From positions 1-62,883 of the IMG/VR virus record IMGVR_UViG_3300008259_005074: a stretch of 62,883 nt of DNA, one strand, 5' to 3'. Of the stretch, positions 1 through 62,883 are shown one piece after another; within the stretch, counting starts at the first letter, position 1, and each line of letters begins with the position of its first letter. A model generated the notes under the pieces. The model made no database searches and had not been told where the DNA came from. It saw only the letters and a list, made by a program, of their open reading frames with translations. The DNA is from a virus. Position numbers and translations under genes: made by a program.

Positions 1-69
1 GCCACTGTCGAAGCCGAATTGGCAGACAAGATCCAACCTCGGGGCCGGCGCGACAAAAATGATGCCTAA
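1..69 (+). CDS. 3' end of an unidentified gene, cut by the window edge
   Basis: The first 22 codons are open in frame 1 and end in TAA, 11 bases before the next gene. The visible tail is hydrophilic and rich in charged residues (ending RGRRDKNDA). Its codon use and tight spacing to the next gene fit the end of a real gene read in the same direction. Nothing can be said about its function from so short a piece. Confidence 0.4.
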   Translation, partial: ATVEAELADKIQPRGRRDKNDA

Positions 70-80
70 TAAGTAAAGGC

Positions 81-653
81 ATGTTGCACACCGAACTTGC
101 TCTGCATCTTGGCCCAGGACTTTGGTATCTACCACAAGTATTTGACATTGCAACCTATCGTGAGATACGTCGATCATATCGGGAAACTGTGACAGGGTGG
201 CAATGCCTCGGCCCCAACAGGCTCATGAGCCTGCCCAACAACCCAGATTACTCATATCTGCGTGAAGTGGCTCTGGACATCAATCTCGCTGTGAGCGAAT
301 TGACTGATCATAGATTGCGTCCATTGGATCAGACCATATTCGTGGATCTCCCTGGTCATCAACTCACATGGCATTTTGACCACAACAATTATCGCGTATT
401 GCTCCAGGTCTACTGCGGAGATATCGCACAGCCCGGTATGGGCACTCAGTGGTATGTGGGCGAAAAAAATACAGAATTGTTAGAACAATATGGCACAGAT
501 AAAATAGTAGATGTGACGGGCCTAGAAACAGTGGAAACAGCCTACGCACCCAATGCGGGCTACATCAACGATAATACTGTCAAAAAAGCACATGGCACCC
601 GCCGTGTAGGGCCGGGTCTCAGCAGAGAGAGCGTGCTTTTTACTTTTGGATAA
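81..653 (+). CDS. 2-oxoglutarate/Fe(II) oxygenase-like protein
   Basis: This 190-residue protein has the iron-binding arrangement of the 2OG-Fe(II) dioxygenase superfamily: an HxD pair at H98/D100 (WHFDHN), a second histidine at H171 near the C-terminus, and R182 eleven residues later, where the 2-oxoglutarate-binding arginine normally sits. Family members hydroxylate or oxidise proteins, nucleic acids or small molecules. The substrate cannot be read here. The N-terminal 80 residues match no domain I know. Phages often carry such oxygenases, sometimes for DNA or virion modification. The start at 81 has only a weak upstream purine run (taaagg) very close to the ATG. The gene follows the preceding one by 11 bases and is read toward the porin. 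It could instead be a structural protein that happens to show this spacing, hence the moderate confidence. Confidence 0.55.
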   Translation: MLHTELALHLGPGLWYLPQVFDIATYREIRRSYRETVTGWQCLGPNRLMSLPNNPDYSYLREVALDINLAVSELTDHRLRPLDQTIFVDLPGHQLTWHFDHNNYRVLLQVYCGDIAQPGMGTQWYVGEKNTELLEQYGTDKIVDVTGLETVETAYAPNAGYINDNTVKKAHGTRRVGPGLSRESVLFTFG

Positions 654-739
654 ATTTTCTTGTCAGATTGTATTTTACGTAAGTAATGCGTTATTATCGT
701 CGCACGTAATAACAGATCAAACTTTCGAAAGGAAATACA

Positions 740-1879
740 ATGAAAAAAACAGCGATTGCAGGTATCCTGGCAGCGACTCTAGCGGGTGCCGTGCATGCTC
801 AGAGTAATGTCACAGTCTACGGTGTATTGGACACAGGTGTAGTCAGTGCAAGTAACTCCGGCACGGCCAATGGTCAGTTCACAGGCGTAGTAAGTGGTAT
901 CCACGGAGCCAGCCATATTGGTTTTAGAAGCACTGAAAAAATTGATAACAAATTGACAGTAGGTGTCAAAATTGAATCCGACATCAACGTGGCAAACGGA
1001 ACACAAGGACTAGCATCAGGATCTGGTTCAGCTAACGCTGTGTTTGCTCGTGGATCCAATGTGTTCTTGCAACACACTGACCTTGGCACAGTGACGATCG
1101 GTCGACAAGACAATGCGGCCTGGAGCACATATTCCAGCCTAGACTCGCGTCGCCACAGCAACTTTGGTGGTAATCCTGTGTTCCTGTCGGATGGTTCCAG
1201 TTTCGGCGGTACGGCCACTTCCAAAACAGGACTGAGCAAATACACAGGTGGTCCATTTGTGAGCCAGGCAATTCGCTATGATACGCCAACGTTTGGTGGG
1301 TTCAGCGCGACCTATGCTCGTATGTTTGGTAACGTAGCTGGTGACATGGATGCCAGCGCAGCCGACCAAGTGGTCTTGCGCTACGACAACAAAGGCATGG
1401 TGTTTGGTGCTGTGGGTTATTACAATACCAATGCCAGCACTGGTACAAGCCAAGGACGCAACAATTATGCAGGCGTAGGTATCCGTGCTACCAAAGATCT
1501 CACTCTGTTGACCAACTACTGGAAGATGGAAGACCCCAACGGTGCCGGAGCCGCAAACACCAAATTTGATCTTTACAGCGTGGGTGCTCGTTATCAGATC
1601 AATCCTAAGTTGGAGGCCACTGTTGGTTTCTATCGCTTAGAGGACAAGATCAACAGCAACAATGGTGCTGATCGTCAGTCCGCTGGTCTAGCATACTCAC
1701 TCAGCAAGCGCACCACACTCATGGCCATGACTTCTTATGCGCAAAACAAAGGAACCACTGGATTTGCAGCCTGGGGCGGCGGTGGATCTAATGCCAATAC
1801 TTTAGGCAACAGTTTTGGATTGAATGCCGCTGGAATTGATCAGAAGGCCTATGCTGTAGCGATCCGTCACAGCTTCTAA
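740..1879 (+). CDS. Outer-membrane general porin (Gram-negative porin family)
   Basis: This 379-residue protein is a complete outer-membrane porin. It has a signal peptide (MKKTAIAGILAATLAGAVHA, probable cleavage after A20), then the family's N-terminal first strand (SNVTVYGVLDTGV). It carries many alternating strand segments with aromatic girdles, and ends in the classic C-terminal strand with terminal phenylalanine (AVAIRHSF) that the Bam machinery recognises. Length and both ends match the trimeric 16-strand porins common in Burkholderiales and Neisseriales. It would form a passive channel for small solutes. A good ribosome site (AAAGGA at 728-733, six bases before the ATG) supports the start. 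A periplasmic receptor remnant follows after 20 bases with a similar leader, suggesting one transcript. A porin in a tailed-phage genome is unusual. The precedent is the Lc porin of the lambdoid phage PA-2, which replaces a host receptor porin. A host-derived contig join is the alternative. Confidence 0.93.
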   Translation: MKKTAIAGILAATLAGAVHAQSNVTVYGVLDTGVVSASNSGTANGQFTGVVSGIHGASHIGFRSTEKIDNKLTVGVKIESDINVANGTQGLASGSGSANAVFARGSNVFLQHTDLGTVTIGRQDNAAWSTYSSLDSRRHSNFGGNPVFLSDGSSFGGTATSKTGLSKYTGGPFVSQAIRYDTPTFGGFSATYARMFGNVAGDMDASAADQVVLRYDNKGMVFGAVGYYNTNASTGTSQGRNNYAGVGIRATKDLTLLTNYWKMEDPNGAGAANTKFDLYSVGARYQINPKLEATVGFYRLEDKINSNNGADRQSAGLAYSLSKRTTLMAMTSYAQNKGTTGFAAWGGGGSNANTLGNSFGLNAAGIDQKAYAVAIRHSF

Positions 1880-1899
1880 AAACAAAAAGGAATACAATC

Positions 1900-2689
1900 A
1901 TGAAGAAAATCGTTACTTCTGCGATGATGTCATTCCTTTTCGCTATCTCTGGGCCGTCGCTGGCTCAGTCGATAGTGGGAGGGTTTGGTAGCACGACTAC
2001 AGAATACAAAATCATCACCAACAATCCAGTGGGGGCCGGTGCTGATGTGTTGGCACGCAAAATCAGCCAGATCATGCAAGAACGTCATAACATCAACAGC
2101 AAGGTCTACAATATCACCACAGGCGGCGGTTTAGCATCCGCTCAATGCTGACAGCGGGATCAATGATCTCGATGATCTTGTCAAAGTTTTACCTACCTTG
2201 CCCAAGTCATCGGTTTCTGTTGGTGCTGCCGACGGTGGTTCGAACGCCCAGGCATTCTTGAAAACCAAGAATCTAAAAGTTCCTGTGGTCACTTTCCGTT
2301 CAAACTCAGATGCTGTGTTACAGGTGGCCGGTGGTCATGTGCCGGTTGGCGTGGTTACTTTGACCACTGAGCAGATTTGGACTTTTGCGGCAGAGAAAAA
2401 GATCAAGATCCTTGGAGTCACAAGCAAAAAGACCCTGGAACATCGTGGACATAAGATCCCATCAATCAATGAGAAATTTGGAGTTCCTATCCTACCGGGC
2501 GGTGCTTTCTTGGCCATGACCCCGGGCGACACAGTCGAGCATCGTGCTCTCAAAGTCGCTTTGTTGGAGGCTCTCAAAGATCCAGAAATCGAAGCCATAA
2601 AGAAAAAATACTGGCCCATGGGTAACTACATCACGCTGGATGAAATCATTCAAGTGGCACAGAAAAATCAAGATCTTATCAAGAAATGA
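1900..2689 (+). pseudogene. Broken tripartite-tricarboxylate-type solute receptor (TctC/Bug family)
   Basis: Two reading frames together look like one periplasmic receptor of the Bug/TctC family. Frame 1 (1900-2151) has a signal peptide ending SLAQ and the N-terminal lobe (EYKIITNNPVGAGADVLAR, TTGGGLASAQ), then stops. Frame 2, open from 2135 and continuing to 2689, picks up in the second lobe (SGINDLDDLVKVLPTLPK, AADGGSNAQAFL, QVAGGHVPVGVV) and reaches a normal C-terminus. Together they make about 265 residues, against roughly 320 for intact family members. The N-lobe strand after the GGG motif and the start of lobe two appear to be missing, so the break looks like an internal deletion plus frame change rather than a single-base slip. 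Intact relatives bind carboxylates for TTT transporters. A good ribosome site (AAAAAGGA) precedes the first ATG. An assembly error is possible. Confidence 0.75.
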
Positions 2690-3822
2690 CCCTGAGTAAA
2701 AATCGCGGATACTGGAGAGTCAACGGAGAATGCTTTGACAACAAAGTCAAGGCTATACTGGCGGCACAACACCAGGGACTCGGATTTGATGATGTCAGTT
2801 ATCATTACAATGATGAGTGGTATGATCAACATGACTGGTCAGTGGAGCCAAAAGAAACACTGGATGAACTGTATCTAAAAAGAGCCCAACAACTGAGAGA
2901 AAAATACAAGACTCTTATTTTGCGATACAGCGGTGGCGCCGACAGCCTCAACATACTAAGGACTTTCGTTGATAACAACATCAAACTTGATATAGTCACT
3001 ATGAACGAGTGGCATGCACCTGGCACAGATCCGTGGCTTTCAATTGCCAACGTAGAAAAAAATCTAATAGCCAAACCGTTCGTCGAGGATCTTGTCAAAA
3101 AAGGTGCAAACTTCAAAGTAATTGTCAATGATTTCAGTCCTACCATTTCGGTGTTAGGGTCTGATCCTGGTTGGATATTTGACATCGATGCTCCTAGATT
3201 TAATTGTATCGATATAACTGCTCATAGAGCATGCACCACTGAAGAATTCGAAGAATGGAATGATCCTTCTACCGCGGTGATTGTTGGCGTAGACAAGCCC
3301 AAAGTTTGGGTCAGAAATGGAGGTAAAATTTGGTATTTTTCGCAAAATGATACATTACACTCGATGCACAATCGGGCTGATCATATGATACCGGAACCTT
3401 TTTATTGGTCAGCAGATCTGCCGGAATTGGTCATAAAACAATGCCATGTTGTTAAAAATTATTGGAGGCACCATCTAGACAAAGTAGATATAACCGAAAA
3501 TGATAAACAATCAATACAGAAAAAAACTCAAGTGATTCCTTTGATTTATCCTAAATATTATGGTCACCTGGATCCTCATGCTTCCGAACTTCCTTACTGG
3601 GATCATGATGACATAAATTCACAATATCGAAACGGAAACCATCAATCTCCGCGTGGATATGGCTGGGATTGGGAGTTCCATAAGTCTCCATATTTTAAAG
3701 TCTGGAAAGACGGCATAGACCTGGCAGACAGAATTATCCATCGACGGTTTAAAACCAAAGATACTATCTGGGAAAATGGGCTACTTGTCTGCCGGACTAA
3801 ACCTAGATGGTTAGGTAAGTGA
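2686..3822 (+). CDS. PP-loop ATP-pyrophosphatase (asparagine synthase-like)
   Basis: The 378-residue product contains a PP-loop, SGGADS at residues 82-87, preceded by a hydrophobic strand (TLILRY). This is the ATP-pyrophosphatase signature of asparagine synthetases, GMP synthetase, tRNA thiolation enzymes and QueC. Such enzymes adenylate a carboxylate or carbonyl and replace it with an amine or sulfur. No glutaminase domain precedes the loop and no zinc-binding cysteine set is seen. The protein is therefore closer to the stand-alone asparagine-synthase-like proteins of phages than to QueC or TilS. The C-terminal half is aromatic and unfamiliar. The ATG overlaps the stop of the receptor remnant (ATGA), implying translational coupling. 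A terminator follows the gene. Base composition is more A+T rich than the porin. Substrate unknown. Confidence 0.7.
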   Translation: MTLSKNRGYWRVNGECFDNKVKAILAAQHQGLGFDDVSYHYNDEWYDQHDWSVEPKETLDELYLKRAQQLREKYKTLILRYSGGADSLNILRTFVDNNIKLDIVTMNEWHAPGTDPWLSIANVEKNLIAKPFVEDLVKKGANFKVIVNDFSPTISVLGSDPGWIFDIDAPRFNCIDITAHRACTTEEFEEWNDPSTAVIVGVDKPKVWVRNGGKIWYFSQNDTLHSMHNRADHMIPEPFYWSADLPELVIKQCHVVKNYWRHHLDKVDITENDKQSIQKKTQVIPLIYPKYYGHLDPHASELPYWDHDDINSQYRNGNHQSPRGYGWDWEFHKSPYFKVWKDGIDLADRIIHRRFKTKDTIWENGLLVCRTKPRWLGK

Positions 3823-3832
3823 TCACTGACCA

Positions 3833-3863
3833 CCCTGCTACAAGCAGGGTTTTGTTGTATTTT
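3833..3863 (+). terminator. Rho-independent terminator
   Basis: A 6-bp perfect stem, CCCTGC (3833-3838) with GCAGGG (3844-3849), and a five-base loop are followed directly by TTTTGTTGTATTTTT. It lies 11 bases after the stop of the PP-loop gene and before a strong promoter, so it closes the first plus-strand unit. Confidence 0.85.
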
Positions 3864-3880
3864 TACAACAATCATTTAGA

Positions 3881-3909
3881 TTGACCAGAAATAGCCATTT
3901 TGCTACAAT
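3881..3909 (+). promoter_or_regulatory. Sigma-70-type promoter
   Basis: TTGACC (3881-3886), a 17-base spacer and TACAAT (3904-3909) give five of six consensus matches at each box with ideal spacing. It sits between the terminator and the small gene that starts at 3942. A start of transcription near 3916 would leave a leader of about 26 bases containing the ribosome site. Confidence 0.8.
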
Positions 3910-3941
3910 ATAGGTATAGTAAACATTACAGGAGCCCTACT

Positions 3942-4193
3942 GTGAAATCACTCAAAGCCTATGTAGATCAAAAGAATCAATGGAACGCTATTTTTGGCGG
4001 CCGGCCATTGGTCATTGGCCAAGATAATCAACGCATCGCCGACATGATCGACGGTGATCTTTCCCCAGAAAATCTCACCTGCGACGGAGAATTGCCTCGC
4101 AGTCAAGTTCAAACTCGTTATCGTCAACTCACGGCCGCGGCACAAGAACTACGTCGTCTAGATCCCACAGTAAAGTTTTATGAGTTCTCTTGA
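3942..4193 (+). CDS. Small conserved-type phage protein of unknown function
   Basis: The 83-residue, charged product (VKSLKAYVDQKNQWNAIFGG...) has no signal peptide or membrane segment and I do not recognise a family. I chose the GTG at 3942 rather than the upstream ATG at 3900. A clear ribosome site (CAGGAG, 3929-3934) lies seven bases before the GTG, and the promoter -10 box at 3904-3909 would place the upstream ATG before the transcription start. The C-terminal half (LTAAAQELRRLDP) is predicted to be helical. It is the first gene after a terminator-promoter pair and is followed by another promoter, so it is likely transcribed on its own at an early or middle stage. Confidence 0.7.
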   Translation: MKSLKAYVDQKNQWNAIFGGRPLVIGQDNQRIADMIDGDLSPENLTCDGELPRSQVQTRYRQLTAAAQELRRLDPTVKFYEFS

Positions 4194-4194
4194 G

Positions 4195-4223
4195 TTGACT
4201 GAAAAATCAATTCAGCATACAAT
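4195..4223 (+). promoter_or_regulatory. Sigma-70-type promoter upstream of the MoxR-like gene
   Basis: TTGACT (4195-4200), a 17-base spacer and TACAAT (4218-4223) match the bacterial housekeeping consensus closely. The box overlaps the region just after the previous stop codon. The leader to the ATG at 4256 carries a strong AAGGAG ribosome site. Confidence 0.8.
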
Positions 4224-4255
4224 TATAAAATCGTAAACAAGAAGGAGTAAGCCCT

Positions 4256-5350
4256 ATGTCAGTTGAACATCGCACCGTTACCGCGGTTGGTGCCCGCAAA
4301 TCGATCAAGAAGTGCTTCGACAAGAAGCGTCCCCTGTTCCTGTGGGGTCCCCCCGGAATCGGCAAGTCAGAAGTGGTAGCAGACATCACCCGCGAATTGG
4401 GCGGTTTGATGATCGACCTTCGCTTGGGCCAGATGGATCCAACCGATATCCGTGGTATTCCGTTTTATAACAAAGAAGTAGGCAAGATGGATTGGGCACC
4501 CCCCATTGACTTGCCCGATGCAGAAACCGCCAGCCAGTATCCGGTAGTGGTATTGTTCTTGGATGAGATGAATTCTGCGGCTCCGGCTGTGCAAGCGGCC
4601 GCTTACCAGTTGGTGCTCAACCGCCGTGTGGGCAAGTATATCCTGCCAGACAATGTAGTGCTGGTAGCCGCGGGCAATCGCGAATCAGACAAAGGTGTGA
4701 CCTATCGCATGCCTACTCCGTTGGCCAATCGCTTCGTCCACTTAGAGATGCGAGTTGACTTTCCTGTGTGGCAAGAGTGGGCTGTCAATAACAGCATCCA
4801 CAAAGATGTGGTAGGTTACTTGAGTTTTGCCAAGCAAGACCTCTACGACTTTGATGCAAAATCTGCGTCACGCTCGTTTGCTACTCCACGCTCGTGGACC
4901 TTTGTGAGCGAACTCTTGGCAGACGAAGATGTGGACGAGACCACTTACACTGATCTCATCGCAGGTGCTGTGGGTGAAGGCTTGGCAGTGAAGTTCATGG
5001 CGCATCGCAAAATCGCATCTAAGATGCCCCGGCCTGAAGACATCTTGTCAGGCAAGGAAAAAGAACTCAAGGTCAAAGAAGTATCGGCCATGTATAGCCT
5101 GGTGATCTCCATGTGCTATGAACTCAAAGGTGCTATCGAGCGCAAGGTCAAGGATTCAGAGTTCCATGCCATGTCTGACAACTTCTTCCGCTACATGATG
5201 GACAATTTCGAGACTGAACTGGTTGTGATGGGTGCTCGTATCGCGCTCACCACATACAATCTTCCGTTCCAACCTACCAAGCTCAAGAACTTCGACGAGT
5301 TCCATCAGCGGTATGGCAAGTATATTCTCAGCGCAAGCCAGAATTCCTAA
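4256..5350 (+). CDS. MoxR/CobS-like AAA+ ATPase
   Basis: The 364-residue protein is a AAA+ ATPase. It has Walker A GPPGIGKS at residues 31-38, Walker B ending in DE at 103-104 (VVVLFLDEMNSA), a sensor-1 segment (LVAAGNRESDKG) and an arginine-finger region (PLANRFVH). The arrangement is that of MoxR-type and CobS-like ATPases, which remodel or load substrates together with a von Willebrand factor A (VWA) partner. That partner is found here at 5842, two genes downstream. T4-like cyanophages carry a CobS-like ATPase, and this gene may be its counterpart, though its phage role is not known. The start is supported by AAGGAG (4242-4247) nine bases upstream and by its own promoter. The C-terminal 130 residues are helical and have no second nucleotide site. 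Confidence 0.9.
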   Translation: MSVEHRTVTAVGARKSIKKCFDKKRPLFLWGPPGIGKSEVVADITRELGGLMIDLRLGQMDPTDIRGIPFYNKEVGKMDWAPPIDLPDAETASQYPVVVLFLDEMNSAAPAVQAAAYQLVLNRRVGKYILPDNVVLVAAGNRESDKGVTYRMPTPLANRFVHLEMRVDFPVWQEWAVNNSIHKDVVGYLSFAKQDLYDFDAKSASRSFATPRSWTFVSELLADEDVDETTYTDLIAGAVGEGLAVKFMAHRKIASKMPRPEDILSGKEKELKVKEVSAMYSLVISMCYELKGAIERKVKDSEFHAMSDNFFRYMMDNFETELVVMGARIALTTYNLPFQPTKLKNFDEFHQRYGKYILSASQNS

Positions 5351-5358
5351 ACGGTTCA

Positions 5359-5410
5359 GGGTTGGATCCACTTTCGGAAACGAGACATAGGGCTATGTCG
5401 GATCCAACCC
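5359..5410 (+). other. Nested inverted repeats: candidate structured RNA or terminator
   Basis: A perfect 11-bp inverted repeat, GGGTTGGATCC (5359-5369) with GGATCCAACCC (5400-5410), encloses a second perfect inverted repeat, GACATAG (5384-5390) with CTATGTC (5393-5399). A weak UUU/AAA pairing (5372-5380) could form a third arm, giving a three-way junction. It begins eight bases after the stop of the MoxR-like gene and ends 33 bases before the next ATG. The following ATCTTTTCTCCC is only moderately T-rich, so it is not a standard terminator. It could be an RNA stability element, an attenuator or a protein-binding site. The structure is seen in the sequence, and the role is not. Confidence 0.6.
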
Positions 5411-5443
5411 ATCTTTTCTCCCAACCACCCGTGAGGGTCAACG

Positions 5444-5797
5444 ATGAGATACAAGATAGTCAAACTGGATGGTCGTTGGAGTTACAGAAAATACTTCGAG
5501 TATGCTGTGATTTTTTCTGGTCGCATGAGCAACAGCCAAGGTCCCATGCAGTTTGCCGAAGCACAGAAATATTTCTTTGATATCTATGGCTGGAGTGCCG
5601 AGATACGCCAGTGGGCTGACATCCGAGAGTATCATCACAATGTGTGGAACTATATCAAACCCCCGCCCGTGGGAATCATGCCCGAATGCGTGAACCCCAT
5701 GTGGTCATGGACCAATGGCTACGAAGATCTGCGTATATACGTGAAAAGCCAGCAAGAACTCACGCTGTTCACGCTGAAATACCCGGTTGACCAATAA
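5444..5797 (+). CDS. Unknown small phage protein
   Basis: The 117-residue product is aromatic (many W, Y and F, for example GYEDLRIY and NPMWSWTNGY) and has no signal peptide or membrane helix. The mixture of short strands suggests a small alpha/beta domain. I do not recognise a family. The ATG at 5444 has a GAGGG ribosome site six bases upstream. The gene sits between the MoxR-like ATPase and its VWA/HExxH partner. It may therefore share their function, but the three genes also have separate promoters and this one may simply be an insertion. Confidence 0.75.
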   Translation: MRYKIVKLDGRWSYRKYFEYAVIFSGRMSNSQGPMQFAEAQKYFFDIYGWSAEIRQWADIREYHHNVWNYIKPPPVGIMPECVNPMWSWTNGYEDLRIYVKSQQELTLFTLKYPVDQ

Positions 5798-5815
5798 TTC
5801 CATTTTATGTATAAT
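5787..5815 (+). promoter_or_regulatory. Sigma-70-type promoter with perfect -10 box
   Basis: TTGACC (5787-5792), a 17-base spacer and TATAAT (5810-5815). The -35 box lies in the last codons of the preceding gene. Transcription would start near 5822, 20 bases before the ATG at 5842, leaving room for AAGGAG (5830-5835). It is the best consensus promoter in the window. Confidence 0.88.
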
Positions 5816-5841
5816 AATAGAATACAGTGAAGGAGCACCCT

Positions 5842-7125
5842 ATGTCTACAGCACAAACTACCACCCAAAACAAAGACGACGCTAAAAAGTTTGAAAATCT
5901 CCTGGGCCCCATGGATCCCAAACTAGATCGCGAAGTGCGCGAGATGCTGGTCACTGCCCGTGTGGGACTCCTGCTCCGTGCTTCATTCTTTGGCAATCTG
6001 GCCACTCGTTTGAAGTTGGTCAATGCCGATGAGTGGTGTCCCACTGCCGCCACGGACGGGCGCCATTTTTATTATAACAGCCGATTCATCAAACTACTCA
6101 AACCCAAAGAGATCGAGTTTTTGTTTGGGCACGAGGTCTTGCATTGTGTGTATGATCACTTTGGTCGCCGTGGCGATCGTGATCCACAGTTATTCAATAT
6201 CGCCAATGACTTCTGTGTCAACGCAGATTTGAAGAAGCATCGCGTGGGCGAGTTCATCACTTCAGTGCCTTGCTTGTATGATGCCAAGTTTGAAGGCAAG
6301 AGTTCTGAAGAGATCTATGACTATCTCTACGAGAACGCTGAAAAAATCAACATCAATGACCTCATCGACAAATTGCTGGATGAGCACATGGATGGCGACG
6401 AAAATGGCGATAGCGGGTCCGATGGCGACAAAGAAGGCAAGGGCAAAGGTCGCCCCAAACTGAGTGCCGAAGAGCGTGCCAAGATCCGTGACGAGATCAA
6501 AGAAGCCATGCTGGCGGCCGCCCAAGCATCGGATGCAGGCAACATCCCGGCCGGTGTCAAACGCATGATCCAGGATTTAACCGATCCCAAGATGAACTGG
6601 CGCGAACTGCTCCGTATGCAACTCGAGAGCACTATCAAGAGTGATTACACTTGGATGAAGGCCAGCCGACGTGGTTGGCACATGGATGCTGTGATGCCGG
6701 GCATGCGGAACACTGACGCTATCGATATCGCAGTGGCCATTGACATGAGCGGTTCAATCTCAGATGCGCAAGGCAAGGACTTCCTCAGCGAAGTCAAGGG
6801 CATCATGGAAAGTTTCGATTCCTATCGCATCCATTTGTTCACGTTTGATACCCAACCATACAATCCGCAGAACTATAATTCCGACAATCTCGAAGATATC
6901 ACAGACTATGATTTGCAAGGTGGTGGTGGCACCGACTTTGATGCTATATTCCAGCACTTGAAAGAAAACGAGATCGAACCCAAGCGCCTGGTGGTGTTCA
7001 CAGACGGTTATCCGTTTGGAAGTTGGGGCGATGAAAACTACTGCGACACAGTGTGGATCATCCACGGAGACAAAAATCCAAACCCACCCTTTGGTGTATG
7101 GGCACTGTATGAGGAGCAACAGTGA
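5842..7125 (+). CDS. Zincin-like (HExxH) protein with C-terminal VWA domain
   Basis: The 427-residue protein has two parts. Residues about 30-250 form a metallopeptidase-like domain with HEVLH at 97-101 and a downstream ANDFCVNADL segment, as in the putative metallopeptidases paired with MoxR ATPases. An acidic linker (about 183-205) follows. Residues about 290-427 are a von Willebrand A domain with a complete MIDAS set: DMSGS (D301, S303, S305), T364 in GGGTDF and D388 in FTDGYP. MoxR-VWA pairs act as metal-chelatase-like or protein-remodelling machines, and CobS-CobT is the well-known example. I start at ATG 5842. A GTG at 5827 is in frame, but the AAGGAG ribosome site lies between the two. 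The gene has its own strong promoter. Confidence 0.88.
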   Translation: MSTAQTTTQNKDDAKKFENLLGPMDPKLDREVREMLVTARVGLLLRASFFGNLATRLKLVNADEWCPTAATDGRHFYYNSRFIKLLKPKEIEFLFGHEVLHCVYDHFGRRGDRDPQLFNIANDFCVNADLKKHRVGEFITSVPCLYDAKFEGKSSEEIYDYLYENAEKININDLIDKLLDEHMDGDENGDSGSDGDKEGKGKGRPKLSAEERAKIRDEIKEAMLAAAQASDAGNIPAGVKRMIQDLTDPKMNWRELLRMQLESTIKSDYTWMKASRRGWHMDAVMPGMRNTDAIDIAVAIDMSGSISDAQGKDFLSEVKGIMESFDSYRIHLFTFDTQPYNPQNYNSDNLEDITDYDLQGGGGTDFDAIFQHLKENEIEPKRLVVFTDGYPFGSWGDENYCDTVWIIHGDKNPNPPFGVWALYEEQQ

Positions 7126-7247
7126 CCTTCAGTGAATTCATATACTTCGCCTGTGGCTTCTGGATGGGTTGGTGGATCGGTGAACCAATCATTCGATCTA
7201 TCCCCAAGATCATTCGCGAGATCAGAGAAACCCGCTGGAGGCAATGA
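7122..7247 (+). CDS. Mini-protein, 41 residues, possible membrane segment
   Basis: A GTG start at 7122 overlaps the stop of the VWA gene (GTGA) and is preceded by GAGGAG (7111-7116) at good spacing. The product has a short hydrophobic, tryptophan-rich stretch (FIYFACGFWMGWWIG) followed by a basic tail (RSIPKIIREIRETRWRQ), the pattern of a single-span inner-membrane peptide with a positive cytoplasmic end. It is read in the same direction and coupled to the VWA gene. Its stop lies eight bases before the next start. Conservation cannot be assessed here, so it remains a candidate gene. Confidence 0.55.
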   Translation: MTFSEFIYFACGFWMGWWIGEPIIRSIPKIIREIRETRWRQ

Positions 7248-7254
7248 AGCAGAC

Positions 7255-7593
7255 ATGATCACTAACTTGCACTCACGATCAGATTGGCTTTATACCAATA
7301 CCAGTCCCAGTTCAGTGTATGTGGGCAATCAGCAGAGTGCAGGCATGTTGAGATATAATACCCAAAGCAATCAACTGGAAGTGTATGACGGAAACAACTG
7401 GTTGAGTTTTGGCTCTGGTGCTACAGTAGGACTGTCTCCAGAAGCCGAGCAAATCTTGAGTTGGGGCAGAGAAAAAATGGCCGAAGAACACGAACTAGAG
7501 AAACTCATGAAAGATCACCCGGGTTTGAAGGAATTACACGAGAAATTCCTACTAATGAAGGCCTTGGTAGCACGAGAGTCTAAAAAACCGTGA
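7255..7593 (+). CDS. Probable structural protein with a fibre-type beta motif
   Basis: The product is 112 residues from ATG 7255. Upstream in-frame codons overlap the preceding mini-gene and look like its shadow, so I do not use the earlier ATG at 7132. The N-terminal half contains MLRYNTQSNQLEVYDGNNW, a two-strand motif that recurs in phage fibre and appendage proteins. The same pattern occurs twice in the fibre gene at 37569-38996. The C-terminal half (EAEQILSWGREKMAEEHELEKLMKD...) is strongly helical and probably coiled. The ribosome site (CTGGAGG) is some 13 bases from the ATG, rather far. A small virion or assembly protein is likely. A terminator follows. Confidence 0.65.
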   Translation: MITNLHSRSDWLYTNTSPSSVYVGNQQSAGMLRYNTQSNQLEVYDGNNWLSFGSGATVGLSPEAEQILSWGREKMAEEHELEKLMKDHPGLKELHEKFLLMKALVARESKKP

Positions 7594-7636
7594 GATCAAG
7601 ATCAAAAAGGTAAAACTGAAACAAAAACTACTCTGC

Positions 7637-7660
7637 AACCGCCGCTAAGGCGGTTTTTTT
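7637..7660 (+). terminator. Rho-independent terminator
   Basis: AACCGCC (7637-7643) pairs with GGCGGTT (7649-7655) around a GCTAA loop, followed by an uninterrupted run of T to 7660. It ends the unit that starts at the 5787 promoter. Confidence 0.92.
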
Positions 7661-7705
7661 GTGGCATAAACTACGTAGATTTCTTTTTCGCTCGTAAATA
7701 GATGT

Positions 7706-7909
7706 ATGGAGAACCAACCCCAGAATCTATCAGTGTCAGACTTGATCATGCTTCAAAGCATAGTGCAAGTGGCCTGTGAACGCGGTTGTTTCCGTGCCGA
7801 TGAAATGAGCCAGATAGGTCAATGCTATGATCGATTGAGTGCTTGGTTGGCACAAATGACTGCACCAGCAGAAACAGAGACACCCAACGAAGAAACAAAA
7901 GGAGAATGA
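7706..7909 (+). CDS. Small phage protein of a T4-like conserved type
   Basis: The 67-residue product (MENQPQNLSVSDLIMLQSIV...) has a helical core with the pattern ACERGCFRADEMSQIGQCYDRL. It resembles a short protein I associate with T4-like marine phages (helix, then RGAF, E, and a VG..YD..L ending). Function is unknown. No convincing ribosome site precedes the ATG. The upstream sequence CGTAAATAG resembles the T4-like late box (NATAAATA) imperfectly, so the transcript may have a very short leader. The tail is acidic and disordered (ETETPNEETKGE). The next gene starts two bases after its stop, so the two are likely co-translated. Confidence 0.75.
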   Translation: MENQPQNLSVSDLIMLQSIVQVACERGCFRADEMSQIGQCYDRLSAWLAQMTAPAETETPNEETKGE

Positions 7910-7911
7910 CA

Positions 7912-8589
7912 ATGTTCATTAAACACGTAGGTAAACAAGGCGATCGCAGGGTAGCCATTATATTCAGAGAAGTGCCAGGTGAGGACCATATGTGTTTGGT
8001 CGTATATCCCGACGTTCTTCCAACTCACATGCATGATGCGCTGATGAAAGCCATCGAAACACCCGAAGCACAGCAGAGCGACAATCTAGCCGATGCTGTC
8101 CACAGACAGATGTTCCCGGATGGTCGTCCCATGCTAGTGGCTTTGCATTCAGAAGGCATGTTGAAAAAGATACAGACCGAAACAGTGATCGTGACCCCTA
8201 CACCCACTGCTTCATGCAAACTCAGCGAACTCAACGACATCCTTCGCCAGATGAAAGAAGGCAAACAGGCCGTAGATAAGTTGGCCGAACTGGATGCCAA
8301 TGCCGGAATTTCCGGCAAAGCCAAGGTCCGTGACGGTCTAGGACGTGAACTGCGTTCACCACCTGCTGCCAGGACCAATCTCGCAGGCAGTAATCAAGTG
8401 TTGACAGACGACGCACTGGCTACAAATCTCCGACAACAAGCCGAGCGCATGTCTGCCGAAGCCAAGAGTCTATTGGCCGAGAGTGCCAGATTGATGGAGG
8501 AAGCGGCCACCATGACCGGCGCTCCTACCAAACCCGCTAAACCTAAAAAAACAACTAAATCAAAGGTAGCGGATGCGGCTCAAAGTTGA
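7912..8589 (+). CDS. Phage protein of unknown function, conserved type
   Basis: The 225-residue product begins MFIKHVGKQGDRRVAIIFRE. I chose ATG 7912 because AAAGGAG lies just before it. In-frame codons back to 7843 overlap the previous gene. The first 150 residues form a compact alpha/beta region (LVVYPDVLPTHMHDALMKAI, MFPDGRPMLVALHSEGML). A helical segment (LRQQAERMSAEAKSLLAESARL) and a lysine-proline tail (KPAKPKKTTKSK) follow. I associate this N-terminal pattern with an uncharacterised protein found beside small conserved genes in T4-like marine phages. The basic tail could bind nucleic acid. It overlaps the next gene by 17 bases, suggesting a common operon with it and thyX. Confidence 0.8.
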   Translation: MFIKHVGKQGDRRVAIIFREVPGEDHMCLVVYPDVLPTHMHDALMKAIETPEAQQSDNLADAVHRQMFPDGRPMLVALHSEGMLKKIQTETVIVTPTPTASCKLSELNDILRQMKEGKQAVDKLAELDANAGISGKAKVRDGLGRELRSPPAARTNLAGSNQVLTDDALATNLRQQAERMSAEAKSLLAESARLMEEAATMTGAPTKPAKPKKTTKSKVADAAQS

Positions 8590-8875
8590 TGACGTAGAAA
8601 AATGGGAAGAAGTGATCTCGTCAGTAGACAAAGATCACATCCCTATCGATTGTGTCAAAAAAGTCACAATCAAACTCAAGGGTAATCGACAGAAATCTAT
8701 CAATCTAGAAATCCTGCGCCGTAATGGGCTGGATATCGAAGAGATTGAATCTGTGATGGCACGCACCATGAATGAACTGGGCAACCAGATAGTAAATATC
8801 GATTTTGTTATCGATGTAAACACAGTGGCCCGTCATGTGCAACCACTCACTGACAAAATCCTAGGAAAACTATGA
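8573..8875 (+). CDS. Small phage protein, unknown
   Basis: The 100-residue product (MRLKVDDVEKWEEVISSVDKD...) is a mixed alpha/beta protein without signal peptide, membrane segment or known motif. It starts inside the end of the previous gene (17-base overlap), and its stop overlaps the thyX start (ATGA), which implies tight co-translation of the three genes. A segment ARTMNELGNQIVNIDF suggests a helix followed by a strand. I do not recognise a family. Its position directly before thyX may mean a nucleotide-metabolism or replication context, but that is a guess. Confidence 0.75.
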   Translation: MRLKVDDVEKWEEVISSVDKDHIPIDCVKKVTIKLKGNRQKSINLEILRRNGLDIEEIESVMARTMNELGNQIVNIDFVIDVNTVARHVQPLTDKILGKL

Positions 8876-9543
8876 ATGTTCGTTTGGTATCCTACAGTCA
8901 ACCCACAGGTGAATTTAGACACATGGGCATCCAAGATGCGCAAGAACTCATTGCGTATTGCGCCCGTGTCAGCAATCCCGCCAACCAACTCAACACTGAA
9001 TCATCAGAAAAGCTCATCAGATACTTGGTCCGACATCAACACTGGAGTCCACTGGAAATGGTCTCAGCCTGTTGCGAAATTACCACAACCAGAGACATCG
9101 CCAGACAGATACTTAGACATAGATCATTCTCATTCCAAGAGTTCAGTCAGCGATATGCTGACCCTACTCGAGACCTCTCGTTCGTATGTAGAGAAGCACG
9201 GCTTCAAGACACTGCCAATCGCCAAAACAGCATCGCCGTGGATGATCCAATGTTACAGATCGAATGGGAACGTGCCCAACAACGAGTTATCTATGCCGCC
9301 AAGCGAGAATATGAGTGGGCTATCGCTAATGGCATAGCCAAAGAACAGGCCCGTGCTGTGTTGCCAGAAGGTTTGATCGAAAGTAGGCTCTACATGAACG
9401 GCACCTTGCGTTCATGGATACACTTCATCGAACTGCGCAGTGGTAATGGCACACAAAAAGAACACATGGAAGTGGCTCGTGCCTGCGCCGAGGTCATAGC
9501 CAAAGTATTTCCTATGGCCACAGATCTGGTTGCACAATCCTAA
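8872..9543 (+). CDS. thyX: Flavin-dependent thymidylate synthase
   Basis: The 223-residue protein carries the diagnostic ThyX motif RHRx7S at residues 82-92 (RHRSFSFQEFS), followed by QRYAD. ThyX methylates dUMP to dTMP using methylenetetrahydrofolate, FAD and NADPH. Other family features are H55/H57 in the VRHQHWSPLEM segment and a C-terminal arginine-rich region (GLIESRLYMNGTLRSWIHFIELR). Length and motif spacing are normal, so it should be active as a homotetramer in the cytoplasm, supplying dTMP for phage DNA synthesis. The ATG overlaps the stop of the upstream small gene (ATGA). A strong promoter begins inside its last codons and drives the next unit. Phage-encoded ThyX is common in T4-like marine and freshwater phages. 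Confidence 0.97.
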   Translation: MNVRLVSYSQPTGEFRHMGIQDAQELIAYCARVSNPANQLNTESSEKLIRYLVRHQHWSPLEMVSACCEITTTRDIARQILRHRSFSFQEFSQRYADPTRDLSFVCREARLQDTANRQNSIAVDDPMLQIEWERAQQRVIYAAKREYEWAIANGIAKEQARAVLPEGLIESRLYMNGTLRSWIHFIELRSGNGTQKEHMEVARACAEVIAKVFPMATDLVAQS

Positions 9544-9558
9544 TATACCTGTTATACT
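9530..9558 (+). promoter_or_regulatory. Sigma-70-type promoter with extended -10, start at or near the first codon
   Basis: TTGCAC (9530-9535), a 17-base spacer and TATACT (9553-9558), with TG one base before the -10 (TGTTATACT). Transcription should begin near 9565, which is a GTG codon of the next gene, so the message may be leaderless. Confidence 0.75.
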
Positions 9559-9564
9559 GTGACT

Positions 9565-9798
9565 GTGAAGGTCATATTCCATTCTTTTACCATGGGCGAT
9601 GTAGATGATTTAGATATCTATGTGGCCCAACCCATTTACGAATGGCAACAGACTGACAAGGGAAAATGGGTCATGGACAACGCTTCCGACCTTAAGTATT
9701 ATACCAGTGCCGACCCAACGACCTTTGGGCATAAAATCACCATCCAAGGGAAACTGGAGGATATCAAAGCAACGGAGTATTATCTGCGATGGAGTTGA
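9565..9798 (+). CDS. Small phage protein, possible leaderless start
   Basis: The 77-residue product begins VKVIFHSFTMGDVDDLDIYVAQPIYEWQQ if read from GTG 9565. Another GTG at 9559 lies upstream of the expected transcription start. The mix of aromatic and acidic residues, the QTDKGKWV stretch and the ending KATEYYLRWS look like a compact beta-rich protein. I associate this pattern with an uncharacterised short protein of T4-like marine phages, a family memory that a search should test. There is no ribosome site, in keeping with leaderless initiation from the promoter at 9530-9558. It overlaps the next gene by 10 bases. Confidence 0.7.
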   Translation: MKVIFHSFTMGDVDDLDIYVAQPIYEWQQTDKGKWVMDNASDLKYYTSADPTTFGHKITIQGKLEDIKATEYYLRWS

Positions 9799-10925
9799 TA
9801 AAACATTTTTCATTTATTCTTCCATACATCAACGACCTTTTTGATCAGGATGTAATGGTCACTGTTAGTTTTGATAGAGATTTTAATATACAGCAGTCAA
9901 ATATCGTAATATTGACAACCGACCATTGGGGAGATGACGAATACCTTCTGACCCCACCCGACTGCCGTCCTCAATCAATGATTGACTGTCTGAAAATTAA
10001 AGTCCGCCAATATCCAACAAAAACTTTTTATCTCATGACTGTCTGCCCTTTTCTAGAAGAATTTTTTACAGATGAGAAAAATTTAATTGTTATACATTGG
10101 GGAAATGATTTCATGCTACATCCAGATACTGACTATTCTGGGATTAGTCCTGTAATGGAAAAAGAATTTTCTAAAAATTGGCATTGGGTTTCATTATCTA
10201 ATAATCTAAGAGTTCACAGAAGCATTTGTCATCTAATACTTTTAGGACTAGATATAAAACACGGTTATCAAAGATTTGACCCATCGTGGATTATCAGGCA
10301 CGAATCTTGGAAATCATTCAAGTCATATCTAAAATATAACAAATATCCTTATCTGAATAGTATCTCTAGAAAATTCTATCCTGTCATGGAAAAAGGATTT
10401 TTAAAAGTTAAAAACTCAGAAGGATATGATGCAAAAAAGTATCTGCACAGGGATAACAAATCTGCAGAAGTGGGGATGAACCTAAAAGAAAATTTTAATC
10501 AATCTCTCAAGAACGTTTTCTACCAACATAGCGCAATCGAAGTGGTGACAGAAACTGTTTTTATAAACCAAACTGGAATAATTACGGAAAAATATCTTAA
10601 CACTGTATATGGCAGCAATTTTCCTATCATAATTGGCATGCACAGAACTGTTGCTCACCTAAGATCTTTGGGATTTGATATGTTTGACGACATTATCGAT
10701 CATTCTTATGATGAGATCGTTGATCCTTATGTCAGAATGACAAAAGCTATCACGGATAATCGAAAAATGCTCGAGGACAAAGGTGTTGCTATTTCTGCTT
10801 GGTTTGATTGTCAAGATAGATTCCAACAAAACTATCGTCTAATCGAGGCAATTTATCAAAATAAGGAACACATGGTGAAACAACAAATACATAATACTCT
10901 AGATAGAAAAAAAACACGAAACTGA
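9789..10925 (+). CDS. TEK-motif glycosyltransferase-like protein (family member 1)
   Basis: The 378-residue protein belongs to a family with six members in this window. The C-terminal core reads VVTETVF (about residue 250), then TEKYLN (about 265), FPIIIG, LRSLGFDMFDDIIDHSYDEI. The glutamate-lysine followed by a PF/PI strand resembles the donor-binding EK motif of GT10 fucosyltransferases and exostosin-like GT-B enzymes. A glycosyltransferase role is therefore likely but not proven. The N-terminal 240 residues would be the acceptor domain and are unlike the other members. It overlaps the preceding small gene by 10 bases. The gene is visibly more A+T rich (many AAA, TTT and ATT codons) than its neighbours, which suggests recent acquisition. 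Confidence 0.65.
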   Translation: MELIKHFSFILPYINDLFDQDVMVTVSFDRDFNIQQSNIVILTTDHWGDDEYLLTPPDCRPQSMIDCLKIKVRQYPTKTFYLMTVCPFLEEFFTDEKNLIVIHWGNDFMLHPDTDYSGISPVMEKEFSKNWHWVSLSNNLRVHRSICHLILLGLDIKHGYQRFDPSWIIRHESWKSFKSYLKYNKYPYLNSISRKFYPVMEKGFLKVKNSEGYDAKKYLHRDNKSAEVGMNLKENFNQSLKNVFYQHSAIEVVTETVFINQTGIITEKYLNTVYGSNFPIIIGMHRTVAHLRSLGFDMFDDIIDHSYDEIVDPYVRMTKAITDNRKMLEDKGVAISAWFDCQDRFQQNYRLIEAIYQNKEHMVKQQIHNTLDRKKTRN

Positions 10926-10978
10926 ATATTTCTTCAAATGGCACAAATAACTAATTTTATCAGCGAAAGTTTATTATA

Positions 10979-11956
10979 ATGCGAAAAATTTTAGTCACTG
11001 GAGGTTTGGGACTCATTGGACACAATGTTGTTCGCCGCCTCATTGATGCAGGACACGAGGTATCTGTAACAGATACACAAACCAACTACGGGTTGGTTCC
11101 ACAGGATGAACTAGATTATCTCATGGCCGAGCGGCGTGCTAAGATTCCAGAGATGAATCTGCGCACACATCGCATAGATATCGCAGATCAGGCTGGAATC
11201 GACTGGCTCGTCAAACACTATCAACCCGATACTGTGATACACATGGCCAGTTTTCCCCGGCAGAAAGTGGTCAATGTCAACCCCATGATAGGATCACGTG
11301 CCATGAGCGAGGGCTTGCTCAATTTGCTAGAAGCCGCAAAGAATAATCATGTGTGCAAATTCATATATATTAGTAGCAGTATGGTCTATGGAGACTTCAC
11401 TGACGATGTCACAGAAGATGCTGAATGCCGTCCACAAGGGCAGTACGGCATCATGAAACTTGCAGGAGAATGGCTTGTCCGAGATTATAGTAGGCGTGGT
11501 TTTTTTGATCATGTCATTATTCGTCCTTCCGCTGTATACGGAGAACTCGATGTTGAAGATCGTGTTATTTCAAAGTTTCTGTTGACAGCCATGCGTGGCG
11601 GCACACTCAAAGTCAATGGTGCCACCGAAACTCTCGATTTCACTTATGTGGGTGATGCCGCCGACGGTATAGTTGCGGCGGCCTTGAGCACCACAGCCAA
11701 TAATCAAACCTATAACATTACCAAGAGCCATTCATGGAGCCTGCTGGACGCGGCTAACTTAGCTGTGCGGATAGTAGGGAAAGGTTCGGTAGAAGTGCGT
11801 GACAAAGATGCCGATTTCCCCAGCAGAGGTGCGCTCAACATCGATGCCGCACGACGAGATTTCGGGTATGATCCCAAGGTAGATATCGAAGAAGGTTTCC
11901 AGAAATACTATGAGTGGCTTAACAGTTCCCTTTACTGGTCTCCGAAAACAGTATAA
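10979..11956 (+). CDS. NAD-dependent sugar-nucleotide epimerase/dehydratase (extended SDR)
   Basis: The 325-residue protein has the Rossmann glycine motif GGLGLIG at residues 8-14, the SSS motif (ISSSMVYGD, 132-139) and the catalytic YxxxK at Y156/K160. These define extended short-chain dehydrogenases acting on nucleotide sugars, such as UDP-glucose 4-epimerase or dTDP-glucose 4,6-dehydratase. The exact reaction cannot be assigned. The following gene, a sugar aminotransferase overlapping by 47 bases, suggests it may make the keto-sugar that is then aminated. A TATAAT string overlaps its ATG and cannot be its own -10 box. Confidence 0.9.
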   Translation: MRKILVTGGLGLIGHNVVRRLIDAGHEVSVTDTQTNYGLVPQDELDYLMAERRAKIPEMNLRTHRIDIADQAGIDWLVKHYQPDTVIHMASFPRQKVVNVNPMIGSRAMSEGLLNLLEAAKNNHVCKFIYISSSMVYGDFTDDVTEDAECRPQGQYGIMKLAGEWLVRDYSRRGFFDHVIIRPSAVYGELDVEDRVISKFLLTAMRGGTLKVNGATETLDFTYVGDAADGIVAAALSTTANNQTYNITKSHSWSLLDAANLAVRIVGKGSVEVRDKDADFPSRGALNIDAARRDFGYDPKVDIEEGFQKYYEWLNSSLYWSPKTV

Positions 11957-13007
11957 CAATCTCCGCCAGGAGATACTAGACGCCACAGACGAAGTGTTGC
12001 GCAGTGGCCAACTCATGAATGGCAATTTCACTGCCGAATTTGAGTCTTGGTTGGCCAAACGCAATCATGTAAAATATGCCATATGTGTCCACTCTGGCAC
12101 ATCGGCCCTGGAAGCCATCGCGGAATTCTACGCCAAAAACTCTGCTGTGCCCAATCCTCCCACTGTGTTGATTCCCAGCCTGACCTATGCGGCCACGGCC
12201 AACGCTTTTATACGTGCAGGATGGGATGTTGTGTTTATTGACACCGATCATCATGGTATCATTGACGTCAAAAAAATACCTACGGATATTAGTTATCAGG
12301 CCGTTGTGTTGGTAGGGCTGTATGGCGCCTCAGTGAGCCACATGGGTGACATATCCACCTGGCGGCAATGGACGCTGAACGACAAGATCGTGATTGAAGA
12401 TGCGGCACAACACTGGTTGGCCGCTGATTGCACTCGTATTGGTAGAGCATCTGCCTTGTCATTTGATCCCATGAAGAACTTACCTTGCTATGGCAACGGG
12501 GGTGCAGTGATCACCAATGATTCAGATCTCCTGCACTGGGTCAGAGCCTGGAGAGACAACGGTAAATCCACCAACAACGACACAGGAACCAACAGCCGTA
12601 TGAGCGAGATTGACTGTGCCCATATGATGGTCAAAGCACGACATATCGACACGTGGCAGATCCGTAGGTCTAAGATAGCAGGATATTGGAGAGAACGTCT
12701 AAAGAATACTGATATCCGTTGCTTGATAGATCAAGACAACGAACATGACCATGCTTATCATAAGTTCGTGATTGACATCAACAATAGAGACATCCTGCAA
12801 AAAAATCTAGCCATACGCAAGATAGAGACCAAGATACACTATGTCCAGCCCTTGCATGAAATTGGCTTGTTCCGTGCGTATCAAGGGCCCGATATCTTGA
12901 GTTGTGCTAGTGCTTTGAGTCGACGTGTATTGAGCCTGCCGTTGTATCCTGAACTCACTGATCTTGAAGTTGAGTATGTCATTGATCAGGTGACAGATTG
13001 CGCCTGA
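11910..13007 (+). CDS. DegT/DnrJ/EryC1-family PLP sugar aminotransferase
   Basis: The 365-residue protein has the full set of family features: a phosphate-binding SGTSAL (62-67), the EDAAQ segment with D164 and Q167 that hold the pyridoxal ring, and the Schiff-base lysine K189 in SFDPMKNLPCYGNGGAV. These enzymes transfer an amino group from glutamate or glutamine to a keto-sugar nucleotide (for example to make 4-amino or 3-amino sugars). The N-terminal VPFTGLRKQYNNLRQEI is typical. The start at 11910 lies inside the end of the SDR gene, which fits translational coupling. The only drawback is the lack of a strong ribosome site. It ends convergently with a minus-strand gene, overlapping it by 29 bases. 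Confidence 0.93.
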   Translation: MSGLTVPFTGLRKQYNNLRQEILDATDEVLRSGQLMNGNFTAEFESWLAKRNHVKYAICVHSGTSALEAIAEFYAKNSAVPNPPTVLIPSLTYAATANAFIRAGWDVVFIDTDHHGIIDVKKIPTDISYQAVVLVGLYGASVSHMGDISTWRQWTLNDKIVIEDAAQHWLAADCTRIGRASALSFDPMKNLPCYGNGGAVITNDSDLLHWVRAWRDNGKSTNNDTGTNSRMSEIDCAHMMVKARHIDTWQIRRSKIAGYWRERLKNTDIRCLIDQDNEHDHAYHKFVIDINNRDILQKNLAIRKIETKIHYVQPLHEIGLFRAYQGPDILSCASALSRRVLSLPLYPELTDLEVEYVIDQVTDCA

Positions 13008-14583
13008 GCAAGGCATAACTGGCCAGCCAAGACCACTCATAACTTTTCTTCAACGCATCAAAGTCACCGTTGACTTCATCATAGTAAGCCACAGCATCCT
13101 CGGCTCCCCAGATTGACCATTGTCCATTGGGATTTCCTGCACCTGCTGTGAGCCATTTCTTCAGCCTGTATTGACTTTCTACATCTGTCTGACCACGCAA
13201 TTTAACGCACTCGCGGAAGGCAGTGCGCCATGCTGACCAAGCAGTGTAAGCATATCGGGCTGTGCCCGACACTACGGGCACCACTTCATGTTCGTCATCC
13301 AGTGTGAAATCCAGTCCTCGACCGGCATTGGCCAAAACCAATCTTTTGTTGTAAGCGATCATGGCTTGATGTCCATAGGTCAATCCTGTGATAGGGTTGA
13401 AAGCATGGAAAATGTAATGTTTAGCGGCCTGCATGCGATCTGGTTGCCAAGACCAATCAAAATCGTTGACCACTTCTAACTTCGCGAACACAGCGAAAAA
13501 CCAATCAGTGTTGGATGCTTGAGCTGCCGCATGATAGGCTGCCGCACGGCCGTTGACACCATCGCTACGCACTGCTCTATTGTCATGCCCTCTTTGCAGG
13601 GCATAAATCAAAGTCTGCCAATTTTGATCAGCATTGGGTTCACCGTTGGAAATAAAAACGATATCAAGGGGTCTGTCATTGTTTTTGTTTTTGTGTGTTT
13701 TATCTATGTAGGGATAATCATATAACTGTGTTTTGAGATGATTTTTGGCCTCTCTAGGGACCAGCACAGAACTGGCTCCAGGTGTGAGTGGAATGACAGT
13801 CTTGACCTTTTCTCTCCAGAGATTCATGGCGGGCACATCTTCAACAGCATCGTGCCGCACAAACTGCACCACCGGTGCCTGGAAATCGTATGCCCACACA
13901 GCGGGCACTTGGCTGTCATGCTCGTGTCGGCACACAGGCACAGGACGCCGAGGTACTGATTGGCCTTCTACGAAGTGTATGGTATCAAACCATTCCAGCA
14001 AAGCCAGTTCCTTGGATTTCTCAAGGAAACTGGGAACATGCACCAGAAAAGTATCCCCAAACTTCTGATCATCGCTGGCCCATACGTGCAACATGTCCTG
14101 CTGCCATTCTGACGGATGCCAGGTAAAATCAAACCTGCTGTAATCACACACACTGGACACTATCCACACATATTGATGTTGGCATTTGCCGAGTATGCGC
14201 CTGAGTGTGCCAAAATAGTCTGAAATATATCGAGTCTTTTCTCGACACGGGATCAGCAGACCATCTCCATGATCTATACCTATCCTTGGATAGCTGCCTA
14301 TGCGTTGGATTATGTCATGAGTTCGGTTGACATCTCGCATACTGGTTTTGGGTATAAGATACGTTCCACCATTTTCCTGATGCTGGCTAGGCCATACATG
14401 AGTTTGTGCAGATTCCCATGGCACAGGTTCCCATGACCAATCAAATCGAGAATAGTCGTTCAGACCGTCTACTATCCATAAGTATCTCGTGCGACTGAGT
14501 TCAATAGCATGATCAACAGATTCTGCTTTCCGTTCATGTGGGAACAAATAGGTAGGATTATTTAGATAAAAAACGTCAAACAT
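12979..14583 (-). CDS. Multi-module glycosyltransferase-like protein with repeated W/D motif
   Basis: The 534-residue protein contains three related modules marked by a tryptophan/aspartate motif: RYLWIVDGLNDYSRFDWSW near residue 34, QYVWIVSSVCDYSRFDFTW near 137, and DWFFAVFAKLEVVNDFDWSW near 368. Each is followed by a short aromatic segment with HVW or HYIF. The C-terminal third (IVFISNGEP, GVNGRAAAYHAAAQAS, AWRTAFRECVKL) matches the pattern of the GT-A-like protein at 33327-34256. It is therefore probably a glycosyltransferase or a sugar-binding fusion. The usual DxD is replaced in the first two modules by VDGLND and VSSVCD. Its start codon overlaps that of a divergent gene (CATG). It is the only minus-strand gene between plus-strand sugar genes. 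Confidence 0.7.
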   Translation of the reverse strand: MFDVFYLNNPTYLFPHERKAESVDHAIELSRTRYLWIVDGLNDYSRFDWSWEPVPWESAQTHVWPSQHQENGGTYLIPKTSMRDVNRTHDIIQRIGSYPRIGIDHGDGLLIPCREKTRYISDYFGTLRRILGKCQHQYVWIVSSVCDYSRFDFTWHPSEWQQDMLHVWASDDQKFGDTFLVHVPSFLEKSKELALLEWFDTIHFVEGQSVPRRPVPVCRHEHDSQVPAVWAYDFQAPVVQFVRHDAVEDVPAMNLWREKVKTVIPLTPGASSVLVPREAKNHLKTQLYDYPYIDKTHKNKNNDRPLDIVFISNGEPNADQNWQTLIYALQRGHDNRAVRSDGVNGRAAAYHAAAQASNTDWFFAVFAKLEVVNDFDWSWQPDRMQAAKHYIFHAFNPITGLTYGHQAMIAYNKRLVLANAGRGLDFTLDDEHEVVPVVSGTARYAYTAWSAWRTAFRECVKLRGQTDVESQYRLKKWLTAGAGNPNGQWSIWGAEDAVAYYDEVNGDFDALKKSYEWSWLASYALLRRNLSPDQ

Positions 14584-15640
14584 GATTAGAATAGATGAAA
14601 TTTATTATAACATATTCCTACAAAAAATAAAAGACAAAACGGCCAGCATACATTGGTTTGAACCATTTGGGACTACTGCGTTTGAAAATATTTGCAGTAT
14701 GCCCGACATCACCGAACCAGCGACCAGGATTTTATTTTGGGATCAAGAACCATTACATCGTGATCGTGTGGCTAATGTATTGCCCCGATTCCGTGAATGC
14801 TATGGTGATGATCGCGGACCCGACGAAGTAATTATCGTCCATTCAGAGAGAGATAGCGAAAACATTGATTGGATAGAAAATACCTACGGTGTAAAATCAC
14901 AATATTATTTTTTCCATGCTTGGGCTTCGCTGGATTGGTATAGAGGCTATGATCGATCTTTACTATCAATTCCTTTCCAGAATCGCAAAATTAAACATAC
15001 ATTCTTGTGTCCTAACAATATCATCGGCGGTCAACGTAAGCACCGTCTAGAATTATTGTCAGAGTTGGTAGATAGAGATCTAATAGCAGACAATTTTGTA
15101 AGTTTTCCAGAACGCTGTCCTTACGAAAATAAAACCGTGGCAGAACTTTGCCGAGAATATGACATAGCGTTAGGATCTATCGATCTTCCTCTAATCATCG
15201 ATCAAGGATCTGACTATGCTGGCAACAGTCACAAGATAGACATGTGGTCGTTTGCCGATCTAAGTTTATTACAGGTGGTCACAGAAACAGTGTATTCTGG
15301 TCGTAGATCGCATCTTACCGAAAAAACATTCAAATCTATAGTGATGCAACAACCATTTGTGTTAGTATCCTGTCGAGGTAGTTTAGATTATATCCGATCA
15401 TATGGATTTAAAACTTTTGGAGAATTCTGGAACGAAGACTATGATGATTATGATGATAACACCAGAATCATGCGTATAGGAAAACTACTCAATGACATCA
15501 ACAATCTTTCCGTTAAAGAAAAAGTGACTCTACAAAAACACTTGGCTCCTATAGTAGAGCATAATTTTAATTGGTTCTACAGCCAACAGTTCGAACATCT
15601 CCTTTGGCAAGAATTATCAGATGTGATCGACCAATGGTAA
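14582..15640 (+). CDS. TEK-motif glycosyltransferase-like protein (family member 2)
   Basis: The 352-residue protein shares the family core: VVTETVYSG near residue 231, LTEKTFKSI near 245, QPFVLVSCRGSLDYIRSYGFKTF and then FWNEDYDDYDD. The N-terminal half (IHWFEPFGTTAFENI, ILFWDQEPLHRDR, FHAWASLDWYRG, LCPNNIIGGQRKHRLELLSEL) includes a segment of the type KHRxELLSEL that also appears as PHRKYLIAKL and LHRVELTNLI in other members. It probably forms the N-terminal GT-B half. A glycosyltransferase role is inferred from the EK motif. The ATG overlaps the divergent start at 14583 and has no clear ribosome site. It overlaps the next family member by seven bases. Confidence 0.68.
   Translation: MIRIDEIYYNIFLQKIKDKTASIHWFEPFGTTAFENICSMPDITEPATRILFWDQEPLHRDRVANVLPRFRECYGDDRGPDEVIIVHSERDSENIDWIENTYGVKSQYYFFHAWASLDWYRGYDRSLLSIPFQNRKIKHTFLCPNNIIGGQRKHRLELLSELVDRDLIADNFVSFPERCPYENKTVAELCREYDIALGSIDLPLIIDQGSDYAGNSHKIDMWSFADLSLLQVVTETVYSGRRSHLTEKTFKSIVMQQPFVLVSCRGSLDYIRSYGFKTFGEFWNEDYDDYDDNTRIMRIGKLLNDINNLSVKEKVTLQKHLAPIVEHNFNWFYSQQFEHLLWQELSDVIDQW
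14604..14612 (-). promoter_or_regulatory. Extended -10 promoter candidate
   Basis: Reading the minus strand, TGTTATAAT (TG one base before a perfect TATAAT, 14609-14604) lies 20 bases upstream of the ATG at 14583. No good -35 box is visible at 16-18 bases, as extended -10 promoters tolerate. It lies inside the divergent plus-strand gene. Confidence 0.5.
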
Positions 15641-16824
15641 AGTTTTGTGTAGATAAAAGCGTCGATGGCAAACCATATCCCAATGTTGCTACATGGAATG
15701 CCAGACCTTATACCTCAGATTGGCGCAAATTCAGCACCAACTGGCCTTACAGCGAGCCTGTGCATTTTTTTGAATATCTCGATCAAGAAAATATACCATA
15801 TCAAATAGTTGATTGGACCCAATCTGACAGATCCACTCTATACCCCATAAGTTTGAGTTTTTTCGATTTTAATATTGATTGGTTTGTGCTGTTGCCTGTT
15901 ATGATCAGAGAAAAACTAAGATCAAGAAATATCACACTTTGGTTTTTTTACAGCGAAGGTGATCATCCTGGACGCATACGGGATCATCTACATGCACAAT
16001 TTCAAAAATACGACATAGATCTCGGTCTGATACAATTCACCAGCGCCAATTCCGCCGCTGATCAATTGTCTGGATTCCATTATTTTGTTGACGATGAATG
16101 TTTGTATCGTCTACGCAATACCAATTGCCCTATCAAATTCCATGATCGCCCAAGGAGTCACAAATACACAGCATTGGTAAGGACTCACAAGTGGTGGCGG
16201 GCTACTACCATGGCCAGAATCTGGGCATTGGGATTACACAATCATGGATTTTTTTCTTATAATCACTATCTTTCAGTGGAAGACAAAGAGACTGATAACC
16301 CCATCGAAATAGATAGATTTGATAATCTGCGTGCCAATACCTACGAATTTTTACAGCATTGCCCATTTCGAGCAGACGAATTATCATCACAGGAGCATAA
16401 TCTGTATGCCACCACGGTGGTCGAACATTTCGAAGATAGTTATCTCAATGTCGTGCTGGAAACTCACCTGGATGCGGATCAAAGTGGAGGAGTTTTCCTC
16501 ACCGAAAAAACATTCAAACCCATCAAGAACTGCCAGCTGTTCATGATATTCGGAGCTCGAGGTAGCATAGCACAATTAAGGAACATGGGGTATGACACGT
16601 TCGACCATGTGATTGATCACTCATACGATGTCATAGAAAACAATACCGAACGATGGGATCGGGCATGCAAAGAATTTGAAAGACTCATGCGCACCGATTT
16701 ACATTCGATTTACATTGGATGTAAATCAGCATTGGAACACAACCAGCAGTTATTTTTGTCTAGTAAAGCCAACTGTTTAAATAACCTACTTAAACGAAGC
16801 CTTGAAATATGCAACCACTTGTAA
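15634..16824 (+). CDS. TEK-motif glycosyltransferase-like protein (family member 3)
   Basis: The 396-residue product is read from ATG 15634. Earlier in-frame codons back to 15571 lie wholly inside the preceding gene. The core reads VVLETHLDADQSGG, FLTEKTFKPIKNCQLFMIFGARGS, LRNMGYDTFDHVIDHSYDVI, close to member 1 (DHSYD ending). The N-terminal part (IPYQIVDWTQSD, LWFFYSEGDHPGRI, KYTALVRTHKWWRA) is its own. Function is likely glycosyl transfer. It overlaps both neighbours slightly (7 and 16 bases), so members 2 and 3 and the amidinotransferase form one unit. Near its 3' end a GATTTACAT repeat occurs as a direct copy and as a 9-bp inverted repeat. Confidence 0.68.
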   Translation: MVKFCVDKSVDGKPYPNVATWNARPYTSDWRKFSTNWPYSEPVHFFEYLDQENIPYQIVDWTQSDRSTLYPISLSFFDFNIDWFVLLPVMIREKLRSRNITLWFFYSEGDHPGRIRDHLHAQFQKYDIDLGLIQFTSANSAADQLSGFHYFVDDECLYRLRNTNCPIKFHDRPRSHKYTALVRTHKWWRATTMARIWALGLHNHGFFSYNHYLSVEDKETDNPIEIDRFDNLRANTYEFLQHCPFRADELSSQEHNLYATTVVEHFEDSYLNVVLETHLDADQSGGVFLTEKTFKPIKNCQLFMIFGARGSIAQLRNMGYDTFDHVIDHSYDVIENNTERWDRACKEFERLMRTDLHSIYIGCKSALEHNQQLFLSSKANCLNNLLKRSLEICNHL

Positions 16825-17864
16825 ACAGTTATACCAGTTGGCAACCTCTAGAAGAAGTGATCGTAGGTCGTGCCTACGATCCGGACTACTTTGATTTTTT
16901 AGATAACGCCCAAGTCCGCAACCAACTACAACAGATATTGTTTGAAACAGCAGAAGATCTCAATAATCTCCAACGCACAATAGAATCATATGGTGCTGTG
17001 GTCAGACGACCAAATTTACCTCCCAAACAGATCTTTGAAAATAATCAAATGAACGTTGATCAGGGCATACCTATTCCCCCCTTGACTCCTAGAGATTGGC
17101 AAATCACCCTCGGACAAAAACTGCTACGTATGTTGTCAATACCCGAACTCGATGATGTTTGTGATCTTTACAAAGATCAAGTGGTGAATCCTCACGACAA
17201 TGATCAAAATTTAAATGATAATCAAAATTTCGATGAGAATTGCACGCTGAATGGTGCCAGTGCCAGCTGCATAGTTCGGGTTGGCAGAGACATATTTTTT
17301 GACAATTCAGAATTTTTAAAACCAGAACAGAGTCGATGGATCGTTGAAAATCTACTAGGACCAGAATATCGTATACACGAAGCTGTCACTGATGGGCACG
17401 GGGATGCTGTGTTTGCCATCCTCAAACCTGGAGTTATATTAAGTAGCAAGCACGATAGCAATTTAGATTTCGGCAGAGATTTTCCCGGTTGGGAAGTGTG
17501 CAAGGTTTGGGATAGCTCAATTTGGGCAGCCATGGAGGTTGGCAAGTTCAAAGAAGATAACTTTAACGGCCGCTGGTATGTGCAAGGTCAAACACCCACC
17601 GAAGAATTCACGAAATTCGTAGATGAATATCTCAACAAATGGACGGGATTTGTGAGTGAAACAGTGTTTGATGTTAACTGTCTGGTGCTAGACGAATCAC
17701 ATGTAATCTTCTCGGCATACAACAAACCAGTATTTGATTTCTGTAAACAGCATAAAATTGAACCTATCATCTCGGAATTGCGTCACAGCTATTTCTGGGA
17801 TGGGGGTGTTAGCTGTTGCACACAAGACATCCGGCGACGCGGTGGCTTAGAGACTTATCTCTAG
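16809..17864 (+). CDS. Amidinotransferase (glycine/inosamine amidinotransferase-like)
   Basis: The 351-residue protein shows the pentein-fold signature of amidinotransferases. The N-terminal SWQPLEEVIVGRA (10-22) is nearly diagnostic of the arginine:glycine and inosamine-phosphate amidinotransferase group. Catalytic candidates are H197/D199 in DGHGDAVFA and a C-terminal cysteine C336 or C337 in DGGVSCCTQDIRRRG, the place of the nucleophile. These enzymes move an amidino group from arginine to an amine, as in creatine precursor, streptomycin and cyanotoxin pathways. An acidic asparagine-rich insertion (about 128-145) is unusual. The 3' end overlaps the convergent carbamoyltransferase gene by four bases. 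In this setting the acceptor could be an amino-sugar made by the DegT enzyme, which is inference. Confidence 0.88.
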   Translation: MQPLVNSYTSWQPLEEVIVGRAYDPDYFDFLDNAQVRNQLQQILFETAEDLNNLQRTIESYGAVVRRPNLPPKQIFENNQMNVDQGIPIPPLTPRDWQITLGQKLLRMLSIPELDDVCDLYKDQVVNPHDNDQNLNDNQNFDENCTLNGASASCIVRVGRDIFFDNSEFLKPEQSRWIVENLLGPEYRIHEAVTDGHGDAVFAILKPGVILSSKHDSNLDFGRDFPGWEVCKVWDSSIWAAMEVGKFKEDNFNGRWYVQGQTPTEEFTKFVDEYLNKWTGFVSETVFDVNCLVLDESHVIFSAYNKPVFDFCKQHKIEPIISELRHSYFWDGGVSCCTQDIRRRGGLETYL

Positions 17865-19348
17865 TTGCAAACTTTTACACCGTATAGTTTTTCAAACCGA
17901 TCAGCATCGTCTCTATCATTGACCATAGGCTCACCGCGTATGTTTAGACTGGTGTTAAGCAACATAGGACATCCTGTTTCTACATACCAACGTTCTAACA
18001 GTTCTCGTATACCTGACCCACAGTCCTTGCTTACTGTTTGAACACGACTGGTCTTATCTACATGTATGATAGCAGGAAAATGATCCGGATGGCGACAACG
18101 TGCTACCACTTGCATGTAAGGGCTACTGGTATATCCTTGGGGCATCTCAAAATAATCGTTGACACATTCTTCTAGTATCACAGGTGCAAACGGTCTAAAC
18201 TGTTGTCTGCGTTTGATCGCATTGACTTTCTCCTTGATCTCGCTGCCTCTAGGGTCTGCAAGGAGGCTACGGTTTCCGAGTGCGCGGGGACCGAACTCAG
18301 CTCTGCCGGAGGCAACTCCCACAATCTGTTCATTAAGTAGCCGAGCCACAAGCTCATCAACAGGATAAGGGCCAGGTATATTATACCCAAGATAAGGACT
18401 GGTCCAGTTAACTCTATGCCCATGAGCCAAAGCGGCAGCACCAAGGCTGCTACCAGCATCACCAGGATTAGGCATGATCCAAATATTTTCATAGATGTCT
18501 CCAAGATTTCTATTGGCTAAACAGTTGAGAGCAACACCTCCCATGTATACAAGATTGGTTTCGCCTGTGAGTTCGCGAGCTTTTTTCATTACACTCATTA
18601 TGAGATCTTCAGCCACTAACTGCGTAGCGCACGCAATATCTTCATTGGTAGCCGATTCTAAAAATGTTGAGTCAACTCCTATATGGAAGTTTTCATTGAG
18701 TTCAATGCTGTTGTAGTCTTTGATCACGCGATTGCTCAAGGCTTGGTACCACGTATCTCGACCCCAGGCGGCCATGCCCATAGTAATGTATTCTTCGTCC
18801 ATGGGTTTTAGTCCCACACGATCAGTCATGGCGCTGTAGAATAATCCAATTGAGTGTGGATACATTTGGCGCCATAGTCTCTGGTATTGTGCCCGACCCT
18901 TGTTGTTGTAACATGCACGATAGATGCTAACAGTATCTAACTCACCAATGGCATCTATAACAACAACTACTGCACGGTCAAATGGTGATGTTTGAAAACC
19001 TGCGGCTGCATGGCTGAGATGATGGCTGGTGCTGACTTCGTTACGAGCCGGATTTTGATACCAAGACCCGAGATGCTTTTTCAATGCACCGCGTGTGGTC
19101 CAAGGGCCAAAGTTGCGTTGCCCAGAAAATATCTGCTGTATGTTGTGCATCCATGGATGTTCATAGAACGCCACTGTATCGTATTCCCACTCACACAGTT
19201 CTTTGAGCAGTCCAGGAGCAATAGTAGGATCGTTTTTCTTTTTACTATATCGTTCTGAGTGGCCGGCAAAAACTATTTCACCATCTGACCTGATGACAGT
19301 GGCTGCCGCATCATGGAACCCTGCACTAATACCAAGTATGTGTTTCAT
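17861..19348 (-). CDS. Carbamoyltransferase (NodU/CmcH/TobZ family)
   Basis: The 495-residue protein has the Carbam_trans_N domain (ILGISAGFHDAAATVI with H12; SHHLSHAAAGF at 108-118; GMAAWG at 191-196) and the C-terminal YrdC-like portion marked by GPRALGNRSLLADPR and later LNTSLNIRGEPMVN. These enzymes use ATP and carbamoyl phosphate to make carbamoyl-adenylate, and then carbamoylate a hydroxyl on a sugar, antibiotic or nucleoside. It is somewhat shorter than the usual 550-600 residues, but both domains are visible. It is the last gene of the long minus-strand operon, and its ATG overlaps the stop of the mini-gene upstream (ATGA). Substrate may be the sugar made by the operon, or a modified nucleotide. 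Confidence 0.93.
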   Translation of the reverse strand: MKHILGISAGFHDAAATVIRSDGEIVFAGHSERYSKKKNDPTIAPGLLKELCEWEYDTVAFYEHPWMHNIQQIFSGQRNFGPWTTRGALKKHLGSWYQNPARNEVSTSHHLSHAAAGFQTSPFDRAVVVVIDAIGELDTVSIYRACYNNKGRAQYQRLWRQMYPHSIGLFYSAMTDRVGLKPMDEEYITMGMAAWGRDTWYQALSNRVIKDYNSIELNENFHIGVDSTFLESATNEDIACATQLVAEDLIMSVMKKARELTGETNLVYMGGVALNCLANRNLGDIYENIWIMPNPGDAGSSLGAAALAHGHRVNWTSPYLGYNIPGPYPVDELVARLLNEQIVGVASGRAEFGPRALGNRSLLADPRGSEIKEKVNAIKRRQQFRPFAPVILEECVNDYFEMPQGYTSSPYMQVVARCRHPDHFPAIIHVDKTSRVQTVSKDCGSGIRELLERWYVETGCPMLLNTSLNIRGEPMVNDRDDADRFEKLYGVKVCN

Positions 19349-19446
19349 TTATAGATAAACGGATCTCTTTTGCGTAACTCTTTTAGTTTTTTGCGATAGC
19401 GTATTTCAAGTTTGATCCGGTTGATCAAGTTTGTTAACCATTTCAT
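19345..19446 (-). CDS. 33-residue basic mini-protein
   Basis: A 34-codon frame on the minus strand starts at ATG 19446 with a perfect AGGAGG ribosome site five bases upstream, the best such site in the operon. Its TGA overlaps the ATG of the carbamoyltransferase. The product is helical and strongly basic, ending KELRKRDPFIYK. I associate this ending with a tiny protein found in T4-like marine phages, which should be tested by search. It overlaps the end of the upstream gene by 41 bases. Possible roles are nucleic-acid or membrane binding. It could also be a translated leader that couples the carbamoyltransferase to the operon. Confidence 0.7.
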   Translation of the reverse strand: MKWLTNLINRIKLEIRYRKKLKELRKRDPFIYK

Positions 19447-20530
19447 TTTTTCCTCCTATGATTTGTATCTGTCGAGTTTGATAATCAGGATCACTCCAGC
19501 AATAGTCATAGACACATTCGGCATCACTGGTTTTAACTCTGTAGACATCTAGATGAGTATTTAAACGGCTCCATATGGATTGATAATCATTTGTCCAAAA
19601 GGTATCAATGAGATCCACTTGACCGATTTGCGGATGCCCAATAGTTAAACTTTTGTCATTGGGATCAAATCCATTCACTGTTAGCCATTCACGGAACTCT
19701 TGTAATCTTATCTTTTGCCATTCGTAGTTGCCAGGATTGTTAGCCCACTCTATATCAAAGTCTCCTGCTGCCTCAGTCTGGCTACGCATGGTAGTTGAAA
19801 TTAACTCACCCACACGACTGTCACGTCCTTCATCCTGGAACACTTCCCAATGATGTTTGCCCACTGCTTTGTTCACACCTACAAATACTCCGCCTATGGG
19901 TCGATTGATAGTTTCTATACCAAACAGCTCGTAGTCTTTTTCGTCTAACACAAATCTTGGTGCATTAAGCCAACACATCAGTTGACTGGGCCTTTGCCAA
20001 GCGGGCGCTTCAATCTGTTTTCGATAACTGAGAGCCCAAGATTCAAATTCGTGACACAATAAATTCAATTGCCGGATATGCCAGCGTGTGGCAGCATTAG
20101 CTTTTAGATAGTATTCTTTGGGAGAGCCGCTGACACCTTGTAAATCTTCAAAATATCTATGCAACCAGTTGAACTTGTCATGTATGATATTGCGACCGGC
20201 TGCGCGACCATCTATAGGTGTATCTGTGATACAATTCGCCATATCAAAATAGTCGTCGATGTGATAACCAAGATTGGCTTGATTGATTGCCGCTATACTG
20301 AGATTGACCTGCTCTAGTATATAGGAACCGTTGCGAGCATGATCGACAAACCCAAAGAAACAATAGTTTTTTTCTAGATGATAATCTTTCCGCAATAGAT
20401 CATTGAGTGCTGACAGCCATTTATGACTGAGAGAGTTATCATAGATGTCCACATATACTGGCAGTAGATCGCCAGTATGACGATTTTGTAGATCAATCTG
20501 CAATCTATCTAATATCTTGCCACCAATCAT
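19406..20530 (-). CDS. Unknown protein in the radical-SAM operon
   Basis: The 374-residue product is read from ATG 20530, which has an AGGA ribosome site and overlaps the upstream radical-SAM gene by 26 bases. A GTG at 20581 is in frame but lacks such a site. No signal peptide, membrane segment or catalytic motif is recognised. The protein begins MIGGKILDRLQIDLQ and has a repeated aromatic and acidic character (FFGFVDHARNGSYILEQVN; LGYHIDDYFDMAN). Two clustered asparagine/histidine segments (ATRWHIRQLNLLCHEFESW; CWLNAPRFVLDEKDYELFG) suggest an alpha-helical fold. Its place between radical-SAM genes and the mini-gene makes a substrate, scaffold or partner role plausible. Confidence 0.75.
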   Translation of the reverse strand: MIGGKILDRLQIDLQNRHTGDLLPVYVDIYDNSLSHKWLSALNDLLRKDYHLEKNYCFFGFVDHARNGSYILEQVNLSIAAINQANLGYHIDDYFDMANCITDTPIDGRAAGRNIIHDKFNWLHRYFEDLQGVSGSPKEYYLKANAATRWHIRQLNLLCHEFESWALSYRKQIEAPAWQRPSQLMCWLNAPRFVLDEKDYELFGIETINRPIGGVFVGVNKAVGKHHWEVFQDEGRDSRVGELISTTMRSQTEAAGDFDIEWANNPGNYEWQKIRLQEFREWLTVNGFDPNDKSLTIGHPQIGQVDLIDTFWTNDYQSIWSRLNTHLDVYRVKTSDAECVYDYCWSDPDYQTRQIQIIGGKNEMVNKLDQPDQT

Positions 20531-21791
20531 ACATGTCCTGATTTTGTTGTAATATATGTGCCATGGTATATTGATCACCACGTATCTTTTCTAGTTCTAA
20601 AATCCTGCGCTTGCCTTTGATCAATCCTGCTTGATATTGATCAGGCCATTGTTCCGCAAACGTGGGTCTTTGCTTGAGTTGTAGTAAAACATCTCGTAGT
20701 GCGCCACGTGTGGCAGGCACTATCTCATCCACTTTGCGATGTAATATTTCTCTAGGCAATGCCAGCGGACTCATTAAAATGTCCGGAGTAAAACTAAACA
20801 CAACTTTGGCCAAGATGTCAACACCTAGTTCATCGGCTGTGCGTTGCATCGACTCAACTTCAAACAAACCTGGCAGAGTCAAAGTAAAGTCCAATCGCAT
20901 CTGTCTGCGATGTCGTGCGATTTCTAGGCCACGTTTAAAGTTTTCTAAAAATACGGGCCAGGCCAAACCGGTTCTGATGTATTCTCCGATGGGTCCTGTT
21001 CCGTCGATGCTTGCACAGATTTGGAAGTCTCGTATATTTGCCAGCAAATCACGATAAAGACTAATCCCATTATAATCCACGCGGCTAAGGTTGGTATTGT
21101 ATCTTGCATAAAGTCTTGGGCCATCACCCAGTTCAATGATTCTTTTCATATAGCGCCAATGCTGTTCATACATCAGCGGCTCTCCGCCCACCCAATAGAT
21201 TTCTTCTACACGATGTTCTTCTACTGCTTGAGCAAACTCTGCTTCTACCTGTGTGTCCTGGAACTGTATGATTTCACGTTTGACATCAGGCCGCATCCAG
21301 TTGTTTTTGGGATTTGACCAGTCTACCATGTCGTGTTTTTTCTCTTCAGTTTCCCAAGAGCTGGAAAGCATGTCTCCGCACATGCGACATTTAAAGTTGC
21401 AAAGATTACTAAATCTGTAGTCCCAGCTCACTGGTTTCAGTGTGGTTACACCGTCGGGTGTGGTGGCTGCCATGGCTTCCTCATACTTGTGACCAAACAG
21501 TCCCCAAAAGTAACTGCGATAGACATCTGTATTCAATAACTTCTCATTGCACACCGCACACTCTGGCAAGGTCTCTCCGGCCATCATGCGCCGTCTCACA
21601 GATTTCATGTGTTCACTGTTCCAATGTTCATCCAGTGTGATGGGAATATAACGTCCGCTGCCGGCGGCTGTGTCTATATACTGTTCAAAGTTCTGTGCAG
21701 GCTCACGACTGGCACAACACATCCTCCTCTCGGTCTGTGGCGAGAGATATGTGTGTGTCCACGGAGCCATGCACAGTGTTTCAGACTTCAT
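20505..21791 (-). CDS. Radical SAM protein with N-terminal SPASM/Twitch-like cysteines (A)
   Basis: The 428-residue protein has the radical-SAM cluster motif CNFKCRMC (C131, C135, C138), which binds a 4Fe-4S cluster and cleaves S-adenosylmethionine to the 5'-deoxyadenosyl radical. Downstream are the usual GGE segment (WVGGEPLMYE) and a barrel strand (FQICASIDGTG). Before the core lies a second cysteine set, C7 (CMAPW), C25/C26 (MCCAS) and C78/C81 (CAVC). This is the pattern of a SPASM/Twitch auxiliary-cluster domain, which is normally C-terminal. Such enzymes modify peptides or carbohydrates by C-C, C-S or epimerisation chemistry. The gene overlaps the next by 11 bases. Substrate unknown. Confidence 0.9.
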   Translation of the reverse strand: MKSETLCMAPWTHTYLSPQTERRMCCASREPAQNFEQYIDTAAGSGRYIPITLDEHWNSEHMKSVRRRMMAGETLPECAVCNEKLLNTDVYRSYFWGLFGHKYEEAMAATTPDGVTTLKPVSWDYRFSNLCNFKCRMCGDMLSSSWETEEKKHDMVDWSNPKNNWMRPDVKREIIQFQDTQVEAEFAQAVEEHRVEEIYWVGGEPLMYEQHWRYMKRIIELGDGPRLYARYNTNLSRVDYNGISLYRDLLANIRDFQICASIDGTGPIGEYIRTGLAWPVFLENFKRGLEIARHRRQMRLDFTLTLPGLFEVESMQRTADELGVDILAKVVFSFTPDILMSPLALPREILHRKVDEIVPATRGALRDVLLQLKQRPTFAEQWPDQYQAGLIKGKRRILELEKIRGDQYTMAHILQQNQDMYDWWQDIR

Positions 21792-22992
21792 AATCTATCA
21801 CTCGTGCTAACTCCGGCGCTATCTGTGAAAGGTTCTGACGACGCCTTAGATCTAGATCTTTTATCTTTATCTTCAAAAGATTTCCATCAGTGCTGGCACC
21901 ATTGATCATGAAATCTACCACGCGATCAAACTCAGATCGGAATGACTCGGGCACCCATTCACTTGACAATCTCTGTCGAACTGCCTGTTTAGCACGTTCG
22001 GGCAGGTTAGCAATACTGAAATAATAGGGATCATGCAACATGTTCCAGTAGACAAAATCAAACTTTTGACGATCGATCCATTGTGCCACGTCTGACAGAT
22101 ACATCACGTTGAACGCATTGATGGTGCAACACACCTGTAGAGTGATGTTTGAAATCCTAGATCTCATCTGTCGGAACAGTTCGATATTGTGATTGATTTC
22201 CGACCAGCCAGCATTGCTACGTTGATATTCAAATCTCTCACCTACGTCATCCACAGAAAAAGCGATTTCAACATGCCGGAAATGGCACCAGATGTCTTCG
22301 GCTTCTTCGGGATATTGTGTGCCGTTGGTGTTGTAGTGTATTTCAATTTGATGAGCATATCCACGGTCTACCAGGCGGCGCAGTAGATCAAAATGCTCTC
22401 GGATCATGAAAGGTTCGCCACCAGTGAACTCAATGTATCGGACTTGGGCCATGGCCGAATCCAGTTCGTGCCAAAACTGCTCGCTGTTGCGCGGCCATGC
22501 TCCATCACGTAACATTTGATAATGGAAACTTTTCTTTTTATCTTCTCTATCAACAATAAAGTTCAACTCTTCTGAAGCAAAAGTCGACGAAGACCATGAA
22601 CCACAGATGCGGCATTTGAGATTACAGATATTACCTAATTTGAGATCCAAAAACATCAAAGGTTTAGCATCTGCTGTCCAATTGTCAGAAATGCCCATAT
22701 GTTTGAGCCTATCTAGAGTATGCATCCTTTTACTGGTACGACCGGCACGTTCTTCTTGCCAACATCTACGACAGGTCTGTGGTTGCTGGCCATCTAAAAA
22801 CTGCTGACGCAGATTTTTTAGATGTTGGCTGTTCTGTATCTGGTCAAAGGTAGAGTTTGTAAGTTGGAATTTTTTCCCTTGATCATCTACTATCTCGTCC
22901 ATGGCCAAACAGCAAGGTCTCACTGTGCCTATGGGACTGGTTTCTAAGCTAACCCACGGTAACACACAGAATTTCTCGTGTGGTATTTTCAT
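21781..22992 (-). CDS. Radical SAM protein with N-terminal SPASM/Twitch-like cysteines (B)
   Basis: The 403-residue protein has CNLKCRIC (C123, C127, C130) preceded by C9 (CVLPW), C27/C28 (RPCCLA) and C74/C77 (CRRC), the same layout as protein A and the 22989 protein. After the core come FTGGEPFMIRE (the GGE motif) and IEIHYNTNGTQ. The motif spacing and the CxxPW and PCC signatures define one subfamily with its two neighbours. It may install a modification on a peptide or glycan. It overlaps the preceding gene by four bases (ATGA) and the following gene by 11. Confidence 0.9.
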   Translation of the reverse strand: MKIPHEKFCVLPWVSLETSPIGTVRPCCLAMDEIVDDQGKKFQLTNSTFDQIQNSQHLKNLRQQFLDGQQPQTCRRCWQEERAGRTSKRMHTLDRLKHMGISDNWTADAKPLMFLDLKLGNICNLKCRICGSWSSSTFASEELNFIVDREDKKKSFHYQMLRDGAWPRNSEQFWHELDSAMAQVRYIEFTGGEPFMIREHFDLLRRLVDRGYAHQIEIHYNTNGTQYPEEAEDIWCHFRHVEIAFSVDDVGERFEYQRSNAGWSEINHNIELFRQMRSRISNITLQVCCTINAFNVMYLSDVAQWIDRQKFDFVYWNMLHDPYYFSIANLPERAKQAVRQRLSSEWVPESFRSEFDRVVDFMINGASTDGNLLKIKIKDLDLRRRQNLSQIAPELARVIDYEV

Positions 22993-24257
22993 TGCAAGGC
23001 CTCCAGTTCGGGTATCACAGACAGCAGATTCTGTCCGCGGATGGCGTCTAGTTCGTGAGTCTTGCGCCAGAATACCTCCAGTAATTGAGTGTTATCTGAC
23101 CCCATCATAAAATTGATAGCCGATTCAAAACCCACCGTGGCACGTTGCAAAGGATCTTGTGTTCTCAACCAATCAAGGTGCTCTTCAAAGCGTATCCTTA
23201 GACGTTGTTTGTATTTCATAGGTGCTATGTCTATTCTATAGTGTGCTGGATCTTGCAAGATATTGACATTGAGATCCTGCGCACGTATCAGTCCTTGCTC
23301 TACCCAAGATTTATGAAAATCAGGTAGATGCCATGCGTTCATGATACTCAGCGTAGGAGAAATATAGAAATCTACGTTGGGGCAGATATCTATCATCCTA
23401 CGACGATTATCTTCTACTGTGTTCCAATTGGTACCATTGCGTATGTATTCAGCACGCAAGTCCATGGCATCCAGGCTGGCTCCTACTGCTACACTCTTAA
23501 ACTTTTTCCAATAGTCAAACACATATCGATCTTTGAGTTTGACTTGCGTGAAGTTTGTATTGTAGATCAGGCGCACATCAAATCGTTCTCTGCGTTCTAA
23601 TTCTTCCAGGATGCGATAGTGCTCATCCATCATCAGAGGCTCGCCACCTGCAAAATATATCTGCTCTACATAATCAATATGCGGTAACAATTGGTTCCAC
23701 ATATCTTCGGGATCGCGACCTGCAATGTTCAAAGGTCTATTGTGTTTGGCCCATTCAGGACCGGCTAACTTGATCTGATCTTGATACCATGAACTGGAAA
23801 AGATATGCCCACAACTGCGACAACTGAGATTGCAAAGATTACTGAAACGTATATCCCAATAAGTCATCTCAAACGGATTGCTTTCTAATTTCTTGATGTG
23901 ATGACCGTGATGTTTGTTGGCTGATCTCCGACCTGAAAAAAATCCCGATTCCTCTTGTTCATAGCATCGACCACAGGCCGGGTTGGGCCGTTCGGCTAAC
24001 ATGTCTTCTCGCAACTGTGTCATGGACGGACCTTGCCAAATTTCGGCCAAGGTATTCTTTCTGCAATCGCCCACTGGGTATCGCATCTCTGCATGACAGC
24101 AAGGATAGGCTTCACCTGTGGGATAAGCATGCAGGTGTATCCAAGGATAGATACAGAATGTTTTGCTGTCTTTCAGCAGAAATTGTTCGCGATCGTTGAG
24201 ATCCGTTGGTCGGACTAAATCTGCGGAATTATATTGATATTGTGTCATACCACTCAC
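22989..24257 (-). CDS. Radical SAM protein with N-terminal SPASM/Twitch-like cysteines (C)
   Basis: The 422-residue protein has CNLSCRSC (C142, C146, C149) and the N-terminal cysteines C35 (CIYPW), C53/C54 (YPCCHAE) and C95/C98 (CGRC). IYFAGGEPLMMDE gives the GGE motif. The stretch CCHAEMRYPVGDCRKNTLAEIW is close to the SPASM consensus, including the conserved pattern of a residue turn then L.EIW, so the auxiliary-cluster interpretation is strongest in this copy. A 30-residue N-terminal extension precedes the first cysteine. It overlaps the upstream gene by 29 bases. Confidence 0.9.
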   Translation of the reverse strand: MSGMTQYQYNSADLVRPTDLNDREQFLLKDSKTFCIYPWIHLHAYPTGEAYPCCHAEMRYPVGDCRKNTLAEIWQGPSMTQLREDMLAERPNPACGRCYEQEESGFFSGRRSANKHHGHHIKKLESNPFEMTYWDIRFSNLCNLSCRSCGHIFSSSWYQDQIKLAGPEWAKHNRPLNIAGRDPEDMWNQLLPHIDYVEQIYFAGGEPLMMDEHYRILEELERRERFDVRLIYNTNFTQVKLKDRYVFDYWKKFKSVAVGASLDAMDLRAEYIRNGTNWNTVEDNRRRMIDICPNVDFYISPTLSIMNAWHLPDFHKSWVEQGLIRAQDLNVNILQDPAHYRIDIAPMKYKQRLRIRFEEHLDWLRTQDPLQRATVGFESAINFMMGSDNTQLLEVFWRKTHELDAIRGQNLLSVIPELEALQ

Positions 24258-25587
24258 TCAATGCAGGAAAAGTCCTGCGGAAATTTTTGCCACGGCGCCG
24301 ATCATATTGCTCGTAAAATTGTTTAAAATCGTTGTGCAATCGCGGCATATCAAATGCATCTGAATGCGGAGTCTTGACCACGTCAAGATAATCTATCAAT
24401 CGTTGCATGTGATTGCGTTCGTGTTCATGCATCATGACATTGTCAGTCCAGCGATCTAACCAGGCCTGCAATCGATCTCTATGACGCATACGGATGTGAT
24501 CAGGCAAAACCAGTGGTGATTGGAAACTGGGAAATCTCAGGATGTTCAGCGTGAAGTTAGGAAAGTCCGAACCATGGTCCTGTTTCCATAACATGAGATA
24601 GGTCAGGAACTCTGGCAGGCTTTCCAGGCACAAGGCATTAATGGTACACATCACATGCAAGCCTCGCAGTTTTTTACTCTGCATGATGCGTTCCATGTTG
24701 TCGGTCCACTGTCCATAGTTCAAACCATCGCGGATATATTCAGCATGAGGACCGATGCTCTCATTGGAAGTATACAGATCCAGTTCTACATCTTCGCAGG
24801 CATTGATAGCACGTTCTATCACATCATATTCCATGCCAAGATTTGAGTTGATGGCCAGGCGTGTTTGCGAACGTCCGCGATTTTGTTGGAACCAATCCAA
24901 CAACTTCCAGGTATATCCGCTCATCAGTGGTTCACCACCGGTGATGCGCAGTTCTTTCAGTGTTCTATGTAGGTCTGATTCCCACCACTGGAAAAATGCG
25001 TCCACATAAGGATTCCGATCATTGAATGTATACAACTGACTGCTGTCATGAGCGTGAGTGAAATGATTACGACCATCTGATACCAGGCCGGTGTAAGCAC
25101 CGTGTTGTTTAATATCCCGAACCCATGTAGAACTAAAAGCAGGATTGCAATAAGAACAAGCGAACTGGCAAGTCCTATCAAAGGCGATTTCCAAGGTTTG
25201 TAAATCCACGTCTTGGTCCGCTGGAGTATGGTATGCATCATCAAGGTCCTCGTCTGAATATATCACTGTCTTATACACACGGTCGCTGACGTTGTCTCGA
25301 CCTATGTCTTCAATCTTCCAGCAGTATTCGCACCCTTGTGGGCGCTCGCCGCGTTGCATCATGCCTCGTTCGGATTTTTTTTTGGCAGTATTGTGCAAGG
25401 CTTTGGGATTGGCTTCTGCATCTTCTACGCTGACTTTGTGAGGCAGCGGGTGATGGCAACTGGTAGTCATGCCGGAGCCTAGCCAAATAGTAGCGTTATA
25501 CCATTTGGCTCCACAAAAACTATCGGATTTGATATCGATCACCCGACGTTTGTATTCAATATCTGTTTCGTTGTCTTTACGTGGCAT
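24229..25587 (-). CDS. Radical SAM protein, second subfamily (D)
   Basis: The 452-residue protein has CQFACSYC (C140, C144, C147) and the GGE segment RITGGEPLMSGYTWKLLDWF. Its upstream cysteines, C25, C44 (SCHHP) and C86/C89 (CEYCWKIEDIG), differ from the CxxPW type. It pairs with the protein at 30951, sharing the HP after the second cysteine, CxYCWxxED, the FST-W-(V/M) segment after the core and the QWW segment. The C-terminal end (RRRGKNFRRTFPALSEWYD) also matches that protein (RRRGTRFLKVFPEMVEWW). It overlaps both neighbours (29 and 11 bases). Likely a SAM-dependent modifying enzyme with one substrate shared with the other D-type protein. Confidence 0.9.
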   Translation of the reverse strand: MPRKDNETDIEYKRRVIDIKSDSFCGAKWYNATIWLGSGMTTSCHHPLPHKVSVEDAEANPKALHNTAKKKSERGMMQRGERPQGCEYCWKIEDIGRDNVSDRVYKTVIYSDEDLDDAYHTPADQDVDLQTLEIAFDRTCQFACSYCNPAFSSTWVRDIKQHGAYTGLVSDGRNHFTHAHDSSQLYTFNDRNPYVDAFFQWWESDLHRTLKELRITGGEPLMSGYTWKLLDWFQQNRGRSQTRLAINSNLGMEYDVIERAINACEDVELDLYTSNESIGPHAEYIRDGLNYGQWTDNMERIMQSKKLRGLHVMCTINALCLESLPEFLTYLMLWKQDHGSDFPNFTLNILRFPSFQSPLVLPDHIRMRHRDRLQAWLDRWTDNVMMHEHERNHMQRLIDYLDVVKTPHSDAFDMPRLHNDFKQFYEQYDRRRGKNFRRTFPALSEWYDTISI

Positions 25588-26596
25588 GCATGAACTTTTG
25601 GAATTTTACAGTAAATGTTTTCTGTTGGTTAGTATGTAGTTCTTGGGCGTGCTGTTGGTTATATAAACAGATGTCTCGTGTTTCGATCCAAAATTGGTCT
25701 AGATCTTGATCGCATAACCACTGGACTTCTTGTATCAATCTGTCCAGTCTCCCCTTACCATCTATTATAGTATCAAACGATTCATCGATCAACGATCCGA
25801 ATGTTCTAAATCCCATGCGATGTAGGTCTCGATAGAATCCCATGTTGGCACAAATAACAAAAGGATGTGCCGCTAATATTGGCTTGTAGGTTTTCTCTGT
25901 GCGGAAACTGTGCGGATATTCAAACACAGTTTCACTGACTACGCTGAAGTAAGTGTCATTGAACTGTGGTGCATAGATCACGCCATCTAACCATGATGGT
26001 TCTGGTTGAATTTCATACCGTGATGGCAAAGATTTTTCGGATAAATCCATATGCTCAACATAGACTCTGTTGAAATCTCTATGCCCCCATGTATCATAGT
26101 TCTCTAGACAAGACCACAATGCTCGATCCAACAATCCAAAAAATTTCAATTTGGCGATCAAGTATTTCCTATGCGGACGCAGTTTTCGATTGGTAAAAAG
26201 AAATTTATAAGGTCGAGTAACCTGTTGGCTTAATACCAGGTTGGTTTCTTGGCTGCCGATAGTGGCCCGTAAAAAATGCTCGTTGTTGAGATTTTGTATA
26301 TCCGGATCAGAATCACCGCCTGTTATCCATCTAAGAGATCCTCTTTGGAACCATGTATAGTAGAGATGATGTTTGACTATGTGCCACTGAGTGGCCACTG
26401 ATTCATCTGTTTTTTCTACAGCGATAGTGCTGCCATTTTCCAAACTCTTGATCACCAACTCTGGTCGCATAACCAGAGTCTTCAAGGATATAGCATAACA
26501 CCCTTGTCGATCACTTAGATAGTCAACAACGATGTCATCTGCTGTATCGAGATACCCAAGTGGCAGTCCAGGCTCAACAATAATATTACCATTCAT
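25577..26596 (-). CDS. TEK-motif glycosyltransferase-like protein (family member 4)
   Basis: The 339-residue protein contains the family core: FSVVSETVFEYPHSF (about 215-229), RTEKTYKPI (about 230-238), HPFVICANMGFYRDLHRMGFRTFGSLIDESFDTI. The N-terminal portion includes a W-rich segment and PHRKYLIAKLKFFGLLDRAL, the same helical region as in member 2. The two features suggest a two-lobed GT-B-like fold with the EK motif in the donor site. It lies between a radical-SAM gene and a cupin gene, overlapping both by 4-11 bases. Donor could be the GDP-sugar from the neighbouring genes, but this is inference. Confidence 0.68.
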   Translation of the reverse strand: MNGNIIVEPGLPLGYLDTADDIVVDYLSDRQGCYAISLKTLVMRPELVIKSLENGSTIAVEKTDESVATQWHIVKHHLYYTWFQRGSLRWITGGDSDPDIQNLNNEHFLRATIGSQETNLVLSQQVTRPYKFLFTNRKLRPHRKYLIAKLKFFGLLDRALWSCLENYDTWGHRDFNRVYVEHMDLSEKSLPSRYEIQPEPSWLDGVIYAPQFNDTYFSVVSETVFEYPHSFRTEKTYKPILAAHPFVICANMGFYRDLHRMGFRTFGSLIDESFDTIIDGKGRLDRLIQEVQWLCDQDLDQFWIETRDICLYNQQHAQELHTNQQKTFTVKFQKFMHAT

Positions 26597-26952
26597 GCCT
26601 GATTATCGCCTGGAACGATTCTATAATTGTCTTCCACAGAATCTGGTGTGCTGACTTCTATGATTGTTCCTGCTTCAATACAGATCAACTGATGAGGCTG
26701 GCAAGGTGGATTGTGCCAAGTTGCCCCTTCATTTAATTCTTTTTCATGAGATTCAGCGGTATCAGTATCTATCCAACGAATTAGAAATTTGCCATTTTGG
26801 ACATACCAAGTTTCATCTTTGTCTCGATGGAAATGCATACTGAAGCGGGCACCGGTCTCAAAATTTAAAAACTTTGCACAATATTGGTTATTAGTTGCCC
26901 AAATAAATTCAGATCCCCATTTTTTAGGAACCAGTCCTGTCAATCTGGTCAT
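26593..26952 (-). CDS. Cupin-fold sugar-phosphate isomerase-like protein
   Basis: The 119-residue single-domain cupin has the metal-binding set H40, H42, E47 (MHFHRDKDETWYV) and a distal H87 (QPHQLI). The KKWGSE start and GxxxxMHFHxxxxE pattern are those of the mannose-6-phosphate isomerase-like cupins that are often fused to ManC-type guanylyltransferases. The reaction may be isomerisation of a hexose phosphate or 3/5-epimerisation. The metal ligands are intact, but neither reaction can be assigned from sequence alone. It lies within the GDP-sugar gene group, with a four-base overlap to each neighbour. Confidence 0.85.
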   Translation of the reverse strand: MTRLTGLVPKKWGSEFIWATNNQYCAKFLNFETGARFSMHFHRDKDETWYVQNGKFLIRWIDTDTAESHEKELNEGATWHNPPCQPHQLICIEAGTIIEVSTPDSVEDNYRIVPGDNQA

Positions 26953-28004
26953 GATTCAAATACATGATGCATTTTGTGATATTGTTCACGACTAAACTCA
27001 ATGAACCTTTCACGGTTATAGCGAAGATCGGGCAACATATCTTGATAGATGTCTTCGATCTCTGACAGAGTCATATCGCATAACCAATGTAATACACTCA
27101 TCACACTACCATGCTGGTCCTCTGAGGTTTCTATATCAACATGTGGCCAATAATGGTTAAATGTTTTAAATCCTCGATTACGCAACCATGGATATATCCT
27201 AGTCTGCCCATGTATGACAAAAGGTCTTAATCCAATCATTGGTTTCCATGTTTTCTCAGTTACAAACAAGGGATGCCAATTGTTAAACTCTGTTTCGCTG
27301 ACCACATGTAAAAAATGATTTTTCCACACAGTTAGAGGACCTAGTCCAAACAAATCGCAAGGAATTCCACCACAGTCATCCTCTGTAATAAAATCATCTA
27401 AGTTCTCACCCAATGTTATGTTAGGGCCCATCATACCATCAGCATAGATATCTGCATGTTCTTTTGATCCGCCACCTAAAGTAATGATTCCCCTACGATC
27501 AAGACGAGATGCCAATATAAGATTAGTGAGCTCCACACGGTGTAGTCTTGGTTTGCGTTGTAGACAAACGAATACGTGTTTAACTGATTGAAGGCTGATT
27601 TGATCCAAAGTGGGTATGGTCATTAACTTATAGGCGGCTGCCGCGTGCCAATTCCATTGATACTTTTGATTTTCCCATGTGCCGATGCGTATTACTTTCT
27701 CGCACTTGATTTGATTGATAATACTATCTATTAGATCTTCGCGCAGATACACAGGATCGATTGTAGATAACAAAAACAAATTGTCAAATTTAGCGCAATC
27801 TTTGTAGATCAATTTTTCTAACTTTTGCCATTGTCCGTTATCAAACTGAGGACCAAACCAAGTCATATTCAATAATAAATTCTTTTCATCTTTGAACTTA
27901 GACTCAATTTGTTCTGCAGTCTTTTGCAATACTTCTCGTTCCAAAGGCCCATAGTGATAAGCAAGTGGGAACGTGGTTCCAATAACAGTTATCATGATAG
28001 ACAA
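26949..28004 (-). CDS. TEK-motif glycosyltransferase-like protein (family member 5)
   Basis: The 351-residue protein has HVVSETEFNNWHPL (about 232), FVTEKTWKPMIGLRPFVIHGQTRI (about 247), LRNRGFKTFNHYW. Its middle part has HVFVCLQRKPRLHRVELTNLILASRL, the helical region seen in members 2 and 4. The start MSIMITVIGTT may instead be ATG 27995, three codons in. The neighbouring genes are a cupin and a GDP-fucose-synthase-like enzyme, which fits a fucosyltransferase-type donor, though this is inference. It overlaps the upstream gene by 13 bases. Confidence 0.68.
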   Translation of the reverse strand: MSIMITVIGTTFPLAYHYGPLEREVLQKTAEQIESKFKDEKNLLLNMTWFGPQFDNGQWQKLEKLIYKDCAKFDNLFLLSTIDPVYLREDLIDSIINQIKCEKVIRIGTWENQKYQWNWHAAAAYKLMTIPTLDQISLQSVKHVFVCLQRKPRLHRVELTNLILASRLDRRGIITLGGGSKEHADIYADGMMGPNITLGENLDDFITEDDCGGIPCDLFGLGPLTVWKNHFLHVVSETEFNNWHPLFVTEKTWKPMIGLRPFVIHGQTRIYPWLRNRGFKTFNHYWPHVDIETSEDQHGSVMSVLHWLCDMTLSEIEDIYQDMLPDLRYNRERFIEFSREQYHKMHHVFES

Positions 28005-28927
28005 TTTTGTTTATACCATTGGATTGTGATATCTATACCCTGTGATAAATTATATTTTGGTTGCCACCCCATGGATTTTATTTTACTGTTGTCTAAAGTT
28101 CTAACAATAGTAGCTGTTGGTTTTGTGATATCCCATTGTATATCCCCTGCAAAACCAGATAAGTGCTTTACTAGATCGGCGGCAGTCTTAAGGTTAACTG
28201 GATTACCGGCAGAAAGATTTATTGGCTCACTGGCAGAATAATTTTGCATACAAAAAATACAAGCGTCGGCAGCGTCGTCCACAAACATAAAATCTCTTAC
28301 CTGACTTCCATCTCCCCAAAGAGATACTGCGGCGTCTTGACGTTTGACAGCATTGACAAATTTGCTTATAAAATCACTCATGACATGAGATTTGACATTA
28401 TCAAAAGTATCGTTAGGCCCGTAAAGGTTACCGGGCATCACTGTGATAAAATCACATCCCCATTGTTTTCTAAAATACTGAGCCATTTTGATCCCAGCAA
28501 TTTTTGCCACGGCGTAGGCTTCGCTAATTGGTTCTAAATATCCAGATAAAAGTTGATCTTCAGTGATAGGTATTTGACAGTCTTTGGGATAGGCAGAACT
28601 ACTACCAGTAAACAAAAGTTTTTTACACTGATATTTGCGAGACACATCAAAAACATTGTTTTGTATTTCTAAGTTATACAGCATTGTTTCTCCCCAATCC
28701 TGACTCAAAAGTCCTATCAACTTAGCCGCTACTAAAAATACATACTCTGGCCTATGCCGATTGAACCAAGCATCGACCTGTGTTTTATTTCTCAGATCTA
28801 ATTCTTCGGGACTAGGATATAGTATGTTAGTATATCCTTGTGATCGTAATTGTCTCACTATAGCCGATCCAAGGTGTCCACGAAATCCACCTGCTACAAA
28901 TATTTTAGACTGTTTTTCCATGTTCAT
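27992..28927 (-). CDS. GDP-L-fucose synthase-like epimerase-reductase (WcaG/DmhB type)
   Basis: The 311-residue SDR has a glycine motif GGFRGHLG (13-20), S110 in FTGSSSAYPKD, and YxxxK at Y138/K142 in EAYAVAKIAGIK. The segment PITEDQLLSGYLEPISEAYAVAKIAG followed by MPGNLYGPNDTFD is characteristic of GDP-fucose synthase, which converts GDP-4-keto-6-deoxymannose to GDP-L-fucose. Related reductases (DmhB) make GDP-6-deoxyheptose. The neighbours, a 4,6-dehydratase-like gene and an HddA-like kinase, fit both pathways. The start could be M3. It overlaps the GHMP kinase gene by four bases (ATGA). Confidence 0.88.
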   Translation of the reverse strand: MNMEKQSKIFVAGGFRGHLGSAIVRQLRSQGYTNILYPSPEELDLRNKTQVDAWFNRHRPEYVFLVAAKLIGLLSQDWGETMLYNLEIQNNVFDVSRKYQCKKLLFTGSSSAYPKDCQIPITEDQLLSGYLEPISEAYAVAKIAGIKMAQYFRKQWGCDFITVMPGNLYGPNDTFDNVKSHVMSDFISKFVNAVKRQDAAVSLWGDGSQVRDFMFVDDAADACIFCMQNYSASEPINLSAGNPVNLKTAADLVKHLSGFAGDIQWDITKPTATIVRTLDNSKIKSMGWQPKYNLSQGIDITIQWYKQNCLS

Positions 28928-29919
28928 CTGTCCTGATTGTCGTAATAAATTATCTGACTACCTAGATATTCAAATAAAATTGGCACACTGGTCAATCCTA
29001 GTGCCTCTTCAACTTTTTGTTTGGCATCCAGCGGTGTGACAAAAAGCATAAATCCACCACCGCCTGCCCCCAACAACTTACCTCCCAGAGCTCCTGCTGT
29101 TAGAGCACGATCATATATTTCATCAATTTTCTGATTGGTCGATTCGGGCTGTATTGCCTTTTTTAGAATCCATTGTTCGTTTAGAGCCTCGGCAAAGTCT
29201 GTCAGTCTGTTTTGATTTGCATCAAACAATATACTCTGCGCTCGATCAGTTAAAGCATTCATATCCTGCAATTTTTTTTCTTGTTGCCCAAGTAAAGCAA
29301 TAGTTTTTTTCGCTAACTGACCGCTCTCTCTGCAATCTTGTGTATGAAACATCTGCATTGATGATTCCAATTCTCGGTGTATGCCAGAATCAAGTATCAA
29401 GGGATTGACCGTAAAATCTTGATGTCCACCAAAATTGATTTTATTGAAACCACCAAATGCGGCGGCCACCTGATCTTGGCTACCCACATCTTGTTTCAAA
29501 ACTTTCTGCTCGATATACAAGGCATCTAATGCTAACTGACGTTTAGTCTTGAGTTGATTAGTCAAGGTATAGAGACCGTGTAGAAGACCTACTGTGAAAC
29601 TACTGCTAGAACCTATGCCTGTGCGATTAGGCAAATCTCCGTGATGTGTAATATCGATACCAAAATCAATATTACAAAACTTCAAACATTCTCTGATCAC
29701 AGGAATAGATATTTCATCTATGGAATTGGTTTCTTGTACCTCATAATATCTTATGCGATATTTGTAATCAAACACTTGAGGCAATTTCCTAATAACAATA
29801 AAACTATATTTGTTAATAGTGGTGCTGATTACTGATCCCGGATGATACTCATACCAATCTGGATAGTCGGTCATGCCTCCGAAAAAACTTACTCTATAAG
29901 GAGTTCTAACTATGATCAT
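28924..29919 (-). CDS. GHMP-family sugar kinase (HddA-like)
   Basis: The 331-residue GHMP kinase has the ATP-binding motif PNRTGIGSSSS (97-107), an N-terminal RTPYRVSFFGGMTD, and a C-terminal GGKLLGAGGGGFMLFV loop. The N-terminal pattern RxPxRxSFxGGxTDxP is that of D-glycero-D-manno-heptose-7-phosphate kinase and L-fucose or arabinose kinases. Such kinases make a sugar 1-phosphate for nucleotide activation. Together with the following 4,6-dehydratase and reductase it would make a GDP-sugar, although no guanylyltransferase is seen in the window. Overlaps of four bases to both neighbours imply coupled translation. Confidence 0.9.
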   Translation of the reverse strand: MIIVRTPYRVSFFGGMTDYPDWYEYHPGSVISTTINKYSFIVIRKLPQVFDYKYRIRYYEVQETNSIDEISIPVIRECLKFCNIDFGIDITHHGDLPNRTGIGSSSSFTVGLLHGLYTLTNQLKTKRQLALDALYIEQKVLKQDVGSQDQVAAAFGGFNKINFGGHQDFTVNPLILDSGIHRELESSMQMFHTQDCRESGQLAKKTIALLGQQEKKLQDMNALTDRAQSILFDANQNRLTDFAEALNEQWILKKAIQPESTNQKIDEIYDRALTAGALGGKLLGAGGGGFMLFVTPLDAKQKVEEALGLTSVPILFEYLGSQIIYYDNQDR

Positions 29920-30929
29920 CTTATCAAATAATTTTTATTGATCTCGTTAACCTTCTCTCGCCAATGGTCTAGTAGATCTTGCATGGTCCGATCAAAGGTA
30001 ATTTCCGGTTTCCATCCAGTATGCTTACGAAATTTTTCTGTGTTTGGTATCTGGAGATCTGCATCTATTGGACGCAATCGGTCAAGGTCGACTTCTACCC
30101 GTATGCTGTCCTGACAGGCACTTAATGATATTAACTTATCAAGGATATCCTGCACTCGGCATACATGCGTGCCTCCTATGTTGTAATATTCTCCAGGGAC
30201 AGGATTTACGGTAACAAGCATAAGATAAGCTCGCACAGCATCTCTGACATCAGCAACAGTCCGTAAACTATCAAGATTGCCCACCTTGACAACAGGTTCT
30301 ATTTTACCTTTTTCAATCATAGCGATCTGTTTGGCAAAAGATGATTCAGCAAACACATCTCCGCGACGCGGACCGGTATGTGTGAACATTCTAGTGGTCA
30401 TGACTTTTAATCCGTATGCTTCGGCATAAAATCTTCCCAACAAGTCTGTACCAACCTTGCTAATAGCATATGGCGAGGCTGGATGAAAAGTGCAATTTTC
30501 ATCTATAGGAAGTTTTTCTTTAGGAACTCGACCAAATACTTCTGAACTAGCACAAACATGTATTATTGCGTCAGGACAGTGAATTTTACATGCTTCTAAC
30601 AATCTTGCTGTGCCTTGGATGTTAGTGTTAAGAGTTTCTACAGGACTATCAAAACTAGTCTTTGGAAAACTTTGTGCCGCAAGGTGGAAAACATAATCGG
30701 GCTTTGAATTTTTTATGATTTTTTGCAATGACGGATCATCATTTAAATCACCATACTCGAGCATGATGCGTTTTTTTTGATTTATATCGGGGATCAAATG
30801 ATTGATGTTGTCAAGAGGACTCCGCCATCTTATTACACCAACAATATTCCAGTCAGTTTCTTTAAGGATCAGATCGGCTAGATGGCTTCCGACCATGCCT
30901 GTGATTCCGGTGATAAGTGCAGTAGTCAT
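29916..30929 (-). CDS. GDP-mannose 4,6-dehydratase-like SDR
   Basis: The 337-residue SDR has GITGMVG (8-14), the ASSEVFG segment (128-133) and YxxxK at Y154/K158 (PYAISK). The MFTHTGPRRGDVFAESSFAKQ and LDSLRTVADVRDAVRAYL segments are those of GDP-mannose 4,6-dehydratase and GDP-6-deoxy-hexose reductases (RMD). The enzyme would produce a GDP-4-keto-6-deoxy sugar for the reductase downstream. Dehydratases normally have a T(D/E)VYG motif in place of the ASSEVFG seen here, so the reaction could also be the RMD-type reduction. It is the first gene after a 21-base gap in the operon. Confidence 0.86.
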   Translation of the reverse strand: MTTALITGITGMVGSHLADLILKETDWNIVGVIRWRSPLDNINHLIPDINQKKRIMLEYGDLNDDPSLQKIIKNSKPDYVFHLAAQSFPKTSFDSPVETLNTNIQGTARLLEACKIHCPDAIIHVCASSEVFGRVPKEKLPIDENCTFHPASPYAISKVGTDLLGRFYAEAYGLKVMTTRMFTHTGPRRGDVFAESSFAKQIAMIEKGKIEPVVKVGNLDSLRTVADVRDAVRAYLMLVTVNPVPGEYYNIGGTHVCRVQDILDKLISLSACQDSIRVEVDLDRLRPIDADLQIPNTEKFRKHTGWKPEITFDRTMQDLLDHWREKVNEINKNYLIR

Positions 30930-30950
30930 TTTGCTTGGTTAATATATAAT

Positions 30951-32399
30951 TTATTGTTTGATTAATTGCTTGGCTAGATATCCACAATCGGCCCACCATT
31001 CGACCATTTCTGGGAATACTTTGAGAAATCTCGTGCCGCGGCGTCGGTCATGTTCATCGAAAAATCGGAACCAATCCGCACGCTGACGGCGCACATAATC
31101 AGGATCTAGTTTCTTTCCTTCTCGCATCCACGCGATGTCTCTATCCAATCTCTGTAGTTCGTAATCTTTAAAGCCTTTGAATCGTCGTTCTTCGGTTTCG
31201 AGATTTTTCATCATGAAAACCCAAACTTCTTCCAGTTTGTCTGCGTAACTTTCGGGCAAGATCTGCAGGCTCTGCCAGGCTGGATTTCTCAACACAGGAG
31301 TATCGAACCAAACACGCTGATAAGTGTTAGAATAGATCTGTCTTAATCCCAACATCCCTACCATGAGTTCCTGGAAACTAGTCACTGACAAGTTGTTCAT
31401 GGTTATGATAAATGTGATGGAACTGCGATGTGGTATTTCAGTGAGGAATTGATTCACACGATCCCATAACAGGGCAAAATCCATACCATGCCGTATATAC
31501 TCGGCACGGTCCATCCAAGCATCAAGGCTCACATACTGCATGAAATGCTCCACACGCTCGTTGTCGCAGATCATTTTCACATAACCTTTGTAGCGTTGCC
31601 AAAGACGTTCGTCGGCACAGAAGTTTGATGTTACATTAAGATGCAGTCGCGGATTGTGATGAGCCATCACATAGTCAAACACTTTATAAGTGTTCTTGTC
31701 CATCATAGGCTCGCCGCCGGTCATACGGAAATGTTCTAGTTCCGGATACAGCGCAGGCCACCACTGCCAAAATGCTTCAAGATAGGGATTGTGTTCACGA
31801 AAAGGTATGGGTTTGCGATCTCCTTGGAAGTAAGCAGGATCGTTATGAGGTGTAGCAGTGGGCCAGGCGCCGTGACGTTCTGCTTCTTCCATCCAGGACG
31901 TAGAAAATTGTGGACTGCAATAACTACATTTGAGATTGCAAACAGAATTGAAATTGACTTCCACATAACTAGGAGTGACATCTTGGTCCCATGGCGCGGT
32001 CACTATCTTTTCAAAATCACGAGCCGCCCAGGGTTCTCCGGATCTGTAATGACGATCCGACATTTCTCCGAGATCTTCCATGTTCCAACAATACTGACAT
32101 TCGCCCGGGCGTGTGCCTTCTAACATCAATCGGCGTTGCTGTTTTTTGTGTTCAGTATTGTGGATACCCGATGGACTGCGTTGTATGTCCTCGATGCGTA
32201 TTTTGTGCAACGGAGGATGATAGCAGGAATTGGTATGGCCAGTGGTGAGATGTAAACTGACTTGTTTCCACTTGGCCAAACAAAGACTAGAACTTACAGT
32301 ATCGAGTTTTTGTTTGATTATTTCTGCATCACTTAAGAATTTTGACTTGAAGTCTTGTAATACTTCATCGCCTTTGTTTTGTTCAGACAATATTGACAA
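30951..32399 (-). CDS. Radical SAM protein, second subfamily (E)
   Basis: The 482-residue protein has CNLKCSYC (C154, C158, C161), GGEPMMDKNTYKVFDYV, and upstream cysteines C40, C59 (SCYHPP) and C101/C104 (CQYCWNMEDLG). It matches the 24229 protein over its length (see that entry) and is longer by about 30 residues. The two D-type proteins flank the GDP-sugar block, so they may arise from a gene duplication and later insertion. Auxiliary-cluster cysteines again precede the core. It overlaps the following gene by 17 bases. Confidence 0.9.
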   Translation of the reverse strand: MSILSEQNKGDEVLQDFKSKFLSDAEIIKQKLDTVSSSLCLAKWKQVSLHLTTGHTNSCYHPPLHKIRIEDIQRSPSGIHNTEHKKQQRRLMLEGTRPGECQYCWNMEDLGEMSDRHYRSGEPWAARDFEKIVTAPWDQDVTPSYVEVNFNSVCNLKCSYCSPQFSTSWMEEAERHGAWPTATPHNDPAYFQGDRKPIPFREHNPYLEAFWQWWPALYPELEHFRMTGGEPMMDKNTYKVFDYVMAHHNPRLHLNVTSNFCADERLWQRYKGYVKMICDNERVEHFMQYVSLDAWMDRAEYIRHGMDFALLWDRVNQFLTEIPHRSSITFIITMNNLSVTSFQELMVGMLGLRQIYSNTYQRVWFDTPVLRNPAWQSLQILPESYADKLEEVWVFMMKNLETEERRFKGFKDYELQRLDRDIAWMREGKKLDPDYVRRQRADWFRFFDEHDRRRGTRFLKVFPEMVEWWADCGYLAKQLIKQ

Positions 32400-33327
32400 T
32401 CTCCGTTGAATACTTTTGATCTAGCAGAAGATTGTAGTTATGATCTAGAATAGATTGCATATCCTGATACATGTGATACAATTCTGACTTAGATTTTTTG
32501 ACCAAGTCATCAATGAGTTTTAGTGTTGATTGCAATCTATCTTTGGTATCAAACCCATCATAGTCTTCGTTCCAAAAATTCCAAAATGTCTTAAACCCCA
32601 TCTGCCGTAGATACTCTAGATAATTCCGGCTGGCAAAAACAATAAATGGTTTTTTCATCCACATCGGTCTAAAAGTCTTTTCGGTAGCATAAAAAGTTTC
32701 CCCTGACACATGTGATTCAACTACCACATCAACTAGAATATTTTTATAGTAATTTGTCAGCGGATCTGAAAAATCATAACCTTCACTGTCAGTGTATCTA
32801 TCTGGACTAGACAACAACAAAGGAAGATCATCAATCAACACACTGGCGTCTTTGACACTTTCAATGCGATAAGATAATAGTTTGTCAAATTCAAAATGCA
32901 CCAAATCATCCACACCGGTATTAGCCGAGAAATGTATCAGGCTTTTACGGCCGTGATAGCGTCTTAAATGTCCTGCAATAGCCAGTCGAGCCGCTGTGGG
33001 TCTCCCAAACAATGCATAGAAGACATGCGTTTGATCCCAAGAATGCATGCTGTTATCTATGGATTCAATTTTTTTTGGCCAGTGATTTTCTAAAAATTTT
33101 ATATGATAATAAGGATGTGATTCCAATGGATTGGCCGTGATAACAGTAACATTTTTATGTTCCATGGATTCTAATAATCGATAAACTCCCAAAGTTTTCA
33201 TGCTCACAGCTTCGGGGGCCACAGTAATCTCAATCGGAAGACCTTGATTAGCAAACAAAAATCTAACAAATTCATCTTTGTTCCAAAACTTATCACTGGT
33301 TGCAAGGATCTGGAAAGATACTGTCAT
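32383..33327 (-). CDS. TEK-motif glycosyltransferase-like protein (family member 6)
   Basis: The product is 314 residues from ATG 33327. A GTG two codons upstream lacks support, while GAGGGG lies at good distance to the ATG. The family core is VVVESHVSGETFYATEKTFRPMWMKKPFIVFASRNYLEYLRQMGFKTFWNFWNEDYDGFD, closest to member 2 in the FWNEDYD ending. The N-terminal half is short and shows no additional domain. The ATG overlaps the stop of the preceding gene (TAATG). It is the last TEK-family gene upstream of the radical-SAM block in the operon. Confidence 0.68.
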   Translation of the reverse strand: MTVSFQILATSDKFWNKDEFVRFLFANQGLPIEITVAPEAVSMKTLGVYRLLESMEHKNVTVITANPLESHPYYHIKFLENHWPKKIESIDNSMHSWDQTHVFYALFGRPTAARLAIAGHLRRYHGRKSLIHFSANTGVDDLVHFEFDKLLSYRIESVKDASVLIDDLPLLLSSPDRYTDSEGYDFSDPLTNYYKNILVDVVVESHVSGETFYATEKTFRPMWMKKPFIVFASRNYLEYLRQMGFKTFWNFWNEDYDGFDTKDRLQSTLKLIDDLVKKSKSELYHMYQDMQSILDHNYNLLLDQKYSTEIVNIV

Positions 33328-34256
33328 TACCACCCCTCTTGTCGTCGGATCACATCAATCTCACGTGTCATTACGCCGAGATTCTGCCAGTTAGATCTGT
33401 AATGATCCTTGAAAAATGCGCTCTGGAACGGGGGCATGAACGCCATGGGTAATCCCAATTGTGTGCTCAATGGATCGGTATAAAAATCAATCACCCCTGC
33501 TGGGTCTTGTTCAGCCACTGTGGATTCCCATATCGTTTTTAGAGTATCAAACCACTGCACTTCTCGATAGTCCCAGTCAGAAAGCATGGTCATGTATGTG
33601 CCTTGACGGGCACCGGCTATGGCCCAAAATCCATTTTCAACATCGCAGCCTATGTTGTGCCATATCGTGAGATGATCGAAATTGCGTTTATGCACACGAT
33701 CCTTGAATTCACTCACTGTGGGACGGCGCCCACGATCCAGGCACATCTTGACGCCTTCTCGGAACCCTGCACGCCAGGCATGGAATGGTGATCCATTGGG
33801 ATAGGTTGTTGAATAGCAATCATGCATGGGCCAATACAGTGGATCAAAGCAGAATTCTACCACTGTTTCGTCTCGCCCATCTGTGGATTCATGGGTTTTC
33901 ATGTTGAGAACGAAATCTCGGGTCCACGAACTCAACCCACCGTTGCCATACATCAGACCATTGACATGATTGCGAGCACGCCACCGCAACACAGCACGCT
34001 CCCATGATTCATCTGGAAATTCCAGTGTGAGATTGAAAAAGTTTTCTTGGGGAAGATTGTCTCCATCTATCAAGATGAAACGCTCGGTTTCTGATGCGTC
34101 GGCTGCGGCCTTGTGTGCGGCATCTGATCCTTTGACGCTGTCCACACGTTTGGCCCAGGGGACCATGTTGCGTATTTTGACCCAAAATTCTTCTTTGAGA
34201 GGCTCGTCATAGGACAGGTAGACGACGTCAAGATCTGCTATATCAACTTTCTTCAT
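33327..34256 (-). CDS. GT-A-like glycosyltransferase with DxD motif
   Basis: The 309-residue protein has a DGD motif (D64-D66 in ILIDGDNLPQ) preceded by a helix rich in alanine (HKAAADASETERF), the arrangement of the nucleotide-binding DxD in GT-A folds. The stretch AWRAGFREGVKM is shared with the 12979-14583 protein (AWRTAFRECVKL). The GNGGLSSW segment is an additional candidate donor-binding loop. The N-terminus (LDVVYLSYDEPLKEEFW) is the beta-strand of such folds. Donor and acceptor unknown. It overlaps the upstream gene by 14 bases and the downstream gene by one base. Confidence 0.75.
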   Translation of the reverse strand: MKKVDIADLDVVYLSYDEPLKEEFWVKIRNMVPWAKRVDSVKGSDAAHKAAADASETERFILIDGDNLPQENFFNLTLEFPDESWERAVLRWRARNHVNGLMYGNGGLSSWTRDFVLNMKTHESTDGRDETVVEFCFDPLYWPMHDCYSTTYPNGSPFHAWRAGFREGVKMCLDRGRRPTVSEFKDRVHKRNFDHLTIWHNIGCDVENGFWAIAGARQGTYMTMLSDWDYREVQWFDTLKTIWESTVAEQDPAGVIDFYTDPLSTQLGLPMAFMPPFQSAFFKDHYRSNWQNLGVMTREIDVIRRQEGW

Positions 34257-34590
34257 TGGTCACGGTTACTTTCCAAAATTTCTTTTGAGTATAGGTGGTT
34301 GGCACAACGATACAAACATCGTCGGCATGGCAAGCATATTCGCCATGATCTGCTGGTGCCAATCGCCAACTGCTCTGTTGTGTTATTTTAATCAATTTTC
34401 CATCGCGCACTTTGAGATCCATGCGCACTTGTTCAAAGGTATGACGATCCACTACAATGTATGTGCCAGGAAGATCTTCCATGGAATAGCAAGTGATGGT
34501 TCCGGAATCATCATAGTAGATGCGGAATTCGGCTCGATTTTCGGGCACGGTCCAATCATGCTGTGTGGCGGCTTGCCAAAAGGCATCCAT
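34243..34590 (-). CDS. Small phage protein, unknown
   Basis: The 115-residue product (MDAFWQAATQHDWTVPENRAEFRIYYDDSG...) is beta-rich and ends in a TYTQKKFWKVTVTN strand pattern. The central stretch GTYIVVDRHTFEQVRMDLKVRDGKLI and CHADDVCIVV suggest a compact domain that I associate with an uncharacterised T4-like phage protein family. There is no signal peptide or membrane segment. It overlaps both neighbouring GT genes (14 and 35 bases), so it is co-translated with them and may be an accessory factor. Confidence 0.72.
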   Translation of the reverse strand: MDAFWQAATQHDWTVPENRAEFRIYYDDSGTITCYSMEDLPGTYIVVDRHTFEQVRMDLKVRDGKLIKITQQSSWRLAPADHGEYACHADDVCIVVPTTYTQKKFWKVTVTNEES

Positions 34591-35395
34591 AATGCTCCTC
34601 CAATTCTAGTGCCAGGGGTTTGTGATGATAATGCACAACCCCATGCTGTTCTATGGTGTTGATGCGCAGTCTTCCATCTACCAATTCGTAGACAAATTCG
34701 TCGGTCCATGGGCGTGCGTCTGTCTTGAGATAGTTGACTGCGGGCTTCATGTGTATCATGCTGGGCCATGCGTCGGGCAAAGTCACAAGATCCTCGCCCA
34801 TATACTTGGCCGCCATGGCATAGATCATATCAGTGTTGGCAGGAATGCTATCACAATATTTCAATGTTTTACGAGCCTCGGGCCACTTTTCAAACAGCAC
34901 ACGCACCAGTTCAAAAAATTCCGATGCCGTGCGACTCAATCTCCAATATGTGATGGCATTGTAGAGATCTGGAAGATCATTGTCGTCCCAGTGTCTACGA
35001 TAAGCGCGGCAATCACTGACGTTGTTGAGATAGTTACGCATACCACGACTGACTACGACATCTCGATGTTCGAACCAAGACCACCAATGGTCGATGGATC
35101 CGTTGACTATCATATCAGATTCGAGTTTGATCGTTTCGCGGAATGGAGAAGCATGGAATGCTTGCCAGTCGTTGGCCAACTTCCATGTGTCGTTGGCAGC
35201 TTGATCTCCATGAGGGAAAGGTTTGATGATATCAAACACCGGATCTGATTCTTCGGCGTCTGTGACCAAACATATCCTACAATCTGGCATCCACCAACGT
35301 AGGCTCTTGGCCAGTGCTCGAGCACAGGCTACGTAGTCATCGCGACCGTTGTTGCTGGCTATGATTAGATATCCACGTTCAAATAGCACTGGCAC
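34556..35395 (-). CDS. GT-A-like glycosyltransferase
   Basis: The 279-residue protein begins with a strand-turn of the nucleotide-diphospho-sugar transferase type (RGYLIIASNNGRDDYVACARALAKSL) and has ESD at 92-94 (IKLESDMIVNGS), a DxD-like metal site. Later features include HMKPAVNYLK and VHYHHKP near the C-terminus, where GT-A enzymes carry a histidine for metal. Overall it looks like a GT8-like transferase. The start is probably GTG 35395, though GTG 35389 is possible. It overlaps the upstream GT gene by 17 bases, so these two genes are coupled. Confidence 0.75.
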   Translation of the reverse strand: MPVLFERGYLIIASNNGRDDYVACARALAKSLRWWMPDCRICLVTDAEESDPVFDIIKPFPHGDQAANDTWKLANDWQAFHASPFRETIKLESDMIVNGSIDHWWSWFEHRDVVVSRGMRNYLNNVSDCRAYRRHWDDNDLPDLYNAITYWRLSRTASEFFELVRVLFEKWPEARKTLKYCDSIPANTDMIYAMAAKYMGEDLVTLPDAWPSMIHMKPAVNYLKTDARPWTDEFVYELVDGRLRINTIEQHGVVHYHHKPLALELEEHYGCLLASRHTA

Positions 35396-36200
35396 AGATT
35401 TTCCCCAGATCAGGTTTGTTCATGACATGGAGATCACAATCCTCCAATAACATGCGTTGGTGACGCTCTTGATTATCAACCATCCTCACATAGTTCAGTT
35501 GGAATCTATCGGGCTCCAATTGATTCAAATACACATCATAAAAACTGGTAAACAAAGGCCACGGAATGCTGGGTATAGAATCCTCGACGTGCCCATAAAC
35601 AGTGTTGAGAGCGATGCTGATAGCGTAGTCATTGCGATAGAGATCTTGGCTGAATTTATAGATGCGACTGTAATGATACCAGTTATCTTCGATCATGTGC
35701 ATCATCTCAAACACAGATTGTGCCAACGCACTCTTCCGGAAATACAGTACCGTGGCCCACCACATGGGCATTTCTACCGATCCAAATCTAGTATCGGCAG
35801 CAAAGTTCCTGCGTTCTGTGACATCTAACACATAACGATGGCATAAAATATCTTGATCGGTTTCAAACAGGATTTTCAGTCTATCTGAAGCAACGATATA
35901 ATCTGTATCAAGCACCAAGGTCTGCTCATAAGGACTCAAATCATAGGCTCTGCATCGACCTCGGTTAAACCATGTGGCCGATGAATCAGCATTCATATGA
36001 TCGTATTTGCGTGTGCCTCCACTGCGCCTTTCAGCAGTGATCACTTGATCAAACATCGTGACATCCATGGGCGCTGAATCAGTGATCAATGTGACTGGTA
36101 ATCCAAGATGTCTGTTGATCCTGGGTGCGGACCATTGTGCTTGTTGCACATAATCCACACGATCATTGTTGAACGCGAATAATAGAACGCCTTGAGTCAT
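35379..36200 (-). CDS. GT-A-like glycosyltransferase
   Basis: The 273-residue product is read from ATG 36200, whose first bases overlap the stop of the upstream gene (ATGA). The in-frame codons up to 36257 overlap that gene. The start GVLLFAFNNDRVDYVQQAQWSAPRINRHLGLPVTLITDS is the nucleotide-binding strand-helix of GT-A enzymes, followed by LDTDYIVAS with DxD at D98/D100. The pattern resembles the 34556 gene, so the two are diverged paralogues. A C-terminal LHVMNKPDLG is like the HMKPA segment there. Donor unknown. Confidence 0.78.
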   Translation of the reverse strand: MTQGVLLFAFNNDRVDYVQQAQWSAPRINRHLGLPVTLITDSAPMDVTMFDQVITAERRSGGTRKYDHMNADSSATWFNRGRCRAYDLSPYEQTLVLDTDYIVASDRLKILFETDQDILCHRYVLDVTERRNFAADTRFGSVEMPMWWATVLYFRKSALAQSVFEMMHMIEDNWYHYSRIYKFSQDLYRNDYAISIALNTVYGHVEDSIPSIPWPLFTSFYDVYLNQLEPDRFQLNYVRMVDNQERHQRMLLEDCDLHVMNKPDLGKICASAI

Positions 36201-36508
36201 CGTTGTTGAGATAATTGTTGATGCTCGATCAACCAAGCCGTCATCTGCTCCTGCCAACGATCATGCGCCAGGTGCTGTAATTCCAACACATTGATCTGCA
36301 CAGGAGTGCCATAAAGATCCTCTATGACTGCGTCTTCGGTGGGACAACTCTGTAACAGGGCCAAGAGTTCAGGACCTGCCCGCCACATACCGCCGGCAAA
36401 GGCAAAGGTCATTTTGGAATGGTATTTTTCTTTCAGCAGGCGTTTCTGCGTGGCATGATCAAAACGGCTACGGATTTGTTTGACTAGTTGTTCTGGATCC
36501 AAGTTCAT
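36197..36508 (-). CDS. Small phage protein, first gene of the long operon
   Basis: The 103-residue product (MNLDPEQLVKQIRSRFDHATQKRLL...) is helical, with FAFAGGMWRAGPELLALLQS in the middle and ERLRH-like basic ends. I associate it with an uncharacterised protein conserved in T4-like marine phages (the GGMWKAGPELL stretch). The ATG lies seven bases downstream of a perfect -10 box, which makes a leaderless message likely. It opens the 20-gene minus-strand run, overlapping the next gene by four bases. Confidence 0.8.
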   Translation of the reverse strand: MNLDPEQLVKQIRSRFDHATQKRLLKEKYHSKMTFAFAGGMWRAGPELLALLQSCPTEDAVIEDLYGTPVQINVLELQHLAHDRWQEQMTAWLIEHQQLSQQR

Positions 36509-36513
36509 ACTCC

Positions 36514-36522
36514 ATTATAACA
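36514..36522 (-). promoter_or_regulatory. Extended -10 promoter of the long minus-strand operon
   Basis: On the minus strand, TGTTATAAT (36522-36514) has TG one base before a perfect TATAAT. The ATG at 36508 begins only five bases after the -10 box, so transcription from the usual +1 would start at the first codon. No strong -35 box is seen, although TTGTTT lies 15 bases upstream. There is no other promoter signal for the operon. Confidence 0.65.
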
Positions 36523-36538
36523 GAGTATGTAGCAAAAC

Positions 36539-36563
36539 AAAAGGGCCCGGAGGCCCTTTTTTT
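36539..36563 (-). terminator. Rho-independent terminator of the virion block, probably bidirectional
   Basis: AAAAGGGCC (36539-36547) pairs with GGCCCTTTT (36552-36560) around CGGA. On the minus strand the stem is followed by TTTTGTTTT. It lies 17 bases after the stop of the last virion gene and before the promoter of the next minus-strand operon. On the plus strand it also has a T run, but no plus-strand gene reads into it. Confidence 0.9.
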
Positions 36564-36579
36564 ACCGATTGACGATGTT

Positions 36580-37557
36580 TTATGATCCAGTTTGTGATCC
36601 AGCCAGTGTGGGTGTTCCCCAACTGGTCGTGGTAAGATATGTGGTAGCACTGGGGATCAGTGTGAGGGTAGATGTAAGTGTACCATCTACTGTGGTCAAA
36701 CCGCCGGGTTTGGCGATGGTGGAGGCAATGGTTATTACTGAACCAGCATCAGCGTTGGAACCTTGTGTACCGTTGCTCTTGATGTTTACAGTGATTGAGT
36801 TACCTTCATAGCCATAGTAAGAACTGGCCGATTGTGTGAATACCTGCACATTGGCAGTGGTGAGATCGTAGTATCCAGTGTTAGCGGAGATAGTCGGAGA
36901 TCCAGATCCACCAGTTTTCACAGTTCCGGTATAACTACCGCCTGCGATGGTCTGTGTTCCTGTTCCTGCTGTGTAGTTAAGTGTTCCGCATGCAGTGCAA
37001 AGGTTGGTGATAGCAGTGTTTTGATCGCTGACTGAACCGCCGGTGCGGCTCCAGGTCTGGGTGATACGTCCACCGGCGTTAAAGAAATAACGTGCGGCAT
37101 CTCCAGATGCAAAGGTCACTGTTTGTGTAAATATCACCGACGAGGTCCAGGAGGTAGCACGACTTACAGCACCACCGGCAGTGATCGATGTGCCCACAGC
37201 GGCGCAGTTCAATCTGTTGTTAAAAATCGTGGTGATGTTGGTCGACAGAGCTGCATAGGCACTGATCGTGTCCCCTGCCACCGGGCTAGAGATCGCAGTG
37301 ATCGATGATCCTTGTTGGCTGGCTGCACTGGATATACGTGCCAGCATGGTCGACCATTGCGTAGCTGTCACTGTTTGTCCTGCTGACACTGCGCTCAAAA
37401 CTGGTAAAGTGGTCTGACCATATCCTTTGTCACCTGTGCCCACACCCCATACAGTGTTGACGTTTGCGACGTTGTTGTCACCTGTGCCGGCAGCATTACC
37501 TGTGGCAAAGATGTTGTAATCGTCGTCTAATATTACTGATCCGGTCGAGTAGGCCAT
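36580..37557 (-). CDS. Virion appendage/fibre-type structural protein
   Basis: The 325-residue protein is rich in G, S, T and A with almost no charged residues after the N-terminus, a fibre composition. It begins MAYSTGSVILDDDYNIFATGN, a pattern I associate with structural proteins of T4-like marine phages, and has FASGDAARYFFNAGGRITQTWSRTGG, a segment that occurs in the same group. Two short repeats, TGTQTIAGGSYTGTV and TGYYDLT, suggest beta-stranded modules. It would be a tail or capsid appendage protein. It sits after a larger fibre gene by 11 bases with a small gap. The terminator follows. Confidence 0.78.
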   Translation of the reverse strand: MAYSTGSVILDDDYNIFATGNAAGTGDNNVANVNTVWGVGTGDKGYGQTTLPVLSAVSAGQTVTATQWSTMLARISSAASQQGSSITAISSPVAGDTISAYAALSTNITTIFNNRLNCAAVGTSITAGGAVSRATSWTSSVIFTQTVTFASGDAARYFFNAGGRITQTWSRTGGSVSDQNTAITNLCTACGTLNYTAGTGTQTIAGGSYTGTVKTGGSGSPTISANTGYYDLTTANVQVFTQSASSYYGYEGNSITVNIKSNGTQGSNADAGSVITIASTIAKPGGLTTVDGTLTSTLTLIPSATTYLTTTSWGTPTLAGSQTGS

Positions 37558-37568
37558 TCTTGTTATCC

Positions 37569-38996
37569 TTAATTAATCGTGACGATCGCTTCTACTGTGC
37601 CTTCGTCTTCGGTCAGTTTATCACGGATCGCGCGACCAATAACATTATATGCTGTCCATTCATTACGAGAGGCTGATCTTGCTAGTCCGTTTCCTGCTGA
37701 AACCAAGCGATCACCTTTACGCACCTTGCCGATCACACGCACAGGCACACGACCTGTCATAGCGATAGGTGGATGTGTGGCGTCGTCACCAGCGGCACCG
37801 TTCATGGTGTAGGCCGGACGTGTTGATATCACACCAAACACTTCATCGGTGGCATCTTCCATGGCAGCAGTGATTTCTTTGGCACCACCAAGCATGACCA
37901 CTGTTCCGGGAGGATATGTGGTATCTGCTTCAAATCTTTCAGCCAAGTCAGCGTATTCAGCCGATGTGGCTTTGGCGAATATTGTGTTGAAATATCCCGA
38001 AGATGTTCCAATGTTGCCTATGCCGTTGGCATTGTTGTTAATGATACTGCCCAAAGACACAGCGGCTGTTCCAAAATTCACTGTTCCGCCTGTTGACGCA
38101 ATCTGCCCTGTGACCACTAGATTTGTGTTTATATTAACGTTAGATGTAGCACCATCGAGCGTCATACAAGTGGTGGTAGAACCTCCATCGTTGACCTGGA
38201 ATATGATATCGCCATCCAGTGTTTGATTGCGGAGATATACGTCGGTTCCTGAGACAAACAAACGAGCATCTGAGTCACCGCCCACATATAGACCAGTATC
38301 ATTGAGTATACTCAATGTGCCTGTGGTGGATGTGGCTGCGTCTGTGCGCATGAAAGAAGTCGAGTTCAGATTATCCAACAGGTCAGCGTTGGTAGCCGTG
38401 CCTTTCATTGTAGGGTAGTCTGTGCTCATGTTCAAGCCAGGCCCAATGGTTGCAAAACCTGTCAGTGCCGCGGCTGGAGTAAATGTTGGGTCTTTGGAGA
38501 ATATAGCGACGATAGCATTATTGACAAACATTTTGACAACAACGTGATCGCTACCCGGTGATGAATCGGTAATGGTGTCGACTATGGCGCCAGAAGTTCC
38601 AGTGCCCGATGTAAAGGCCGGACCTACTAAGATGAAACTGGATCCATTGTAGACCTTGAGCTGGGCGTTCACTGTGTCAAACCACAGGTCACCTGTGACA
38701 TTCGATGTCGGAGCAGATGCGCTGGCAGTGGCGCTGGAAATCACTTTGAAAGTGGTTCCGTTGTAGACTTTCATCACACCATTGGTCTTGTCCCACCAAA
38801 GTTGTCCTACCAAAGGGTCCCCTGGGGCAGTGGTATTGCTACCACTTTCCAACAAGTGGATGAAGTTTTCATCTAGGAATTCGCCATAGCCAGCATAGTT
38901 TTTGCCCACTAGGGTCATGCTGGAATCGCTGTTGATGGTTCCGTCCGCGATTACCGCGAATATGGTGCCATCTGTTAAGTTAATCGTATATGCCAT
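37569..38996 (-). CDS. Tail-fibre-type protein with repeated beta motif and C-terminal domain
   Basis: The 475-residue protein has two copies of a beta motif near the N-terminus: LWWDKTNGVMKVYNGTTF (about 68-85) and LWFDTVNAQLKVYNGSSF (about 103-120). Low-complexity serine-threonine-rich stretches and a long middle region follow. The C-terminal part (SAEYADLAERFEADTTYPPGTVVMLGG, DATHPPIAMTGRVPVRVIGKV) resembles the C-terminal domain of phage fibres that carry an autocleaved or trimerisation module. A fibre or fibre-adaptor role is likely. Its promoter appears to be the CATAAATA at 39043-39050. Confidence 0.78.
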   Translation of the reverse strand: MAYTINLTDGTIFAVIADGTINSDSSMTLVGKNYAGYGEFLDENFIHLLESGSNTTAPGDPLVGQLWWDKTNGVMKVYNGTTFKVISSATASASAPTSNVTGDLWFDTVNAQLKVYNGSSFILVGPAFTSGTGTSGAIVDTITDSSPGSDHVVVKMFVNNAIVAIFSKDPTFTPAAALTGFATIGPGLNMSTDYPTMKGTATNADLLDNLNSTSFMRTDAATSTTGTLSILNDTGLYVGGDSDARLFVSGTDVYLRNQTLDGDIIFQVNDGGSTTTCMTLDGATSNVNINTNLVVTGQIASTGGTVNFGTAAVSLGSIINNNANGIGNIGTSSGYFNTIFAKATSAEYADLAERFEADTTYPPGTVVMLGGAKEITAAMEDATDEVFGVISTRPAYTMNGAAGDDATHPPIAMTGRVPVRVIGKVRKGDRLVSAGNGLARSASRNEWTAYNVIGRAIRDKLTEDEGTVEAIVTIN

Positions 38997-39042
38997 TCTC
39001 TTTACTCCGCTTTAGGATATTTACCACGGTTTAATATACTCA

Positions 39043-39050
39043 TATTTATG
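39043..39050 (-). promoter_or_regulatory. T4-late-type promoter motif CATAAATA
   Basis: Minus-strand CATAAATA (39050-39043) matches the T4-like late consensus (TATAAATA; NATAAATA in cyanophages) at seven of eight positions. It overlaps the stop of the upstream gene and lies 46 bases before the fibre gene start at 38996, whose own near-upstream region lacks a -10 box. Confidence 0.55.
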
Positions 39051-39648
39051 TAGAGCTCAAATTTGTTAAGGTTTGTATCCGCACTGTATAATCTATCTGT
39101 ATCTGGCGGTTCAAACTCTTTTGCACCGGGTGGAAGATCACATGAGTGATCAACCGTAAATCTGTAGGACTACCGTTCCAGGTTTTTAAACCCAGTTCGT
39201 CAAACACATATTCACCATTGAAATTGGTTGAATTGTCAAAGGCTTGTTGGCCAGCGGGTTCACCGTAGTCCAACAAGCAACTTACTAAGATATCAGTGTA
39301 AACAGTGCCCGTGGTATGCAGGATAGTCATGTTGTTCCTGCTGGGATCTGTATTGGCCGCTGAATTGTTATCTACTACCTTGGCATAGGTAGGATTGTAA
39401 AGATCAGCATTCTGACCTGTGGTGTTAGGGGGCAAATATGTGATCACTCCAGTGGGATCCACGGATGATCCACCGTTGCCAAAAGCCATGAGATATATCT
39501 GTCCAACGGTCTTGTTGGCTAGGGTATTGGCCATGCTGATAGATATGTTTTCATAGTGGATGGCATTTTTCTTATCCACAAATACTTCTTGAGTGTTGGG
39601 ATCAAATATCCGGACGAAACCCTCGATTTTTACTGGAACTTGCATCAT
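39046..39648 (-). CDS. Structural protein with FDPNT motif (baseplate or fibre-associated)
   Basis: The 200-residue protein begins MMQVPVKIEGFVRIFDPNTQEVFVDKKNAIHYENIS. The GFV(K/R)IFDPNT stretch is repeated at the C-terminus of the 56-residue protein immediately upstream. The remainder is a mixed-strand protein with HVIFHPVQKSLNRQIQIDYTVRIQTL at the end. I associate the FDPNT-VDKKNAIHYEN pattern with a structural protein that follows the baseplate block in T4-like marine phages. The ATG overlaps the stop of the small gene (ATGATG). A hub-adaptor or fibre connection role is a guess. Confidence 0.72.
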   Translation of the reverse strand: MMQVPVKIEGFVRIFDPNTQEVFVDKKNAIHYENISISMANTLANKTVGQIYLMAFGNGGSSVDPTGVITYLPPNTTGQNADLYNPTYAKVVDNNSAANTDPSRNNMTILHTTGTVYTDILVSCLLDYGEPAGQQAFDNSTNFNGEYVFDELGLKTWNGSPTDLRLITHVIFHPVQKSLNRQIQIDYTVRIQTLTNLSST

Positions 39649-39812
39649 GCTCGGGTCTCCAGGATGGTTTCTTTGGTATTTGGATCGAATATTTTCACGA
39701 AACCCGAAACCGCTATACCACCCACTTCATTGGGTTTGCGACGTGGCTGTGGTTGAGACTGCGGCGGAGTTGGTGTAGACTGTTGTTTATTATCCATGGT
39801 AGTATTTAGCAT
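39645..39812 (-). CDS. Short protein sharing the FDPNT motif
   Basis: The 55-residue product, read from ATG 39812, has a glutamine-proline-rich linker (STPTPPQSQPQPRRKPNEV) and then GGIAVSGFVKIFDPNTKETILETRA. This last segment is the same motif as residues 10-28 of the next gene. GGAAGGG lies ahead of the ATG. A TTG at 39833 and an ATG at 39797 are in frame. It may be an intact small protein with a tail peptide, or the remnant of a duplicated gene whose body was lost. Confidence 0.6.
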   Translation of the reverse strand: MLNTTMDNKQQSTPTPPQSQPQPRRKPNEVGGIAVSGFVKIFDPNTKETILETRA

Positions 39813-39816
39813 GGCT

Positions 39817-42800
39817 TCAGACCCTTCCTTCAATGAACCAAGCAGCTTCGGTATTCTGTTCCTGTAAAGGTATACCGTTGCTGGCTGTGTTTATGCCTTG
39901 GGCGTATAACACCTTGGCTTGGACGATGAATATGACCACTTCCACACCCGACTGCGGTGCTGTGGCAAATGTTATCGTGATTGGATCCACAGATGATACG
40001 CTGTATTCTGAAGCATCAACTATAGTTCCGCCCACGCTGACCTGTATGGGTCTGGTCACTGATATATCTGTGACAAAAGTGTCTGTGGCCACATCTGCTT
40101 GGGTGATAAAGAATGTGTTGCTGTTGAGATCATTGATCACTACCACACGCTCGGCTGGAATCACTGTGTCAAATTGCACAGTGATTGGGTTGAGATCAGT
40201 GACGTCATAGACCGTTTCTGGCTGTAACACTAAATCAGTAGCAGAGAAGGCAGCGGCCCAACGGCTGGTTGAGCCTGTGGTGGGCACGGTCAGTGTAGAA
40301 ACAGGACCAGAAATTGGCGTATATGTCACGCGGAACTGTAATCCAGCATCAGGAACAAAATTCAGTTGCACAGTTATAGGATTCACACTGATGATAGTGA
40401 AATCGTCTTGAGGTATCTCTACCAGGGTGCCAATGGTAGGTCCAAGGTAGCACTGGATAGATCCACCAAGATACACATCAATTTCGTTGACATAGCCAAA
40501 TTCTGCGTTGTATGTGGTAGTGCTACCGTCGGCCAAGAACGTCTGTTCCAATGTGTTTTGTTGGTAGACATTTGGTAGCAATTCGCCTCGACCGATGCTG
40601 AGCACAGGTGCATCTATTGCATGAGAATCTGCACCAGTTCCTGCTGTGCCGCGTCGCAGTCCGCTGACTGTATTGGCCCAGTCGTCTCGTTCGCGATAGG
40701 TAATGCGTTCACCGTTGACAGTAATCTGTCCAAAGATATTGTTGGGTAGATTGGGTTCATCGAGATTCTTGGCATCTCTGACATAGATGATGTCGTCTGT
40801 GGCCGACAATGCTTGCGTGAGAACAGTAGAAGTGTCAGGCAATATCCGATAGATCTTCTGTATCCCCAGCATGTCCTGGAAGATACGGAAAGCAATAGCC
40901 TCAGGAACCACAGTCTGTGTGAACGAAGTTATAGCGACCACATCTCCTGGACCAATGATACTGCCACTGATGGTCACTACACTACCGCTGACCGTGAATC
41001 CATTACCGGCCAGCAGTCGCCAACCATTGAGGGTGACCCAGAGGCGTTCAGTGTCCAAGATTGGACGACCAGTGTCAAAATTGTTGGTTTCAATCACAGC
41101 GCCCGCAGAATAATCGTAACTGCCCGGGAGTCCTGTGACATCTCCTGCATCAAAATTGGTGCTGTCATAGGGCTCACCAATTGTGGTTCCGGTCTGTGTG
41201 GGTCCTACAAATACCTGGGTCAATAATCCTTGTTCTTGTGTGTCATTCCATGTAGTTATACCAATCACTGCACCAACAGAAGCACCTACTCGCAATATCA
41301 ATTGATCGTTGTTGACTATGTAATCTGCATCTGTGGTAAGTGCTATCACTATTGTAGTTCCAGGAGCAGGCGCGGTATTGAACTGCACATAACGATCACT
41401 GCTGCCATCCCATGGACTCACAGTGTAATCAACTGCCAGGAACAATCGTTCTTGATCTACATAGACTTCGACATCGTTGTCGCTGATCAAGCCTTGATTG
41501 ACTTGTCCACGAGTGGGCAGATAAAATGGTCCTGCGCTGGATCCATCGCCAAAGTATTCCACGCTCTCTGCGGGACGCAAGCGGTTACCGTCACGTTCTA
41601 CGATGAGGTTGATATCGTTGGTGCCTTGGAGACTGTTGTCCAAAATATAGGTATCAGTGCTGCCATCATATATGAAATACTGTGTGAGAGGGAAACTCCA
41701 TGTTTTCTGAGGAGTGGTGATGCCCATCACAGTGACCACTACCCAATCATTGATGCCATAGGTATCAGCAAAGGTAACTGTGGTGGTTTGACCGCCTGAA
41801 CTAGAAGCGTAATTGTAGTTCGTGATGATCGCACCGTTGACCACGATATTGAGTTCGTAAATTTCGTTGTAGGCCACGGGCAACAACAAACTGTTGCCCA
41901 CTAGGTTGCCTGGATAGCTTTCTTTGTAGAGTTGGCTTCCGCCTCCGATGCCATAGATTTCTATGGATACAATATCTCCGGCAGCGGCGCCTGCCGTCAC
42001 AGTCACTACCTGGCTGGGCCAATTTACGGTATATTGTTCTTGGGGTATGAGACTTACTCTATTGGTGATATTGACCACTCTCACTGCCACAGCATGCGCC
42101 ATGGCATCAGCAAAGCTCACGGATGCGTTGCTGGGTGTCCATGCGAGATTCACGGTCTTGATATTGAAACCGTGCCCGTCGCCGGTCCAGTCTGAACCAG
42201 GGCGTGTATACACACGCATGTCCAAGGTGTCAAACGTGGCACCGGGAACCAATTCTTCTGGTGCATGGCTGGAATAGGTGTCTATGAAAGCGCCGCCGGC
42301 CACGTTTATATCCGTAGTGCGTTCACCGAGATAGGTGTCAAGGAATGAACTTTCATAGATCGCATCTAGGATCGCTGGATCGTATGTGGGACGGCCTTCC
42401 GGACCGTAGTCGATGTTATCAAACGGATTGATGTCAAAATTGCCCACATCAAATCCGGTGTTCTGATCAAATCCAGGACCTTTGACTTGCACTCCTGGGT
42501 AGTCAATGCCCACGATAACCTGGGCCAATTCTCTGCCGGGTTCATTGGGGGTAGGTGCATACAGACCTATCACACGATCGGCAGCGGCCAGTGTGGCAGG
42601 ATCAACCAAAGTATAATCTTCAGGATCAAATATAGAACCACTGTCCAGTTCTGAACTGTCATCTACTTCGTTGACACTGTAGACTTGATCTTGGAAACGC
42701 ACCAACTGACCTTCAGCATACTTGGTATTAGGCTCCCAATCCAAGACTTGGCTGGTATATTCATAGCGGTCAAATTTGATGGTAGTGGTGAAATTACGCA

Positions 42801-45800
42801 CCAATTCATTGCCCATCACGGCCACTACACGGGCACCTGATCCATTGCCACCCGTTATGGTGATGGCAGGAGTTATGGTATAACCTGTGCCCGGATCTAC
42901 CACGATCACTTGCACCAATTGTCCACCGGTATTCACCCGAGCCACAGCCAATCCAGGAGCACCAGACCAAGCCAAAGTCAAAGTGCCATTGGTTTCGGTG
43001 CCTTCGGTAAATGTAGGTGCCAAGGTTCCTGATGTGCCATCGATCTGCACAGTGTATAAGTTACTGCGATAGAATATCTGTTGGCCTGCTGTGTAAACAG
43101 TATTGGTCTGCCATTCAGCACCAATAACTACCTGAGGCGCGATGGTATAACCTGCTCCGGGTTCTATGACATCTACGGCTTGGAGTTCAAGAGTATAGTG
43201 CTGATACCATTGGTTCCAGGGCAGAGTCTGCCAGATTGGTGCTGTGCTAGGAGTGCTAGAAACAGGATCCAACGGTGGTTCGCCGTCATCCAATATGGGG
43301 CTCACAAACTGGTTGTAAGTGGTATCAAAGTAGGCCGGACAATCAAAATCCGTGACACTGCCTTGATAGGTATCAATGCCTTCGTATTTGAGATTGAACT
43401 CTTTTATCTTGACGTGATACGGTTTGACTTCTTTGATGTATTCCAACACAAAGTCCTGGTTGTCTTGGCGGAAGATCTGATAGGGCAAAAGGTCACGTAT
43501 CTTGTGATTGACATCAATCAACGAAGTCTTGAACAGCCACTCTGGTGCCACTTGTTCTTGCAAGATAAAGTCAAACATCAGCATCAAGAGATTGTTTCGG
43601 AATATCAACAGTTCGCCAGTGAGCAATTCTTCGTTGATAGCACGTATGATCTGGCGTGTTTCTGTGCCAGGGAATGTGTCAAAGTATTGGCTGTCAAAGG
43701 TTTCGATATCAAAACCAAAGCGTCCCAACGCATAGTCCCAGATCTCGGCCTTGACTGCGATGGTTCCATCTTCCAGCACCACTCTATTCCATGTGCCATC
43801 CAACAATTGGTAGATTTCAAATTTGCCAAAACTGTTACGTGTGACTTTCACACTGGAACCTTCGGGCAGGGTCAATCTAGCAAGATCGCTGAAAGTGGCC
43901 ACTTCGGCGGCAGGTCTCTGTGATGTATTGTAACCAGGTTTGACCCAATCAATATACTCCCAGAATTTTTTAGTATCATAGTTCTGCACTCGGCTTAGCA
44001 ACAATTCTTTGGGTGACCCGATCAGAGCAGATCCCAAGACCACTGTGTATATGGTCCAAAGACCGTTTTGTGTGGAATCAGATGCCACTAGGTATTTGTA
44101 TCCTGGTGCGACTTCGTCGAGATTTTGATATGTCAATTCAGCATAGGTCAATACACGCTTGTTCCATTCACCAGATGCTGATGTAGGCTCGGGCTCTTCG
44201 CTGTTCAGTAACGTGAATGGCCGGCTGTCGCTGATAGGAAACTGCGCCAGTATAGCATTGGCACGTTGGAGATAGTTTTCCAGTGCCAGGAAACGGTCGA
44301 CAAAGAAACTCTGACGAGGGCGGAATTGCACACCATACAATTCTGCAGGACTCAGTGTGGGATCTGGAACCTTGTTTCCTATGGTATCTTCGCCGCAGAA
44401 CGAATCCAGCAGTTTGCGATACAGTCCACCACTCAAGAAACTGTTGGGGTTGTCTGTGGCAATGAGATCGTATTCCACGTGGACATTGTCATCATTGGCT
44501 ATGCGATCAAACTCTACGTGCAATATGGTATCTTGGGCCGATATGAATGATCTACCATTGTAGATGGCAGTGGTGCTGGGGCTGATAAACGCCACATAAG
44601 GTATGCCGGAACTGCGAGGATTTTCGATGTATTGGGCCACGGCCTGCACACTCAATGTCTTTTTCACTTGGGTAGCCACTTCGCGTATGCCCTTGACCCA
44701 GAAGAAATAACGAGCCGCAAACAATCCATCAGGATTGAGTTTGCTGGTCACTGTATAGCTGGTAGTGCTGTAAACTTCGCCTGGACCTTGATAGGCAGCC
44801 GGTGGTGTAGGACTTTCTATCCACTGATAGACATCCACTGTGGATCCCGGGAACAGTTGACTCCAACGGCGCGAACGATATGCTATGGAATCCTGATGAT
44901 AATCAATGAATCGCACTGTGGATAAGTCCCACCATATCTCTCCAAGATGGTTGTCAGTCCAGGTATCTCCATAGTTGTTCACTAATCCAGTGTTATAGGC
45001 TGCAGGATCCAGTGCGCCAAGATAATCAATATTCTGTCTAGCGGCACCTAAAATTTTGCCTTGTAGTGGATCAATAAAGTCAAAATACTGTGTGATCTTG
45101 CTTTCCAGTCGATCATACATGAACACCGAGTTCATGAGATTGACATCTACTATAGGAGTCTGGCGATAGACCACGTTCCAGGCTGGCAATCTATCAATGT
45201 TGTTGAGTTGTGCCACACGCCCAAAATCTCCCACGCTGTCATCCAAATCGTCTTGGGGACTGCCTACCAATAGCACACCACCTTGATAACTAACAGCCGT
45301 TCCGAATTCGTCCAAGGATCCAAGATCTTCATCATAGATCTGTTGTCCAAACACAAACTTGGAAGGATTGGTTACGCTGCCATTGGCCGCGGATAGCAAA
45401 TCAAATGTATAGACCACGCCGCTTTCGGGCAATGGATCAAAGAATTCTGTGGACTTGCTGTCAAAAAATGTAGTGCCTTCATCAAAGGTTGTGGGTTTGG
45501 CCGCTGTGCCTTGTGGCGAACCGACGATCAATGTAGTGGCTTCGTCGGATATATTGAGGCTGGCTCCAAAATGCGCATAAGCGATAGGCAACGGAGCTTC
45601 TATGGTCTGGGTATAGACCATGGGCTCTAACCCAAGATCATAGTATGCTGTGCCCAGGCCTGGCATGACCAACAGTTGTGTAAACGGAACAGCGGCATCG
45701 TGGTTAGCGATGGTTATATTGAGATAGCCGTCAGTGGTGAATGCGTTGACGTTGGGTAAATTGGCAGTGACAATATCAGCGGCATACAAAGCGGCCCAAT

Positions 45801-48800
45801 CGCTGGCTTGCCAATATGTGGTGTCCGTCAATGCCGCGCCCACTGGCACAGTGCGGATGCTACGATAGATATCACTACCTGATATCACGAAAGTATTTGC
45901 GGCCCAGCCAATAGCACTGTTCCAACTAGCAGGAGTCGATACTGCGACATCAACATTGTTGATCCGTATGGTATCTCCCGGAGTCAATGTGGGATCTTGT
46001 GTGATGCCTTGGATGGATCCATAGAGACGATTTTGATTAACGAATCTTTCCACACTGCCTGCTTCAGGCAACACAGTGGAATCGTTGGGCTGACCAATGT
46101 ATAAGCTACAATTGGTAGGACACTGATCTACCACTCGACCAAATGCGGCGGCAGCCACAGGTGCGTTGCTCTGCACCGCTTGCATGAGTTTGAAAGTGTT
46201 GGTAGAAATCTCCACTACATCGCCCACGTTCAAGGGTGCAGTGATAGTGACTTCGTTGGTCAGATAATCCACAGAGAACTCACCGTTGTTGTTGCCATTG
46301 GCATCTGGCACTAGATAGGTAGCATTGACTTTGACAGTGAACGGTGTATAGGCTCGCACAGTGCCGGTGCCAGATCCTGTTCCAGTGGCACGGAATATTT
46401 CGCCCACGGTGTTGGTATCAGCACCAATGGCCACATAGTTGGTAGTTCCCACAGTGAGTATGCGATATACTTTACCTATTTCGATTGTTGTAGCATTTTG
46501 TATCACCGGCCTCAGAGTGGTAAACGTATCCTCACCCGCTGTGGTAACTGTGAAACTTTCAATGCTACGATCGATCACATAGGTTTTGCCAGCCAGTAAT
46601 TTAGCATCAGCGGTGTCATCAGGCGCACCTACCACTACCTGAGCACCGTCAGTGGTAGTGGTCACACTGTGTCCAAATCTGCCACCCGACAATCCTGGTG
46701 TTTCAATGAAATCAATGTATTCCCAATAAGTTCCGCTGGTGAACAGTATGGTGCCAGTGGGTGGTGTCAACAAGAAAGTTACTACCTTGGTAGATTCGTC
46801 AAAACTGTAGTCCATATTAGGACGTTGCAACACATCATTGACATACACACTGAAACTGCTGAGATTGCTCACGGTATACAATTCAGAGATATCAAATGTA
46901 GCCTGCGGCGAAGTAGTGATAAATGTTTTGCTTTGCAATCTTGTGCATCTGACTACGTCACCGTCGTTGGGTGGTGCGTCAAACACAACAGTGCCATTGG
47001 AATAGTTGTATTCAACTCCGGCTGTCTTAGGAATATTATTGACCACAACACCAATTTGCGTGGCACCAATACCGCCATCGGCAGAGTCATCATCTACCAC
47101 TATCACATCGCCTACATAAAATTCTGTTGTTGACCCATCACCAGTGAATGATTTGGCTTGGAACTGTATGTTTACACGATTGTATGCATACACCCGATCG
47201 CCCGATGGAGCACCCACATACATCCAGCGTTCATCAGTGCTGATGGCCACACTGTATCCATACTCATCAAACAAAAAGATATTGACTGTTTCGCCACCAG
47301 CCAGAGGTGTGGTCAGCACCACGTTGGGTGCGCTGTAGGTCCAGTCAACACCACGGATCAATACAGTGTCATCGACTACCACTCCCACGTCAGCGGGATC
47401 AGTTATGGTGATAGAACCCGAAGGATTGAATGTGGTTTGGCTGGCGCTGGCCGTGGTCTGATACAATCGATATGGAACTTCAGTGATCAGTTGGCTTTGC
47501 AAGAAACTGCCTGTGTTTTGATTGCGGGTGATGGCCACGCTGTAGCCTTGTTTGGCCCAACTGTCGGGAGCCCCGGCCACTGCCCACTGGAGATTGCCAG
47601 TGGCCACGCTGGCACCATAGCCCTGCAGATTGTTAGCGTTCATGGTCAACTGCTGGGTTTCAACATAGGTCGCGGTAGATGCTTTGCTAAAACCATACAG
47701 CGCACCTGCTCCTGAGTTTGCACCTGGGGCACCTACTAGACAGGCTAGATTGTTGAAACCTTGAGATATGGCTGTGCCAAATCGTCCATTGGTTTCTGGT
47801 TCCTGAGGAACTAATTCAGCAGGCGAACCAAAGGGATCGATCTTTTCTAACACTACCCAGTGTCCTGTGCCATCATCGTCTACCCAGGCTTGATTGCCAG
47901 GCAACAAGCGATTGGCATAACTGAGAGCACTGACATCAGCGGCTTGTCGCACACGCATGCTTTCCAGCACAAAACACACACCATTGCCCGTGATTTGGGT
48001 AGCAGGCGCTGGAATAGCCAGGATCACTGTGACTGTGAACAAACTAGGTATCGATAACACACGATATGCACCATCAACTACACTACCAAAATATTTGATC
48101 ACGATCTGTTGGTTGACTTCAAGATCGTGCGGACCGGCAAATGTTAGGGTGCAAGTTCCGTTGAGATTGTCTCGGACCTGGGTGACAGGATAACTTACCA
48201 GATTGCTACGATAGATATTCCAATCATAGGCGTTGTCTTTGGCTACCCAGAAACTGGTGCCAACCAAGATGTTGTCAATGTCTGCGATGATAGGTGTGAG
48301 ATCTTCAAAACTAAACACTTTGACATCGGCGTCGTCCCAGTTCACATAACCAGCATTGGGCAACTGTAGATCCGGTTGATTCAGCGTGATCACGGGCAGT
48401 ATCTCAGGATCAGTTATCTTGTAACTTTCTTTCCAGAGTTTGTCGACCTGCACTGTCTGATCTGCATCGCTGAATTGTTGTGGTTCAATGATCTGGATGG
48501 TAGAAGGATTACCCAGCAACAATGCCTCGTTGAGGCGCAGTTCATAGTAACTGCGATTGGCATTAGCACCGTAGATAGAGCGCAGTATGGCCCAGTTTTC
48601 AAATATTTCATATTCGGCTACTTCTTTGCCAAGATTGGCTTTGCCAAAGATATCTGTGGCCTGTGTGGTGCCTTTGGTGCCCAGGAACTGGCTATAGAGA
48701 TTAACTTGGCTGATATCGTCCAAGTTGAGATTCTGCATGTATCTGCGAGGGCGGAAACCTATCAGGCCAAACGCAAACAGGTCGGCATCACGTTCTAGAT

Positions 48801-51800
48801 TAGCGGAATATTTGTCATAGAAATTGCGGATGTTTTCAGCCTGGGTGGCAGCATTAGGCAACAGGCCTTTCTGTATCTGATCATAGTCGCTCTTGAGCCA
48901 CTTAGCAAAGTCAAAAACAGATTCTGGAGGAATGATCTCTACCGCGGCCCAGTAAGCATCTTTGTATTTGACGATCTGTCCTTTGCTGTAACTGGTGTTG
49001 GGAACCCATGGCAAGATGTTGTCTTGATTGAGTATGAAACCTTGTGCGTCAAGGCTGCCATCCCAATCGTAGGTGGTGTAGCCCACAAACAACAGGCGAC
49101 TCTGGCGAGCTCCGGTGGCAGGATCATAGATCAGATCAGCAAACACAGATTGATTGTCAAGCACGATCATGTGTTCATAGGCACTGAACTTGGCATTGAG
49201 GTAACTGAATGTGTTGTTGTTCACTCCACGCAGTGTGAGATCATTGCCAAAGCGTTCAACCACATAGTCCTGCCCTTGCAGGGCCTGCTTGTTCTGATTG
49301 AGCAGGATGTCTTCGGGCGCCGTGACACTGAGTGGTTCAGCCACTAGATCAGGTTTGAATACATTGAGTTTGTTGGCCACGGGGTTGATATTGATCAACG
49401 ATCCTGGTGCCCATCCTTGCTGGCTCCAGTAGATGAACTCTTGTGCCATCTGTGTCCAATTCAGTATACGGCTGCCGGCTTGATCTTCAAAGGTCATGCC
49501 TTGTGCTTCCATGAAACGACCATAACTCAACAAGAAGTCAACCACAGATGATATACCTGTAAACTCATATCCATAAGGAACTTGCACCACGGTGTTGCTG
49601 TAATCCTGTGGTGCGCGAACTACTGTGTCGGCCGCTGTGATAATACGGAAATTGCCATTGGGGATGGATGCAAATATTTCAAAGTATGGACGTGTGGTCG
49701 AATAGCCATACACAGCGTAACCAGTCTGTGTTTTTTGGATGATCACAGAACTCCAGGTCAACTGTGCCGATGTAGGATTGCGATACAGCAACAGTTGATA
49801 ACTTTCATCCGGCAACAAAAGACTGGTATTGAGACTGTTGGGGCTTGACTTCTCTGTGAATATCTTGATGTATTGTTTGTCACTGAAAGCAGCCATTCTA
49901 TAACACAATCTCACGTCTAGATTTTCTAGTTTGATTTCAAGATCTCTAGTAGAATCCAAACCTGTCTGTCGATTGTAGTCAACGATCCAGTTGATGTAAC
50001 TGTTCTTGATGGTGCCATTGCCGTAGATTTCCAACTGGCTGGGCTGTATGCGGAATCTATTGTCGTAAAGATACTGTCCAAATTGTTCATTGTAACGATA
50101 GAGATCTCTATCGGCAAACAGGGCAAAATATTCTGCCGGCCTTGTCAACGCCAACAAGCGTTGCACAGCAAAAGGCCATGATGATGACTTGCGCCATGAT
50201 GCTTCTACCGGTCCATCGTCGCCCACTGTCCAACTCTTGCGGAAGCTTCCGGTGTCGTATTCGCCAACCATGACATCAAAAGGTGACAGCAACTGACCCT
50301 CTGATCCGGCTGGAACCACGCCGGTCAGTCCAGGACGTTTGTATTTTTCAATCACGTATGGACCCATGGGATCCAGGACTAGACCATTCTCGAGATCTTC
50401 CCACAGAACCAAGTTACCAGATGTATATGGTGCAGGACCATATTCTAATTCCCACCATGTGGGTTTCTCTGAGAAACCCAACATCTCCCAAGGTCTGGTA
50501 TTGGGTGCGTCGGTGTCATAGAAATATTCGTAGATACCGCGCCAATTGCCCAACAGCAATTGACGGTTGAGTTTGTTTTGGCTTGCGCTGTAATTCCAAG
50601 TAAATTGGTTGTCAGGAATGTAATCTTGTTCTCTATAGGCCAACTTATTAGCACCCACCCAGGCCAAAAAGCTCACACCCAGGATCTGATTGACCTCAGC
50701 GAGACTGTAATCTGTAGTGCGGAACTGTCCTGGAACCACATCCGTATAGGTCAGTGGTATAGGATTATCATTGGGGCCATGAGTAGGGCATTTGAGATTG
50801 TTAAAAATGCGTTTTTCAAATTCTAGCAAAACTTGATCACGTATGTCTTCATAGGCCACAGTGATAGATCCATCGTGCCCGCGGATGACCAGTGTGGGTT
50901 CTACATAAGCATCATCGAGATAAATTTCAGGCATGAATGAAGCATATAATCCCAACTTGGTTGGTGTTGACGGAACAAAATTACCATAAGTGGTAGTGTA
51001 TTCTCGAATGGTGATGGTATCACCAATGGTCAATGGCACCAAGATAGTCACACGAGGACCGTCGACGGCCACAGTGTAGTCAATATCGCCGCCCAACAAT
51101 AATGTATCATTGAGATATATCAAGATAGCACGATAATTGGCCGAGTCAAAATCATAACTGTAGAGAGTATCAAAGGTATCGTCAGTGATAGGTGTGACCG
51201 TATACACTGTTTGTTCGTAGGTCTCACCTGTGGGCAGACTGTCAGTCCAGTAAAACGGTGTGAGTTCGTTCTTGCCAAGATTGATCAACTCCACGCATTC
51301 GTCCAGTATCTGCGCTGTGGTCATGTTTTGCCAGTCGTAGCGGACCACAGTATCCATCAAGACATTTTTGAATTTTTCATACTGCTGGGCGCTGAATTCC
51401 AATGATTTAAAGAAATCAAATCCGGGATCATTGATAAACGTCGAAGCCAGAGTCAGCGGAGAACCTTGTTGCAGTATGATCTGGCCGTAAGGGATAAGAT
51501 TGCCTAGGTCTCTAGTGTTGTTTGGACCGGCTATGTCTCCGGTAAAAGGAATGAGATTCTGGCAGATGCTACCATAATGATTGCGCACAGTGCCCAGAGT
51601 CACTTGAGGAACATCAGCATTGATCGCATTGTTTTCTAGGTTTACCGGCACGGTGTAAAAGCCCACAGGACTGGCAACCTGGCTGATCACGCTGACTTCC
51701 ACGATGTCGCCCATGGCCGGAGGAGTGATGAAAGTGATCACAGTGGAACGGTTGGCCTGCACAGCATAGGTGTAGGCATCAGTATCTACGAAAATAGAAT

Positions 51801-54324
51801 TTGCAAAAACCTTGACCGGAATGGCTTGGCTGGCAGTATCTACCGGAACATCTACCACTAGGTCTTCGCCTTGATAGGTAAATCTAAAAGTCTGGCGGCT
51901 CACTGTATCTGTATAGGCAGTCTGCCATCCCAGAAGTTGGCGGAAAGTGTCTCGAGTGATGTATTGTCGCACCACACCGCTGTTGATAGGTGTGGTCACA
52001 CTCACTGTGTCTTGCACATAAACGAATTCATCCACAGTGAGATTGTTATCAAACACAATGTCGCCCACGTTGTTGATGGAGAGATACTTGAGTGGTTGAC
52101 CAATTATGCTGTCTGTGACACCTTCGCCCACGGCATAACTAAACAATTTGGAACCCGAAAAGTTAGAACTGGGGTATGCCACTTGGTCTGCGAAACTCAC
52201 TCCATTTTCGTCGAACACATCAAAGAATGGTGCTTGGTTCACACCAGTTTTTTGTTGTGCTGGCATCCAGGTGTCGCCGTTGAAATAGAAAGATCGACCT
52301 TGCTGGGTGATGCCACTCAGGCACACGGTATTTTGATTGATCAGTGCATCAGGAGTGTTGAGATCGGCTGGTTGCAGATCGATGATGGGTGTGCCTGTGC
52401 CTGTGGGTTGGATCAGTTGCACTGAGTAGATTTTGTTGCGCACTTCTGGATCACGGTCAGCGGCAAAAATAACTCGAGATCCACTCTGGAATGCGTAGCC
52501 ATCCACACTGTAGCCCACTGAGCCGTTGATGTTGCTCATGGCATCTGTTTCGCGGAAATCTATGATGTTGATAGGATCCACTGCTTGAGTGCCCATTTCA
52601 AACAGTTTTATGTCTGCTCGGAATTCAATGATAGGTCGCTTGGCACGTTGTATGTTGTCGACCACGGCCACTTGATTGTTGTATTCAGCCGTGGCGTTGA
52701 TGATGTCCACGTGGAACCAACGATTTGAACGGCTCCATGCATTGTAATCAAAACTGGCGCGATTGATGGTGATGTAATCTTGATCCACTGGTGCGTTGAG
52801 ACTCTCATCAAATGGAGTAGAATCGTAGGGCACCGAATCATAGGGCACAGTGCTGGATCTGGTATAGGTTTCTGGAGTGACGAATTTTGTTACCGGCAAC
52901 AGATCGATGGCTGTGCCCACACCTTCAACGTAGTATTCTTTGCCGGCGTATGAGGCCGGATTAGTGGTCCCTTGGAACTGTATTTTTAATCCGTTAGACA
53001 ACACCACACCATTGGGACTGGTATAATTTTTCTTGCCAATGATGTCAGCGATATCTATGGTCTGATCTCCAGAACTGTCAACCAGTTTGATCACGCCAAA
53101 CAATTCTGGATTGTCGGCGTCTTGATAGTAGAGGAAATCAAGATCCGCAGTGATAAGCGGAATGCGTTCAAATGCAGTGCCTCCAGAGTTTTTATAAAAA
53201 CTGATGTTGGAATATTCAGCACCATACAATACCAGCAGTTTACTGAGAGGATTTACCGGCCTATCCACAGTGAGTTTGATATAGGGATTTAGTGCATCAT
53301 CGTAGATCAAATTGATGCGCCATACGCTGTAACGTTGGCTGTCTAAACCTATCTCTACTGTTTCATCAAAAGGTGTGGAATCATAGGGTTGACCTGCACT
53401 GTCATACAAGCCAGTGAAGAACCATCCACCGTTGGTCAAGAAAATGATGGTGCGATTGTTGATGTCAGTGATACCATCAATTCCGCCATACTTCTCTACG
53501 AATTCGCTGAAGTAGACATTGTTGATGTCGTCAAACTGTATGGATGTGGCGAAATCTACTGATCCCGCATCGGCCAGTTGATAGTAGAAATTCTGTGCTG
53601 ATTTGGCAGGCACGTTGAACGTGATAGTTCCATTGTCATCACCATTGTTCTCTACTCCCAATACCTCGCGACTGCTTTGGTTGGGAGTCTGTGGCAACAC
53701 ACCCGATGTGCCTGGCACACTCTGTATCCAGAATCGATGGCCGGTCTGTTGCACATCGAAGGTATAAGAACCTTGGCGCACCAGAATGATTGTGGGATTC
53801 TGTCCTGCTACACCGCTGAAGGTGTAAGCGGATGTGCCGCGCTTGACCTGGAAGTCGTCGGTGAGTGGTACGGGAGTGGCAAAGATATCAACTGAATCTG
53901 GGCCTTCGGGCAGCCAATAATACTGGCTGAAGTTTACAAATTTGTCAAAGTCTACGAAAGGATCCCAGCTATAGTATTGGCTGGTAAACAGCCGATCCTG
54001 GCGTGTGGTGTTGCCACCTTTGACAGCGATAGAGTCAATCAGTCCTGGGTATGTCAATGCACCGGTAACGGTATTGGTGTTAGGTTCAAGGAACACAGTG
54101 CCCGGCTCAAGTTGATAATCTGTTCTAGTGCGAGTAGGCTCTAACACATAATTGTCTTCAGGATTTACTCCCGGACCAAGACGACGACCAATATAACCCT
54201 GGGTGGGCTTGAGTTTGGGATCCTGCACCAATTGATCCAATGTGGCATGCAAGAACTGCCGATTGGTATTGGTCCTGAATATCTCAGGCAGGAAATCTAC
54301 TGTGCGTATTCTAGTAGTCGCCAT
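39817..54324 (-). CDS. Giant baseplate-associated structural protein with FG-GAP repeats
   Basis: A single frame of 4,835 residues fills 14.5 kb. By position (after gp25 and gp6) it occupies the place of a gp7-like wedge protein, but sequence identity to gp7 is not visible. The N-terminal third is modular with PYDST-F/D-E turns (for example PYDSVPYDSTPFDE) and beta modules. Residues about 2170-3040 hold at least six FG-GAP-type motifs (LVGAPGANSGAG, AVAGAPDSW, YVGAPSGD, VVGAPDD, IVGSPQG, LVGSPQDD), the signature of a beta-propeller. Carbohydrate-binding-like W..NT.Y..GQ.V segments occur near residues 1785, 3750 and 3870. The C-terminal 700 residues are repeats of a short beta module (for example FLADGSTTTYNAEF and a D-Y...PITITF ending). 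It would be the largest virion component in this window. Confidence 0.85.
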   Translation of the reverse strand: MATTRIRTVDFLPEIFRTNTNRQFLHATLDQLVQDPKLKPTQGYIGRRLGPGVNPEDNYVLEPTRTRTDYQLEPGTVFLEPNTNTVTGALTYPGLIDSIAVKGGNTTRQDRLFTSQYYSWDPFVDFDKFVNFSQYYWLPEGPDSVDIFATPVPLTDDFQVKRGTSAYTFSGVAGQNPTIILVRQGSYTFDVQQTGHRFWIQSVPGTSGVLPQTPNQSSREVLGVENNGDDNGTITFNVPAKSAQNFYYQLADAGSVDFATSIQFDDINNVYFSEFVEKYGGIDGITDINNRTIIFLTNGGWFFTGLYDSAGQPYDSTPFDETVEIGLDSQRYSVWRINLIYDDALNPYIKLTVDRPVNPLSKLLVLYGAEYSNISFYKNSGGTAFERIPLITADLDFLYYQDADNPELFGVIKLVDSSGDQTIDIADIIGKKNYTSPNGVVLSNGLKIQFQGTTNPASYAGKEYYVEGVGTAIDLLPVTKFVTPETYTRSSTVPYDSVPYDSTPFDESLNAPVDQDYITINRASFDYNAWSRSNRWFHVDIINATAEYNNQVAVVDNIQRAKRPIIEFRADIKLFEMGTQAVDPINIIDFRETDAMSNINGSVGYSVDGYAFQSGSRVIFAADRDPEVRNKIYSVQLIQPTGTGTPIIDLQPADLNTPDALINQNTVCLSGITQQGRSFYFNGDTWMPAQQKTGVNQAPFFDVFDENGVSFADQVAYPSSNFSGSKLFSYAVGEGVTDSIIGQPLKYLSINNVGDIVFDNNLTVDEFVYVQDTVSVTTPINSGVVRQYITRDTFRQLLGWQTAYTDTVSRQTFRFTYQGEDLVVDVPVDTASQAIPVKVFANSIFVDTDAYTYAVQANRSTVITFITPPAMGDIVEVSVISQVASPVGFYTVPVNLENNAINADVPQVTLGTVRNHYGSICQNLIPFTGDIAGPNNTRDLGNLIPYGQIILQQGSPLTLASTFINDPGFDFFKSLEFSAQQYEKFKNVLMDTVVRYDWQNMTTAQILDECVELINLGKNELTPFYWTDSLPTGETYEQTVYTVTPITDDTFDTLYSYDFDSANYRAILIYLNDTLLLGGDIDYTVAVDGPRVTILVPLTIGDTITIREYTTTYGNFVPSTPTKLGLYASFMPEIYLDDAYVEPTLVIRGHDGSITVAYEDIRDQVLLEFEKRIFNNLKCPTHGPNDNPIPLTYTDVVPGQFRTTDYSLAEVNQILGVSFLAWVGANKLAYREQDYIPDNQFTWNYSASQNKLNRQLLLGNWRGIYEYFYDTDAPNTRPWEMLGFSEKPTWWELEYGPAPYTSGNLVLWEDLENGLVLDPMGPYVIEKYKRPGLTGVVPAGSEGQLLSPFDVMVGEYDTGSFRKSWTVGDDGPVEASWRKSSSWPFAVQRLLALTRPAEYFALFADRDLYRYNEQFGQYLYDNRFRIQPSQLEIYGNGTIKNSYINWIVDYNRQTGLDSTRDLEIKLENLDVRLCYRMAAFSDKQYIKIFTEKSSPNSLNTSLLLPDESYQLLLYRNPTSAQLTWSSVIIQKTQTGYAVYGYSTTRPYFEIFASIPNGNFRIITAADTVVRAPQDYSNTVVQVPYGYEFTGISSVVDFLLSYGRFMEAQGMTFEDQAGSRILNWTQMAQEFIYWSQQGWAPGSLININPVANKLNVFKPDLVAEPLSVTAPEDILLNQNKQALQGQDYVVERFGNDLTLRGVNNNTFSYLNAKFSAYEHMIVLDNQSVFADLIYDPATGARQSRLLFVGYTTYDWDGSLDAQGFILNQDNILPWVPNTSYSKGQIVKYKDAYWAAVEIIPPESVFDFAKWLKSDYDQIQKGLLPNAATQAENIRNFYDKYSANLERDADLFAFGLIGFRPRRYMQNLNLDDISQVNLYSQFLGTKGTTQATDIFGKANLGKEVAEYEIFENWAILRSIYGANANRSYYELRLNEALLLGNPSTIQIIEPQQFSDADQTVQVDKLWKESYKITDPEILPVITLNQPDLQLPNAGYVNWDDADVKVFSFEDLTPIIADIDNILVGTSFWVAKDNAYDWNIYRSNLVSYPVTQVRDNLNGTCTLTFAGPHDLEVNQQIVIKYFGSVVDGAYRVLSIPSLFTVTVILAIPAPATQITGNGVCFVLESMRVRQAADVSALSYANRLLPGNQAWVDDDGTGHWVVLEKIDPFGSPAELVPQEPETNGRFGTAISQGFNNLACLVGAPGANSGAGALYGFSKASTATYVETQQLTMNANNLQGYGASVATGNLQWAVAGAPDSWAKQGYSVAITRNQNTGSFLQSQLITEVPYRLYQTTASASQTTFNPSGSITITDPADVGVVVDDTVLIRGVDWTYSAPNVVLTTPLAGGETVNIFLFDEYGYSVAISTDERWMYVGAPSGDRVYAYNRVNIQFQAKSFTGDGSTTEFYVGDVIVVDDDSADGGIGATQIGVVVNNIPKTAGVEYNYSNGTVVFDAPPNDGDVVRCTRLQSKTFITTSPQATFDISELYTVSNLSSFSVYVNDVLQRPNMDYSFDESTKVVTFLLTPPTGTILFTSGTYWEYIDFIETPGLSGGRFGHSVTTTTDGAQVVVGAPDDTADAKLLAGKTYVIDRSIESFTVTTAGEDTFTTLRPVIQNATTIEIGKVYRILTVGTTNYVAIGADTNTVGEIFRATGTGSGTGTVRAYTPFTVKVNATYLVPDANGNNNGEFSVDYLTNEVTITAPLNVGDVVEISTNTFKLMQAVQSNAPVAAAAFGRVVDQCPTNCSLYIGQPNDSTVLPEAGSVERFVNQNRLYGSIQGITQDPTLTPGDTIRINNVDVAVSTPASWNSAIGWAANTFVISGSDIYRSIRTVPVGAALTDTTYWQASDWAALYAADIVTANLPNVNAFTTDGYLNITIANHDAAVPFTQLLVMPGLGTAYYDLGLEPMVYTQTIEAPLPIAYAHFGASLNISDEATTLIVGSPQGTAAKPTTFDEGTTFFDSKSTEFFDPLPESGVVYTFDLLSAANGSVTNPSKFVFGQQIYDEDLGSLDEFGTAVSYQGGVLLVGSPQDDLDDSVGDFGRVAQLNNIDRLPAWNVVYRQTPIVDVNLMNSVFMYDRLESKITQYFDFIDPLQGKILGAARQNIDYLGALDPAAYNTGLVNNYGDTWTDNHLGEIWWDLSTVRFIDYHQDSIAYRSRRWSQLFPGSTVDVYQWIESPTPPAAYQGPGEVYSTTSYTVTSKLNPDGLFAARYFFWVKGIREVATQVKKTLSVQAVAQYIENPRSSGIPYVAFISPSTTAIYNGRSFISAQDTILHVEFDRIANDDNVHVEYDLIATDNPNSFLSGGLYRKLLDSFCGEDTIGNKVPDPTLSPAELYGVQFRPRQSFFVDRFLALENYLQRANAILAQFPISDSRPFTLLNSEEPEPTSASGEWNKRVLTYAELTYQNLDEVAPGYKYLVASDSTQNGLWTIYTVVLGSALIGSPKELLLSRVQNYDTKKFWEYIDWVKPGYNTSQRPAAEVATFSDLARLTLPEGSSVKVTRNSFGKFEIYQLLDGTWNRVVLEDGTIAVKAEIWDYALGRFGFDIETFDSQYFDTFPGTETRQIIRAINEELLTGELLIFRNNLLMLMFDFILQEQVAPEWLFKTSLIDVNHKIRDLLPYQIFRQDNQDFVLEYIKEVKPYHVKIKEFNLKYEGIDTYQGSVTDFDCPAYFDTTYNQFVSPILDDGEPPLDPVSSTPSTAPIWQTLPWNQWYQHYTLELQAVDVIEPGAGYTIAPQVVIGAEWQTNTVYTAGQQIFYRSNLYTVQIDGTSGTLAPTFTEGTETNGTLTLAWSGAPGLAVARVNTGGQLVQVIVVDPGTGYTITPAITITGGNGSGARVVAVMGNELVRNFTTTIKFDRYEYTSQVLDWEPNTKYAEGQLVRFQDQVYSVNEVDDSSELDSGSIFDPEDYTLVDPATLAAADRVIGLYAPTPNEPGRELAQVIVGIDYPGVQVKGPGFDQNTGFDVGNFDINPFDNIDYGPEGRPTYDPAILDAIYESSFLDTYLGERTTDINVAGGAFIDTYSSHAPEELVPGATFDTLDMRVYTRPGSDWTGDGHGFNIKTVNLAWTPSNASVSFADAMAHAVAVRVVNITNRVSLIPQEQYTVNWPSQVVTVTAGAAAGDIVSIEIYGIGGGSQLYKESYPGNLVGNSLLLPVAYNEIYELNIVVNGAIITNYNYASSSGGQTTTVTFADTYGINDWVVVTVMGITTPQKTWSFPLTQYFIYDGSTDTYILDNSLQGTNDINLIVERDGNRLRPAESVEYFGDGSSAGPFYLPTRGQVNQGLISDNDVEVYVDQERLFLAVDYTVSPWDGSSDRYVQFNTAPAPGTTIVIALTTDADYIVNNDQLILRVGASVGAVIGITTWNDTQEQGLLTQVFVGPTQTGTTIGEPYDSTNFDAGDVTGLPGSYDYSAGAVIETNNFDTGRPILDTERLWVTLNGWRLLAGNGFTVSGSVVTISGSIIGPGDVVAITSFTQTVVPEAIAFRIFQDMLGIQKIYRILPDTSTVLTQALSATDDIIYVRDAKNLDEPNLPNNIFGQITVNGERITYRERDDWANTVSGLRRGTAGTGADSHAIDAPVLSIGRGELLPNVYQQNTLEQTFLADGSTTTYNAEFGYVNEIDVYLGGSIQCYLGPTIGTLVEIPQDDFTIISVNPITVQLNFVPDAGLQFRVTYTPISGPVSTLTVPTTGSTSRWAAAFSATDLVLQPETVYDVTDLNPITVQFDTVIPAERVVVINDLNSNTFFITQADVATDTFVTDISVTRPIQVSVGGTIVDASEYSVSSVDPITITFATAPQSGVEVVIFIVQAKVLYAQGINTASNGIPLQEQNTEAAWFIEGRV

Positions 54325-54326
54325 GT

Positions 54327-57300
54327 TTATACCACGCCACTGTTAGGAGCAGTTCTCAATTCGCTGGATGTCAACGCATCAATGACCTCAATGTCATTGA
54401 CCGTGGCAGCATTCACAAATATCTCATTGGCTGCACAGCGTATTTCAAATAGATCGCCAAAACTCTTGAGAGGATCTTGTGGCACCAACACCACGGTAGA
54501 AATGATATCTCCTAGTTCTTTGTGTAGATAGGCTGCCAACTCTGAGAAGAAAAAGGTCAAGCCAAAATCCCATTTGTCTATGGTAAAGTATTCATTGAGA
54601 GCGGCCACCACACGACTCTTTATCTCACTCACCGACACCACTGAGTTGTTGGCGCGGATCACTTTCAGCGTGGCTCGCAGTTCAGGGTCACTCTTTAGAC
54701 CAAACAAAGGTTTGAATACCACAGAGTTAAGGATCACGTTGTCAGAAATCATTTTGTATCTTTGCAAACTGTTGTATGCTGTGGACAGTTCGTCGATGGT
54801 AGGAGGGCTGGGCTCGGGTATAGTTCCAGTGGAGTCTTTGATATAATTTTGATAGGCATTGTAGTAGGCCGTGGTTACCACATAGATGTCGATGATGTTG
54901 CTTGATCCAGGGTCGATGCGACGGCTCAATGGTGCATTGTGTCTGTATTGGAAATACAACCCCTGGCGGCCGACCCTGGCTATCAATGAATCAATTTGGG
55001 TCAGAGTGCGCACGCCGTTGAAGGCCACGTTTAATTCGTAGAACAAGCCCGCAGTGTAAGCGTAGAAGAATTGTCCGTCACCATATTCGGCTTTGGCCAA
55101 CTCAATCTGATCCAAGGTGCCATACTCGCTGACCACTGCTCCAGCTGCCAACGGTAAAAATCTCTCAAGATTGTCAAAGTCCACAGTGCGCTGGAAGAAC
55201 ACATATTTCTGTGTGGGGTTCACATCTGGTGCGACCAGTGTCTGGAAGTAGTCAGGATCGTCGGCCACGCCGTCGTTGTCGCTGTCTCGGAAACTGATGC
55301 GCACTTCAAAATCGTTGACAAAACCATCGGCCTGCACGGGCTGTCCAATGATGTCCATGACAATGTCAGAATTCTGCGGCAGACTCACGTCTGGCAAGTT
55401 ATTGGTCTTGAGAGAATTGATGAAGTCATTGATCACTGTGCCAGTGCGTGGATCATATACTTGCTGTGTGCCGTCGTAGAAGAATCGTGTCTGAAGGATA
55501 CTGCCCCAGAATCGTTGCAGGCTGCGGCTGGTCACTGTGTATGTGACGCCGTCGGTTTCAAATGCTACCAACCAAGAATTATCAAGATTCTGACCGCTCT
55601 GATCTTGTGCATAGGTCAGGCTGAAAGTGGTTGCAGGGTTGAGGTTGTTGGCAGTGATTACATACCATTCTTGGGTGAGATTATCAAATCCTAGACCAAA
55701 GTTGCGATACAATTCTATCTGCTCAGTCATAGACTGCTCTATGCTGGTAGGCAAGTCTGTGATAAACGTGGCGATGACCTGCGTAGCAATAGCACCTGTG
55801 GGTATAAAATCGTTCAGCACCACCGGTCCTTCACCGGATGGCAAATTGCCTGTGCCAAAGTTTGTGCCGTCCAACAATACTGCACTCACGGTGGCCCAAA
55901 GAACCACCTTGTCATTGGGTTGAGATGGCAGTCCTAATTTGAGTCGATTGTTAGGATCAAAATAGTATCCCGCTGGTGGCACGAATTTGACCAGTGCACC
56001 GCGATCGATGTATTTCTTATTGTCGCTGGTGTTTGAACCAATGGGTGCAGGTGCACCGCTGCCGATGAATTCGAAATAACCTGTTGTTTCGTTGGCCTGG
56101 GTGGTGCTTTGTTGCCACTTAAGACCAATAGGAATGAGACTGGGGCGAGGGAAATAATTGTAATAAAATTCCAGCATGCCTCGGCTGGCCAGCACAGGTT
56201 CTACTTCGTTGATTATAACATTGGCAATGTCGTTTTTGTCAATGAATGTAAAAGTGAAACTGGGGCTGGCAGAATTTTCATAGATCAGACCGTCGCTGCC
56301 AAACACATTGGTCGAAGAGTATTTGCCGGTGATGTCCGTGAGATCCAAATATCTGCTGGTACCAATGGAACTGCGATTCACTGCCTTAGATTTGATGATG
56401 GTTCCAAACAGCGTGAACGGTTGGCTGAGTCCGCAAGTGAACGTGATAGTTTCCAATCTACCACTGCGGCTGGTGTAGCCGATGGAGATCTGCACAGCCT
56501 GCATTTCTTCAGGGTTGATGATGTATTGCAGACCATTGGAAGCACGAACATATGAGCGGAAGGTGCCCACTGGAATCTCAGAAAATACTCCGTCGCCAAA
56601 GTTTAGATCGATCTGATCGTTGGTGCGGCTTGACACTGAGAAAAACTTGCGCACATTTGGTCCCAGTTGTTCCACAGCGGCTGCATAGATACTTTCTACT
56701 TTGGTCCATTCCTGTGAGATCTGTCCCACGTCATCCAGTTGATAGAGCCACACATCTTCGTTGTTGATACCTTCGATGTTGACACTGACCACACGATTGG
56801 AAATACGTTCGCCAAGATTGAAGTCTTGATTCTGCAAACTGCCTTGTTTGAAATAAAAGAAAAATCCTGTGTTAGGGCTGGCAAAGCCCAAGCGATCGTT
56901 GCGGAACAGCACGTTGAATATGCCCGACGGTCTCGGTGCGGGTTCATACACATAGTCTCGGTCCTGGAAGGTAGAACTCACTGCTTCAAATGTCATTGAT
57001 GTGCCGTCTACTGTGGAAGTGAAAGGGACCACGGGCAAATAGCCGGGCACAAGATTGAGACTGTATTCCGATGTTTCCACGCCCAAGATGTTTTTGGTAG
57101 CCCCAGGTTTGCCGAAACGCTGGCTGTCAACCAAGGCCGCATTGACGATGACTGTGAACTGTTCCTGCCAAGACACGTTGGTAGGATCGTTCCAGTTGAC
57201 AGTGACCCCAGACAGATTCACACCATTGTAATCTATGACATTCTCTGTGGTTGATACGTTGAACACTTTGAGATAGCCTTGCGCTTCTTCATTGCGCTTG

Positions 57301-57623
57301 GGTGTGTAACTGACCAACTCGGCCAACTTCACCACTGAATCTCTGCGCTCTGCTGTGTCTATGAAGTTTTCACGGATGTTTAAATCATTACGGAAAGCCA
57401 GAGCCTGACCCATGAAAGCCATGACATCCAAGAGAGCCACGAATTCCGAACTTTCAATATAGTCGTTGAAATTTTCCGGGTAATAGATACGGATGTAGTC
57501 TATGAAACTCTTGCGCAGGGTCTCAAAATCGTAACTTTGGAAATCAGCTTCACGATAGGTTGTGTAGATGCGTTTCCAATCTTCTACACCAAATATCGCT
57601 GTTTGTCTAGTGGTCTTGGCCAT
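54327..57623 (-). CDS. Baseplate wedge protein, gp6-like
   Basis: The 1,098-residue protein begins with SYDFETLRKSFIDYIRIYYPENFNDYIESSEFVALLDVMAFMGQALAFRNDLNIRENFIDTAERRDSVVKLAELVSYTPKRN (quoted here in meaning only: the region 28-115), the conserved start of T4-like gp6 wedge proteins. Later parts are long beta-rich segments (for example FDNLERFLPLAAGAVVSEYG). gp6 dimers form the inner wedge ring of the baseplate and bind gp25 and gp7. The gene is preceded two bases upstream by no other gene in the same frame and by CATAAATA (57648-57641), and followed by the giant gene after two bases. Confidence 0.92.
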   Translation of the reverse strand: MAKTTRQTAIFGVEDWKRIYTTYREADFQSYDFETLRKSFIDYIRIYYPENFNDYIESSEFVALLDVMAFMGQALAFRNDLNIRENFIDTAERRDSVVKLAELVSYTPKRNEEAQGYLKVFNVSTTENVIDYNGVNLSGVTVNWNDPTNVSWQEQFTVIVNAALVDSQRFGKPGATKNILGVETSEYSLNLVPGYLPVVPFTSTVDGTSMTFEAVSSTFQDRDYVYEPAPRPSGIFNVLFRNDRLGFASPNTGFFFYFKQGSLQNQDFNLGERISNRVVSVNIEGINNEDVWLYQLDDVGQISQEWTKVESIYAAAVEQLGPNVRKFFSVSSRTNDQIDLNFGDGVFSEIPVGTFRSYVRASNGLQYIINPEEMQAVQISIGYTSRSGRLETITFTCGLSQPFTLFGTIIKSKAVNRSSIGTSRYLDLTDITGKYSSTNVFGSDGLIYENSASPSFTFTFIDKNDIANVIINEVEPVLASRGMLEFYYNYFPRPSLIPIGLKWQQSTTQANETTGYFEFIGSGAPAPIGSNTSDNKKYIDRGALVKFVPPAGYYFDPNNRLKLGLPSQPNDKVVLWATVSAVLLDGTNFGTGNLPSGEGPVVLNDFIPTGAIATQVIATFITDLPTSIEQSMTEQIELYRNFGLGFDNLTQEWYVITANNLNPATTFSLTYAQDQSGQNLDNSWLVAFETDGVTYTVTSRSLQRFWGSILQTRFFYDGTQQVYDPRTGTVINDFINSLKTNNLPDVSLPQNSDIVMDIIGQPVQADGFVNDFEVRISFRDSDNDGVADDPDYFQTLVAPDVNPTQKYVFFQRTVDFDNLERFLPLAAGAVVSEYGTLDQIELAKAEYGDGQFFYAYTAGLFYELNVAFNGVRTLTQIDSLIARVGRQGLYFQYRHNAPLSRRIDPGSSNIIDIYVVTTAYYNAYQNYIKDSTGTIPEPSPPTIDELSTAYNSLQRYKMISDNVILNSVVFKPLFGLKSDPELRATLKVIRANNSVVSVSEIKSRVVAALNEYFTIDKWDFGLTFFFSELAAYLHKELGDIISTVVLVPQDPLKSFGDLFEIRCAANEIFVNAATVNDIEVIDALTSSELRTAPNSGVV

Positions 57624-57640
57624 AATACCTTCCGTTTGAG

Positions 57641-57648
57641 TATTTATG
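57641..57648 (-). promoter_or_regulatory. T4-late-type promoter motif CATAAATA
   Basis: Minus-strand CATAAATA (57648-57641) matches the T4-like late box, 18 bases before the gp6 start and after the gp25 stop. GGAAGG lies between it and the ATG. Like the copy at 39043, it precedes a virion gene, which fits late expression. Confidence 0.6.
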
Positions 57649-57669
57649 GTTTAGAAAAACTGGGTAGTT

Positions 57670-58044
57670 TTAGACGTAGGAGGCAGTGCGTGTTTGCTGG
57701 TCAAAAAACACAGCTAATCGCTGGGCGTTTTGCCCTTGCACAGTCTGGATTTCCAGTTCGACCAAGATACCATTGACCTGTGGATAGGCATCGGCTGTGG
57801 TGAGATAGATGCGAGGATCTTGTCCCACAATCCTTTGCAGTTCTTGGAGCACTAACTCTGCGGTAGATTCAGTCTGGGGCTCAAATACCAAGTTCCACAT
57901 AGTGGTTCCTACGTCAGGACGCCCCACTTTTTCACCCTGACGTATGTTAAGGTAGTTTAAAAGATCGCGCTTGATCAGTTCAAAGTCGACCAAGGTGAAC
58001 TTTTTGTATTGATTGATGGTGTTGAATCCGATGAATGTAGGCAT
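57670..58044 (-). CDS. Baseplate wedge protein, gp25-like
   Basis: The 124-residue protein has the gp25/lysozyme-like wedge pattern: DLLNYLNIRQGEKVGRPDVGTTMWNLVFEP at residues about 28-57, then ELVLQELQRIVGQDPRIYL. The GE-x6-G-x-x-(M/I)WNL-(L/V)FEP segment is the family signature (GPW_gp25), and the length is normal. gp25 sits at the junction of the wedge and the sheath and nucleates sheath assembly. Its neighbours, the gp5-like hub protein upstream and gp6 downstream, give the expected order. Confidence 0.94.
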   Translation of the reverse strand: MPTFIGFNTINQYKKFTLVDFELIKRDLLNYLNIRQGEKVGRPDVGTTMWNLVFEPQTESTAELVLQELQRIVGQDPRIYLTTADAYPQVNGILVELEIQTVQGQNAQRLAVFFDQQTRTASYV

Positions 58045-58052
58045 GACAGTAT

Positions 58053-60395
58053 TTAAGCCGTGTTAATGGGTGGCAATCCACGACGAGCACGTTCTTCGTT
58101 GATGCGGGCTCGCACTATCTCATCATCACCCGAATAGGTGAGATCTGAATCAGACACATTGGAATATAGATTAAACGTGCTAGTGAAAACAGGTATGGGC
58201 ACTTTGGGATTTCCTATCACTTGTCCCACGGCTTGATCAACTGCTGAGCGAATAGTAGTGCCAGTGGCCGACGGGGAAGTTGTGGAAAATCCCTGCACTG
58301 CCAGGCTGATCTTTTGGTTCACCAAGTCCACAGCATATTGCCCGCCGCGCACCAGTTTGTTGACGTTATCCAACAATGTGGCGTCGCCCACAGTGCCGTT
58401 GATCCAACTTTTCACTGTATCAGCACCATATTTGGCGCCGGCATTCACCAATCCTGCTAGTTTGCTGGGATTTTCTGTGCCCGTAACAACACCTTGACCT
58501 CTGAGATCCACCAGCGATTTCTGTAGCAAATCGGCCTGTATGTCATCTTGCAGTTTGGGATCGTTCAAGAGATCGGCTGCATTGTTGACGCCGGCATATC
58601 CAGTCCATACCGTGGGATTGTTCAGGATATCAGTGACATCGGTTTCACTGTCGGCCAGATAAAATTCATAGGTTCCGGGCTTGAGATATCCAGCAGCCTC
58701 CAACTGTTGAGGACTGAGTCCATACTTGCCCACACCATACTCGTTGCTGATTTCTATGGCGTCTTGAGGCACATCTTTGCTGGCCTGTGCCAGCATGCCT
58801 GTCACTTGCTCGGGTTCTATGGATCCCACGCTCACAGTGGCCGGAGTTTGTTCTTCATAATCAGTTTCATTGATGGCGTCAAATTCAGTGTTTTGTATTT
58901 CTACATAGCGAGTTTCAATTTCAGTGGGCAACAATGATTCTGCATCAGCGAAGGTATCAATACTGGTCTGGGCCTGGATACCACGATTGGCAAAAGGATA
59001 AGGCATGTGCGTGGGCGCACGAGTCACTGCTGTCTTGATCGCACCACCTTCTACTATCCATCCTTGGTTCTGTTCAAACTTCACGTCAGGAAGATTCTGT
59101 ATGGAAAGGTTATTGGGTTTGGGCACATCAGGAGCAGAGCCGCCATTGAGGCTGATACAACCTGCGGACAGCACCATGTTTGATCCTGCGTCCCAGGTTC
59201 CGGCTTTTGTTGATTTCATGCTCAAGGTTCCATCGCTCTTGATACCAATGAAACTGTCTGCGTATTGCAACATGGCTTTTTTGCTGTTGAGCTGGATGAG
59301 ATTTTCACTTTCTGCTGTGACTGATCGTTCGCCGCGGATGTTGATGGAGTTCCGGGCATTCATGTTGATGTTGCGATCAGCGTGCAAGTTGATGTCACCT
59401 TGGCTGCGCAAGTTGATACTGTTGGTAGAATAGATGTCCACTGTGCCCTGGCTGCCAAACTCCAACCATGACTGACCATTGGCATGGGTGATAAAGAAAC
59501 AATCGCCGGTGTCTGACATGGTTATCTGATGACCTTTGGCAGTGCGTATGCGCACTAGGGCATCCTGTCCAGTGAGATCGCCGTCGTCCATCACGAGGCT
59601 ATGGCCACCACGTCGGCCAATCACTTGCACATCTTGCGGTAACAATAGACCTTGCTCCAACTGTTGGCGTATGTTTTGTTCGCTCAGTCCACCAGCATAG
59701 ATCGGTCTTCCTGGTGTGGATATGCCGTAAACCGAACTGGGACTCTCTCGTTGGGCATTGGATCCAATGGGACCGCGCAAGGGATCATTGATCAAGCCCT
59801 GCTGTAACAGCGTGGCAGCGACCACGCCGTGTACCGGTTTGGTCTGATCAAAGAATCTGGGATTTTCGCTCAGTGTTTGATTGTCGTCATTGAATTCTAC
59901 CACTGGCAGTTGAGGACTGTTTTGGAAATAAGAACTTTGATTGTTGTTGTCTAGTTTGAATTTCCTACTGGCACCGATAGCCGGCAACATGTGATTGAGT
60001 CCGGGTTGCACGATGCAACCGAGATAATAGCCGCTGTTGGCATCCCCCGAAGCAAACACGCAAACTACTTGTGTGCCGATATCCGGCGGAGTGAACCACA
60101 TGCCGTAACTTTGGCGGTTACCTATGTAGCTGCCTTCACCAGTGTCTTGTTCGGTGGTAGGATTTGTGGTTCCATAAAAAGGACTCACAGGGCTCACTGT
60201 GCGCCAAAGGTCGGGATTGTTTTTGTCTGGGCCGGCAAAGTCTTCAATCCAGACCTGCACTCGACCGCCACGAACCTGAGAATCTACCACGGATCTCACT
60301 TCGCCTATGTAGATGCCCACCTGAGTGGGAGCGTTGCCTCTGTCTAGTTTGTAGGCACCGGGTATGCCCGAGGTGCGTTGGACGTTTTCTGCCAT
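58053..60395 (-). CDS. Baseplate hub protein with OB-fold and beta-helix (gp5/VgrG-like)
   Basis: The 780-residue protein begins with a gp5-type OB-fold (GIYIGEVRSVVDSQVRGGRVQVWIEDF, about 26-52, then PPDIGTQVVCVFASGD and YYLGCIV). After a spacer, residues about 260-410 have the repetitive strands of a VgrG/gp5C spike: VDIYSTNSINLRSQGDINLHA, RNINMNARNSINIRGER and so on, which form a triple beta-helix. No lysozyme (glycoside hydrolase 24) domain is visible between them, unlike T4 gp5. The C-terminal region (YGLSPQQLEAAGYLKPGT, LLNDPKLQDDIQADLLQKSL) is a distinct helical domain, possibly peptidoglycan-active. The protein is the membrane-puncturing spike. Confidence 0.88.
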   Translation of the reverse strand: MAENVQRTSGIPGAYKLDRGNAPTQVGIYIGEVRSVVDSQVRGGRVQVWIEDFAGPDKNNPDLWRTVSPVSPFYGTTNPTTEQDTGEGSYIGNRQSYGMWFTPPDIGTQVVCVFASGDANSGYYLGCIVQPGLNHMLPAIGASRKFKLDNNNQSSYFQNSPQLPVVEFNDDNQTLSENPRFFDQTKPVHGVVAATLLQQGLINDPLRGPIGSNAQRESPSSVYGISTPGRPIYAGGLSEQNIRQQLEQGLLLPQDVQVIGRRGGHSLVMDDGDLTGQDALVRIRTAKGHQITMSDTGDCFFITHANGQSWLEFGSQGTVDIYSTNSINLRSQGDINLHADRNINMNARNSINIRGERSVTAESENLIQLNSKKAMLQYADSFIGIKSDGTLSMKSTKAGTWDAGSNMVLSAGCISLNGGSAPDVPKPNNLSIQNLPDVKFEQNQGWIVEGGAIKTAVTRAPTHMPYPFANRGIQAQTSIDTFADAESLLPTEIETRYVEIQNTEFDAINETDYEEQTPATVSVGSIEPEQVTGMLAQASKDVPQDAIEISNEYGVGKYGLSPQQLEAAGYLKPGTYEFYLADSETDVTDILNNPTVWTGYAGVNNAADLLNDPKLQDDIQADLLQKSLVDLRGQGVVTGTENPSKLAGLVNAGAKYGADTVKSWINGTVGDATLLDNVNKLVRGGQYAVDLVNQKISLAVQGFSTTSPSATGTTIRSAVDQAVGQVIGNPKVPIPVFTSTFNLYSNVSDSDLTYSGDDEIVRARINEERARRGLPPINTA

Positions 60396-60404
60396 TGTTT
60401 TCCT

Positions 60405-62883
60405 TTATGGTGCTATGATATCTGATATCTGCGGGGCATCATCGCTGACCACTCTGGACCCTGGTTTGGGTGGTACTTCGCTGACTCGACTGCCCGTCGC
60501 ATTACTTACTGCATCAGGATCACTGGATGCACCAAACTCTAACTCCAACAAACTGGGTGCAGGCACAGTGTTGGTAGACTGGCTGGCATCTCGAGCGGCA
60601 ATCTCGTTGTCCACGCGACGCACATCAGCCTGGCTGAATCGGCTGCCTTGGGTGGGCTGTGCCTGTCCCAGCAGAGGTTTAACACCCTTGCTGAGATCAA
60701 AGTTCTTGATATTTCCAGCCAATCGCTGTGTGAATTTACCACCTTTGAACATGCTCCAGATAGTGTGTGCAGAGAACACAGAACTTTCACTGGGCAAGTT
60801 GCGCTCTCCGGTGCTCTGGCTATAGGCAGTGTTGTTGGCATTGACCTGGGCCAAGCCTGTTGAGATATTGTAGTCTGCCACAGGATTGAATCGCAGTTCA
60901 TACAGGATTTCTGATGCATCGGCGTTGACACTGCCGTCGGGCATGCTTTGGGCTAGACTAAATGATCCCGTGTAAAACACATCGCTCTGCACCAACCAAT
61001 CTGGATCTCCAATGATCACCACTTGAGAATTGGCAATGTCCGTATCTTGATACAGTCGATCGGCCAGATTGGCCGCGATTGAATTGGTATCGCCGGGGCC
61101 GCCAGTGCCTTCCATGTTGGGCTTGTTCTGATACACCACTTTTTCGTAGAGCCTACCGCTGCCACCCACCAAGGGTTGTGCCACTCTGTTCTGGTTGTTG
61201 CCAAATATGGTCACATAGTTGGCATTGACATTGATTTCAAAATCCATCACTTCGCTGTTGAGTCCCGTGAACCAATAGTTGTAGATCTTGTGTGCGCCGC
61301 GATAGCCTGCTGTGGGGAACTCAGCGATGCGAGGATCGTTGATCTGATATCGGCTGATGAGATATATGATCTTGTTGGCATACTGCCGGCGTTTTTTGTC
61401 ATACTGATCTTGAGGTTCTATGCGGCAACGGATCTTATACCACTGCACTGTTTTCACAGGAGTCTGCACTTTCCATTGCCGTGTTTTTTCGTCCTGGATG
61501 AGATTCTGTTGGCTGACGATGTAACTGCTGTTGCGCATGATCAGATCGATCAACTGCACGATCTGCGTTCCTCGGGTGACAGAAAAATTCTTGTTGTCTT
61601 TGTTATAGCTGCTGGTCCGCATCAAAAGGTCATCTCGGGCGTTCTGTCCAGGCACAAACGCTGTGCGGCTCTTGTCTTGTTTGGCCGGGCGTGCTATTTT
61701 TGCATCGGCCAGGCCAGCCACATTTTCAATCCTGATCTCATAGATGTCCGCAGTTTCTTGTGCGCCAGATTTTTGTAATTCCAGTTGGTGCTGATTCAGC
61801 GCCTCACAAAGACCCTGTGTGTAAGTCTTGCGGGCAGAAAGTTCACTGGCCTTGGCTGGTGCTTGGCTGGATGATTCAAGATCTCTAATCTCATCTTGAT
61901 TCAATTGCCGCTGTGTGGCAGTGACCGGTGCCAGCAGAGGTCTGCCATTGAGCAAGGTTGCTATGTCTGGAGCCTTGAGTTCAAAGTCAAAGGGTATGGT
62001 TCCATAGGACTGGCTGAATCCCACTGTGGTCTGAGGTATAGAAGCCTTCACGAGATATTCCACGTTGCGACTGGCTATCTTGTAAGTGAGTTCAGATATG
62101 GTGAAAGGTATCCATTTTTCCACGATGCTGTCTCGATCGCTGCCAATTTCGGTCTGTCCTAATTGGCTGCCGTTGATCAGCTGTCCGTTGGCGTCATAGC
62201 CATAGAATCTAATGACCATGAGGTAGTTGCACGTAGTGTAACTCACTGTGGGATCACTGTTCTTGAGATGTGCTCTCACGGCATCCCTCAGCGTGGGCAG
62301 GAAGGTGATACCATTGGGTTCAATGATCTTGAACTCCATCTCTACTGCGTTGTGTGCCCTGGCGCCGCTCTGCGTGCCGATCTGGCTCATTATAGTGAGA
62401 TCATCAAAATAGTAATCATATTTGAAAAAAGGATTACGACGTCCTACTCCCTGGATGGGAGTTCCGTCAATGCCACCGCTCTGCACGATCAGAGATTCTG
62501 TGGTTATGGACTTGCGTTGGCTGTTCAGCATGTTCACATACTCACGAGGTGTCATTATATACCAGCTCACTGTATAAGTCATGGATGCCAGCTTGGCCAG
62601 TGGATTGGGGCGTGCGTCAATGGGCGACAGGAATTCCGGCGCGATAGCGGGCCTTCCGTCGGTAGATGCCGTGCCGCCCACATTGACCGTGGTAGTGTCG
62701 CGTTGATCGTCACCTCCATCGGCAGGACCAGATTGAGTTTGATTCACAGTGACCACTGGTCTAGCACCGCCTACCGTGGTAGAACCTTGGTCTAGCCCAA
62801 GATCCGCATTGTTCAGCAGTTGCGGTTGGTCGGCATTGGATTCCCGACTGTAGCCAGGATTGGCATCTACTAGATTGCCGTCA
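60405..62883 (-). CDS. Baseplate/hub-associated structural protein, 5' end beyond the window
   Basis: The minus-strand frame is open from the window edge to 60405, about 825 residues. A GTG at 62756 is an internal possibility, but 42 further upstream codons are open without a stop, so the gene is treated as truncated. The visible N-terminal part is low-complexity (DGNLVDANPGYSRESNAD, then GGDDQRDTTTVN). The body includes WIPFTISELTYKIASRNVEYLVKA and IPFDFELKAPDIATLLNGR, then a long beta-alpha region ending in KYDKK-like basic stretches and a disordered C-terminus. I associate the KIASRNVEYLVKA pattern with a structural protein preceding gp5 in T4-like marine phages. The exact role is unknown. 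Confidence 0.7.
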   Translation of the reverse strand, partial: DGNLVDANPGYSRESNADQPQLLNNADLGLDQGSTTVGGARPVVTVNQTQSGPADGGDDQRDTTTVNVGGTASTDGRPAIAPEFLSPIDARPNPLAKLASMTYTVSWYIMTPREYVNMLNSQRKSITTESLIVQSGGIDGTPIQGVGRRNPFFKYDYYFDDLTIMSQIGTQSGARAHNAVEMEFKIIEPNGITFLPTLRDAVRAHLKNSDPTVSYTTCNYLMVIRFYGYDANGQLINGSQLGQTEIGSDRDSIVEKWIPFTISELTYKIASRNVEYLVKASIPQTTVGFSQSYGTIPFDFELKAPDIATLLNGRPLLAPVTATQRQLNQDEIRDLESSSQAPAKASELSARKTYTQGLCEALNQHQLELQKSGAQETADIYEIRIENVAGLADAKIARPAKQDKSRTAFVPGQNARDDLLMRTSSYNKDNKNFSVTRGTQIVQLIDLIMRNSSYIVSQQNLIQDEKTRQWKVQTPVKTVQWYKIRCRIEPQDQYDKKRRQYANKIIYLISRYQINDPRIAEFPTAGYRGAHKIYNYWFTGLNSEVMDFEINVNANYVTIFGNNQNRVAQPLVGGSGRLYEKVVYQNKPNMEGTGGPGDTNSIAANLADRLYQDTDIANSQVVIIGDPDWLVQSDVFYTGSFSLAQSMPDGSVNADASEILYELRFNPVADYNISTGLAQVNANNTAYSQSTGERNLPSESSVFSAHTIWSMFKGGKFTQRLAGNIKNFDLSKGVKPLLGQAQPTQGSRFSQADVRRVDNEIAARDASQSTNTVPAPSLLELEFGASSDPDAVSNATGSRVSEVPPKPGSRVVSDDAPQISDIIAP

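What the first reader, a model, noticed from the sequence alone, without database searches (positions are those of the whole stretch)
20505..32399. Five radical-SAM enzymes with auxiliary-cluster cysteines ahead of the core
Each protein has Cx3Cx2C preceded by a cysteine set that looks like a SPASM/Twitch domain (C-x17ish-C(C)-x45ish-CxxC). In well-studied SPASM enzymes this domain follows the radical-SAM core, so the order here is unusual. Two subfamilies exist (CxxPW/CC, three genes; HP/CxYCW, two genes). Such enzymes modify peptides or sugars, and five in one operon suggest sequential modification of a product.
Basis: partly seen in the sequence, partly recalled or inferred. Interest (0 to 1): 0.85.

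Follow-up and report, generated by a model that had tools for sequence, protein, structure and literature searches.

The report
Phage cassette of five radical-SAM enzymes
A group of uncultured giant phages carries, in a fixed order, five radical-SAM-type enzymes whose second iron-sulfur domain sits before the catalytic core, next to sugar-modifying-type genes, which suggests that the phage makes an unusual chemical decoration that nobody has yet identified.

Summary
Five genes encode radical-SAM proteins with a Twitch-type cysteine set before the core. This order already has a name: all five match NCBIfam NF033640 (N_Twi_rSAM) over its cut-off. The cysteines are intact in 289 of 289 aligned family members; models of C and D are confident.

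New here: the five form a cassette, E-D-C-B-A, complete in 71 of 80 related viral contigs, with no order violation. The 11 contigs of 200 kb or more each have 10-15 matches to the family model, 6-12 over cut-off; 8 carry IscU and 10 an A-type Fe-S carrier.

Usual neighbours are a carbamoyltransferase, an amidinotransferase and unclassified, perhaps glycosyltransferase-like families. Best reading: the enzymes successively oxidise or epimerise sugars of a phage-made glycan, perhaps on the virion. That chemistry is inferred; no substrate was found.

Phages rich in radical-SAM genes are in print; my searches found no report of this cassette.

The parts
20505..21791 (-). rSAM A (428 aa), N-terminal twitch, CxxPW/CC type
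   Evidence: NF033640 284 bits; SPASM N-term below cut-off; Cys 55/55
21781..22992 (-). rSAM B (403 aa), N-terminal twitch, CxxPW/CC type
   Evidence: NF033640 343 bits; SPASM over cut-off; Cys 58/58
22989..24257 (-). rSAM C (422 aa), N-terminal twitch, CxxPW/CC type
   Evidence: NF033640 391 bits; SPASM 35-99 E 2.7e-12; AF2 pLDDT 92.9, pTM 0.89; Cys 57/57
24229..25587 (-). rSAM D (452 aa), N-terminal twitch, HP/CxYCW type
   Evidence: NF033640 297 bits; AF2 pLDDT 94.9, pTM 0.92; Cys 60/60
30951..32399 (-). rSAM E (482 aa), N-terminal twitch, HP/CxYCW type
   Evidence: NF033640 306 bits; Cys 59/59
17861..19348 (-). Nol/NodU-type O-carbamoyltransferase
   Evidence: Carbam_trans_N and _C, phrog_1601 E 1e-96; in 55 of 59 units, i.e. 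58 distinct contigs plus window
19345..19446 (-). 33-aa micropeptide ending RDPFIYK, upstream of the carbamoyltransferase
   Evidence: 54 of 58 distinct contigs plus window; invariant residues vary in codon; mostly upstream of a carbamoyltransferase in other viruses
19406..20581 (-). conserved protein of unknown family, next to A
   Evidence: 54 of 59 units; no useful Pfam or PDB match
16809..17864 (+). amidinotransferase of the AGAT/StrB/SxtG family, opposite strand
   Evidence: profile vs PDB E 1e-18 to 1e-12; GRD, HxDA and C-terminal Cys regions align; 38 of 59 units
25577..26596 (-). 'TEKTF' family protein, usual gene between E and D (glycosyltransferase-like by motif, inference)
   Evidence: 46 of 59 units; no Pfam family
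32383..33333 (-). 'TEKTF' family protein
   Evidence: 16 of 59 units
26949..28004 (-). 'TEKTF' family protein inside the insert between D and E
   Evidence: alignment A4; not among families shared by 6 or more units
14582..15640 (+). 'TEKTF' family protein
   Evidence: 24 of 59 units
15571..16824 (+). 'TEKTF' family protein
   Evidence: 30 of 59 units
33327..34256 (-). very conserved protein, faintly GT2-like
   Evidence: 56 of 59 units; PF13641 in 3 of 16 members, best E 0.03
34556..35395 (-). conserved protein with a DxD-like stretch (GT-A-like by motif, inference)
   Evidence: 50 of 59 units; no Pfam family
35379..36257 (-). conserved protein with an LDTDY stretch (GT-A-like by motif, inference)
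   Evidence: 46 of 59 units; no Pfam family of note
26593..30929 (-). insert between D and E: cupin, TEKTF protein, Fcl-like, GHMP kinase (HddA-like), Gmd-like dehydratase; a GDP-deoxysugar-type set
   Evidence: not among families shared by 6 or more units
36580..37557 (-). tail-type protein (named from its sequence), 31% Ser+Thr, possible acceptor (inference)
   Evidence: 40 of 59 units

Best explanation
A fixed biosynthetic module of a lineage of large tailed phages. SHOWN by sequence: five ancient paralogues of the N-terminal-twitch radical-SAM family, each with ligand-type cysteines for a catalytic cluster (CxxxCxxC) and for one auxiliary cluster (four cysteines, or five with CC), in the order E-D-C-B-A, with an O-carbamoyltransferase, an amidinotransferase and several uncharacterised families as usual neighbours; most of the largest contigs also encode IscU and an A-type Fe-S carrier. 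INFERRED: each enzyme cleaves SAM to the 5'-deoxyadenosyl radical and abstracts a hydrogen from a sugar or cyclitol carbon, and the auxiliary cluster takes up (or returns) the second electron as proposed for BtrN, giving ketone formation or epimerisation at different positions. Glycosyltransferase-like enzymes assemble the units, and amidino and carbamoyl groups finish them, much as in aminoglycoside tailoring. The phage IscU/IscA pair helps to load the many clusters while the host supplies most of the sulfur mobilisation. The product most likely decorates virion proteins: the block runs on from tail-type genes on the same strand, and none of its proteins has a strong membrane-segment signal. 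Odds: twitch radical-SAM architecture 0.97; sugar or glycan tailoring 0.5; virion as the target 0.35.
For: Family and architecture. AF2 models match radical-SAM cores: BlsE Z 13.1 (rmsd 3.3, 216 aligned, model C) and Z 14.0 (rmsd 3.4, 219 aligned, model D), with DesII, anSME, SuiB, SkfB. Full-length matches to predicted proteins of uncultured phages (top twelve rows). The profile's N-terminal part 13-86 aligns best with the C-terminal region 184-259 of BtrN (4m7t, whole-sequence E 3.3e-4, no single stretch significant). Cassette: 71 of 80 complete, no order violation; 58 distinct contigs after collapsing near-copies. Sugar-type neighbours: carbamoyltransferase, amidinotransferase. In Vibrio phage K566, N_Twi-type genes (two of six matches over cut-off) lie beside two GT8 genes. 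Fe-S supply: IscU in 8 of 11 and A-type carrier in 10 of 11 contigs, against 17 and 9 of 50,697 phage records by protein search; 9 of 11 other IscU-bearing contigs of 40 kb or more have an N_Twi match. None of 26 proteins between 9.7 and 36.5 kb reaches a 19-residue hydropathy mean of 1.6.
Against: No substrate, product or acceptor was identified. The GT-like families have no Pfam or PDB assignment; calling them glycosyltransferases rests on motifs recalled from general knowledge. Core-fold neighbours include peptide or protein modifiers (SuiB, SkfB, anSME), so the fold does not decide. Of three further N_Twi copies of contig G001 whose surroundings I could read, two stand among genes that I would name helicase and ClpP-like, one beside a TEKTF, a TylF and a cytidylyltransferase gene. 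Two Elusimicrobia loci hold such genes without sugar genes that I recognised, in one of them among many other radical-SAM genes. NF033640 also rings below its cut-off in 14 of 14 control genomes, so matches under the cut-off may be other radical-SAM proteins. The Fe-S comparisons have no matched control: collections differ in sampling, several of the 11 contigs are close relatives, some contigs may be pieces of the same phages, and the contig with a full-length class-V aminotransferase (G011) has neither IscU nor carrier.
Confidence: 0.45

Rival explanations
1. Peptide (RiPP-like) maturases: the five enzymes cross-link, oxidise or epimerise residues of a small peptide or of a phage structural protein.
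For: Many SPASM/Twitch enzymes of known function modify peptides or proteins (recalled); the core fold matches SuiB, SkfB and anSME. A 33-aa peptide with a near-invariant C-terminal half lies just downstream of A and the 19406-type gene in 54 of 58 distinct contigs; the other four break off before it.
Against: PqqD-type recognition domain in 0 of 11 contigs, control positive in 3 of 14. The peptide's wider family goes with the carbamoyltransferase (67 of 80) and shows no radical-SAM gene in 59 of 80 stored stretches, 34 of the 46 of 8 kb or more. Sugar-type neighbours.
Confidence: 0.25
2. Modification of the host surface: the module alters LPS or capsule to exclude other phages or change the host phenotype.
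For: The window's insert encodes a GDP-deoxysugar-type set; phages are known to carry O-antigen-modifying GTs (recalled).
Against: No protein of the block has a strong membrane-segment signal, so no flippase or polymerase is evident; the cassette is far more widely shared than the insert.
Confidence: 0.15
3. Hypermodification of phage DNA bases.
For: Carbamoyltransferases and GTs occur in phage DNA hypermodification (recalled); a ThyX-type gene lies in the window (8872-9543, named from its sequence).
Against: No Thymidylat_synt match in 11 contigs, control positive in 9 of 14. No Tet_JBP match either, but its control was silent, so that says nothing. The contigs may be incomplete.
Confidence: 0.08
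4. Unrelated single-step enzymes that only share a locus, for example in cofactor or nucleotide metabolism.
For: Further N_Twi copies stand elsewhere in the contig, two of three read ones without sugar-type genes; the five paralogues share only 20-32% identity.
Against: The fixed order and joint retention in 71 of 80 contigs.
Confidence: 0.07

Closest known systems
NCBIfam NF033640 N_Twi_rSAM
   Same: All five match over 97% or more of the model, over cut-off; the name itself describes the twitch domain
   Different: The entry's description as shown gives no function; nothing in it speaks of a five-gene phage cassette
BtrN (twitch dehydrogenase of butirosin biosynthesis)
   Same: One four-Cys auxiliary cluster; weak profile match of the domain. 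Review PMC9012708 (passages seen): four-Cys Aux cluster, two-electron oxidation of an aminocyclitol
   Different: In BtrN the twitch follows the core; here the cysteine set precedes it
Marine T4-like environmental genome TARA_ERS488813_N000010 (PMC5332604, one section read)
   Same: 12 radical-SAM genes plus an A-type carrier in one phage genome
   Different: 183 kb, marine; that section speaks of no cassette, twitch order or sugar neighbours
Aeromonas giant phage 332-Vera (PMC12390700, passages seen)
   Same: Eight radical-SAM genes inside the structural gene cluster of a giant phage; the authors call such a number highly unusual
   Different: Placed in Chimallinviridae; its record was not held, so relation to N_Twi is untested
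Vibrio phage K566 (OZ196521)
   Same: Six matches to NF033640, two over cut-off, five of them within 18 kb, beside GT8 genes
   Different: About 23% identity to C; the cassette's order was not seen there

Membership tests
N_Twi_rSAM (NF033640) | full-length match above the curated cut-off of 170 bits | tested here: met
   284-391 bits, five of five
N_Twi_rSAM (NF033640) | twitch-type cysteine set before the core | tested here: met
   289 of 289 aligned members, spacings nearly uniform
Radical SAM superfamily | CxxxCxxC and radical-SAM core fold | tested here: met
   CxxxCxxC invariant; models of C and D match radical-SAM cores at Z 13-14; Pfam Radical_SAM over cut-off only in A and B, below it in C, D, E
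Radical SAM superfamily | binds a SAM-coordinated [4Fe-4S] cluster and cleaves SAM | not testable with these tools
   needs purified protein
SPASM enzymes (two auxiliary clusters) | seven-cysteine C-terminal SPASM domain (number recalled) | tested here: not met
   four or five conserved cysteines, N-terminal
Twitch enzymes of the BtrN type | one four-Cys auxiliary cluster after the core | tested here: not met
   four-Cys set present but before the core; the domain resembles BtrN's weakly
RiPP maturation systems | adjacent precursor peptide used by the enzyme | tested here: inconclusive
   33-aa peptide conserved but linked to the carbamoyltransferase
RiPP maturation systems | PqqD-type recognition element | tested here: inconclusive
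   0 of 11 contigs, control 3 of 14; divergent elements can escape one model and the contigs may be incomplete
Arg:X amidinotransferases (gene 16809-17864) | homology to AGAT/StrB including its active-site regions | tested here: met
   E 1e-18 to 1e-12 against PDB chains; which residues are catalytic is recalled
Phage DNA hypermodification | Thymidylat_synt-type hydroxymethylase | tested here: not met
   0 of 11 contigs, control 9 of 14
Phage DNA hypermodification | TET/JBP dioxygenase | tested here: inconclusive
   0 of 11, control silent

The most novel reading that the evidence does not exclude
A virus-encoded, multi-step radical-SAM pathway: five permuted-twitch enzymes, served by the phage's own Fe-S scaffold and carrier, build an amidinated and carbamoylated sugar or cyclitol decoration (an aminoglycoside-like glycan) of the phage particle; and the RDPFIYK micropeptide is a partner or substrate of a widespread viral carbamoyltransferase.
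Probability: 0.22. Interest if true: 0.87.

Novelty: new variant of a known kind. Interest (0 to 1): 0.62.

Why it matters
Radical-SAM enzymes are oxygen-sensitive and costly (general knowledge), so a phage lineage that keeps five of them in fixed order, has 6-12 members of the family over cut-off in each of its largest contigs and mostly brings Fe-S assembly genes must gain something important. The set gives biochemists five defined enzymes with a permuted auxiliary domain, a direct test of whether the place of the auxiliary cluster in the chain matters, and a route to an unknown phage-made product.

Tried and rejected
Precursor-peptide reading: the 33-aa gene looked like a PqqA/MftA-style precursor (comparison recalled); the wider survey showed that it goes with the carbamoyltransferase, so I dropped it as the radical-SAM substrate. 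No such peptide was seen beside the carbamoyltransferase in five phage records, and none in a protein search of the phage records (low-complexity filter on).

The GDP-deoxysugar genes between D and E looked like part of the pathway; they are not among the families shared by six or more units, so I treat them as local cargo.

Family, PDB and phage-record searches for the TEKTF proteins, 33327, 34556, 35379 and 19406 gave nothing useful. No phage record matched D; C matched 3 of 50,697.

A separate fold search of the N-terminal domain was not possible (both prediction jobs went to whole proteins); whole-model searches align the core, and BtrN was not in the listed fold matches, which says nothing about the twitch domain.

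Literature (open-licence PMC papers only): the phrase 'N-terminal twitch' with radical SAM in 0 papers, the four papers with 'twitch domain-containing radical SAM' not all opened (one seen in passages), and no paper on this cassette. Most subscription journals are not covered. Moraphages (PMC12619734, abstract and passages): radical SAM not mentioned. The habitat and host of the window's phage were not established by any search.

Counting notes: of nine incomplete loci, four (L068, L070, L081, L083) lack C only in my ORF picking, since C was the search anchor; L010, L021, L055, L086 and L043 are short stretches. The finder kept the best 80 of 173 relatives. Loci L001-L006 were left out; three short members were left out of the alignments. 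One search missed the peptide of L046, which has one substitution in the motif. The output was cut, so the surroundings of the G001 copies in L092, L093 and most of L094 were not seen; of five stretches fetched I read two.


Full report
What is there. The window is a virus record of 62,883 bases. Five minus-strand ORFs at the stated place encode radical-SAM proteins of 428, 403, 422, 452 and 482 residues, here called A, B, C, D and E from low to high coordinate. NCBIfam places all five in NF033640, 'twitch domain-containing radical SAM protein' (N_Twi_rSAM), over at least 97% of the model and far over cut-off.

Strength of the cysteine pattern. I fetched the best 80 of 173 relatives of C from the viral contigs, called ORFs and sorted the radical-SAM proteins by nearest window paralogue. 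In alignments of 55, 58, 57, 60 and 59 members each cysteine of the auxiliary set and of CxxxCxxC is present in every member, 289 of 289, with nearly constant spacing; three short A members were dropped before. The pattern did not arise in 100,000 shuffles. D and E have a single cysteine where A, B and C have CC, so one four-Cys set is the common denominator; which cysteine of CC is the ligand is not settled.

Structure. AlphaFold models of C (pLDDT 92.9, pTM 0.89) and D (94.9, 0.92) are confident through most of the N-terminal region, apart from the first ten residues of C. Their cores match known radical-SAM enzymes: BlsE Z 13.1 (rmsd 3.3, 216 aligned) and 14.0 (rmsd 3.4, 219 aligned), with anSME, SuiB, DesII, SkfB and MoaA within about two units. 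Such rows do not discriminate function, and they cover the core. The profile's N-terminal part aligns best with BtrN's C-terminal region (whole-sequence E 3.3e-4, no single stretch significant). In the viral model library the top twelve matches, at query TM-scores of 0.66-0.92, are proteins of uncultured tailed phages.

A fixed cassette. In 71 of 80 loci the complete set E-D-C-B-A lies on one strand; no locus breaks the order. Collapsing near-copies leaves 58 distinct loci, 55 of them complete. The five paralogues share 20-32% identity. In a quick tree each forms its own clade (support 99-100), and D and E fall together with extra phage copies (99); A, B and C are not shown to be one clade, and two Elusimicrobia proteins join C (93). 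Fifteen of the 58 carry further radical-SAM copies nearby. The 11 contigs of 200 kb or more among the 80 have 10-15 matches to NF033640 each, 6-12 of them over cut-off; 14 of 14 control genomes ring too, none over cut-off.

Neighbours. Among 59 units (58 distinct loci plus window), families found beside the five are: 33327 in 56, carbamoyltransferase 55, 19406 in 54, 34556 in 50, 35379 in 46, the TEKTF protein 25577 in 46, amidinotransferase 38, and others (loci cut by contig ends lower these numbers). The GDP-sugar-type genes between D and E in the window are not among families found in six or more units. The amidinotransferase is related to AGAT, inosamine-phosphate amidinotransferase, HsvA and SxtG. 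The TEKTF profile has 6-10 matches in each of the 11 contigs. None of the 26 proteins between 9.7 and 36.5 kb has a strong membrane-segment signal; the tail-type protein 36580-37557 has 31% Ser+Thr against 9-15% in those 26.

Fe-S supply. IscU is encoded in 8 of 11 and an A-type carrier in 10 of 11 of these contigs, side by side in the two that I read. A match to the class-V aminotransferase family, to which the cysteine desulfurase belongs, was found in 4 of 11, full-length only in G011, which has neither IscU nor carrier; so sulfur probably comes from the host. In the phage collection IscU matches 17 and the A-type carrier 9 of 50,697 records. Of the IscU-bearing contigs found, 9 of 11 of 40 kb or more and 1 of 5 of 30-40 kb have an N_Twi match; there was no matched control, and some may be pieces of the same phages. 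Nishimura and colleagues (PMC5332604, one section read) already suggested that viral Fe-S assembly genes serve viral Fe-S proteins.

The 33-residue gene. The ORF 19345-19446 is found in 53 of 58 distinct loci by a motif search and, with one substitution, in a 54th (L046); the remaining four break off inside A or earlier. In the 53 it is 33 codons long with ATG, and all 16 positions invariant in them apart from Met and Trp vary in codon: a real protein under selection. A pattern scan found relatives in at least 120 viral stretches; of the 80 read, 67 have the carbamoyltransferase frame starting within -200 to 1500 nt downstream, one further off, and 12 have none on that strand, seven of these with less than 1 kb of sequence left. 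Only 21 of 80 show a radical-SAM gene in the stored stretch. It therefore looks like a partner of the carbamoyltransferase.

Mechanism. Shown: architecture, conservation, order, neighbours. Inferred: that each enzyme makes a deoxyadenosyl radical; that the auxiliary cluster acts as proposed for BtrN, whose four-Cys cluster and two-electron oxidation of an aminocyclitol are reviewed in PMC9012708 (passages seen); that the substrate is a sugar; that the virion carries the product. The combination of twitch enzyme, amidinotransferase and carbamoyltransferase recalls aminoglycoside tailoring (BtrN; StrB and TobZ recalled), which is why I prefer sugars. Independent support is the K566 neighbourhood, where N_Twi-type genes stand beside two GT8 genes over cut-off. 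Against: no acceptor, no assigned glycosyltransferase in the module, and N_Twi copies elsewhere without sugar-type neighbours.

Verdict. I rate it a new variant of a known kind.

Noticed in passing
window 19345-19446 and loci L180-L259: A micropeptide family ending RDPFIYK sits upstream of a Nol-type carbamoyltransferase in many uncultured viruses (67 of 80 read), mostly without a radical-SAM gene in the stored stretch.
   Followed up: partly
L095 6202-6907 (contig G001 about 56.7-57.4 kb): Phage-encoded IscU and IscA-type carrier genes side by side, followed further on by a gene that reads like a ribonucleotide reductase.
   Followed up: partly
window 740-1879: A Gram-negative porin gene (PF13609, E 6e-38) inside a phage contig, followed by a weak TctC-like fragment at 2198-2689 (E 0.019): host-derived cargo or a chimeric stretch.
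   Followed up: no
window 26593-30929: Insert between D and E with Gmd-like, GHMP-kinase (HddA-like), Fcl-like and cupin genes, not among families found in six or more units.
   Followed up: partly
window 9789, 14582, 15571, 25577, 26949, 32383: Six members of an unnamed protein family with a TEKTF-like motif; 6-10 profile matches per large contig and no Pfam family.
   Followed up: partly
L088 1882-17183: An Elusimicrobia MAG stretch packed with different radical-SAM genes, two of them strong matches to my N_Twi profile.
   Followed up: no
window 39817-54324: A single 4835-residue ORF, tail-type by reading, upstream of the module.
   Followed up: no
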